From the IMG/VR virus record IMGVR_UViG_3300011116_000958, positions 1 through 33,848 of that record: 33,848 nucleotides of DNA. One strand, 5' to 3'. The position numbers and the translations under genes were made by a program. Each line of letters starts with the position of its first letter. Within the stretch, counting starts at the first letter, position 1. Positions 1-33,848 of the stretch are shown here, in pieces. This DNA is from a virus. Below the pieces are notes generated by a model. It made no database searches and was not told where the DNA came from. It saw only the letters and a program-made list of their open reading frames with translations.

Positions 1-27
1 GTCTGATTACTTACGAACGAGGCGGGG

Positions 28-56
28 GATCATGCAGGCCATGCATGGTCATGCAT
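28..56. repeat. Left copy of terminal CATGCATG repeat (cos/pac candidate)
   Basis: Positions 28-47 read GATCATGCAGGCCATGCATG and are followed by a further CATGCAT at 50-56. The same 20-mer with two mismatches is at 33780-33799 near the other edge of the window. Placed between the HNH gene (right edge) and the small terminase gene (left edge), the repeats are in the right place to be terminase recognition sites around a cos site. Seen: the repeats and their location. Inferred: the packaging role and that the two edges are adjacent in the real genome. Confidence 0.5.
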
Positions 57-88
57 AACGCCCGTGAGCACGGTCTGAAGGGTCTGTG

Positions 89-355
89 ATGATCGCTGAC
101 GTGGCGCAGGGCGGTGACCGCCGCAAAACGTTGGAAGCAATCCGAGACAAGTTGGCTGCCGACATGGATGTGGCGCCGCCGGCCGTGAGCGCACAGCTCG
201 CCGGGCAACTCGTCAAGGTTCTGGCCGAGCTAGCGGAGCTTGGCAATCCGCAAAAGGTGTCGGCACTCGATGAGCTCGCAAACCGTCGCAAGGATCGGCT
301 CGCAGCGGCCGGCATTCCTGACGCTCCCAAACGACAGACGCGCAAGCGCGGGTGA
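89..355 (+). CDS. Putative terminase small subunit
   Basis: An 88-residue protein immediately upstream of and overlapping the large terminase gene. It has an N-terminal basic helix (RRKTLEAIRDKLAADM), an Ala/Leu-rich helical middle and a basic tail ending KRQTRKRG, which suits a DNA-binding packaging protein that recognises the nearby CATGCATG repeats. Small proteins of this type, beginning with a short RRKTLEAIRDxLA helix, commonly precede terL in actinobacteriophages; the small-terminase role is assigned mainly from position. A GTG three bases upstream (86) is an alternative start; the ATG at 89 has the better distance from the GAAGGG at 77-82. First gene of the late operon in this window. 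Confidence 0.6.
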   Translation: MIADVAQGGDRRKTLEAIRDKLAADMDVAPPAVSAQLAGQLVKVLAELAELGNPQKVSALDELANRRKDRLAAAGIPDAPKRQTRKRG

Positions 356-1703
356 CGAGGCTGCCGATCTTGCTGCGATGGCCGGTTTGCGGCTGGACGA
401 ATGGCAACGCTGGTGTCTGCACGAGATGTTGCAGACCGACGTCAACGGCAAGTGGTCAGCGTTCGAAGCAGCGATCGTCGTGCCACGCCAAAACGGCAAA
501 GGCGGCCTGCTCGAAGCACGTCAACTGTACGGACTGTTCCTCGGTGGAGAAGTCCTCCAGGTGCACACCGCACACGAGTTCAAGACAGCGTTCGAACACT
601 TCCTGCGTATCACGTCGCTGATCGAATCGACACCTGAGCTCGAGGAACGCGTGATGCGTATCCGTCGAGGCGCAGGTGAGCAGTCAGTCGAACTCAAGAC
701 CGGCGAACGCCTCCGGTTCCTTGCCCGATCAGCCGGGTCGGGTCGTGGCATGTCCGGGGACACTGTCTACGTCGACGAAGCGTTCGCGTTGACGCCACCG
801 ATCATGGGCGCATTGCTGCCCACGATGTCAGCGGTGCCGAACCCGCAGATCGTCTACACGTCAAGCGCTCCACGATTCGACCAAGCCGTTCTGTACGACC
901 TTGTCCAACGCGGCCGAGCTGGTGGTTCGCCTCGCCTGTTCTACGCCGAATGGGGCAACGACGAATCGGTCGACACCAACGACCGCGATGCCTGGGCCAG
1001 GGCCAACCCGGCGTTCGGTATCCGCATCGACGAATCGTTCATCGAGGCCGAACTGGACGCGATGCAATCGTTCCCGGAGGAGTTTCGACGGGAACGTCTC
1101 GGCATCGTGCAGACGTCGGATGTGTCCACCGTGCTGTCGATGCCGAAATGGCGGACCTGCACCGATCCGTACTCAACAGCCGAGAACGGTGTCGCTGCGT
1201 TGTCGGTCGGACCGGGATCCACGTGGGCAGCATTAGCCTTCGCAGCCCGGCGGCCAGATGGCTTGTTGCATGTCGAGGTCGCCCGCCACGAACAAGGCAC
1301 TGCATGGGTGCTTGAAGCCTGCCAACGTGCTCATGCTGACACCGGGCGGCCAATCGTGGTCGACCCAAAGTCGCCGACATCGGGCGTGATCGACCGGCTG
1401 GAACAGGCCGGCGTGCCGCTGCTGAAAATCGGTTTCCCTGAGTTCACGTCGGCGTGCGTCACATTCCAGGACGAACTCAATAACGAACGCATCCGTCATC
1501 TCGGCCAGGACCGGCTGACTGCGGCGGTCGCCAAGGTTGCCATCCGCACGTTCGGCGAATCGTGGGTGTTCTCAGCCCGCCAGTCCGAAGTCGACATCAC
1601 GCCATTGCTTTCGGTCGTGGTGGCAACGATCGGCTTACGCGACGGAAACAGCGAACAGTTCGATGGCGGGTTTGTTGACCTTGCCGACTTCCTCGAGGAT
1701 TGA
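270..1703 (+). CDS. terL: Terminase large subunit (ATPase/nuclease)
   Basis: DNA-packaging motor, 477 residues from ATG 270. The ATPase domain has a variant Walker A, PRQNGKG (residues 72-78), and a Walker B, VYVDE (166-170) with catalytic Glu170. It also has a motif-III-like YTSSAP segment after Walker B. The C-terminal half has the RNase H-like nuclease pattern, with a first acidic residue in VVVDPKS and a further conserved block around QSEVDITPL. The start is uncertain: ATG 270 keeps the conserved GSQRP...SAGDEAADLAAMAGL leader but overlaps the preceding gene by 86 bp. ATG 378 would remove that leader, and TTG 240 is less likely. Expected to work with the preceding small subunit and the portal at the procapsid vertex. 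Confidence 0.93.
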   Translation: MSSQTVARIGSQRPAFLTLPNDRRASAGDEAADLAAMAGLRLDEWQRWCLHEMLQTDVNGKWSAFEAAIVVPRQNGKGGLLEARQLYGLFLGGEVLQVHTAHEFKTAFEHFLRITSLIESTPELEERVMRIRRGAGEQSVELKTGERLRFLARSAGSGRGMSGDTVYVDEAFALTPPIMGALLPTMSAVPNPQIVYTSSAPRFDQAVLYDLVQRGRAGGSPRLFYAEWGNDESVDTNDRDAWARANPAFGIRIDESFIEAELDAMQSFPEEFRRERLGIVQTSDVSTVLSMPKWRTCTDPYSTAENGVAALSVGPGSTWAALAFAARRPDGLLHVEVARHEQGTAWVLEACQRAHADTGRPIVVDPKSPTSGVIDRLEQAGVPLLKIGFPEFTSACVTFQDELNNERIRHLGQDRLTAAVAKVAIRTFGESWVFSARQSEVDITPLLSVVVATIGLRDGNSEQFDGGFVDLADFLED

Positions 1704-1713
1704 AAGGCTGGGC

Positions 1714-1845
1714 ATGGGTACTGCGTTGCAACTGTTCGGCCTTGCCCTTCTCATCGTCGGGGCAGCGTTTGTGTCAATCCCTGCCGCTGTAGCGGCGCTG
1801 GGTGTCGTGTCGGTGTTCGTGGGGCTTGCTGCGGAGCGTGATTGA
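1714..1845 (+). CDS. Small two-helix membrane protein
   Basis: A 43-residue protein that is almost entirely hydrophobic: LQLFGLALLIVGAAFV then a proline turn and AAVAALGVVSVFVGLA, ending with the polar AERD. It sits 10 bp after terL and its TGA overlaps the portal ATG (TGATG). Short membrane proteins between terL and portal are frequent in actinobacteriophages but have no established role. Holin activity is possible but unsupported, because the lysis genes are elsewhere. Confidence 0.6.
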   Translation: MGTALQLFGLALLIVGAAFVSIPAAVAALGVVSVFVGLAAERD

Positions 1846-3323
1846 TGCTGCGTCAACTGTTCTCAAGTGCACCCGTCGAGGAACGCGCACAAGCCACCAC
1901 CTGGGGCGACTGGCCCGGCGACAACGCCACCACCGGCGCTGGAACCGTGTCGGAGCTTTCAGCGATGCAGCTGTTGGCGGTCGCCGGTTGCGTTCGCTTG
2001 ATTGCGGATTCGATCGCAACGCTGCCGGTCGACACGTACCGCAAGAACAGTGCTGGCGACCAGCTCGAGGTGGCACCACCCGCGTGGCTGATCGAGCCGA
2101 CCGTCGACCTCGACTTCACATCCTGGTGTACGCAAGCAATCACGTCGCTGCTGCTGCACGGCAACTGCTACATCATGGTGCAGCGCAACACGCTCGGCCA
2201 GATCGTCGAGATCCCCATCGTGGACCCGCAATCCGTGCAGGTGTTCCGTGACCGTGGCATGGTCCGCTACCGGATCAACGGCGCACTGTTCGACGGCCAG
2301 ATGGTGCACATCAAGGGCATGATGCTGCCCGGTTTCGATACCGGCCTGTCACCCCTCGAGTATGCGCGCCAGTCGATCGGGCTCGGCTTGAACGCTGTCG
2401 AGTTCGGCATCGACCAGTTCGCCACGTTCAACAACATGCCCGGCGTTATCGAGATCCCCAAGCGCGCCCAGCCCGATCAGATGACCGCGATGGCGCAGGC
2501 GTGGCGTCGGGCCCGTCAGAAACGCAACCGTGGCCTGCCCGGCGTGCTCGAGGACGGCGCCACATGGAAACCGACCGGTGTCACCAACGAGCAGGCACAG
2601 TTCCTCCAGCTGCGGCAATGGACCGCTGCCGAGATCGCCGGCCAGGTGTTCATGGTTGACCCCGCCGACCTCGGTATCCCAGTCGCCGGCACCTCGTTGA
2701 CCTACGCCAACCTTGAGCAGCGCAACATTCGCCGCCTGCAGGTCACGTTCCTGCCGTGGATCATCCGGCTTGAGAAGGCTTTGTCGGCGTTGCTGCCACA
2801 GCCCCGGTTCGTCAAGTTCAACGTCGACGGCCTGCTGCGCGGTGACTCGGCGACCCGATGGGCGATCTATCAGACCGCCTCCAACATCAACGCCGCCGCC
2901 GCCGGCTACGGCCAAGGCCCGGTGTTGTTGACGTCCGAGATGCGCAACCTTGAGGACTTGAATGCGTTGCCGGACTCGATGATCCCTGCACCGACCGCCG
3001 TCGCCGACCAGCAACCGGTTCAGACGAACTCGTCGGCTCCGGTGGCACCAGTGAACCTGACGCTGAACATGGGCGAGCAACGGTTTGAAGGCGCTCAGGT
3101 GACGGTGAACCCGCAGGTCGATGTGCATGTGCCCGAACAGGAACCGGCCAACGTGACGATCCGCCAGGAAGGCACGCAGGTGCATGTTGCGCCCGAGGTG
3201 TTCATTGAGAAGTCACCGGAGCCCGAGATTGTCCAGTCCACCAGCCCGAAAGTGACGAGGCGCATGGTTGAACGTGACGAGCTGGGCCGCATCGCCGTGA
3301 TCATCGACGAGGTCGTGTCATGA
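1845..3323 (+). CDS. Portal protein (HK97 family) with C-terminal beta-rich extension
   Basis: A 492-residue portal, the dodecameric ring for DNA entry and tail attachment. The N-terminal core shows the family pattern: SAMQLLAVAGCVRLIADSIA near residue 45, then VDTYRK, a HIKGM segment, YARQSIGLGLNAVEFG and LTYANLEQRNI. ATG 1845 overlaps the upstream stop by one base; a TTG at 1842 is the only nearby alternative. From about residue 382 onward there is a roughly 110-residue extension, TLNMGEQRFEGAQVTVNPQVD and onward, made of short alternating V-x-V strands and ending MVERDELGRIAVI. This looks like a beta-rich appendage beyond the portal core, and its role is unknown. The next gene starts in an ATGA overlap. 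Confidence 0.92.
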   Translation: MLRQLFSSAPVEERAQATTWGDWPGDNATTGAGTVSELSAMQLLAVAGCVRLIADSIATLPVDTYRKNSAGDQLEVAPPAWLIEPTVDLDFTSWCTQAITSLLLHGNCYIMVQRNTLGQIVEIPIVDPQSVQVFRDRGMVRYRINGALFDGQMVHIKGMMLPGFDTGLSPLEYARQSIGLGLNAVEFGIDQFATFNNMPGVIEIPKRAQPDQMTAMAQAWRRARQKRNRGLPGVLEDGATWKPTGVTNEQAQFLQLRQWTAAEIAGQVFMVDPADLGIPVAGTSLTYANLEQRNIRRLQVTFLPWIIRLEKALSALLPQPRFVKFNVDGLLRGDSATRWAIYQTASNINAAAAGYGQGPVLLTSEMRNLEDLNALPDSMIPAPTAVADQQPVQTNSSAPVAPVNLTLNMGEQRFEGAQVTVNPQVDVHVPEQEPANVTIRQEGTQVHVAPEVFIEKSPEPEIVQSTSPKVTRRMVERDELGRIAVIIDEVVS

Positions 3324-3721
3324 CGATCGGCTACACGACCGCAGTGCGCAACGCAATGTTGGACACCATCACCACGGCTGCCGGTGGTTCTGCACTGCTT
3401 CGCATCTATGACGGCACCCGTCCAGCGAACGCCAACACGGCCGTGTCGTCGCAAGTGAAACTTGCCGAGCTGACATGCAACGCCACGTTCGCAGCAGCTG
3501 CTTCTGGCGGTGTCCTGACGCTGAACGCCATCACTGGGGCAAACGCTTTGGCGGGCGGCACAGCAAGTTGGTTTCGGATCACGAACTCGGCGGGCACCAC
3601 GACCATCATGGACGGCAGTGTCGGCGCAGGTTCTGGTGACCTGAGTCTGACCACGACAACGATCATTTCCGGTCAGCCGATCTCGATCACGTCGTTCACG
3701 ATCACTGAAGGCAACGCCTGA
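3320..3721 (+). CDS. Phage structural protein, decoration/adhesin-like
   Basis: A 133-residue protein of mostly beta character and rich in Thr, Ala and Gly. The pattern YTTAVRNAMLDTI, then LLRIYDGTRPANANTA, then SWFRITNSAGTTTIMDGSVG and a final SFTITEGNA matches a small structural family often found among head or tail genes of tailed phages and prophages. The molecular role is not established. It is coupled to the portal gene by an ATGA overlap and to the next gene by a one-base stop/start overlap, so it is probably translated with them and incorporated in the virion. Confidence 0.6.
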   Translation: MTIGYTTAVRNAMLDTITTAAGGSALLRIYDGTRPANANTAVSSQVKLAELTCNATFAAAASGGVLTLNAITGANALAGGTASWFRITNSAGTTTIMDGSVGAGSGDLSLTTTTIISGQPISITSFTITEGNA

Positions 3722-4527
3722 TGGCCGACAGTGACGTCCCGATCACAGCCGGGTCGGGCACCAAAATCGACACTCGCACCGTCGGCGCTGGCGTCGACGA
3801 ACACCGTCAGGTTGTCGTCATCGGCGACCCGGCAACCGCCTCGGCGGTCGGCACTGTCACTGCGACTGGTGGCCTGCGTGTTGAGCCGTACATGACGAAC
3901 ACGGCTGGCACCGGTGTCGCCGGATTCCAGCAGGAAGACCAGCCGCACGTCGACGGTCACGCTGGCGTCATGATCCTGGGCGTCCGCAACCATTTCACCG
4001 GCTCCACCACCGACGGCGACTACGCAGCGATCTCTGTGAGCAGCTACGGCGACATGCACACCATCGGCCGTCGTGACCTGCAACGCATCTCGGTGGCATC
4101 CGGTTCATTGACGACTGCCACCACCAACTACACCGCAGGTGATCAGCTCGGCACCCAGTTCATCATCGCTGGTGCTGCTCGAGGCTCAATGACTGGCGGC
4201 GTCATCGTCGGCGTCACCCTGATCGACGCCGCAGACAAGATCGGTGCGGTCGACGTCGTGTTCACCGACTCGCCGATCACCCTTGCAGCCGACAACGCTG
4301 CTTACGCGATCTCTGACGCTGACGCCCTGAAGGTGGTCGGCATCGTCCAGTTGGCCGGCGCTTACGACATCGGCAACAACCGTGTCGCACAGGCACAGAA
4401 CATTTCAGTGCCATTCGTGACATCGGGCGGCTCGGCCCTGTATGCCGGGCTGATCACTCGATCAGCAACCGGCACGTTCACCGCAGCAACCGACCTGCAG
4501 TTGATCACCTACGTCGAACGGTACTGA
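3721..4527 (+). CDS. Phage structural protein, unknown
   Basis: A 268-residue, Ala/Thr/Gly/Val-rich protein without charged clusters or membrane segments. It opens with PITAGSGTKIDTRTVGAG and EHRQVVVIGDPATASAV, the beginning of a recurrent phage structural family found near capsid or tail-fibre genes. The C-terminal end, SVPFVTSGGSALYAGLITRS then ATDLQLITYVERY, is also typical of that family. The beta-rich composition suggests an exposed virion component. The start codon overlaps the previous stop by one base. Its exact place in the particle cannot be told from sequence. Confidence 0.6.
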   Translation: MADSDVPITAGSGTKIDTRTVGAGVDEHRQVVVIGDPATASAVGTVTATGGLRVEPYMTNTAGTGVAGFQQEDQPHVDGHAGVMILGVRNHFTGSTTDGDYAAISVSSYGDMHTIGRRDLQRISVASGSLTTATTNYTAGDQLGTQFIIAGAARGSMTGGVIVGVTLIDAADKIGAVDVVFTDSPITLAADNAAYAISDADALKVVGIVQLAGAYDIGNNRVAQAQNISVPFVTSGGSALYAGLITRSATGTFTAATDLQLITYVERY

Positions 4528-4528
4528 G

Positions 4529-5362
4529 ATGCCGCTGACGTTCGGTGCAGCGACCAGCGACCGAGTGTCGTGGACGACAAACCTCCAAGGAGTAACCGGC
4601 ACAAACAACTTTGTTGCCTGTTGGTTCAATGCGTCAACTCTTACCGCCGGCCGTTACATCTTGGCGTGGTGCTCGGCGTCGGCAACAACCCTTCACGGCA
4701 TCCGCATCGGAACCACAACATCAACCCTGCAATTGGTTGCCGCCGCGACCACAACTCTTGGGATCTGGACTGCAACACCAGATACGACATCATTTCCGTC
4801 TGGAATTGTGACCGGCCAGTGGTACTTCGTTGCCGTTGCACAAACAATCGTTACGGGACCAACCGTCGGATTCGCTGCCTGGCTTGGAACGGAATCAGTT
4901 CCGCCAACGCCAATGACAATCGCCACGTCGACAGCACCGGCAGGAACTCCGACGGGCGGCGCAAACATCGTCGTTGGAAACAACATCATCGCGTCGCCGA
5001 CAGCAGCTTTCCAAGGTGACATCGGGCAGGTGATTGCCACCAGCAACCCGAGCGGCATCAACTGGCAGATCGGCAGCGCCACCGCAGGAACCTTTTCAAC
5101 TGACGAGCAGCTATTGATTGCACAGACGTTGACCTATCCGTTGTGGCTCGGTCGCCCGCCCGTGCAATCGGGTCGGGATAGTTCAAGCACGCTGACATCG
5201 TTTGAGACATTCGATGGAAAGTTCGTCGCAGCGAAACAGACCACCGCAAGCAACGCATATACAAGCACCACCATTACCGGCGCAACGTATTCCCAATCGG
5301 AACAGCCTCGAGTATGGGACGCAGGGATGTTTGGCCGCCCGCTGACGCTAGTCAGGAGATGA
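4529..5362 (+). CDS. LamG/concanavalin-like structural protein
   Basis: A 277-residue beta-rich protein. The arrangement VACWFNASTLTAGRYILAW, then GQWYFVAVAQTI, later NIVVGNNIIAS and AFQGDIGQVIATSN is the usual layout of a LamG/concanavalin A-like sandwich, in which a strand with W-F/W-Y-F is followed by a strand with GxIgqv. Such domains bind carbohydrates, so a host-surface adhesion or capsid decoration role is plausible. The stretch 4580-5340 is less GC-rich than the flanking genes, suggesting exchange as a module. It starts 1 bp after the previous stop and is followed 3 bp later by the repeat protein. Confidence 0.55.
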   Translation: MPLTFGAATSDRVSWTTNLQGVTGTNNFVACWFNASTLTAGRYILAWCSASATTLHGIRIGTTTSTLQLVAAATTTLGIWTATPDTTSFPSGIVTGQWYFVAVAQTIVTGPTVGFAAWLGTESVPPTPMTIATSTAPAGTPTGGANIVVGNNIIASPTAAFQGDIGQVIATSNPSGINWQIGSATAGTFSTDEQLLIAQTLTYPLWLGRPPVQSGRDSSSTLTSFETFDGKFVAAKQTTASNAYTSTTITGATYSQSEQPRVWDAGMFGRPLTLVRR

Positions 5363-5365
5363 CCG

Positions 5366-5932
5366 ATGTCGCTGCTGCTGCTGTTCGGTGGAGTAGCGCC
5401 AACCGGTGTCACCGGCAGCTCGGCCACAACCAACGCCAACGACACCTCGACGGGCTCCGGCACTGTCACGATCGTCGGCACGTCCGCCACCACCAACACG
5501 GCAGACAGCAGCACTGCCGCTGGCAAAGTCACCATCGTCGGCAGCTCGGCCACGACCAACGCCAACGACACCTCAACGGCCTCGGGCACTGTCACCAACA
5601 CCGTCACTGGCACCTCGACAACGACCAACGCCAACGACACGTCGAGCGCTACTGGCACCGTCACCATCACCGGCGTTAGCGCCACCACTAACGCGAACGA
5701 CACGTTGTCAGCGTCCGGTAGTTCCGGTACGCCATCGCCGACCGCAGACAGCACCCGCACCGGGCTGCGACCCCGCCAGCGCCGACGGCCAGAACGTCAA
5801 CTGCCACTCATCCTGCCACCGGTGTTCGCCTACGGCGACGCCATCAACACCCTCGACTTCTCCACCAGCAACGGGCTCGTCGACCCGTACAACATCTTCC
5901 TCGAGGACGAGGAACTGCTGCTTCTTGTCTAG
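5366..5932 (+). CDS. Ser/Thr-rich repeat structural protein
   Basis: A 188-residue protein with three parts. First is a hydrophobic N-terminus (MSLLLLFGGVAPTG). Second are five imperfect repeats of about 21 residues (residues 18-120), each containing S/T-ATTNANDTS followed by GTVTIVG or a close variant. Third is a C-terminal part with a basic patch (LRPRQRRRPERQ), then LPPVFAYGDAINTLDF and an acidic-hydrophobic end (EDEELLLLV). More than half of each repeat is Ser, Thr, Ala or Asn, as in flexible glycosylatable stalks. Because the genome carries glycosyltransferases close to the capsid gene, this protein is a candidate substrate; that is inference. No catalytic motif is visible. Confidence 0.6.
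   Translation: MSLLLLFGGVAPTGVTGSSATTNANDTSTGSGTVTIVGTSATTNTADSSTAAGKVTIVGSSATTNANDTSTASGTVTNTVTGTSTTTNANDTSSATGTVTITGVSATTNANDTLSASGSSGTPSPTADSTRTGLRPRQRRRPERQLPLILPPVFAYGDAINTLDFSTSNGLVDPYNIFLEDEELLLLV
5417..5725 (+). repeat. Five tandem ~63-bp coding repeats
   Basis: In-frame units begin at about 5417, 5480, 5543 (69 bp, with a 6-bp insertion), 5612 and 5675 (partial). Each encodes a variant of SSATTNANDTSTGSGTVTIVG or shorter. Unit 2 has diverged to TNTADSSTAAGK. Such arrays change copy number by recombination and could vary the length of the encoded stalk. Confidence 0.75.
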
Positions 5933-5940
5933 GAGGCTTC

Positions 5941-6879
5941 ATGCCCAGCATCATCGAACGCGCCGCCCGTGCCGAGCGCGAGACCCGATCGTTCACCGTT
6001 GCCGACCTTGAGCTGCGTGACGCCACCGACGGCTTCACCTTCGAAGGTGTCGCCTCGGTCGTGAACACCGGCTACCACGTCCGTGACCAGTGGGGCGACT
6101 ACACCGAGACGATCCTGCCTGGTGCGTTCAACCGCACCCTGAAGCAGAAAGCCGACGTCCGTCTCCTGGTGAACCACTCGGGTGTGCCACTCGCCAGAAG
6201 CAAGTCCGGCATCCTCAAGCTGACCGCTGACCCGAACCTGCGCGCCACCGCCACGCTCGACCCGTCAAACCCAACGGTGCAAGAGATCCGGTCGGCAATG
6301 AACCGTGGCGACCTCGACCAGATGTCGATCGGGTTCCGTGTCCGTGACGAGGAATGGTCGTCGGACTACTCGCAACGGTCGATCAAGGAGATCGAACTGT
6401 TCGACGTCTCGGTCGTCACCTACCCGGCCTCGCCGACAACCAGCGCCAGCCTGCGGTCGTTCGATGCGTTCATCGCCGACATCCGTGACGTCGACATGAC
6501 CCGCGACCAGATGCGTCGCGCCGTGCGAGCGCTGAACCGTCGTTTCGCCGACGTCTGGAACGAAGAAGTCGAATCATGGCTTGAGCTGGCGCTGAAGGCC
6601 CGCTTCGCCACCACGCCCTTGGCGATGATCGAGGTCGAGGACTTCAACGACCAGCAAGTCGTGTTCTGCCTTTACGGCACCGAAACCGACGGCTACTGGC
6701 AGGTCGGTTACACGCTGAACGCCGACAACAGCGTCACCCTGGACGACGCCGACCCGGTGCAGGTCAACGAGGTCGTCTCGTATGTGCCCATCCGATCCAA
6801 CCAGCAGTTCGAACAGCGCGACCGCGCCGACCGCGAAGCGTTGGAACGCAAGATCGCCGCCCGACCCGCCTTGGTCTGA
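5941..6879 (+). CDS. Prohead (capsid maturation) protease, HK97 U35/S78-like
   Basis: A 312-residue protein. The N-terminal 175 residues carry the prohead protease pattern: GFTFEGVASV, ETILPGAF, catalytic His in VNHS (His79) and catalytic Ser in QMSIGF (Ser129), then KEIELFDVSVVTYPA. It cleaves the capsid protein's N-terminal delta/scaffold segment during head maturation. A strong AGGAGG (5932-5937) precedes ATG 5941. Residues about 180-312 form an extra C-terminal domain, containing FADVWNEEVESWLELALKAR and YWQVGYTLNADNSVTL, that is not part of the protease fold. It may be a scaffold or a fused unknown domain. Confidence 0.9.
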   Translation: MPSIIERAARAERETRSFTVADLELRDATDGFTFEGVASVVNTGYHVRDQWGDYTETILPGAFNRTLKQKADVRLLVNHSGVPLARSKSGILKLTADPNLRATATLDPSNPTVQEIRSAMNRGDLDQMSIGFRVRDEEWSSDYSQRSIKEIELFDVSVVTYPASPTTSASLRSFDAFIADIRDVDMTRDQMRRAVRALNRRFADVWNEEVESWLELALKARFATTPLAMIEVEDFNDQQVVFCLYGTETDGYWQVGYTLNADNSVTLDDADPVQVNEVVSYVPIRSNQQFEQRDRADREALERKIAARPALV

Positions 6880-6996
6880 CGGCACACACATCGAACCCGG
6901 AGCGCGCCACCCGGAACCGCACAGCGGTCACCACGGGCGCTGCCACCACGTCGATGACAACACCCACCAACCCCACATCCCGAAAGGACGTGAACC

Positions 6997-8280
6997 ATGG
7001 ACATCCGTACCCATGTGATCGCGCTCAACGAGGACCGGGCCCGTGTCGTCGAGCAGCTCCGCAGCGAGCTGGACTTCACCGCCGGTCGTGAGCGCACCGC
7101 CGAGGAGAGCCAGAAGATCGCCCGCCTCGACGCCCGCATCGACGAGATCGACGCCGAAGTGCGCGAGTTCGTCGCCCGCGAGACCCGCGAGCAGGAAGCC
7201 GCCGCCCTCCGCCAGCAGACGCTGTCGGTGTTCGGCGAGGCCCGCACCGCCCGCAACGACAAGGTGCAGGCCGATGCCTTCCGCCAGTGGCTCACCCACC
7301 GCAACGGCGACTTCGAGATCGACATCCAGCGCGCCATGAAGGAACGCCAGATGTTGCGCGCCGGTGCCTCGCCCGAGGAAATCCGTGCCCTCGCCTGGGA
7401 CGCCACCAGCGGCTCGCTCGTCGTGCCCACCACCATGGCCCGCAGCCTGTTCGACCTCCTCGAGGCCAACATCGCAGCGTTCCGCATCGGCGCCACCGTG
7501 ATGAACACCTCGAGCGGTGAGAACATGCAGCTGCCGAAGCTGACCACCCACGGCATCGCCACCCAGGTCTCCGGTCAGGGCACCACCCTTGCCGGTTCCG
7601 ACCCGGTGATGGGCCGCGTCAACCTCAACACCTACAAGTACGGCCAGCTCGTGCGTGTCTTTAACGAACTCGTCACCGACGCAGCGTTCGACATCTCGTC
7701 CTGGCTCGGTGGTGACCTCGGCTACGCCCTCGGTCGCGTGATCGACGCCGATCTCGTCGTCGGCACCGGCACCAACGAACCGACCGGCATGACCGTGCTG
7801 GCCGGCGCTGGCACCAACGCCCCGATCAAGACCGGCGGCTCGCTCATCGCCCCGACGGTGGAGAAGTTCATCGACCTGCAGTACTCGGTGGCGGACAGCG
7901 TCCGTCAGCGCGGCTCGTGGCTGATGAACGACAGCGTCGCCGGTTCGATCCGCAAGCTGCGTGACGGCGCCGGTGGCACCGTCGGTGCGTTCCTGTGGGA
8001 GCCGTCGCTGACTGCCGGCCTCCAGACCGGTCAGCCCGACCGGTTCCTCGGCAACCCCGTCTACTCGGACACCAACTGCGCGGCCGCCGGCTCCAACGCC
8101 ATCCTCGCCACGTTCGGTGACTTCTCCGAGTACGTCATCCGCACCGTCGGCAACCCGGTCATCGAGTCGGACGCCTCGCGCTACTTCGACACCGACGAGA
8201 CCGGCTTCCGTGGCAAGTGGCGCGTCGGCGGCAACCACCGCCAGGTCGGCTACCTCAACACGCTCGTCCAGAACGTGTGA
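6997..8280 (+). CDS. Major capsid protein, HK97 fold
   Basis: A 427-residue capsid protein. The N-terminal ~90 residues are charged and coiled-coil-like (ARVVEQLRSELDF, then ARLDARIDEIDAEVREFVAR), the delta/scaffold segment normally removed by the adjacent protease. The mature body shows the family signs: AWDATSGSLVVPTTMARSL, FNELVTDAAFDISSWLGGDL, an E-loop/P-domain-type layout and a C-terminal ESDASRYFDTDETGFRGKWR segment. ATG 6997 is preceded by GAAAGGACG at a suitable distance. A 117-bp untranslated gap without notable structure separates it from the protease gene. Its synonymous bias to C-ending codons is the strongest in the window, as expected for the most abundant product. Confidence 0.95.
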   Translation: MDIRTHVIALNEDRARVVEQLRSELDFTAGRERTAEESQKIARLDARIDEIDAEVREFVARETREQEAAALRQQTLSVFGEARTARNDKVQADAFRQWLTHRNGDFEIDIQRAMKERQMLRAGASPEEIRALAWDATSGSLVVPTTMARSLFDLLEANIAAFRIGATVMNTSSGENMQLPKLTTHGIATQVSGQGTTLAGSDPVMGRVNLNTYKYGQLVRVFNELVTDAAFDISSWLGGDLGYALGRVIDADLVVGTGTNEPTGMTVLAGAGTNAPIKTGGSLIAPTVEKFIDLQYSVADSVRQRGSWLMNDSVAGSIRKLRDGAGGTVGAFLWEPSLTAGLQTGQPDRFLGNPVYSDTNCAAAGSNAILATFGDFSEYVIRTVGNPVIESDASRYFDTDETGFRGKWRVGGNHRQVGYLNTLVQNV

Positions 8281-8307
8281 CCTTCCCAGCCCTAGCGGCT
8301 GGATGAT

Positions 8308-8365
8308 CGCCCCGGCAGGGGGGCGACAGGGCCGACCCGATGCACCTCCAGCGTCGGGTCGGCCC
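8308..8365 (+). terminator. Hairpin cluster after the capsid gene
   Basis: Two GC-rich hairpins lie just after the capsid stop. The first is CGCCCC (8308-8313) with GGGGCG (8320-8325). The second is GGGCCGACCCG (8329-8339) with CGGGTCGGCCC (8355-8365), a perfect 11-bp stem with a 15-nt loop. No T tract follows. They may act as a partial terminator or as a 3' mRNA stabiliser that keeps capsid expression above that of the modification genes downstream. Confidence 0.5.
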
Positions 8366-8407
8366 ACCCCTGCACAACCTGCCAACCAACCCTGCCAAGG
8401 AGAACCT

Positions 8408-8665
8408 GTGCCTGCACACCAGGTCGACAGCCACGACCTCGTGGCGACCATCAACCAACTGGAACGCGCCGGAGAACACGTGATCACGATCACGCCGTTC
8501 ACCGGTTCGACCTACGTGGTCGTCACCCGATACGTGGACCGCAATCAGACACGTCTTGCCGCAGTCACACATGCCGCACGTGTCGGCGCAGACAAATGGG
8601 ACCGCGACCCTTTGCTGCACAGCTTCCTGACCGACCACATCGTCACCGACGAGGTCGCCAAGTGA
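8408..8665 (+). CDS. Small unknown protein at head of modification cassette
   Basis: An 85-residue protein starting at GTG 8408 behind a good AAGGAG (8398-8403). Sequence such as HDLVATINQLERAGEHVITITPFTG followed by VVTRYVDR suggests a small alpha/beta fold. No catalytic motif, membrane helix or zinc site is seen. Its stop overlaps the GTG of the glycosyltransferase gene, so the two are probably translationally coupled. It lies in a cassette of glycosyl- and methyltransferases inserted between the capsid and connector genes. Function unknown. Confidence 0.6.
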   Translation: MPAHQVDSHDLVATINQLERAGEHVITITPFTGSTYVVVTRYVDRNQTRLAAVTHAARVGADKWDRDPLLHSFLTDHIVTDEVAK

Positions 8666-10569
8666 AGATCCTCCTGCACTCCAACTCGGCCACCGTCAAG
8701 ACCGGCTACGGCGTCCAGATCGCACTACTCGCCGATCGCCTCGCCGACGACGGCCACCAGGTGGCGATCTCGGCAACCTACGGCGCACCCGCCGCCACCG
8801 GCCTGACCACATGGGTGTCGCCTCGAGGACACAAGATCCCGGTGTACCCGTCGTGGTTCCTCGTGTCCGGCGACGACGTGATCTGCGCCCACGCCAAACA
8901 GTTCTTCGGTTCCGACGAAGGCTGGATCCTGCCGCTGCTCGACGTGTGGTCATTGACCACACCGAACCTTGCCGAGTTCAACGTCGCCGCCTGGGCGCCC
9001 GTCGATCACGACCCCGTTCCCAACATGGTGCTGCGGTTCTTCGAACGGTCCAACGCCCGTTGCATCGCAATGTCGAAACACGGTCTTGGCGAATTCGCTA
9101 AGCACGACCTTGAGCCGGCATATATTCCGCTGGCGGTTGACACCAAGGTCTACAAACCGACTTTCACTGCCACCATCGACGGCCGTCAGGTCACGGGACG
9201 CGAGTTCCTGCAGATCGACGACAGGGCGTTCGTGGTTGGCATGGTCGCAATGAACAAGGACCCGAACGACCGCAAAGGTTTTGCCGAAGCATTCCAAGCG
9301 TTCAGCCGGTTCCACCAACAGCATCCGAACTCGGTGCTGCATGTCCACTCGGAGAAGTCCGGCACCGCCGGCGGCGTGAACCTGCCCGAACTGGCAGCGA
9401 TGACCGGCATCCCCGAACATGCCATCCGCTACACCAACCAGTACGCCTACATGATCGGGTTTCCGGCCGAACTGATGGCGTTGATGTACACGGCGTTCGA
9501 CGTGCTCCTCGCCCCGTCCAGGGGGGAGGGGTTCGGTGTGCCGCTGATCGAGGCACAAGCCTGCGGCGTCCCGGTCATCACCTCGGCGTTCACCGCCCAA
9601 CAGGAGCTCGTCGGCAACGGCTGGCTGGTGTCCGGCCAGTTGAACTGGGACGGTCCGTCACGGTCGTGGTATCAGACCCCGAACGTGTTCGAAATCGAAC
9701 GAGCGCTCAACAAGGCGTACGCAGCAGACCTCGCAGCAATGCAGGACGAATGTGTCGCCTTCGCAGCCCAGTATGACGCCGACCACGTGTACGACACCTT
9801 CTGGCGTCCGTACCTGGCGACACTCAACCTTGAGCCGCCGGCGACCAAGCCGATGATGGATGACGTCGCCGTGCTGGTGCCCGCGATGAACCGGCCGCAC
9901 AATGTGCCCCGACTGGTCGACTCGTTCAACGCCACCAACGACGGCACCGCCAACCTGTACTACATCCTTGACGAAACCGATCACGCACAGATCGAAGCAG
10001 TCGAACAGGCCGGCGCACGTTGGCTGCCCGCCCGACGCGGCACCTCGTACGCCTGCAAGAACAACGAGGCGTTCGAACAGACCACCGAATCGTTCGTGTT
10101 CCTTGCGGGTGACGACGTCGAGTTCACGCCCGGCTGGATCGCCGCCGCACGCAAACTGTCCGACCGCTACGACGTGATCGGCACCAACGACAGCGAACCC
10201 GGTCGAGTCCGCAACCCGCTGGTCGCAGCAGGCAAACACGCCGACCATTTCTTCGTCCGACGTTCCCACGTCCTTGAGGACGGAACATCGCTCGAAGGGC
10301 CCGGCATCCTCTGCCCCGAGGCGTACTACCACTGGTACTGCGACAAGGAAATGATCCAACTCGCCAAGGCCCGTGGAGTGTTCACACCCTGCCTCGATTC
10401 GGTCGTCATCCACCACCATCCCGGCTACGACGGACGCGAGGACCTGCGCGCCAACGACCCGACCTACATGAAAGCGGTCGAGTTCTCCGAAATGGACGAA
10501 ATCGCATTCAAGCGACGTGCCGGCCTCATCGAACAGCACCAGGTCGTCAAGAAGGACATCTGGTCATGA
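8662..10569 (+). CDS. Two-domain glycosyltransferase (GT4-like + GT2-like fusion)
   Basis: A 635-residue fusion. Residues 1 to about 390 are GT-B/GT4-like: HSNSATVKTGYGVQIALLADRL at the start, a central YIPLAVDT segment, and the E-x7-E donor site SRGEGFGVPLIEAQACGVP. Residues about 400-615 resemble a GT-A/GT2 domain: VAVLVPAMNRP at the start, AGDDVEF (near 482) as the metal/nucleotide-sugar DxD region, and a late HHHPGYDG. Two sugar-transfer activities in one chain suggest sequential addition to an acceptor. The acceptor is unknown; position directly after the capsid gene favours virion proteins over host wall. GTG 8662 overlaps the upstream stop and the 3' end overlaps the GT17 gene by ATGA. 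Confidence 0.82.
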   Translation: MKILLHSNSATVKTGYGVQIALLADRLADDGHQVAISATYGAPAATGLTTWVSPRGHKIPVYPSWFLVSGDDVICAHAKQFFGSDEGWILPLLDVWSLTTPNLAEFNVAAWAPVDHDPVPNMVLRFFERSNARCIAMSKHGLGEFAKHDLEPAYIPLAVDTKVYKPTFTATIDGRQVTGREFLQIDDRAFVVGMVAMNKDPNDRKGFAEAFQAFSRFHQQHPNSVLHVHSEKSGTAGGVNLPELAAMTGIPEHAIRYTNQYAYMIGFPAELMALMYTAFDVLLAPSRGEGFGVPLIEAQACGVPVITSAFTAQQELVGNGWLVSGQLNWDGPSRSWYQTPNVFEIERALNKAYAADLAAMQDECVAFAAQYDADHVYDTFWRPYLATLNLEPPATKPMMDDVAVLVPAMNRPHNVPRLVDSFNATNDGTANLYYILDETDHAQIEAVEQAGARWLPARRGTSYACKNNEAFEQTTESFVFLAGDDVEFTPGWIAAARKLSDRYDVIGTNDSEPGRVRNPLVAAGKHADHFFVRRSHVLEDGTSLEGPGILCPEAYYHWYCDKEMIQLAKARGVFTPCLDSVVIHHHPGYDGREDLRANDPTYMKAVEFSEMDEIAFKRRAGLIEQHQVVKKDIWS

Positions 10570-11366
10570 GGCGCCCGATCATCATCGACGTGTTCCCGTT
10601 CAACAACGAGCTGGACATGCTGCAATGCCGCCTCGAGGAAATGGCCCCGGCGGTCGACTACTTCGTCGCCATCGAAGCCGACGTCGACCACCAGGACCAT
10701 CCCAAGCCGTTCCATCTCACCGAGAACCTCCAACGGTTCGATGCCTGGGCGGACAAACTTATCGTCATCCGGGCGACTGGGATGCCGACACTTGCCGACG
10801 ACCCCGATCCGTGGGCGCGTGAACTTGCCCAGCGTGAATACGCAATGGACGGGCTCCGCAAGATCAATCAGCGCACCGAACTGCACGAAGACGACATCGT
10901 CCTTCACGGCGACGTCGACGAAATCTGTCGGGCATTGCATGTCCGCAATGTCCGCCCACGCGACCGGTTCGTCACCTTTGAACAGCGACTGCACTGCTTC
11001 GCAGTCGACTGGCTCCACCCTGACCCGTGGGGGGGGACAGTGGCCGCCACCTTGAAGGGTCTCGGTTCACTCGGGCAGTGGCCGTTCCAGAAACTGCGCA
11101 ACACCCGCAACGCCAACACCCCGATCCGTGACGCCGGTTGGCATCTGTCGTGGTTGGGTGGCAAAGAGGCGGCGCTGGCGAAGCTCGGATCGTTCTGCCA
11201 CCCGGAGATCGCTGACCGGACACTGGTCGGGCTGTCAACCGACCTGTACCTGCGCGAAGGGTTTCATGTCGACGGCCGGCGCATGAAACCGGTCGACGTC
11301 GACAACACATGGCCCGCCATGATCGCCGAGCGTCGCTGCCCGGAAGTGTGGTTCCGTCCCCGATGA
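10566..11366 (+). CDS. Glycosyltransferase family 17-like protein
   Basis: A 266-residue protein matching the GT17 (beta-1,4-N-acetylglucosaminyltransferase-like) pattern: VFPFNNELDMLQCRLEEM at the start, then DYFVAIEAD, DIVLHGDVDEI with the DxD at Asp116-Asp118, and DAGWHLSWLGG followed by KLGSFCHPE. This family is common in phage and in bacterial polysaccharide loci; donor and acceptor cannot be predicted here. It is flanked by ATGA overlaps on both sides, so it is co-translated with the two-domain glycosyltransferase and the methyltransferase, indicating a single modification pathway. Confidence 0.82.
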   Translation: MRRPIIIDVFPFNNELDMLQCRLEEMAPAVDYFVAIEADVDHQDHPKPFHLTENLQRFDAWADKLIVIRATGMPTLADDPDPWARELAQREYAMDGLRKINQRTELHEDDIVLHGDVDEICRALHVRNVRPRDRFVTFEQRLHCFAVDWLHPDPWGGTVAATLKGLGSLGQWPFQKLRNTRNANTPIRDAGWHLSWLGGKEAALAKLGSFCHPEIADRTLVGLSTDLYLREGFHVDGRRMKPVDVDNTWPAMIAERRCPEVWFRPR

Positions 11367-12439
11367 GTTTCTTCACCGAAAACTGGTTCCACAACGAATC
11401 ATGCGATCGCCTCGCCCAGCTCGGCCGACAGGTCGAACACGTACCAGGCGACATCATCGAGATCGGATCATGGGAAGGCCGCTCGACCAGCGTTCTCGCC
11501 AACGCAATCCGACCCCGGATCGTTCACGCCGTCGACACCTGGCAGGGTTCACCCGGCGAAATCTCGTCCGAACTTGCCAGCCAGCGCGACGTGTTCGCCA
11601 CGTTCCAGAACAACATGGCGCAACTCACCGGTGGCAACGTGATCGCCCACCGTTCCGGTTGGCGTGACTACCTCCAAGACCGCACCGAACCGATCGCCAT
11701 GGTGTTCATCGACGCCGAACACACCTACCGTGAGGTCTACGACAACATCCGGGCCGTGCTGCCACACATGTCGCCCGGCGGCGTCATCTGCGGCGACGAC
11801 GCCCACCACCCACCGGTCGCCCAGGCAGTCATGGAACTGTTGCCGAACGACGAGCTGCTGCAAGGCGGCAACGTGTGGTCGTGGACGAAGCCGACATTGC
11901 GGCAGCAGTACGAACAGGTCTGCGCCACACCGTCGGACATCTACCTGCACCTGCCACGTATGGTCGAACTGGTCACGTCCGGCAACTGCACCAAGGTGCT
12001 CGAGCTGGGCACCCGCACCGGTGTGTCCACCATCGCCTGGCTCCACGCCCTCGCACAGACCGGCGGACACCTGTGGTCGGTCGACATCGACACCCGACCG
12101 GCAATCGGCACCCACCCGCACTGGACTTACATCCAAGGCGACGACATGGCAGCCGTCGTGCAAGCCCAGCTGCCGGAACCATTCGACATCGTGTTCATCG
12201 ACACGTCACACCACTACCGGCACACCAAAGCCGAACTGGACCGCTACCAGCACATGGTCCGACCCGGCGGATTGATCGTCTGCCACGACACCGAACTGCC
12301 GATCCCTAAGGGCGCACCGGCCGGCGACCCGACATTCCCGGTGAAACGGGCCATCGAGGAGTTCGTCGCCACCACCGGCTACCGCTGGTTCAACTTCCCC
12401 GACTGTTGGGGTCTCGGCATCATCGAGGTGAAACCATGA
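11363..12439 (+). CDS. Tandem-duplicated SAM-dependent methyltransferase
   Basis: A 358-residue protein with two class I methyltransferase domains. Domain 1 has motif I IIEIGSWEG (31-39), an acidic D/E after strand 2 (AVDTWQG), and VFIDAEHTYREVYDNIRA. Domain 2 has motif I VLELGTRTG (about 212-220), SVDIDTRP and VFIDTSHHYRHTKAELDRY. The parallel order of these motifs shows internal duplication. Similar domains (Methyltransf_24 type) methylate sugars or small acceptors, and with the preceding glycosyltransferases O-methylation of a transferred glycan is the likeliest role (inference). Ends in an ATGA overlap with the head-tail connector. Confidence 0.8.
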   Translation: MSFFTENWFHNESCDRLAQLGRQVEHVPGDIIEIGSWEGRSTSVLANAIRPRIVHAVDTWQGSPGEISSELASQRDVFATFQNNMAQLTGGNVIAHRSGWRDYLQDRTEPIAMVFIDAEHTYREVYDNIRAVLPHMSPGGVICGDDAHHPPVAQAVMELLPNDELLQGGNVWSWTKPTLRQQYEQVCATPSDIYLHLPRMVELVTSGNCTKVLELGTRTGVSTIAWLHALAQTGGHLWSVDIDTRPAIGTHPHWTYIQGDDMAAVVQAQLPEPFDIVFIDTSHHYRHTKAELDRYQHMVRPGGLIVCHDTELPIPKGAPAGDPTFPVKRAIEEFVATTGYRWFNFPDCWGLGIIEVKP

Positions 12440-13059
12440 CTCTGACCAACTCGTACGCCACCATGGCAATGCTCAAGGCGGAGCTGAACATCGGACAGGC
12501 TGACACCTCGTACGACAGCAAGCTCGAAATGGCACTCAACGCCGCATCCCGGCAGATCGATCGGCATTGCGGTCGTCGGTTCTGGCAAGACACGGCAGTC
12601 GTGCAGCGCGAGTACTACGCAGACAACGCATACGACTGTTTCGTCGATGACATCTCGACAACGACCGGGCTGGTCGTCAAGGTTGATGACGCCGGCGACG
12701 GTTCGTACGGGACAACGCTGACGATCACCACGAACTTCATCCTGCTGCCACGCAATGCCGACCACGAAGTACCGGATGAGCCGTTCACGCAGATCCGGCT
12801 GGTCGATAGCGGCATCACCGCCTTCCCGGTCTGGTCGTCGGGTCGACCCGGTGTACGTGTCACCGCAAAGTTCGGATGGCCTGAGGTTCCCGACGACGTC
12901 GAGAAAGCCTGTCTGATCCAAGCGACTCAGCTGTTCAAGGCATCCGACGCAGTGTTCGGCGGACTCAACTTCGACGGGTCCATCCTCCGAGTCCGTGAAA
13001 CCTTGAACCCGATGGCGGCCGCGCTCGTCGAGTACTACGTCAAGCCGAGAGTCGCATGA
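12436..13059 (+). CDS. Head-tail connector (adaptor) protein
   Basis: A 207-residue protein of the HK97 gp6-like connector type: SYATMAMLKAELNI at the start, YDSKLEMALNAASRQIDRHC with a helical bundle, a beta middle, WPEVPDDVEKACLIQATQLF and a C-terminal LNPMAAALVEYYVKPR. It binds beneath the portal to extend the DNA channel. It resumes the structural module after the modification cassette, which confirms that the three enzyme genes are an insertion into a standard head gene order. Stop/start overlaps couple it to both neighbours. Confidence 0.8.
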   Translation: MTLTNSYATMAMLKAELNIGQADTSYDSKLEMALNAASRQIDRHCGRRFWQDTAVVQREYYADNAYDCFVDDISTTTGLVVKVDDAGDGSYGTTLTITTNFILLPRNADHEVPDEPFTQIRLVDSGITAFPVWSSGRPGVRVTAKFGWPEVPDDVEKACLIQATQLFKASDAVFGGLNFDGSILRVRETLNPMAAALVEYYVKPRVA

Positions 13060-13466
13060 CCACCATCGCTGACGTTCGCACCGATCTCGTCAACGTCCTC
13101 GCCAACATCCCCGGCTGGAGCACGTCGAACGGCTACGTCGGCGACCAGCTCAACACCTACAGCTTCAAGGTCAGCCGATCAGCCTTCGACCCTCGCATGG
13201 TGTTCTCGCAAGCAAAAGCGACGCACCAGTTCACCGTTGCCGCCTACGCCCCTCGAGCAACGCCAGAAGTGTCAGAAGCAGCATTGGATGCGCTGTGTGA
13301 ACTGTCGGGGGAGGGGTCGCTGATCGCCACCGTCCAGGACGGCACGAACTGGTCAGTGACCGTCGATTACGCCGTGGTCACCAACTGCGGCGAAGTGCAA
13401 TCAATCACATGGATCGACGGCGTTGAATACCTCGCCGTCCAGTTCACGATCGAGGTCTGCTGGTAA
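13056..13466 (+). CDS. Putative tail terminator / second connector
   Basis: A 136-residue protein: ATTIADVRTDL-like start, AFDPRMVFSQAKATHQFTVAA, SEAALDALCELSGE and a C-terminal EVQSITWIDGVEYLAVQFTIEV. Size, alpha/beta layout and position between connector and tail-tube gene are those of tail terminator or neck proteins. The assignment rests mainly on position. The ATGA overlap upstream and the one-base overlap downstream place it in the same translational block as its neighbours. Confidence 0.6.
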   Translation: MTTIADVRTDLVNVLANIPGWSTSNGYVGDQLNTYSFKVSRSAFDPRMVFSQAKATHQFTVAAYAPRATPEVSEAALDALCELSGEGSLIATVQDGTNWSVTVDYAVVTNCGEVQSITWIDGVEYLAVQFTIEVCW

Positions 13467-14182
13467 TGGCATTCGTAGCGTCATACAACTCACGTCTGTT
13501 CGTCGGTGCCGCACAGTGGGCATCATACGCCAGGGGTTTCACCTACAACGACGACACCGCCATGCTTGACGTCACCACCTTGGTCGACACATCGAAGCAG
13601 TACATCCCCGGCCAGCGCACCGGCACCGTGTCCTTGGACCTGCTGCTTGACACCGCCGCAACTGCCGGTGGCGAGTTCGCCACACTGAACACGTGGAAAG
13701 GCACCCCGCAGGTCTTGTCGCTCGCGCCATCCGGCACCGCACGATCAGCCGAAACCTGGCTGTTGCAAGCCAACCAGTCGAACGCCACCGTCACCGCACC
13801 GGTCGCCGACGTCGTCACCGCAGCAGTGTCAATCCAATGCGACGGCGGAGTGGACGCCGGTGTCGTCCTTGACCCCACCACGGCCATCACCGCCACCACC
13901 TCGTCAACATCGGTCGACAACACGACCAGCAGCAGCAACGGCGGCGTCGCACACCTGCACGTCACTGCCTACTCCGGTCTGACGTCGAACACGATCACCG
14001 TCGAACACTCGACGAACAACTCCACCTGGGCAACCCTCGGCACCTTCACCGTCGTTTCCGGCACAACCGCAGAACGACTGGTCATCGCGGCAGGAACCAC
14101 CGTCAACCGCTACCTGCGCGTCACCGACACCATCGTCGGCGTCGGCAGCTGCACACGTTTCGTCAGCTTCGCCCGTCGCTGA
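13466..14182 (+). CDS. Tail tube paralogue with C-terminal Ig-like domain
   Basis: A 238-residue protein. Residues 1-130 resemble a phage tail tube subunit: SYNSRLFVGAAQWASYARGF, AMLDVTTLVDTSKQYIPGQR then GTVSLDLLLD. Residues about 145-238 (VAHLHVTAYSGLTSNTITVE then STWATLGTFTVVSG and RYLRVTDTIVG) form a beta-sandwich-like domain like those displayed on tail or head surfaces. The next gene encodes a shorter relative without this appendage. Whether this copy is a minor, decorated tube subunit or the main one is open. Confidence 0.65.
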   Translation: MAFVASYNSRLFVGAAQWASYARGFTYNDDTAMLDVTTLVDTSKQYIPGQRTGTVSLDLLLDTAATAGGEFATLNTWKGTPQVLSLAPSGTARSAETWLLQANQSNATVTAPVADVVTAAVSIQCDGGVDAGVVLDPTTAITATTSSTSVDNTTSSSNGGVAHLHVTAYSGLTSNTITVEHSTNNSTWATLGTFTVVSGTTAERLVIAAGTTVNRYLRVTDTIVGVGSCTRFVSFARR

Positions 14183-14218
14183 CCCACCTCTCCCACCACC
14201 AACACCTAGGAGACTCAC

Positions 14219-14632
14219 ATGGCATTCAAGGCCGGCACCACCTCAGCGTTCTATCTGGCGAACGCTGCGGGAGCACTGCAGAACCTGTCGGCCTACGCCG
14301 ACAACCTGTCGTTCCCGCAGTCGACCGACCAGCTCGACGTCAGCACGTTCGGATCCGCATCCAAGGGTTTCATCCCCGGCCTCCAGGACGGCGACACCTA
14401 CAGCATGTCGGGCCCGTACGACGTCGCCATCCACACCCAGCTGACGACCGCCAAGTCGGCCGGTTCGCTGCTCGGGTTCATCTTCGGTCCCGGCGGCTCG
14501 GTGGCAGCGCAGGCACGCACCGCAGGCTCGGTGTACGTCGCCCAGTACTCGGTGTCAACCTCGGTCGGCGGCCGTGTTGAGTACTCGGCGTCGCTGCAGG
14601 TCACCGGCGCAGTCTCCAACGGCACCTTCTGA
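14219..14632 (+). CDS. Major tail tube protein
   Basis: A 137-residue protein with the same core as its upstream neighbour: AFYLANAAGALQNLSAYADNL, then DQLDVSTFGSASKGFIPGLQ and MSGPYDVAIHTQL, ending EYSASLQVTGAVSNGTF. It has its own strong ribosome site (AGGAGA, 14209-14214) after a 36-bp gap, as expected for the abundantly made tube subunit, whereas most neighbours are coupled by overlaps. The tube forms hexameric rings around the tape measure. No slippery-sequence tail-assembly chaperone pair follows it. Confidence 0.75.
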   Translation: MAFKAGTTSAFYLANAAGALQNLSAYADNLSFPQSTDQLDVSTFGSASKGFIPGLQDGDTYSMSGPYDVAIHTQLTTAKSAGSLLGFIFGPGGSVAAQARTAGSVYVAQYSVSTSVGGRVEYSASLQVTGAVSNGTF

Positions 14633-14633
14633 G

Positions 14634-15095
14634 TTGAGCGAACTGGCCTCGTTCGAGCGTCGCATAGCGATGCTGCAACGCGAGTTCTCGGGCGAGGCTG
14701 GCCGTCGACGCCTCAAGGCTGTCGCCATCCAGACAAAGAAAGACGTCGACGAGGCAGTCAAGGCCGACCTCGGCGACCAGTCGATGTCAGGCTGGCGCCG
14801 CAGCAAACCGGTCAACATTGCCGGTCGGTTCGACATCGTGTCCGATCACGAGTTCGCGATACGTCCGAACAGCCAAGGCCACATGGTGGTGCTCGAGCAG
14901 GGCCGCAACAACGGCAAGTCGAGACCGACGCCACGGTTCAACAAACGCGGCAAACAGACTCGCCGATCCAAATGGAACGGTCGCACGTCAGGCAAGCACA
15001 CCTGGTCGGACGCGACGGCGCTGATGCAGAAACGTGTCGGCAAACGCGTCGACGAACAGGTGCAGAAGTCCATCGGCAAGTTCATCAAGGGGTGA
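14634..15095 (+). CDS. Basic tail/neck protein, HK97 gp10-like
   Basis: A 153-residue, strongly basic protein between tail tube and tape measure. It begins with helices (SFERRIAMLQREFSGEAGRR, KKDVDEAVKADLGD), has a GRFDIVSDHEFAI / GHMVVLEQGRNNG middle, a basic loop (RFNKRGKQTRRSKWNG) and a C-terminal helix KRVDEQVQKSIGKFIK. Proteins with this layout occur in many actinobacteriophages and resemble HK97 gp10-type tail-completion proteins. The start is TTG 14634, one base after the previous stop; ATG 14670 would remove the first helix. Confidence 0.5.
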   Translation: MSELASFERRIAMLQREFSGEAGRRRLKAVAIQTKKDVDEAVKADLGDQSMSGWRRSKPVNIAGRFDIVSDHEFAIRPNSQGHMVVLEQGRNNGKSRPTPRFNKRGKQTRRSKWNGRTSGKHTWSDATALMQKRVGKRVDEQVQKSIGKFIKG

Positions 15096-15098
15096 CGA

Positions 15099-16628
15099 GT
15101 GGGCACTTTCAACGAGCGCATCCAAGTCGTCATCGACGTCGTCACCGACAAGGCCACCAAGGGCTTCAAGGACTTCCGCACCGCTGTCGGCGAGGCCGAA
15201 GGCTTTACCGGGAAACTGAAAGCCGGCGTGTCGTCGCTGGGCGGCGTGTTCGGTGCCGCTGCAACTGGGCCTGCCGCCATGGGCGCAGCCGTAGTCGCAG
15301 CCGGCAAGTTCGCTGCCGACGCCGTCATGGATTACGCCAACCTCGGCGCGCAAGTTGCCGACTTTGCCGCAGCGACCGGAACCACAACCGAAGCGGCCAG
15401 CCGACTGATTGAAGTCACAGGCGATCTCGGCATCTCAACCGATGCGTTGCAGTCGACGCTTGGCAAACTGAACAAGTCGATCGACCCCAAACTGTTCGAC
15501 GATCTTGGCGTGTCCATCGCGCACACCAGTTCCGGCGCTGTTGATGTCAGCGGCACGTTCCTCAACGTGATCGACCGGCTTCGTGCCATCAAAGATCCAG
15601 CCGAGCAGGCACGCGTCGGCGCGCAACTGCTTGGCAAGGGCTGGCAATCGGTCGCACCACTGATCGCCCGTTCGGCCAAGGACATCAAGGAACAGCTCGA
15701 TGGCGTGTCAAAAAGCAAAGTGTTTAGCGAACAGGACACAAAGAAAGCTCAACAGTTCAAAAAAGAACTTGATGACCTGAGTGACGCGTATCAAGAAATC
15801 GCGTTGAGGATTGGCAAAGAGTTGTTGCCGGCAGTTACCGACACCCTTGGGCCACTTGCCGATCTAACCGGCCAACTCGGCGATACGAAAGATGCCCTAG
15901 GTCCGTTCGGTTTTGGATTCCTTGATGCGAACACCGCGATCAACGACTTCGTTGAAAACTTGTTCGGTTCAGAGGAGGCATCCAAGTACACCGGCGAGTC
16001 GATCACCAACTTGGGCGACGCAGCTAGCGGCTCCGCCCGTTACCTCGGCCTCCTGGCTGAACACACTCGAGAGTCATCCGACGCCGCAGCCGACCTGACC
16101 AGCAACGCCCGCCTAGCAAAAGCGCAGCTCAAGTTGCTGCAAGATCAGATCGACGGCCGCAAGTCGTTCATTGACCTGCAGATTCAACTGCGGGACAACG
16201 CAGACAAGATCAAGCAGCTTTCGGATGATTTCGGCAAGGGCAAGATCAGTGCCGACGACTACTACCTCGGTGTGGCGAAGGCTGCGTTGGATTCCAAGGG
16301 AGCTGTCGCTGACTACGTGTCAACCCTGGATGCAATACCCGAATCAAAGAAGCTTGAGCTGACGGCCGCACTTGATCCTGCAAGTCCAGGAGCAATCATC
16401 AATCAGATCCAAGGTTCTCTCGATTCACATGTATTTCAAGTACGAGCCGAAACTGCACGCGAAAACCGAAGTCCACTCAATGGTGGGACAAGCGGCAACG
16501 GCGGCTTAGGTGGCAATGGCGGCGTGACCGTGGTCGTCAACGCACCCGTCGGTGCCAACTTGCACGAAGCAGGCAAACAGGTGCATGACGCGCTGCAGGC
16601 CTACTACCGCAATGGCGGCCCTCGCTGA
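15099..16628 (+). CDS. Tape measure protein
   Basis: A 509-residue protein starting at GTG 15099. It has charged helices and a hydrophobic Ala/Gly segment (GVFGAAATGPAAMGAAVVAA, about residues 50-70) followed by long helical repeats (TTTEAASRLIEVTGDLGIST, EQARVGAQLLGKGWQ, KKAQQFKKELDDLSDAYQE) and a Gly-rich end (GGTSGNGGLGGNGG). This is the usual tape measure plan, and by length it predicts a short tail. From about 15700 to 16480 the DNA is clearly richer in A and T than the first part of the gene, a sign of mosaic exchange. The stop overlaps the next ATG by one base. Confidence 0.88.
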   Translation: MGTFNERIQVVIDVVTDKATKGFKDFRTAVGEAEGFTGKLKAGVSSLGGVFGAAATGPAAMGAAVVAAGKFAADAVMDYANLGAQVADFAAATGTTTEAASRLIEVTGDLGISTDALQSTLGKLNKSIDPKLFDDLGVSIAHTSSGAVDVSGTFLNVIDRLRAIKDPAEQARVGAQLLGKGWQSVAPLIARSAKDIKEQLDGVSKSKVFSEQDTKKAQQFKKELDDLSDAYQEIALRIGKELLPAVTDTLGPLADLTGQLGDTKDALGPFGFGFLDANTAINDFVENLFGSEEASKYTGESITNLGDAASGSARYLGLLAEHTRESSDAAADLTSNARLAKAQLKLLQDQIDGRKSFIDLQIQLRDNADKIKQLSDDFGKGKISADDYYLGVAKAALDSKGAVADYVSTLDAIPESKKLELTAALDPASPGAIINQIQGSLDSHVFQVRAETARENRSPLNGGTSGNGGLGGNGGVTVVVNAPVGANLHEAGKQVHDALQAYYRNGGPR

Positions 16629-18544
16629 TGGCGACTTGGATGGATGGCGCAACGGTCACCGTTGAGATCGCATTTACGAACTCGCCGATGACCGCCAACG
16701 CATCGTGCACATGGGTCGACGTCACTGCATACGTGCGCAGCTGGTCAACACGTCGAGGCCGCACCAGCGAACTGTCACAGTTCTCACCGGGCACCGCCCA
16801 GGTGGTTCTGGACAACCGCAGCCGTCTGTTCGATCCGTCGAACACGACCGGCACCTACTACGGCAACCTGTTGCCGATGCGCAAGATCCGCATCCGGGCG
16901 TCGTCCGGCGTGACCTCGGCAACCGTGTTCACAGGGCATGTCATGGGCTGGCCGATTGACTACCCCGGCATGACCGACTCCACCGTGACGTTGCAATGCG
17001 TTGATGCGTTCCGTGTGCTGGCGCAAACCACGCAACCTGTCAACGGCTACGAAGCCAAGGTGCTGGCCGACGGCGCGCTGAACTATTGGCGACTGGACAC
17101 GATCGTCGACGGTGTGACCCCAGCGTTGGTCGGCGGTGTCGACGCCACCAACCCGAACCAGGGCGATCCGACGTTCAGTTCGCCGACCGACCTGACGATC
17201 ACGATCCCGGTCGGTCCCACCTCAACGATCTCCAACACTTCATGGATGGCGCTGGGAACGTCGTCGACAGCACCGAAGACGATCGAGGGCTGGTTCGAGA
17301 ACATTCATTACGGCGTGTATGCCGGTGCGAACATTGCTCGCGCAGCTGCCGACTCGACGAACTGGATCCGGCTCGGTGTCGGTGCCACCGATGGCACGAT
17401 CTCGGTCGGCTATTCGAACTCGACCGACAACCGGTCGTGGGCGTACGCATCGACAGGCTGGCAGGCAACGAAAGCAGTGATGCACCTGGTTCTGACCGCC
17501 ACCTCGAGCACGTTGACGTTGTGGGCGAACGGTGTGTCGGTGTGGTCGGGAACGTTGTCGGTGGGAACGTCGACCAACACGTTCGCTGCGGTGCCGCCGC
17601 CGTCGATGCACGCAGTCGCGCAGCCTCGCAGCGGGTCACCGGTAAATCCTGCGATCTACGGCCTCGCCGTCTACTCCGCAAACCTGACCTCGACACAAGT
17701 CGCAGATCACTACATCGCCGGGCTCACCGGCTACGGCCACCCGACCGGTGATCGTGGCGGCGCACGCATCGGTCGCATCCTTGACGCCATCGGTTGGCCC
17801 GCTGGTGACCGCACCCTGAGCACCGGCGTCACCGTGTTGGGCCCGTGGGACAGCGCCGGGAGCCCGCTGGCTGCGTGCCAGGCGATCGCCGACACCGAAC
17901 AAGGTCTGTTCTTCATCGACGGTTCCGGCAACGTCACGTTCCGCGACCGGCAATGGATCCTCACGAACAGCGCCTCACGCACGGCGCAGGCAACGTTCGG
18001 TGACTCCAGCGGCGAAACCCCGTACGTCGACATCGAGATCGACGGCAACCACCTCGAGTGGATCCGCAACGTCGTCACTGTCAGTTACGCCAGCTCGTCC
18101 GTCACCGTCAAGGACACGACTTCGGTCACCGCATACGGCGAGCAAGGCGACAGCGTGTCGGCCAACAACCTGCCGTCGTTTGCCGGCTACGTCGCCCGAC
18201 AGTTGGCAGCGTTCCGACTGCGGCTCCGCAAGGACGCAAAGACACGTATCCCGTCAATCAAGGTGAAGCCCCGTGTCGCCACATCGACACACCTGCCAAC
18301 CATGCTCAACCTTGAGCTGGGCCAACGCGTCAACGTGAAACGTCGACCGACCGGCGGCACCGGCACGTTCTCGCAGGACTGCACCGTGCAAGGCATCAGC
18401 CACATGGTCGGCCCCGACAACTGGCAGACGTCGCTGTATCTGGCACCTGTCGTGCCGTCCTACACCGAGGGCCCGTACTTGACGTTGGGCGATGCCACCT
18501 ACGGCAAGATCGGCGCAGTCGCCGGCAACAAGATTCCTTACTAG
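16628..18544 (+). CDS. Tail hub / minor tail protein with inserted LamG-like domain
   Basis: A 638-residue protein. The N-terminal ~150 residues look like a distal-tail/hub start: WVDVTAYVRSWSTRRGR, LSQFSPGTAQVVLDNRSRLF, MRKIRIRAS, VTLQCVDAFRVLAQT. Residues about 155-370 are a LamG/concanavalin-like insert: LNYWRLDT, then KTIEGWFENIHYGVYAG, LTLWANGVSVWSGTL and IYGLAVYSANLTSTQVADHY. The C-terminal part resumes hub sequence: ILDAIGWPAGDRTL, CQAIADTEQGLFFIDGSGNV, LGQRVNVKRR. It is likely the central tail-tip protein, with the lectin-like module available for carbohydrate binding. Confidence 0.75.
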   Translation: MATWMDGATVTVEIAFTNSPMTANASCTWVDVTAYVRSWSTRRGRTSELSQFSPGTAQVVLDNRSRLFDPSNTTGTYYGNLLPMRKIRIRASSGVTSATVFTGHVMGWPIDYPGMTDSTVTLQCVDAFRVLAQTTQPVNGYEAKVLADGALNYWRLDTIVDGVTPALVGGVDATNPNQGDPTFSSPTDLTITIPVGPTSTISNTSWMALGTSSTAPKTIEGWFENIHYGVYAGANIARAAADSTNWIRLGVGATDGTISVGYSNSTDNRSWAYASTGWQATKAVMHLVLTATSSTLTLWANGVSVWSGTLSVGTSTNTFAAVPPPSMHAVAQPRSGSPVNPAIYGLAVYSANLTSTQVADHYIAGLTGYGHPTGDRGGARIGRILDAIGWPAGDRTLSTGVTVLGPWDSAGSPLAACQAIADTEQGLFFIDGSGNVTFRDRQWILTNSASRTAQATFGDSSGETPYVDIEIDGNHLEWIRNVVTVSYASSSVTVKDTTSVTAYGEQGDSVSANNLPSFAGYVARQLAAFRLRLRKDAKTRIPSIKVKPRVATSTHLPTMLNLELGQRVNVKRRPTGGTGTFSQDCTVQGISHMVGPDNWQTSLYLAPVVPSYTEGPYLTLGDATYGKIGAVAGNKIPY

Positions 18545-18553
18545 GAGGCGGAC

Positions 18554-19171
18554 ATGCCCGACTCAGGGCTTGCAGATGGCTCGGTCTTGACCAGCGCCAA
18601 CTACGACACCTACTTGCGCCAACAGGTCGTTGCGCAGGTGACGTCGACCACTCGGCCGACCGGCGTAGAAGGCCGGTTGATCACCGAGACCGACACCGAC
18701 CGCATCGTCTGTCACGACGGCACGAACTGGATCCGTGTCGGGTCGTACTCGTCGGCTGGCCGCAGCGGCATCAGCCTGTCGCGCATCTCGACCACACAGT
18801 CGATCCCGAACGGTGCAGCCACGTTCACGGCGATCTCGTGGGACACCGAATCGACCGACACCGACGGTTACATCGCGGTGCCGTCAACGAACATCACGAT
18901 CCCGACCGGGCTTGGCGGGTTCTACGCAGTGACGGCGACGTGCAGTTGGGCGTCATCGCCCGGTGCGAACTCGAGCATCGAGTTCTACAACTCGACCACC
19001 ACCGGCATCTGGCGGTTCCCGATCGGTGCCGGCACACAGATGACGTCATCAGCGTTGACGATGATCGCCGATGTCGCCGCCGGTGACGTATGCCAGCTGC
19101 GCGTATCGCAGGCATCCGGTGCCGCCATCAACGTGAACGCCACGATTCAGATGTGGAGGCTGTCAGCATGA
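18554..19171 (+). CDS. Minor tail / receptor-binding protein, jelly-roll-like
   Basis: A 205-residue protein after AGGAGG (18544-18549). The N-terminus (DGSVLTSANYDTYLRQQVV, then RPTGVEGRLITETDTDRI) is the attachment segment seen in many actinophage minor tail proteins. The C-terminal half (IPNGAATFTAISWDTE, ITIPTGLGGFYAVTATCSW, then QLRVSQASGAAINVNATIQM) has the strand order of a C1q/TNF-like jelly roll, commonly found as a trimeric tip. Probable host-surface contact; the ligand is unknown. Ends in an ATGA overlap with the endolysin gene. Confidence 0.65.
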   Translation: MPDSGLADGSVLTSANYDTYLRQQVVAQVTSTTRPTGVEGRLITETDTDRIVCHDGTNWIRVGSYSSAGRSGISLSRISTTQSIPNGAATFTAISWDTESTDTDGYIAVPSTNITIPTGLGGFYAVTATCSWASSPGANSSIEFYNSTTTGIWRFPIGAGTQMTSSALTMIADVAAGDVCQLRVSQASGAAINVNATIQMWRLSA

Positions 19172-19800
19172 TCGAGTTCCCACCCGTCGAGATGCCACGC
19201 GACCTCACCGGTGTCGCCAACGGCCACCTCGGCCCATGCAACCTCACCACCGTCTTCTTTCCGGCGGTCGGGCATCTGTCGTTGCATCCGCTGGCGGCAC
19301 GTGCGTGGCACGCCATGACGGCCATCTGCAAGGCGGAAACATCGGTCGATTTGACCACGACCGGCACCTACCGGTCGTATGACGCGCAGCTGCAACTGTT
19401 CCTGCAGCGTTACACCGACTCGTTCATCCCGCTACGCAACGTCGTCACCAACCAGCGCACATGGCAGGGCAAGACATGGTGGCTACGTCGAGGCATGGCA
19501 CCCGCCGCCGTGCCGGGCACATCCAACCACGGTTGGGCAATCGCAAACGACATCGCGATCGCCGCCAAGGTGTATGACGCAGCGTCGAAGTCGTGGAAGC
19601 AAAAGGTGATCGGCATCACTGCCGACGCCAAGATTTGGAACTGGGTGCAGGCGAACGCGATGTCGTTCGGTTTCGGTTGGGAAGGTGCCCGACCGGGACA
19701 ACCAGGTTGGGAACCGTGGCACATCCGCTACTGGGCGGGCGACCGGGTTCCGCAGCGTGTCCTCGACGTCGAGGCGTGGTTTGCAGGAGTCAAGCCATGA
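19168..19800 (+). CDS. Endolysin, VanY-type D-alanyl-D-alanine carboxypeptidase/peptidase
   Basis: A 210-residue peptidoglycan peptidase. It carries the VanY/LAS zinc motifs: GTYRSYDAQ (66-74), S-N-H-G-W-A-I-A-N-D with zinc ligands His121 and Asp128, and EPWH with catalytic Glu182 and zinc ligand His185. The consensus Gly of the SxHxxGxAxD motif is Ala here (Ala124). There is no signal peptide, so release needs a holin. The two following small membrane-protein genes are candidates. Cuts the stem peptide or cross-bridge; exact bond not predictable. Confidence 0.85.
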   Translation: MIEFPPVEMPRDLTGVANGHLGPCNLTTVFFPAVGHLSLHPLAARAWHAMTAICKAETSVDLTTTGTYRSYDAQLQLFLQRYTDSFIPLRNVVTNQRTWQGKTWWLRRGMAPAAVPGTSNHGWAIANDIAIAAKVYDAASKSWKQKVIGITADAKIWNWVQANAMSFGFGWEGARPGQPGWEPWHIRYWAGDRVPQRVLDVEAWFAGVKP

Positions 19801-20087
19801 TCGCCCTGGGCACTGCGGAAGCGACCGTCCTGGCCGCTGTGGTGCCCGTGCTGGTCGTCCAAGCCGTCACGCTGTGGCAGGGCCGCAAGACCCGTGTGCT
19901 GTCGAAAGCGGCCGCAGACCAGTGGAAACCGAACGGCGGGTCGTCGCTGTATGACCTGTCGACACGTGTGGAACGCAAACTGGACCGGCTGCATGAACGC
20001 CACGACCAGCTCGCCGAACGGATCTATCTCATTGAGGACTACGTGACGAAGCCGAAAGGCAAGGGGGACCAGCATGGCAACGATTAG
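19797..20087 (+). CDS. DUF2746-like membrane protein, holin candidate
   Basis: A 96-residue protein with one N-terminal membrane helix (TVLAAVVPVLVVQAVTLW) followed by a soluble part containing KPNGGSSLYDLSTRVERKLD and a coiled-coil-like ERHDQLAERIYLIEDYV, ending in a basic tail. The NGGSSL...V-E-x-x-L segment after a single membrane helix is typical of the DUF2746 family of actinophages. It starts in an ATGA overlap with the endolysin stop, which favours a role in lysis (holin or holin accessory). Its last 14 bp overlap the next gene. Confidence 0.6.
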   Translation: MIALGTAEATVLAAVVPVLVVQAVTLWQGRKTRVLSKAAADQWKPNGGSSLYDLSTRVERKLDRLHERHDQLAERIYLIEDYVTKPKGKGDQHGND

Positions 20088-20808
20088 CCAGGCACCGGCA
20101 GCGTTGGACATCGTGGCCGTCAAGGGCGACGACCTGACGATCACGTTGACGATCACCGAGAACGGCACCGCCTACGACTGGACCGGTGCCACCGTTGCCA
20201 CGTCGATCTTGGATGCGTCGGGCACGGCGGTCGCCACGAACTTTACGACCGCCACACCGGCCAACGGCACGCTCGCGTTGACGTTGAACGACACGCAGAC
20301 CACGACGCTCGGTGTCGCCACCTACCGCTGGCAGGTCAACGTCACCAAGGCCAGCGCCACCCGCACCTGGCTGGCCGGTGGCCTGTCGGTCATGCAGCCG
20401 GGCTGGGGCGGCACGTCGACCTCGAGCGCGTCGCTGTCGATCACGACCGGCGCAGTCACTGTTGCGGTCACCGGCCAGTTGACCGGCGCGCAAGGCCAGT
20501 GGGACACGGCGCAGACGATCAACGCCCAGACTGGCACCACCTACACGCTGGTGGCCGGTGATGTCGGCAAACTTGTCACCCTGTCGAACGCCGCTGCCGT
20601 CACGTTGACGGTGCCCAGCGGCCTTGGCCTCGCCGCAGGGCAACGCATCGACATCGCCCAGCTTGGTGCCGGACAAGTCACGGTCGCGGCGTCGGGCACT
20701 ACGATCAACTCGACGCCGGGCTTGAAGCTGCGAGCGCAGTATTCGGCGGCGTCGCTGATCTGCACTGCGACCAACACGTTCCTGCTGGTTGGTGACCTCA
20801 GTGCCTAG
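20074..20808 (+). CDS. Tail protein with BppU-like N-terminus
   Basis: A 244-residue protein. The N-terminal ~105 residues (VAVKGDDLTITLTITENGTA, DWTGATVATSILD then TTTLGVATYRWQVNVT) follow the pattern of phage baseplate upper protein N-terminal domains. The C-terminal half (TGTTYTLVAGDVGKLVTLSN, VTLTVPSGLGLAAGQRIDI then GQVTVAASGTTINS) is a beta module widely found at the ends of tail fibres. Probably a tail-tip component. It starts within the end of the membrane protein gene behind AAGGGGG (20060-20066). Confidence 0.65.
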   Translation: MATISQAPAALDIVAVKGDDLTITLTITENGTAYDWTGATVATSILDASGTAVATNFTTATPANGTLALTLNDTQTTTLGVATYRWQVNVTKASATRTWLAGGLSVMQPGWGGTSTSSASLSITTGAVTVAVTGQLTGAQGQWDTAQTINAQTGTTYTLVAGDVGKLVTLSNAAAVTLTVPSGLGLAAGQRIDIAQLGAGQVTVAASGTTINSTPGLKLRAQYSAASLICTATNTFLLVGDLSA

Positions 20809-22165
20809 CACCATTGGGATCGTCGCTTCGGGCGAGGACGTGTTGAACGATGCCGTGTTCTGGGTTGACGCCGGCCGGTCGTCTGTGGTGTCAGGCGCGC
20901 TCAGCAACCTTGGCACTGGCGGTTCGGCGCTGAATGCCGTGTTCGGCAACTCGACTGGCGTCGACTCGTTCGACCCGGCGTTGCTGGCACACACCGGCAC
21001 AAACTACCTGTACCTGCCTGGTGTAACTGGAAATGCTGCATCAGCCACCAACTTGGCTAGCTACACGCCATCAAGTTCACTTCAGTTGGACTGGGACTTC
21101 ACGCCTAGTGACCTGACGGCGGCAGAGCAATCGCTGATCACCCACTTTGGAAGTGCTGGCAACCGAGGTTGGCGCTTGTCGCTTGGCACAACGGCATTCG
21201 CTCTTGTCTGGTCAACCGACGGCGGCGACGTAAACGTCGCGTCCCAGGCCGTGTCGTTCGCGACCATGGGCGTTGCTGTTGGGGTTCGTAGCCGTGGCCG
21301 TGTGATCTTGCGGTTCAACAACGGCGGCGGCGTGTACGACGTTCGCTGGTACACCGTGGATGCGAACGGCAACGCAACGCTGGTTGAAACCGATCAAGGC
21401 GCAGCTACCACCTCAATCTTTGCTTCGACACAAAACCTTGAAATCGGAACTCGAACCGGTTTAGGTATTCCCCTGTCTGCTGCGATCTACAGGGCAAAAG
21501 TGACGGTGGACGGCACCACCGTGTTTGACGCCGACTTCACGACCGGCATCACCAGCGGCGCGCAAACCACGTTCACCGAGTCATCGGCCAACGCTGCCAC
21601 CGTCACGATCAACCGTTCAACGTCAGGCCGCAAAGCCGTTGCCGTCACACGCCCGATCCTGTTGTTCGGCACCGACGACTACCTCGAGGTCGCCGACAAC
21701 GACCTGCTCGACTTCGGCGCCAGCGACTCGTTCACCGTCGTGGCCGTCGTGCGCCAGTGGGCGACACCCATAAACTTTGGCCGAAGCATCAGCAAATCAG
21801 CAGTGTCCGGCGCAGGCTGGCAAATGCTCAACAATGGTACGTCGGCGATTCGGTACCTAACAATCAATGACGGCACTGTGAATCTCAATGCGGGAACTGC
21901 CAATCCATACACTCTGAACTCTTTGGCAATCACTAGTGCTGTTCGAGACACGGTGGCCGACAGGGTGACCTTGTACAACGGCACGTCGGCCCAGCTTGGT
22001 ACAACAGATACCACAACGGCCTCGTTGGCGAACTCGGTGCCAATGAGAATCGGCCAAACCGGCGGCGGGGGCGGTCAATCTGATTTTGAACTGGTCGCCG
22101 CTGCTGTCTGGCGTCGAGCGCTGAACGCCAACGAGATCGCCACCATCGTCGCCCGCTACACATAG
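20801..22165 (+). CDS. Tail adhesin with two LamG-like modules
   Basis: A 454-residue protein from GTG 20801 (8-bp overlap with the previous gene; GTG 20792 and TTG 20789 are alternatives). It contains two related lectin-like halves. The first runs from DAVFWVDAGRSSVVSG through LQLDWDFTPSDLTAAEQSLI to AIYRAKVTVDGTTVFDADF. The second runs from DDYLEVADNDLLDFGASDSF through SFTVVAVVRQW to ELVAAAVWRRALNANEIATI. Repeated concanavalin-like domains indicate carbohydrate binding at the tail tip. The DNA at 21000-21500 and 21770-22060 is less GC-rich than its surroundings, typical of adhesin modules under exchange. Confidence 0.65.
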   Translation: MPSTIGIVASGEDVLNDAVFWVDAGRSSVVSGALSNLGTGGSALNAVFGNSTGVDSFDPALLAHTGTNYLYLPGVTGNAASATNLASYTPSSSLQLDWDFTPSDLTAAEQSLITHFGSAGNRGWRLSLGTTAFALVWSTDGGDVNVASQAVSFATMGVAVGVRSRGRVILRFNNGGGVYDVRWYTVDANGNATLVETDQGAATTSIFASTQNLEIGTRTGLGIPLSAAIYRAKVTVDGTTVFDADFTTGITSGAQTTFTESSANAATVTINRSTSGRKAVAVTRPILLFGTDDYLEVADNDLLDFGASDSFTVVAVVRQWATPINFGRSISKSAVSGAGWQMLNNGTSAIRYLTINDGTVNLNAGTANPYTLNSLAITSAVRDTVADRVTLYNGTSAQLGTTDTTTASLANSVPMRIGQTGGGGGQSDFELVAAAVWRRALNANEIATIVARYT

Positions 22166-22174
22166 GAGACACCC

Positions 22175-22354
22175 ATGTCCCACCTGTTCGGATCGGACGG
22201 GCGCGCCAGCGCCTTCCGCACCCTGCTGCGCGCCGCCGTCGTCATCGGCACAGCGTTCGGCATCAAGCTCAGCGCCGACCAGGTCGCCGCCGTGCAGCTC
22301 GGCATCGAGGCGATCCTGCAGTTCGGACGTGCCTGGTACACGAAAGGCGGCTGA
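22175..22354 (+). CDS. Small holin-like protein
   Basis: A 59-residue protein behind AGGAGA (22164-22169). One hydrophobic helix (LLRAAVVIGTAFGIKL) is followed by SADQVAAVQLGIEAILQFG and a short basic end. The pattern of a membrane helix, then a LSAEQ-like turn, then a second amphipathic helix is common in small phage proteins near lysis genes, often called holins without proof. It lies 9 bp after the adhesin gene and 2 bp before the HTH-like gene. Function tentative. Confidence 0.55.
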   Translation: MSHLFGSDGRASAFRTLLRAAVVIGTAFGIKLSADQVAAVQLGIEAILQFGRAWYTKGG

Positions 22355-22356
22355 CA

Positions 22357-22602
22357 ATGGCCCTGGGGGATGCGCTCAACAACGAAGCCGGCCGCAACTG
22401 GCGGGCCCGCTGCGCGATTGCCGTCCTGCTCGACGAGCTGGACGAGGCCGACGTGACCGCACTCGTTGACGCACTCAACGCGCCCCAACAGTTCAGCAAC
22501 GGCGCGATCGAACGCGCCCTCGCCGCCGAAGGTCACGGCCACATCAAGTCGTACACCGTGATGCGACACCGAAACGGCAGCTGCAGCTGTGGCCCTCGGT
22601 GA
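22357..22602 (+). CDS. HTH-like small protein
   Basis: An 81-residue protein. After the N-terminal MALGDALNNE, residues 28-75 (LDELDEADVTALVDALNAP, FSNGAIERALAAEGHGHIK, TVMRHRNGSCSCG) follow the pattern of the small helix-turn-helix proteins seen in many actinophages, with a C-terminal R-H-R-x-G-x-C-x-C. DNA or RNA binding is therefore likely but unproven. Its first ten residues are nearly identical to those of the downstream metallophosphoesterase, whose GTG start lies inside its last 14 bp. Confidence 0.55.
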   Translation: MALGDALNNEAGRNWRARCAIAVLLDELDEADVTALVDALNAPQQFSNGAIERALAAEGHGHIKSYTVMRHRNGSCSCGPR

Positions 22603-23737
22603 CGCACTGACCAACGAGCAACAACCGAACCGGACCGCCACACTTGGCAAGATCGCCGACCTGCTCGAGCGCAACGGTATCGACCCAGACGACGTTGGCA
22701 AAGTCGCCAAGGTCAACCTGTGGCAAGGCTTCTACAAGGACGCCGACGGCGAAGCGCACACGGTCGACATGGCCGGCATCACGCTGTCGCCGCACTGGGC
22801 CGAGGGGCCGCAATGGCCGGTGGTGCAGCAAGGCCCGTCGGTCACCGTGCCGGCCCGCAAGGTCAAGCCGCAACGCACCGACGGCTGGCACGACGCCGTC
22901 ATCCTGCCCGACATGCAGATCGGCTACTACCGAGCCCGCAACGGCGACCTTGAGCCAATCCACGACGAAGACGCCATCGCCGTCGCGTTGGCCATCACTG
23001 CCGACATCAACCCCGGCCTCGTCATCCTCGTCGGTGACAACCTGGACGGTGCCGAGTTGGGCAAGTACCGGGTCACGCCCGCCTACCAGCAGACCACACA
23101 GGCCAGCATCGACCGCTTGGCGACGCTATGTGCAGAACTGCGAGCTGTAGCCCCGAACGCCCGCATAGTGTGGCTTGCAGGCAACCACGAAGAACGATTA
23201 CCGCGCTACATCCTGGACAACGCCGTCGCAGCGTTCGGGCTCCGCAAGGGCAACACGCCCGAATCGTGGCCTGTGCTGTCCGTGCCGTATCTCGCGCGCA
23301 TGGACGAACACGACGTTGAGTACTTGCCCGGCTATCCAGCCTCTGCGTTCTGGATCAACGACCGGCTGCGCGTCATCCACGGCGACCGGGTCGCCAGCGG
23401 TGGCAGCACCGCCCACAAGTACCTCGGCAACGAGAAGGTGTCCGTGATCTACGGGCATATCCACCGACGTGAGTACGCAGCCCGCACCCGTGAAGACCGT
23501 GACGGGCCGAAAGAGATCATGGCTGCGTCACCCGGCTGCCTTGCAAAGATCACCGGCGAGGTGCCGTCGACCAAGGGCGGCGTCGACCTTGACGGCCGGC
23601 CACTGACACGCATCGAGGACTGGCAGCAAGGCATCGCACTGGTTTCGTACCAGGACGGCGACGGCATGTTCACGTACACAAACATTGCGATCCACGACGG
23701 CTGGGCTCGCTGGGGGAACAAGGACTACCGAACATGA
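22589..23737 (+). CDS. Calcineurin-like metallophosphoesterase
   Basis: A 382-residue protein with dinuclear-metal phosphoesterase motifs in order: LPDMQIG (Asp108, with Gln110 in place of the usual His), LVGDNLDG (Asp150), AGNHEE (198-202), VIHGDR (His264) and YGHIH (His290, His292). The first ~100 residues are a separate N-terminal region including DLLERNGIDPDDVGKVAKVN. Phage members of this family act on DNA or nucleotides, but the substrate here is unknown. The replacement of the first motif's His by Gln occurs in related phage proteins and may alter metal preference. Start GTG 22589. Confidence 0.8.
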   Translation: MALGDALTNEQQPNRTATLGKIADLLERNGIDPDDVGKVAKVNLWQGFYKDADGEAHTVDMAGITLSPHWAEGPQWPVVQQGPSVTVPARKVKPQRTDGWHDAVILPDMQIGYYRARNGDLEPIHDEDAIAVALAITADINPGLVILVGDNLDGAELGKYRVTPAYQQTTQASIDRLATLCAELRAVAPNARIVWLAGNHEERLPRYILDNAVAAFGLRKGNTPESWPVLSVPYLARMDEHDVEYLPGYPASAFWINDRLRVIHGDRVASGGSTAHKYLGNEKVSVIYGHIHRREYAARTREDRDGPKEIMAASPGCLAKITGEVPSTKGGVDLDGRPLTRIEDWQQGIALVSYQDGDGMFTYTNIAIHDGWARWGNKDYRT

Positions 23738-23874
23738 GCAAGCACCCTGTCAAGTTGACCGCAGTTGAGGCCAACCATCTGGCCGCACTCCTCGCTGCCG
23801 TCGCACGTCCGAGATCGCAAGATGAGGTCGCAGCCGTCGAACACTGGCTGCGGCGGCTGGTCGCCAAGTCATGA
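23734..23874 (+). CDS. Small unknown protein
   Basis: A 46-residue basic protein (MSKHPVKLTAVEANHLAALL, then two helices ending HWLRRLVAKS). ATGA overlaps at both ends couple it to the metallophosphoesterase and to the next small gene, which supports it as a real gene despite its size. No recognisable domain. Confidence 0.5.
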   Translation: MSKHPVKLTAVEANHLAALLAAVARPRSQDEVAAVEHWLRRLVAKS

Positions 23875-24104
23875 AACGGAGGCCGGTGTGGATCCGCTGG
23901 CACGATGCAGCGCATGTGGGCGCAGGGGAATGGCTCGAAGCCCTCGCCGACACCGCCGTGACTGTCCACACCGTTGGGATCCTCATCCGCAAGACCAAGA
24001 CCCACCTCGTCGTCGCCCACTCGGCCGACTCGTCCGGCAACGTCACCGGCGTGTTCTCCATCCCACGTTCCGCCGTGGAGGACTGGGGCGAACTGTCTGA
24101 CTAG
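23871..24104 (+). CDS. Small unknown protein, last gene of the late operon
   Basis: A 77-residue protein: VWIRWHDAAHVGAGEWLEAL, then HTVGILIRKTKTHLVVAHS and FSIPRSAVEDWGEL. This W-x-D-A ... GxLIxxTxxxLVVA ... IPRxxV pattern is seen in a widespread family of short phage proteins of unknown function, probably a small beta-barrel. It is the last gene before the strong terminator at 24135. Confidence 0.6.
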   Translation: MKRRPVWIRWHDAAHVGAGEWLEALADTAVTVHTVGILIRKTKTHLVVAHSADSSGNVTGVFSIPRSAVEDWGELSD

Positions 24105-24134
24105 ATCGCGACCTCTCCGCTGGTCGCTGAGCGC

Positions 24135-24181
24135 ACACCCCTCGCCGGGCCCCCAACGGCGAGGGGTGTTGCTGCATTTTT
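24135..24181 (+). terminator. Rho-independent terminator of the late operon
   Basis: A perfect 12-bp stem: ACACCCCTCGCC (24135-24146) pairs with GGCGAGGGGTGT (24158-24169), with an 11-nt loop. A T run follows a few bases later (24177-24181). It ends the rightward structural/lysis operon before attP. Confidence 0.85.
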
Positions 24182-24190
24182 GGCGGTCAT

Positions 24191-24210
24191 CGCGCGGAGT
24201 CGCGCGGAGT
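24191..24210. repeat. Left arm-type repeats (attP)
   Basis: Two exact tandem copies of CGCGCGGAGT, followed by a partial CGC. The motif differs at one base from the copies on the other side of the tRNA-like core. Position and pairing fit integrase arm-binding sites. Confidence 0.6.
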
Positions 24211-24293
24211 CGCACCAAAAACGACCCAGACCCACAGCCCGTTTACCTGCGGTTTCGCGATCTACCAAAACATAAAACCCCTGATAACCGTGC

Positions 24294-24336
24294 CTCTCAA
24301 GGTGGCGGCACGGGTTCGAATCCCGTACGGGCTGCA
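24294..24336 (+). other. attP core: tRNA 3'-half, probably tRNA-Glu(CUC)
   Basis: The segment has a tRNA anticodon loop CTCTCAA (24294-24300, anticodon CTC), the 3' side of an anticodon stem GGTGG (24301-24305), and a four-base variable region. A perfect T-arm ACGGG-TTCGAAT-CCCGT (24310-24326) and a 7-nt acceptor strand ACGGGCT plus discriminator G (24327-24334) follow. The four-base variable region and the T-arm are as in bacterial tRNA-Glu. It lies about 130 bp upstream of a tyrosine integrase, the usual place of an attP core that restores the 3' half of the target tRNA on integration. No proper D- or anticodon arm is present upstream, so it is not a working tRNA gene. The tRNA identity is inferred. 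Confidence 0.75.
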
Positions 24337-24339
24337 AAG

Positions 24340-24380
24340 CGAAACCCCTGCTCAGGACACAAATCCGGGCAGGGGTTTCG
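24340..24380 (+). terminator. Inverted repeat after the tRNA-like core
   Basis: CGAAACCCCTG (24340-24350) pairs perfectly with CAGGGGTTTCG (24370-24380), with a 19-nt loop; TACGTTTTCG follows. This is the form of a terminator placed after a tRNA gene, so the att identity may extend through it. It could also shield integrase from read-through. Confidence 0.55.
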
Positions 24381-24398
24381 TACGTTTTCGGGCAACGT

Positions 24399-24439
24399 CG
24401 CGCGTAGCGCGCGTAGTTTTCTGCGGTTGACTACGCGCG
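24399..24439. repeat. Right arm-type repeats (attP)
   Basis: CGCGCGTAG at 24399-24407 is followed directly by CGCGCGTAGT at 24408-24417. An exact inverted copy, ACTACGCGCG, lies at 24430-24439. With the two left copies this makes five CGCGCGKAG(T) motifs flanking the core. The inverted copy overlaps the integrase promoter. Confidence 0.6.
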
Positions 24440-24456
24440 CCGAGCTGGTGCACGAT
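24427..24456 (+). promoter_or_regulatory. Integrase promoter, probably leaderless
   Basis: TTGACT (24427-24432), an 18-bp spacer and CACGAT (24451-24456) place transcription start close to the ATG at 24463. No ribosome site precedes that ATG, which fits a leaderless transcript, common in Actinobacteria. The -10 match is weak. Confidence 0.45.
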
Positions 24457-24462
24457 GCCCCG

Positions 24463-25551
24463 ATGCACCTTCGCAAACTGGACAACGGCACCTGGCAGGT
24501 CTCCGTCTACAAGGCCGGCCATCGGGCATCGGCAACTGCCCGCACCAAGTCCGAAGCGACCAGCAAGGGTGTCGAACTGCTCCTCGAGCTCGGAGGCCGA
24601 CCGAAATCTCGTGGGATGTTGGTGCGTGAACTTGCTGCCACCTGGCTGACGTCGGCCGAGATCTCCGCCTCCTACCGGGTCGACGCCGGCCGTGTGATCG
24701 ACGCGATGCCGGACACGTTCGCCGACCGCAAGATCGTCGAGGTCACACCAAGCGTCATCGAGGGGCTGTACCGGCAGCTGGCGCGCGACGGATGGTCGGT
24801 GAATCGGATCCGTCGGTTGCACGCGGTGCTGTCGTCGGCCTGGACGATGGCACGCCGCTACGAATGGGCGACCGTCAACCCGTTCACCGCTGCCAAACGG
24901 CCGGCAGAACCGAAACGTCAGGTCGATCCGCCCAGCGTTGATCAGGTGATCAAGTTCCTCGAGGCCGTCGACGGGCCGTTCGGCACGTTCATCGAGGTGG
25001 CCGCAGCGACCGGCGCGCGTCGTGGCGAGGTGTGCGCCCTGCAGTGGGGGGACATCGGCGAGGACAGCATCGTGATCCGCCGGTCGATCTCGCAGGTGCC
25101 CGGCGAGTTGGTTGTCACCGACGGCAAGACCGGAGCCAAGGGGCATCGTGTCGTAGCGATCACTGAGGTGCTGGCCGAGTCGTTGAAAGCGCACCGCCGC
25201 CGACAGGTGGAACTGGCCTTGGCGTCCGGCCTGCCCTCACCGGTGTGGCTGTTTTCGCACGACGCCGGTGTCACGCCGTGGCGACCCGATTACGTGAGCC
25301 GTGAGTTCCGTCGGCTACGAGCCCGGCTCGAGCTGCCAGACACGATCCGGTTGCACGACCTGCGGCACTTCGTCGCCACGCAGCTGCTCGCCGCTGGCAT
25401 CCCGTTGAAGTCGGTCAGCGAACGCCTCGGCCATCGTCAACTGTCGACCACATCGGACCGCTACGGGCATTGGCTACCCGCTGCGGACCGGCAGGCTGCC
25501 GAAACGTTGGCAGCGATCGTCGGACGGAAAAGTATACCGAAATCAAGGTAG
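24463..25551 (+). CDS. int: Tyrosine integrase
   Basis: A 362-residue site-specific recombinase. It has an N-terminal arm-binding part with LDNGTWQVSVYKAGHRASA, a core-binding SAM-like domain (LAATWLTSAEISASYR to TAAKRPAEPK), and a catalytic domain. Catalytic residues visible are Arg186 in TGARRGEV, Lys222 in GKTGAK, His298 and Arg301 in RLHDLRH, His324 in RLGHRQ and nucleophile Tyr334 in SDRYGHW. It should recombine the tRNA-like attP core just upstream with the host tRNA. ATG 24463 is preferred because it is the first in-frame start after the arm repeats. The long upstream open frame crosses the terminator and attP and is not coding. Confidence 0.95.
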   Translation: MHLRKLDNGTWQVSVYKAGHRASATARTKSEATSKGVELLLELGGRPKSRGMLVRELAATWLTSAEISASYRVDAGRVIDAMPDTFADRKIVEVTPSVIEGLYRQLARDGWSVNRIRRLHAVLSSAWTMARRYEWATVNPFTAAKRPAEPKRQVDPPSVDQVIKFLEAVDGPFGTFIEVAAATGARRGEVCALQWGDIGEDSIVIRRSISQVPGELVVTDGKTGAKGHRVVAITEVLAESLKAHRRRQVELALASGLPSPVWLFSHDAGVTPWRPDYVSREFRRLRARLELPDTIRLHDLRHFVATQLLAAGIPLKSVSERLGHRQLSTTSDRYGHWLPAADRQAAETLAAIVGRKSIPKSR

Positions 25552-25676
25552 ACGGCGGATGGTGCCTGCCGTCATACTCGGCGCTTATGAACCAGCCACG
25601 GCATCTGCGGGGGGGGGGCAACTCTGTTGCACCCTTTCTCTAGCGTTCGTCCTGCCGTAGACGCCAGGAGGACGAC
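25552..25676. other. Integrase-downstream gap with hairpins and a G10 tract
   Basis: Contains a weak hairpin GACGGC (25551-25556) / GCCGTC (25568-25573), a run of ten G (25609-25618), and a short hairpin GCAAC-TCT-GTTGC (25618-25630). No clear promoter seen. The homopolymer is unusual and could be slippage-prone in vivo or a sequencing artefact. Confidence 0.4.
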
Positions 25677-25844
25677 GTGACCGAGGCCGAGTTCCAGCAA
25701 CGGATTGCTGAGCTGTTCAGTTCGATCGACGTGAAGATCGAGCAGGCCGAGTGGCGGGCATGTCTGCGTCGGCATCCGGCAACCGGTCGGCAAGTCGATC
25801 GACCCGTTCAACCAGTGCGACGACTGTTTCCAGAAGCCGGCTGA
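25677..25844 (+). CDS. Small ORF overlapping the repressor 3' end antisense
   Basis: A 55-residue frame starting GTG 25677 behind an excellent AGGAGG (25667-25672). The first 30 residues, TEAEFQQRIAELFSSIDVKI then EQAEWRACL, look like a normal charged helical protein. The rest (RRHPATGRQVDRPVQPVRRL) runs antisense through the repressor gene and looks like non-coding frame. It may be a gene whose 3' part was replaced when the repressor region was exchanged. Convergent with the repressor. Confidence 0.4.
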   Translation: MTEAEFQQRIAELFSSIDVKIEQAEWRACLRRHPATGRQVDRPVQPVRRLFPEAG

Positions 25845-26082
25845 TCGTCCCTTCCAGCGCCGCCAATCGTTCGTTGTCGGAACGTGAGTCGAGTTCAAGA
25901 CCCAACACCTCAATCACCTTCGGCACCATGCGCGAGTTCGGCCCAGTGCGACCGGTAACCCAGTGCTGCACTGACTGAGGACGGATACCAAGCGCGTCAG
26001 CAAGGTCCGTTTGCGTCATGCCCAGTTCTTTCAACCGGGCACGCAACGGCTCGCCTCGCAGGGGCAACTCCTCCATCCGCAC
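25717..26082 (-). CDS. Immunity repressor-like XRE-family HTH protein
   Basis: A 121-residue protein (119 if ATG 26076 is used instead of GTG 26082). The helix-turn-helix is LGMTQTDLADALGIRPQSV followed by QHWVTGRTGP, typical of XRE/Cro-C1 proteins. The C-terminal part has a leucine-heptad helix (ERLAALEGTISRLLETVVAL then VERVDRLADRLPD), likely for dimerisation. There is no LexA-type peptidase domain, so SOS-type self-cleavage is not expected. It is the only leftward gene and faces the early operon across a 105-bp promoter/operator gap, as immunity repressors do. Confidence 0.8.
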   Translation of the reverse strand: MRMEELPLRGEPLRARLKELGMTQTDLADALGIRPQSVQHWVTGRTGPNSRMVPKVIEVLGLELDSRSDNERLAALEGTISRLLETVVALVERVDRLADRLPDADADMPATRPARSSRRSN

Positions 26083-26187
26083 GCCTACAGCCTACTGCTG
26101 TACGGCAGTCACTCCTAGAGCCATCTGTACAAGGAAAGTACGCGAAAGGCTTGACAGGAGAGTAAACAGCGGCTTGTATAACGACCC
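26083..26187. promoter_or_regulatory. Divergent promoter/operator region
   Basis: Rightward: TTGACA at 26151-26156 with TATAAC at 26177-26182 (20-bp spacing, or TTGTAT at 17 bp), ending six bases before ATG 26188, which has no ribosome site. The early transcript is therefore probably leaderless. Candidate operators are the inverted repeat ACTGC-TGTACG-GCAGT (26094-26109) and ATCTGTACAAGG around 26123-26134, sharing CTGTAC. The leftward repressor promoter is not clear. Confidence 0.55.
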
Positions 26188-26433
26188 ATGAAACCGAAGC
26201 CCACAGCAGCGGAGCTGTTGGACTCGACGGTGGTGCTCACCGCTACCGAGGTCGCCGACATCCTCCGCCTCACCTTCTACAAGGGACGCAACGCCGGCAA
26301 GCCGAACCGCCTCCTGGTGCATGAGCTCGTGGATCGCGGCCAGCTGCGGCCCGTCGACCCGGACCAGCCGAAGCACCGTTGGTCATTCGCCACCGCTGCC
26401 GTCCGCCGCTACGTCGAGGAGGTTGCAGCGTGA
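26188..26433 (+). CDS. Excisionase/Cro-like HTH protein
   Basis: An 81-residue protein, first gene of the early operon. VVLTATEVADILRLTFYKG, a linker, then LLVHELVDRGQLRPVDPDQ and HRWSFATAAVRRYVEEV give the winged-helix pattern of MerR/excisionase-like proteins (T-x-x-E-V-A-x-x-L ... L-x-x-R-G-x-L ... R-W/F-F ... V-x-x-Y/L). It could be the recombination directionality factor, an anti-repressor, or both. The position opposite the repressor fits all three. No ribosome site precedes the ATG, consistent with a leaderless message. Confidence 0.7.
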   Translation: MKPKPTAAELLDSTVVLTATEVADILRLTFYKGRNAGKPNRLLVHELVDRGQLRPVDPDQPKHRWSFATAAVRRYVEEVAA

Positions 26434-26612
26434 GTCCGTACGACATCCGTCAACTCGCCGACACCGTCACAGCGTTCGGCCGCACATGGGGCACTGGCTA
26501 CCTCAGTCGGTTGGTGAACCAAGGCCAGATCACACAGGACGACGCCGACCGTGTGCTGCTCCACGCCCGCTTCGCACCGCCGATGCCGACCGAATGGCTG
26601 GTGACCAAGTGA
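26430..26612 (+). CDS. Small unknown protein
   Basis: A 60-residue protein starting at GTG 26430 in a GTGA overlap. Predicted mostly helical: YDIRQLADTVTAFGRTWGTG, YLSRLVNQGQITQDDADRVL. The stop/start couplings on both sides argue that it is real. No family recognised. Confidence 0.5.
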   Translation: MSPYDIRQLADTVTAFGRTWGTGYLSRLVNQGQITQDDADRVLLHARFAPPMPTEWLVTK

Positions 26613-26743
26613 TCAAGACCCTGCTTGCTGTCGTCTGGCTGTTCTCGCCGTTCATCCTGTTCCTCGCATTTGCCGCACTGGTCGAATGTGTCCCGCCGGT
26701 CACCCGAGTGTTCGACCGGTTCTGCGATCGGTGGCTCCCATGA
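26609..26743 (+). CDS. Single-helix membrane peptide
   Basis: A 44-residue protein from GTG 26609 with one strong membrane helix (LLAVVWLFSPFILFLAFAAL) and a short C-terminal part containing two Cys and several Arg/Asp. It is coupled by overlaps to the unknown gene before it and the secreted transglycosylase after it. Pairing with a wall-degrading enzyme suggests a holin, anchor or export helper, but this is only context. Confidence 0.5.
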   Translation: MIKTLLAVVWLFSPFILFLAFAALVECVPPVTRVFDRFCDRWLP

Positions 26744-27126
26744 AGCGCCGCATCGCCCTCACCGCTGCGCTGCTGCTGGGCACCGTGGTGCCCGGACATG
26801 CCGACGCCGGAAGCGGCCGGTGCGCCCAGTACGAATCACTGCTGCGTGCCTACGCACCTCGAGGCGGCTGGAACGTCGCCAAGATGAGCCGCACGATGCA
26901 CCGCGAGTCGCGCTGCACACCGTGGGTTCGCAGCCGCACTCAGGACAGCGGTTTGCTTCAAATCAACGACGTCAACCTCGCCTACCTGACGTCGAAGATG
27001 GGCCGGCCGATCACGTCCGCTGCGCTGATGGACCCTGCGACCAACGTGCAGGCCGCTGCACTGCTGTGCCAGTTCTCCAAGCGTGCGTTCGGCACCTGCT
27101 ACCGGCCGTGGCGAGGTGGCGCATGA
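26740..27126 (+). CDS. Secreted lytic transglycosylase (SLT/Rpf-like)
   Basis: A 128-residue protein with a signal peptide (MKRRIALTAALLLGTVVPGH, likely cleaved near ADA-GS at residue 23). A lysozyme-like domain follows: catalytic Glu56 in MHRESRC, then QDSGLLQIN and ATNVQAAALLC. Four Cys (28, 59, 110, 120) could form two disulfides, which fits export. It should cut glycan strands of peptidoglycan. It is separate from the endolysin in the late operon and lies in the early operon, so it may serve wall remodelling, superinfection control or a second lysis route. ATGA overlaps both sides. Confidence 0.8.
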   Translation: MKRRIALTAALLLGTVVPGHADAGSGRCAQYESLLRAYAPRGGWNVAKMSRTMHRESRCTPWVRSRTQDSGLLQINDVNLAYLTSKMGRPITSAALMDPATNVQAAALLCQFSKRAFGTCYRPWRGGA

Positions 27127-27290
27127 GCCAGTCGCTTCGCAATGTGGTCGCACGGACCCTCATCGACGAACGCGTGACCGACTGCAACATCCAAGGGTTT
27201 CGCAGGGCACTCGAAATCGCCGAACTCGTCGTCGCCGACGTCGAGTGCTACCAGGCACTGTTTTTGCCGGACCGTGAGGTCTGGAAATGA
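27123..27290 (+). CDS. Small unknown protein
   Basis: A 55-residue helical protein (SLRNVVARTLIDERVTDCNI, then FRRALEIAELVVADVE). Starts in an ATGA overlap with the transglycosylase and ends in one with the next gene. No known domain. Confidence 0.5.
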   Translation: MSQSLRNVVARTLIDERVTDCNIQGFRRALEIAELVVADVECYQALFLPDREVWK

Positions 27291-27658
27291 TCGCCGACGA
27301 CGTGACGCCGCCCTTCGCACCGGGCGATGACGACCGTCTCGGCGGGCCCGGCAGCGCGCACCTTCCGACGCTGCCGGGCACCAATCGCAAGGTCGGCCTC
27401 GACGAGCTAGAGCACGCGCTGACGCACATCACCGACACGCTGCTGAACACCGTCACCCAGGGCGAAGCGAAGGCCGCAGCCGAGCTGGTCCGCAACAACA
27501 TCGGCGTGATCATCGACGGCCTGTGGACCAGCGTCCACTACCGCAAACTCGGCCACCGAGACATCGAAGGCGACAGCCATTGGATGCAGATCACCTCATG
27601 GGTGCCGGCCGATGTTGCCGACGTGGCGTTCCACGTCGCCAGCAAGGTGACGTTGTGA
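27287..27658 (+). CDS. Unknown early protein
   Basis: A 123-residue protein. The N-terminal 35 residues are rich in Gly, Pro and Asp and probably flexible (PPFAPGDDDRLGG). The remainder is helical: LDELEHALTHITDTLLNTVT, GEAKAAAELVRNNIGVII. It ends with WMQITSWVPADVADVAFHVA. No catalytic motif or zinc site. ATGA/GTGA overlaps link it with its neighbours. Confidence 0.55.
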   Translation: MIADDVTPPFAPGDDDRLGGPGSAHLPTLPGTNRKVGLDELEHALTHITDTLLNTVTQGEAKAAAELVRNNIGVIIDGLWTSVHYRKLGHRDIEGDSHWMQITSWVPADVADVAFHVASKVTL

Positions 27659-28104
27659 GCCGGAAACTGGCACGCCTGGACGGCTCCAACATGATCTGGA
27701 CCGTCACCGGTCAGCGGCCCGACGGTGCGTACCGGCTCGAGACCGACCGCACGTACTGTTTCGCCGAACCACAGTTCGTGACCGTCATCGGCGCTGCCCG
27801 AACCTCGGATCCTGACACGTCGCACGCCGCTGCCGCCGCGCAAACCGACACGAAAGTGCGCGACATGCACCGCCTTGTGCTGTGCCTCTTGGAGCGCGGC
27901 CCGATGTCCGACTTCGACCTCGCCCGCGAGGCCACGATCGTGCAGAAGCGCGCCGTGAAGCAGACGTCGATCGGTGTGCGCCGCAAGGAACTGGAACGCC
28001 TCGGGCTGGTGTGCGACTCCGGTCGTCGAGGCGTGTCCGACACCGGCACCAGCTGCGTCCGTTGGATGCTGACGCACGCCGGACGGGAAGCGGTGGCGGC
28101 ATGA
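27655..28104 (+). CDS. Winged-helix DNA-binding-like protein
   Basis: A 149-residue protein from GTG 27655. Residues 1-45 form a small beta domain (LARLDGSNMIWTVTGQRPDG, then ETDRTYCF). Residues about 78-145 look like a winged helix: HRLVLCLLERGPMSDFDLAR, then TSIGVRRKELERLGLVCDS and SDTGTSCVRWMLTHAGREA. This is the pattern of phage regulators related to DprA/MarR-type winged helices. It may regulate early genes; target unknown. Confidence 0.6.
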   Translation: MSRKLARLDGSNMIWTVTGQRPDGAYRLETDRTYCFAEPQFVTVIGAARTSDPDTSHAAAAAQTDTKVRDMHRLVLCLLERGPMSDFDLAREATIVQKRAVKQTSIGVRRKELERLGLVCDSGRRGVSDTGTSCVRWMLTHAGREAVAA

Positions 28105-28310
28105 GCCTGCACCCTTCGCTGCGGAACCGGCCACCGGCCACCAACGAGACACACGTCATCTGCTGCAACCACCCACACCTCACGCTGTGCTCGCACGCAC
28201 TCCGTGACGTCAAGCAGGGCTCACACGGGGCGCACGCCACCTGCGTCGTCTGCCGTGACCTGTCGGCTACCGAGTTCTGCCCGGCTCGAGACAAGTGCCC
28301 GACGTTGTGA
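28101..28310 (+). CDS. Cys/His-rich small protein
   Basis: A 69-residue protein with paired metal-ligand candidates: VICCNHPHLTLCSHAL, then ATCVVCRDLSATEFC and a final DKC. The spacing resembles a zinc ribbon with two CxxC-type knuckles. Likely a zinc-stabilised nucleic acid or protein binder; function unknown. Overlaps both neighbours by 4 bp. Confidence 0.5.
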   Translation: MSLHPSLRNRPPATNETHVICCNHPHLTLCSHALRDVKQGSHGAHATCVVCRDLSATEFCPARDKCPTL

Positions 28311-28459
28311 CCAAGGCGGAACGAGAACTCCTGCAAGTGCTCCGCCAGGCACACCTGCGCCTCGACCGGCGAGACATCGCCCAAGGCATCACCCGCTATC
28401 CAAAGCCATTCAACCTGGAGGTAATCAATGGCACCCAAACAACCAACATCAACGATTGA
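28307..28459 (+). CDS. Small ORF, apparently truncated by the ParB-like insertion
   Basis: A 50-residue frame from GTG 28307. Residues 1-30 (TKAERELLQVLRQAHLRLDR then RDIAQGIT) look like genuine coding with the operon's high GC. From about residue 31 the DNA becomes less GC-rich, and the frame runs 32 bp into the next gene and ends TQTTNIND. The abrupt change suggests that the 3' part of a longer gene was lost when the ParB-like gene was acquired. Confidence 0.45.
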   Translation: MTKAERELLQVLRQAHLRLDRRDIAQGITRYPKPFNLEVINGTQTTNIND

Positions 28460-29270
28460 GACCATCAGCCCCGAGACTGCTCGCCAGTATCTGCAACTGA
28501 ATGAGCGCAATCGGCCCGTTAGTGCTCATCGCGTTGCGACCTACGCGATGATCATGAAAAACCGTCAATGGATTCTTACCGGAGAACCTTTGATTTTCAA
28601 TGACGGCCGTTTACTGAACGGACAGCACCGCTTGCTGGCATGTGTCCAGGCAAATGAAACATTTGACACGTTTGTGGTGAGGGACGTGCCGGAGGCCGCT
28701 TTCACAGTGATGGATTCAGGCTTGAACCGGAAGTTGTCGGATGTCCTTGCCATGGACGGGTTCAACAACGCCAAAGACGTTGCAGCTATGGCCAATCTTG
28801 TAATTGGATATTGCACGGGCAAGACAACGTTTGCATTTGTCACAGTTCAGCGACAAAACATTATTGAGCACGTCCGCAAAAACGCTCTTACTTACGAAAC
28901 TGCCGTTCAAGTCGGGCACGCAGCCAGAAATGCTGGTTTCACCAGATCAGTGTTTGGAGCATTGGCCGTGTTCGTGCATGACCACCAGCGTTTTGACGAA
29001 TTCATTCACGGCGTCCTCAATGGCGTCAACCTGCAGCATGGTGATTCGCGCTTGACGTTGAGAAACTGGTTCATGGCAAGACACGGCAGGCAAGCCAGCG
29101 TCGTGAAGTTCTGCGCAACCATCAAATCATGGAACGCATTTGTCGAGGACAAGTCTCATACAAAAATGTATGCGTTTACAAACGGCGTCATCCCACGCGG
29201 AACCGGGTTCAAAATTCCCGACGATCTTAAAGCGCTGGAGGACAGCAATGACAACGCAACTAACAGTTGA
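28428..29270 (+). CDS. ParB/Srx-fold protein, recently acquired
   Basis: A 280-residue protein behind CTGGAGGT (28415-28422). Residues 12-75 carry the ParB N-terminal-like pattern: TISPETARQYLQLNERNRPV, MIMKNRQWILTGEPLIFNDG, then RLLNGQHRLLACV, where G-Q-H-R-L-x-A is the ParB/sulfiredoxin-fold signature. The remaining ~200 residues are helical (GFNNAKDVAAMANLVIGYCT, SRLTLRNWFMARHG). The gene is visibly poorer in GC than the genes around it. Phage proteins of this type are known but mostly uncharacterised; nuclease, CTP-binding switch or counter-defence roles are possible and not separable here. Confidence 0.65.
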   Translation: MAPKQPTSTIETISPETARQYLQLNERNRPVSAHRVATYAMIMKNRQWILTGEPLIFNDGRLLNGQHRLLACVQANETFDTFVVRDVPEAAFTVMDSGLNRKLSDVLAMDGFNNAKDVAAMANLVIGYCTGKTTFAFVTVQRQNIIEHVRKNALTYETAVQVGHAARNAGFTRSVFGALAVFVHDHQRFDEFIHGVLNGVNLQHGDSRLTLRNWFMARHGRQASVVKFCATIKSWNAFVEDKSHTKMYAFTNGVIPRGTGFKIPDDLKALEDSNDNATNS

Positions 29271-29868
29271 AGATCAACTAAGGGCCATCCCAGCCCGTCA
29301 CGCACAGCCTGACCCCAAGACGCTGGCAACCCTGCCCAAGGGAGGCAGCAACCTGCTGTACATGGGTCACGCTGAAGTCACCCTGGCCCTCATCGACGCC
29401 GACCCCATGTGGACGTGGGAACCGATGGCGATTGACATTGAGACAGGTAGCCCTCGAATCGTGCAGGACGGCAACCTTCTCACCCTGTGGGGATACCTCA
29501 CAGTTTGCGGAGTTCGTCGACTCTGCGTTGGCACCTGTGAAGCACGCAAAGCCGAGAGTTCGAAGGAACTGCTCGGCGACGCCCTCCGGAATGGGGCGAT
29601 GCGGTTCGGGATCGGAACCAAGTTGTGGTCGAAGGCCGTCGACGAGCCCGGCAAGTCGGCCAGTCCGCTCGCACCCGAACGTCGCAAGGCCGAGCAGGCC
29701 AGCGAACTGTTGGAGCGTTGCAAGGCAGCCGACGACACCGTCAAGGCCGAGCTGCGTGCGATCGCTGAACAGGCCGGCCGCAAGATCGGCGTCGCATCGT
29801 TCCTTGAGGACGCCGACTTCGCCCGCCAGATCGACCGCATCCTCAACACGAAAGCAGCAGCAGCATGA
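29248..29868 (+). CDS. Single-strand annealing protein (Rad52/Erf/Sak-like)
   Basis: A 206-residue protein. The core LPKGGSNLLYMGHAEVTLAL, DPMWTWEPMAID, LWGYLTVCGVRRLCVGTCE, then KELLGDALRNGAMRFGIGTK is the pattern of the actinophage annealing proteins grouped with Rad52/Erf/Sak-type recombinases (G-D-A-x-R-N-A-x-M-R-F-G being the signature). The C-terminal part is helical (RRKAEQASELLERCKAADD). It should anneal complementary strands in phage recombination together with the SSB encoded directly after it. It starts within the end of the ParB-like gene. Confidence 0.78.
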   Translation: MTTQLTVEDQLRAIPARHAQPDPKTLATLPKGGSNLLYMGHAEVTLALIDADPMWTWEPMAIDIETGSPRIVQDGNLLTLWGYLTVCGVRRLCVGTCEARKAESSKELLGDALRNGAMRFGIGTKLWSKAVDEPGKSASPLAPERRKAEQASELLERCKAADDTVKAELRAIAEQAGRKIGVASFLEDADFARQIDRILNTKAAAA

Positions 29869-30278
29869 GCGAGAACACCATCACCGTCGCAGGCAACATG
29901 ACCGGCGACCCCGTCATCCGCTACAGCGCCCAGGGCAAGCCGTCGGTGTTCGGCACCGTTGCCGTCAGTCGTCGATACCAGGTGAACGGCGAATGGCAGG
30001 AGTCGACGTCGTTCCTCAACTTCAAGGCGTTCGGCCAGATCGCCGAGAACATCGCCGCCAGCACCTCGAAGGGCTGCCGGGTGATCGTCACCGGACGCAT
30101 GGAGACCGGCGAATGGGAGGACAAGGACGGCGTCAACCGCAAGTCGTTCGACATCATCGTCGAAGACCTGGGCGCATCGCTCAAGTTCGCCACCGCCCAG
30201 GTGGAGCGCGTCGCACGGGACAGTGCGGGACAGAACCGGACACAGCCGGCCACGCTGACCGACGAGGAGCCGTTCTGA
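29865..30278 (+). CDS. ssb: Single-stranded DNA-binding protein
   Basis: A 137-residue OB-fold SSB: NTITVAGNMTGDPVIRYSAQ, a VAVSRRYQVNGEW strand pair, SFLNFKAFGQIAENIAAST, and GCRVIVTGRMETGEWEDKDG. After a short linker it ends in the acidic tip DEEPF (133-137), the segment by which bacterial SSBs recruit partner enzymes. It is coupled by ATGA to the annealing protein and by a one-base overlap to a small zinc-finger-like protein. It protects ssDNA during replication and recombination. Confidence 0.92.
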   Translation: MSENTITVAGNMTGDPVIRYSAQGKPSVFGTVAVSRRYQVNGEWQESTSFLNFKAFGQIAENIAASTSKGCRVIVTGRMETGEWEDKDGVNRKSFDIIVEDLGASLKFATAQVERVARDSAGQNRTQPATLTDEEPF

Positions 30279-30433
30279 TGCCGTCTGTCGGACCTCGAGT
30301 GAAGCCAAGGCGGTGCCGTGCCTGCGGTGAAGCCGTTGCCGCACGTGACATGCCGTGGATTGCGGTGTCGCCCATCGGTGTCGAGCTGCTGTATCACGAC
30401 TACTGCGTGAACCGCGAGGCCCGGCGTGGCTGA
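30278..30433 (+). CDS. Small zinc-finger-like protein
   Basis: A 51-residue basic protein with a CxxC-x(n)-HxxxC arrangement (RRCRACG, then YHDYCVN) and a final EARRG. This is the layout of small single-finger phage proteins. Nucleic-acid binding is likely; no further assignment. Overlaps the next gene by 8 bp. Confidence 0.5.
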   Translation: MPSVGPRVKPRRCRACGEAVAARDMPWIAVSPIGVELLYHDYCVNREARRG

Positions 30434-30989
30434 CGAAACAGGGATTGAATCCGGGGCGAAATACGGAGGCGACTTGCTTTACGCACGCGTTGCCGAGGTT
30501 GCGAACGCCGCCCACAAGGCCGGCCTGCCGTCGACCAGCGCGGTCGCCGCCGAGTTCAGTGTCAGCCTCCGCACGGCCAGCCTGTTCATGTCACGGGCCC
30601 GCAAGGCCGGATGGCGTATCCCGATGTCCCGACCGGCCGACACGCCAGGGATGCGTCGCAGCATCGAGGCGTTGAAGGCGTGGCGGCTTGAGTTCGGCGG
30701 TCAGAAACCAGTGGCCGAGGACTGGGACAAGGACGGCTGGCGTGAACGGGCGAACTGCAAAGGCATCAACGCCAACTTGTTCTTCCCGGAACGAGGCGAC
30801 AATCACCACGACATCAACGCCGCCAAGCGTGTCTGCAGGTCGTGCGAAGTTCGGGAACAGTGCCTCGAGTATGCGCTGACGAACTACGAGACCATCGGCA
30901 TCTGGGGCGGCCTGTCCGAACGGGAACGCCGGAACATTCGGAGAAGGACCCGCTACGAGCTGCGTGTCATCGGAAATCAGATCGCATGA
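30426..30989 (+). CDS. HTH-WhiB fusion transcription factor
   Basis: A 187-residue protein from GTG 30426. The C-terminal ~85 residues are a complete WhiB domain: four Fe-S cysteines Cys111, Cys137, Cys140 and Cys146 (C-x2-C-x5-C at the end), and the turn GIWGG (158-162), followed by the basic RERRNIRRR. WhiB proteins bind a 4Fe-4S cluster and usually act with sigma factor region 4. The N-terminal part contains a separate helix-turn-helix-like segment, LPSTSAVAAEFSVSLRTASL then FMSRARKAGW, so this protein may bind DNA by itself. It is a candidate switch for late or host genes. Confidence 0.85.
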   Translation: MADETGIESGAKYGGDLLYARVAEVANAAHKAGLPSTSAVAAEFSVSLRTASLFMSRARKAGWRIPMSRPADTPGMRRSIEALKAWRLEFGGQKPVAEDWDKDGWRERANCKGINANLFFPERGDNHHDINAAKRVCRSCEVREQCLEYALTNYETIGIWGGLSERERRNIRRRTRYELRVIGNQIA

Positions 30990-31447
30990 TCGACAATCCG
31001 ATCAATCTCCGCATCATCGGCCTGCCCGCACCGCAAGGCTCCAAGACCCGGATGCCGAACGGCGCGCTGGTCGAGTCGTCCAGCGCCACCGGACGAGCCA
31101 AGTTCGCCGACTGGCGTCACGCTGTCGCCGTCGAGGCGTTCAAGGCCCAGCAGGAACACGGCACGATCAACTGGCCGTACGTCGAGTTGACGGTCATGTT
31201 CCGGTTCCCGATGCCGAAGTCGAGGTCGGCCGCCACCAAGGCCCGAGGCTCGGCATGGAAACCCAGCACCCCGGATCTCGATAAGCTTTTGCGTGCCCTT
31301 GGCGACGGGCTCGTACGGGGTGGACTGCTGCCCGGCGACAACCGGGTCGTCATTGCCCACGCCTGGAAGGTCGAGGTTCACGAAGCCTGGACCGGGGCGA
31401 GCGTCCGCATCGAGAACGCCGAACGACCCGTCGAGGTGCTGCTGTGA
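30986..31447 (+). CDS. rusA: RusA-like Holliday junction resolvase
   Basis: A 153-residue endonuclease. LRIIGLPAPQGSKTRMPNG at the start, ELTVMFRFPMPKSR, then KPSTPDLDKLLRALGDGL with Asp97 and Asp99, and GLLPGDNRVVIAHAWKVEV with Asp118 give the RusA metal-binding pattern. It cuts four-way junctions formed by the annealing protein or during replication so that the DNA can be packaged. The pairing with annealing protein and SSB in the same operon supports the assignment. ATGA overlap with the WhiB-like gene. Confidence 0.88.
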   Translation: MIDNPINLRIIGLPAPQGSKTRMPNGALVESSSATGRAKFADWRHAVAVEAFKAQQEHGTINWPYVELTVMFRFPMPKSRSAATKARGSAWKPSTPDLDKLLRALGDGLVRGGLLPGDNRVVIAHAWKVEVHEAWTGASVRIENAERPVEVLL

Positions 31448-31674
31448 GAGCACAGGCACACGACGAACTCATCGACCGCATCGCTGAAGCCTGCTGGAGC
31501 CACGCCCTCGGCGAACCGTGCGAACTGCAGGTGCGTGACGTCGAACGCCTCCTGCGGCTGTATCTGGCCGAACGTGAACTCACCGACCAGGTGTACCGCT
31601 GCCTCATGGGTCACGCCGGAGGACGCGAGATCGCCGCCACCATCCGCAACTACGTGAACTCGAGGACAGCATGA
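31444..31674 (+). CDS. Small unknown protein
   Basis: A 76-residue helical protein from GTG 31444: HDELIDRIAEACWSHALGE, then LQVRDVERLLRLYLAERELT and GREIAATIRNYVNSRT. No motif recognised. Overlaps RusA-like and initiator-like genes by 4 bp each. Confidence 0.5.
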   Translation: MRAQAHDELIDRIAEACWSHALGEPCELQVRDVERLLRLYLAERELTDQVYRCLMGHAGGREIAATIRNYVNSRTA

Positions 31675-32486
31675 CCTGGTTCAAGATCGACGACGATTTC
31701 TTCTTCCACCCGAAGGTCATCGCCGCAGGCAACTCGGCCATCGGTCTGTTCGTTCGCTGCGGCAGCTGGGCGTCGAACCATCTCACCGACGGCCACATTC
31801 CCGACAAGGTGATCGAGATGTTCGGTTGCGACGCCGACATCACCCGACTCATCGAGGTTGGCCTGCTGGAGGAGACCGACACCGGCTACTTCATGCCGGC
31901 CTTCCTCGACTACAACCCGTCAGCGGAGGAGGTGCGGGCAACCAGGGCGGCATCGGCGGAACGTCAACGCCAGTCCCGCACCCGCCGATCCGACGATTCG
32001 GAGGATGTCACGCGTGAGTCACGCGTGAGTCACAACGATGTCACGCGTGACTCACGCGTGAGTCACAGCGCCCCGACCCGACCCGACCCGTATAAAACAC
32101 CACCACCGCGCACACCTGTGGATAACTCGGTGCGGAAGGTGGTGGTGGCGGCATCGAAGCAGATCCTGCAAGCAGCACCACCTGGCATCACGCCGAGAAA
32201 CCGAAGCGCCTACCTCGCCGGGATGCAGGCACGCCTCACGGCTGACCACGACGACCTCGAGCATCTGATTGCACGTGACGGGCCCGAGATCGCCATCCAG
32301 CAGCTCGTCGACCGAGAACTCGGCATCGAACCGACCGACACCGGCCCGCCACCCTTACGGCACGACCCCGACTGCCGGCACTGCGACGGCAGCGGCTGGC
32401 GAAGCCTGGACGAACTCACCGTCGACCGCTGCGACTGCACACCGCCAGCGTTGGCGACCGTCACCGAACTGCGAGCGCCGGCATGA
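31671..32486 (+). CDS. Replication initiator-like protein containing the putative origin
   Basis: A 271-residue protein. Residues 1-85 (WFKIDDDFFFHPKVIAAGNS, then IGLFVRCGSWASNHLTDGHI, LIEVGLLEETDTGYFM) are the winged-helix start typical of phage replisome organisers/initiators. A basic region (ATRAASAERQRQSRTRR) and a low-complexity linker encoded by the iterons follow (VTRESRVSH twice, nearly). A helical C-terminal part (SAYLAGMQARLTADHDDL) and a zinc-ribbon-like end (CRHCDGSGW...DRCDC) complete it. It probably binds the iterons within its own gene and recruits host replication proteins. Confidence 0.65.
   Translation: MTWFKIDDDFFFHPKVIAAGNSAIGLFVRCGSWASNHLTDGHIPDKVIEMFGCDADITRLIEVGLLEETDTGYFMPAFLDYNPSAEEVRATRAASAERQRQSRTRRSDDSEDVTRESRVSHNDVTRDSRVSHSAPTRPDPYKTPPPRTPVDNSVRKVVVAASKQILQAAPPGITPRNRSAYLAGMQARLTADHDDLEHLIARDGPEIAIQQLVDRELGIEPTDTGPPPLRHDPDCRHCDGSGWRSLDELTVDRCDCTPPALATVTELRAPA
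32004..32148. other. Putative replication origin: iterons, AT-rich stretch, DnaA box
   Basis: Two 30-bp units at 32004-32033 and 32037-32066 (period 33 bp, one mismatch) each hold two copies of the palindrome TCACGCGTGA, spaced 11 bp apart, plus a half-site TCAC. Palindromes are at 32008, 32019, 32041 and 32052. Then follow GACCC repeats (32071-32090), TATAAAAC (32091-32098) and a perfect DnaA box TGTGGATAA (32117-32125). The box lies inside an inverted repeat CACCACCACC (32098-32107) / GGTGGTGGTG (32138-32147). All lie within the initiator-like gene. Confidence 0.65.
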
Positions 32487-32878
32487 ACGACCGAATCCAA
32501 CGCCTGCGCGACCACGTCAACTACAAGCACCTCGATGGAGATGTATGTCTGCGCTGCTGGGCCGCTGACGAGATCGAACGGCTGCTTGCCGAGAGGGACG
32601 ATCTGCAGGAACGGTTGCAGGTTCGCAGCATGGAACTGGCGCAAGCCCGGCAAGGACGAGCCCTGCTCGAGCTGGAACGTGTGCAAGCCGAGAACGCCCA
32701 GCTGCGCCGCCAACTGTTTGCCGAACGAGGCATCACTACCGAGATCGACGTACGCCACGAAACAGCAGCCGAAATCGTGGCCGACCTCCACCGCTCGATC
32801 GACCGCATCGACGCACTCCTGGCTGCACGCAACCCTCACCTGACTAACGCACTTCTCGATGGAGACCGTGATGAGTAA
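32483..32878 (+). CDS. Coiled-coil unknown protein
   Basis: A 131-residue protein. It begins RIQRLRDHVNYKHLDGDVCL with a short CxxC (CLRC) and continues as a long coiled coil (ADEIERLLAERDDLQERLQV through ERVQAENAQLRRQLFAERG). It ends with a second helix (AAEIVADLHRSIDRIDALLA). Likely an oligomer; function unknown. ATGA overlap with the initiator-like gene suggests co-translation. Confidence 0.6.
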   Translation: MNDRIQRLRDHVNYKHLDGDVCLRCWAADEIERLLAERDDLQERLQVRSMELAQARQGRALLELERVQAENAQLRRQLFAERGITTEIDVRHETAAEIVADLHRSIDRIDALLAARNPHLTNALLDGDRDE

Positions 32879-33386
32879 ACCGAACCGTGACCTTGACCAA
32901 GCCGGGTGGACCCTGCAACACGTGGTGGCCTTGCAACTCACGGCCGCCCTTGAGCATGTCCATCGTGAACTGTCGGCGATCGACGGATTCAGCAGCGGCA
33001 CACCCGAAGTGTCCGTACGGGCATCGGCTGACCTCACCGGGCCCGAACGTCACGCGGATGCCCGATGGGCGTTGACAAGCGCACGTGAGGATTTGCGTGA
33101 CGCCAAGACCACGCTGCTTGCCTCGATCCGTGACCTGTCCGAACTATGTCGTGACGTCATCGGTATGCGCGCACCAAAGACGGTCGTGAAACCCGAGGAC
33201 ACCAAACGCGACTTGTGCTGCAGCCACCAGTCCGGCAAGCACGCCGTGATCGAGTGGGGCGACGCACTGTGCATGATGCCCGGCATCAAGTCCGGCCTGT
33301 GCCAGAAGCACTACATGGCCTGGTATCGCAGCCGTCAACGCGACGGCATTGACGTCAGTAAAGACCATGAGCCCGCCCAGTTGTAA
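32871..33386 (+). CDS. Unknown protein with C-terminal zinc-knuckle, end of early operon
   Basis: A 171-residue protein from ATG 32871 (GGAG at 32861-32864; ATG 32859 is less well placed). Residues 10-100 are helical (WTLQHVVALQLTAALEHVHR, SAREDLRDAKTTLLASIRDL). The C-terminal part has DLCCSHQSGKHAVIEWGD, a Cys before MMPG, and LCQKHYMAWYRSR. The C-x2-H-Y-x2-W-x-R end is a known zinc-binding tail found in phage nucleases and regulators. Its TAA lies in the first of two regulatory direct repeats. Confidence 0.55.
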   Translation: MSKPNRDLDQAGWTLQHVVALQLTAALEHVHRELSAIDGFSSGTPEVSVRASADLTGPERHADARWALTSAREDLRDAKTTLLASIRDLSELCRDVIGMRAPKTVVKPEDTKRDLCCSHQSGKHAVIEWGDALCMMPGIKSGLCQKHYMAWYRSRQRDGIDVSKDHEPAQL

Positions 33387-33425
33387 CCGAGCATCCTTGC
33401 CGTGTAACCGAACAAGGTGTAATGA
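33382..33425 (+). promoter_or_regulatory. Direct repeats and possible late promoter
   Basis: TGTAACCGAGCA (33382-33393) and TGTAACCGAACA (33403-33414) are 11/12 identical and 21 bp apart, two helical turns. TTGCCG (33397-33402) and TAATGA (33420-33425), 17 bp apart, form a weak promoter overlapping them. This fits an activator-dependent late promoter upstream of HNH and terminase genes; the promoter part is tentative. Confidence 0.4.
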
Positions 33426-33436
33426 TCGCTACGTTC

Positions 33437-33474
33437 CGACCCGTGGGCCACAAGCCTGCGGGTCGTTGCGTTGT
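33437..33474 (+). terminator. Strong hairpin between early operon and HNH gene
   Basis: CGACCCGTGGGC (33437-33448) pairs over 12 bp, with two G-U pairs, to GCCTGCGGGTCG (33454-33465), with a 5-nt CACAA loop, followed by TTGCGTTGT. Probably ends the early operon. As it lies downstream of the possible late promoter, it may also be an attenuator. Confidence 0.65.
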
Positions 33475-33482
33475 CGAGGTGA

Positions 33483-33773
33483 ATGATGGGCAAGCCAGCA
33501 CACCGGGTCGGTCCGTATCAGACGCAAGCTCGAGCAGTGTGCGCCGCAGCGTCGGCCGACCCGACAACGACGTGTTGGCGTTGCGGTCTGATGTTGCATC
33601 AGCACACGCCACACAAGAACGGACGCCGACCCTTCTGGACTGCCGGCCACGTGATCGACGGCGACCCGCTGTCGCCATTGCTGCCCGAGGCTTCAACGTG
33701 CAACTTCCGGGCAGGCGGACTGCAGGCGGCGACAATGTCCCGTCGCACCACCGGCACCACCAGGCGCTGGTGA
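33483..33773 (+). CDS. HNH endonuclease-like protein
   Basis: A 96-residue protein (95 from ATG 33486, which is better spaced from GAGG at 33476-33479). It has a zinc CxxC (CWRCG), the HNH core AGHVIDGD with the His of motif 1, and STCNFRAGG with the Asn of motif 2. A second zinc pair is not obvious. Such small HNH proteins are typically encoded beside terminase genes in cos-packaging phages, and in HK97-like phages the HNH protein is needed for terminase cleavage of cos. Here it is followed by the CATGCATG repeats and, if the ends join, by the terminase genes. Confidence 0.72.
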   Translation: MMGKPAHRVGPYQTQARAVCAAASADPTTTCWRCGLMLHQHTPHKNGRRPFWTAGHVIDGDPLSPLLPEASTCNFRAGGLQAATMSRRTTGTTRRW

Positions 33774-33774
33774 C

Positions 33775-33802
33775 TGCATGATCATGCATTCCATGCATGA
33801 AT
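33775..33802. repeat. Right copy of terminal CATGCATG repeat (cos/pac candidate)
   Basis: GATCATGCATTCCATGCATG at 33780-33799, preceded by TGCAT, matches 28-47 at 18 of 20 positions. Between the two copies, if the ends are joined, lie about 76 bp including a T7 tract (33820-33826) and GC-rich segments that could hold the cleavage site. Confidence 0.5.
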
Positions 33803-33848
33803 GGGGCGGGCCGTGACCGTTTTTTTGGGCCGGGGCGTGCTGGGGACT

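Follow-up and report, generated by a model that had tools for sequence, protein, structure and literature searches.

The window analysed here is the whole IMG/VR virus record IMGVR_UViG_3300011116_000958 (33,848 bases), and it carries a cassette of sugar-transfer and methylation genes inside its head operon. We believe that this cassette belongs to the head gene cluster as a virion-glycosylation module, in which cytosolic enzymes would attach a methylated glycan to one of the virion proteins, and we give this reading a probability of roughly 0.7. A cytosolic protein acceptor is indicated by the combination of soluble transferases and sugar-type O-methyltransferases, the overlap with head genes, and the lack of lipid-carrier or export genes. 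The cassette is preceded by a structured RNA leader, which is an addition to the reading given in the initial annotation, a note made from the sequence of this window. The conserved leader is found in a large subgroup of cassette phages and looks able to control cassette translation.

Apart from the cassette, the head and tail genes are in the usual order of terminase, portal, protease, capsid, adaptor, tail terminator, tail proteins and tape measure (Table 1). The initial annotation had placed four genes at 8408-12439 between capsid and connector, and the open reading frames, their domains and the flanking PF05065 and phrog_442 matches confirmed this.

Table 1. Features of the window discussed in the text (SD, Shine-Dalgarno sequence).
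Feature	Position	Strand	Evidence
Terminase	240-1703		
Portal	1842-3323		
Protease	5941-6879		
HK97-type major capsid protein, directly 5' of cassette	6997-8280	+	PF05065 E 1.1e-42; phrog_10 3.7e-50
Structured RNA leader, capsid-to-cassette gap	8281-8407	+	Folding z, covariation, R1 model match
Leader small hairpin	8286-8302		
Leader arm A, GGCAGGGG	8314-8321		
Leader 15-bp hairpin	8329-8365		
Leader alternative 3' arms	8367-8373 and 8378-8383 (B1)		
Leader arm B2, abutting SD	8390-8396		
SD of first cassette gene, AAGGAG	8397-8402		
sm85, 85-aa protein, cassette gene 1	8408-8665	+	Positional relatives; AF2
Bifunctional glycosyltransferase, GT4 + GT2-like	8662-10569	+	Pfam/PHROG profiles; EX7E
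GT17-family glycosyltransferase	10566-11366	+	PF04724 8e-20
Tandem SAM methyltransferase, Methyltransf_24/TylF + RMNT_CmcI	11363-12439	+	Profiles
Head-tail adaptor, ATGA-coupled to methyltransferase	12436-13059	+	phrog_442 1.5e-18; junction sequence
Tail terminator	13056-13466		
Two related major tail proteins, tandem	13466-14182 and 14219-14632		
Integrase	23974-25551		

The genes had also been described as overlapping. The 4-nt overlaps are there, but three of the starts needed correction: the bifunctional glycosyltransferase begins at a GTG (8662) and not at the ATG at 8596, the methyltransferase begins at an ATG (11363) and not at 11309, and the adaptor begins at ATG 12436. With these starts, GTGA and ATGA overlaps chain the cassette to the adaptor, and there is a 4-base overlap at every junction from the 85-aa gene through the tail terminator. 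The same overlaps were present in 13/13, 24/26, 21/22 and 15/27 distinct contigs for the four junctions respectively.

The first gene product, sm85, matched no family in a profile search and gave no significant match in a fold search. We consider the reading frame to be real because relatives with 21-71% identity occupy the matching position. AF2 predicts an N-terminal beta-alpha-beta-beta domain and a disordered tail (pLDDT about 92 for residues 1-40 and about 50 beyond). For the other three genes, profiles agree with the fused GT4/GT2 transferase, GT17 transferase and double methyltransferase of the initial annotation, except for the GT2 half. The GT4 domain is clear (Glyco_trans_1_4, E 9e-13, 49 bits vs a cut-off of 27; phrog_2170, 1.4e-30), and its E-x7-E motif at residues 289/297 is invariant in 12 sequences, including those of Pontimonas phage phiPsal1 and Microcystis phage Mae-JY09. 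The C-terminal half has a conserved GDD and matches PF13641 (0.002) and phrog_14945 (8e-7), but the GT2 profiles scored under the Pfam cut-off (18.5 vs 27 bits and 17.0 vs 23.3 bits), so we name this domain GT2-like only. The GT17 protein scored 71.6 bits against a cut-off of 26 and has a D-x-D-E motif (DVDE) at 116-119 that is invariant in 11 sequences. Its AF2 model (pLDDT 91.8) has GT-A enzymes among its top PDB matches, including collagen galactosyltransferase, at TM 0.4-0.45, which informs on fold class only.

The two methyltransferase domains match Methyltransf_24 (N-terminal, 1.4e-37) and RMNT_CmcI (C-terminal, 3.5e-11). The nearest PDB entries are annotated as O-methyltransferases and include NovP and 6g7d, which we take to be MeT1. 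MeT1 of Mycobacterium hassiacum is a methylmannose polysaccharide 1-O-methyltransferase (PMC9883506). MeT1 and NovP resemble the C- and N-terminal domains respectively, but the similarity is weak (E 5e-5 and 7e-3) and the sugar substrate is not transferable.

We queried IMG/VR with the GT17, the glycosyltransferase and the capsid, and obtained relatives whose capsids have about 50-96% identity. Wherever the contig of a near relative extends beyond the capsid gene, it has a glycosyltransferase in the same slot, and with the cassette present in all of these contigs we rejected the idea of an insertion peculiar to this genome. The glycosyltransferase profile search gave more than 590 stretches, and we kept the best 80 of them. 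Among these best 80, 68 contigs had an ORF of at least 200 aa just upstream of GT4, and the ORF directly 5' of GT4 was Phage_capsid in 66 of the 68, a count inflated by the many close relatives among them, which are not independent events. The neighbouring gene was not selected for, since the search used the glycosyltransferase alone. Downstream ORFs in the same best 80 of more than 590 matched MT_24 (28), GT17 (21), RMNT_CmcI (16), GT2 (6) and nucleotide-sugar epimerase (2), and heptose-type nucleotidyltransferase genes were also found downstream of GT4, followed by connectors.

When we tabulated the architecture of about 60 distinct contigs, GT4 was always present, GT17 was present in most, and there were between 0 and 3 methyltransferase domains; one contig (L026) had the reversed order in the cassette. 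The "duplicated methyltransferase" of the initial annotation does have two domains here, but with 0 to 3 between relatives it is just one state in which the decoration set, itself variable, can occur. Of the cultured phages, phiPsal1 (GT4, methyltransferase, GT2) and Mae-JY09 (GT4 and epimerase) have a filled slot. A comparison of gene order with cassette-less relatives had been suggested, and Streptomyces phage Heather and Bordetella phage PHB09 do have an empty slot. The cassette thus interrupts the usual order when compared with outgroups that lack it, as had been claimed, but it occupies a conserved slot and is the normal state within its own clade, with more distant relatives lacking it.

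Some contigs had features of their own. L028 has tandem GT17 genes (12-1138), the second just 38% identical to the GT17 of the window. L070 has a single methyltransferase in two overlapping frames (8273-8844), due to a frameshift or a sequencing error, and this contig was binned with a Mycobacterium MAG. The sole genome match, a 27.9-kb phage-like contig from the bin of a Mycobacterium MAG, is too weak to assign a host.

Divergence of GT4 tracks that of the capsid (rho 0.81, 72 contigs, a value not reached in 999 permutations). Within the near clade, distance correlations were 0.90 for capsid and glycosyltransferase, 0.94 for capsid and GT17, and 0.94 for portal and capsid. Against four relatives, dN/dS was 0.09-0.26 for the glycosyltransferase and 0.10-0.22 for GT17, which resembles head genes, by a simple counting method and with synonymous changes partly saturated. 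Taken together with the intact catalytic motifs, these results mean that the cassette is an inherited part of the head module. The cassette is co-inherited with portal, capsid and tail genes to much the same degree. Since the correlation with capsid is no stronger than for other head genes, it speaks for co-inheritance and not for the capsid as acceptor.

By analogy, the nearest precedent for the cassette is in the Corndog-type phages. For Corndog and Firecracker (cluster O), the describing authors proposed that the capsid is modified with methyl groups and glycans (PMC4351075). The head operon of these phages includes three transferases beside a TylF/MT_24 O-methyltransferase (gp35-38 and gp33-36 respectively), but the genes lie between portal and protease, whereas here they are between capsid and adaptor, and the transferases are GT2-like, GT25-like and unassigned, with no GT4 or GT17. 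We had considered Corndog gp38 as a GT17 and rejected this because its Firecracker homologue is GT25-like. According to work cited in PMC12619734, mycobacteriophages carry glycans at capsid and tail-tube C-termini. In Che8-type virion glycosylation, as reported (Freeman et al. 2023), the transferases are likewise encoded by the phage, and the glycans are on capsid and tail-tube subunits. The related F1 phage Maravista differs in having its transferase genes near the 3' end of the genome, and the capsid of the window does not have a comparable Ser/Thr extension at its C-terminus. The order in phiPsal1 (MCP-GT4-MT-GT2-neck) uses the same slot with a homologous GT4 (36%), and its head genes have 27-37% identity. 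However, its GT4 is not fused to GT2, it has no GT17, its methyltransferase is a different one on the opposite strand, and the gap from capsid to GT4 has a canonical intrinsic terminator (L002 5905-5973) instead of the RNA leader.

We propose that during late expression the soluble GT4/GT2 and GT17 enzymes would build a short glycan in the cytoplasm on a newly made head or tail protein, at Ser/Thr or another residue, and that the two methyltransferase domains would O-methylate it. The RNA leader probably keeps cassette output under that of the adjacent capsid gene. We infer the substrate, the order of the steps, the glycan chemistry and the direction in which the leader acts. GT4 is kept in every variant seen and may carry out the core transfer or the first one; GT2, GT17 and the 0-3 methyltransferase domains are variable and may extend and cap the glycan. 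The methylated virion glycan of the initial annotation remains the best reading given the soluble enzymes, the motifs, purifying selection, the head-operon position and the Corndog precedent, but the sequence did not identify the acceptor. When we compared C-termini and Ser/Thr density, there was no clear answer. The MCP C-termini have no Ser/Thr-rich tail, so a site of the Che8 type is not evident. At the C-terminus of the second tail protein there is a conserved TF with Ser/Thr nearby, which is not a specific sign of a glycan site. The highest Ser/Thr density is in a 20-mer with 14 Ser/Thr, located in a linker of the first of the two tandem tail proteins (13466-14182), and this linker is a possible acceptor. 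We also looked at the tail protein at 18554-19171 as a BclA-like collagen acceptor and rejected it, as the BclA_C match was weak and under the cut-off and the sequence has no collagen repeat.

Envelope polysaccharide clusters commonly hold sugar enzymes of these families, and this phage encodes an integrase, which would both suit enzymes that modify a host envelope polymer for superinfection exclusion or receptor masking, like the gtr genes of temperate phages. Such a role has been proposed for Tweety gp104 (PMC2884959). We nevertheless consider it improbable here, as no cassette protein has a likely membrane-spanning segment, flippase and polyprenyl-phosphate transferase families are absent among the ORFs scanned, and in all variants the cassette is within the head operon and overlaps head genes. 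A gtr-type seroconversion module would have a flippase and a polyprenyl-linked transferase beside the transferase, and the cassette has neither. Hypermodification of phage DNA is very unlikely: DNA can be a substrate of phage glycosyltransferases and the methyltransferase matches one PHROG that carries a DNA methyltransferase label, but we rejected that label given the O-methyltransferase annotation of the nearest solved relatives and the absence of a [DN]PP[YFW] motif, and no base-modification genes were recognised among the ORFs scanned.

Upstream of this proposed virion-glycosylation module, the 127-nt gap between capsid and cassette has a folding z of -5.2 against shuffles (-5.1 to -7.7 in five relatives). 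The complement of arm A is arm B2, located at the SD of cassette gene 1; many leaders have a further complement, B1, on the 5' side of B2. In 26 leaders, 87% of the cells of the A:B2 helix are paired and 8 of 11 pairs change on both sides, with 29 such cells; none of 500 shuffles reached this and slid helices gave at most 10 cells. RNAalifold recovers the A:B2 helix unaided. The single good match of the R1 model in the window is the leader (E 5e-14), although the window itself is in the training set.

Over 64 loci, cassette-strand matches of the covariance model, some of which are training sequences, were only between the capsid and the first cassette gene; reverse-strand matches were weaker and mostly on the same hairpins. 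The model had no match in cassette-less relatives, Firecracker, phiPsal1, Mae-JY09, or GT17-bearing phages lacking this layout. Five matches outside the training set (L108, L097, L092, L113 and L090, with L090 and L092 being weak matches) show new compensated arms. An endonuclease VII-type gene (932-1480) lies between capsid and leader in L048, unassigned ORFs separate the two in L020, L108, L109, L085, L089 and L097, and in L020, L108 and L085 among others the leader is far from the capsid. Because it adjoins the cassette even in such cases, we conclude that the leader belongs to the cassette. Rfam 15 had no family at the gathering threshold in the window and nothing credible at E<=1 in 8200-8480, and in literature mainly outside subscription journals we found no description of this arrangement. 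We regard the leader as a candidate new RNA family.

It is plausible that the leader is a translational switch for the cassette. A covarying helix at the SD and a mutually exclusive helix are both present; about half of the leaders have a strong B1 alternative and the others a weak one. A:B2 has the lower energy in most leaders and A:B1 in a few. In the window, A:B2 abuts the SD and does not include it. When we constrained the folds, the SD was partly paired in both states and its accessibility differed little between these static folds, so we hold the switch as a hypothesis. That result would also suit a mere hairpin terminator or mRNA-stability element behind a highly expressed capsid gene, with no translational switch, as would the terminator of phiPsal1 in the same gap and the hairpin that cassette-less relatives too have 3' of the capsid gene. 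We give this explanation a little less than an even chance. However, the covarying arm is the one right at the SD, many leaders retain a second complementary copy, there is no U-tract, and the leader goes with the cassette and not the capsid when an ORF intervenes. A simple post-capsid hairpin is insufficient as a full account given the covariation of the SD arm and the linkage to the cassette.

More tentatively, the switch could belong to a new class of cis-regulatory RNAs in phages. In this reading, arm A would pair with B1, which is transcribed before B2, and leave the SD open, and would then refold onto B2 and close the glycosylation operon. This would set the amount of coat-modifying enzymes against that of capsid, and sm85 or the capsid protein might be a feedback ligand.

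Virion glycosylation by phages has so far been reported for mycobacteriophages. That hundreds of phages, most of them uncultivated, have this fixed slot beside the capsid gene suggests that sugar coats may be general in a large phage group, and they may vary through swapped methyltransferases and extra transferases. The conserved leader would be a handle on how coat modification is dosed against coat synthesis.

There were two further observations. In another group of GT4 phages (L120, L124, L128 and L132), the gap between capsid and GT4 has hairpins with CGCAGG in the loop and CCTGCG copies downstream; one copy overlaps a GTG start, perhaps the same logic in the form of a pseudoknot. The tail region of the window also encodes a VanY-type peptidase (19090-19800) and a protein with a Laminin_G_3 (concanavalin-like) domain (20789-22165).
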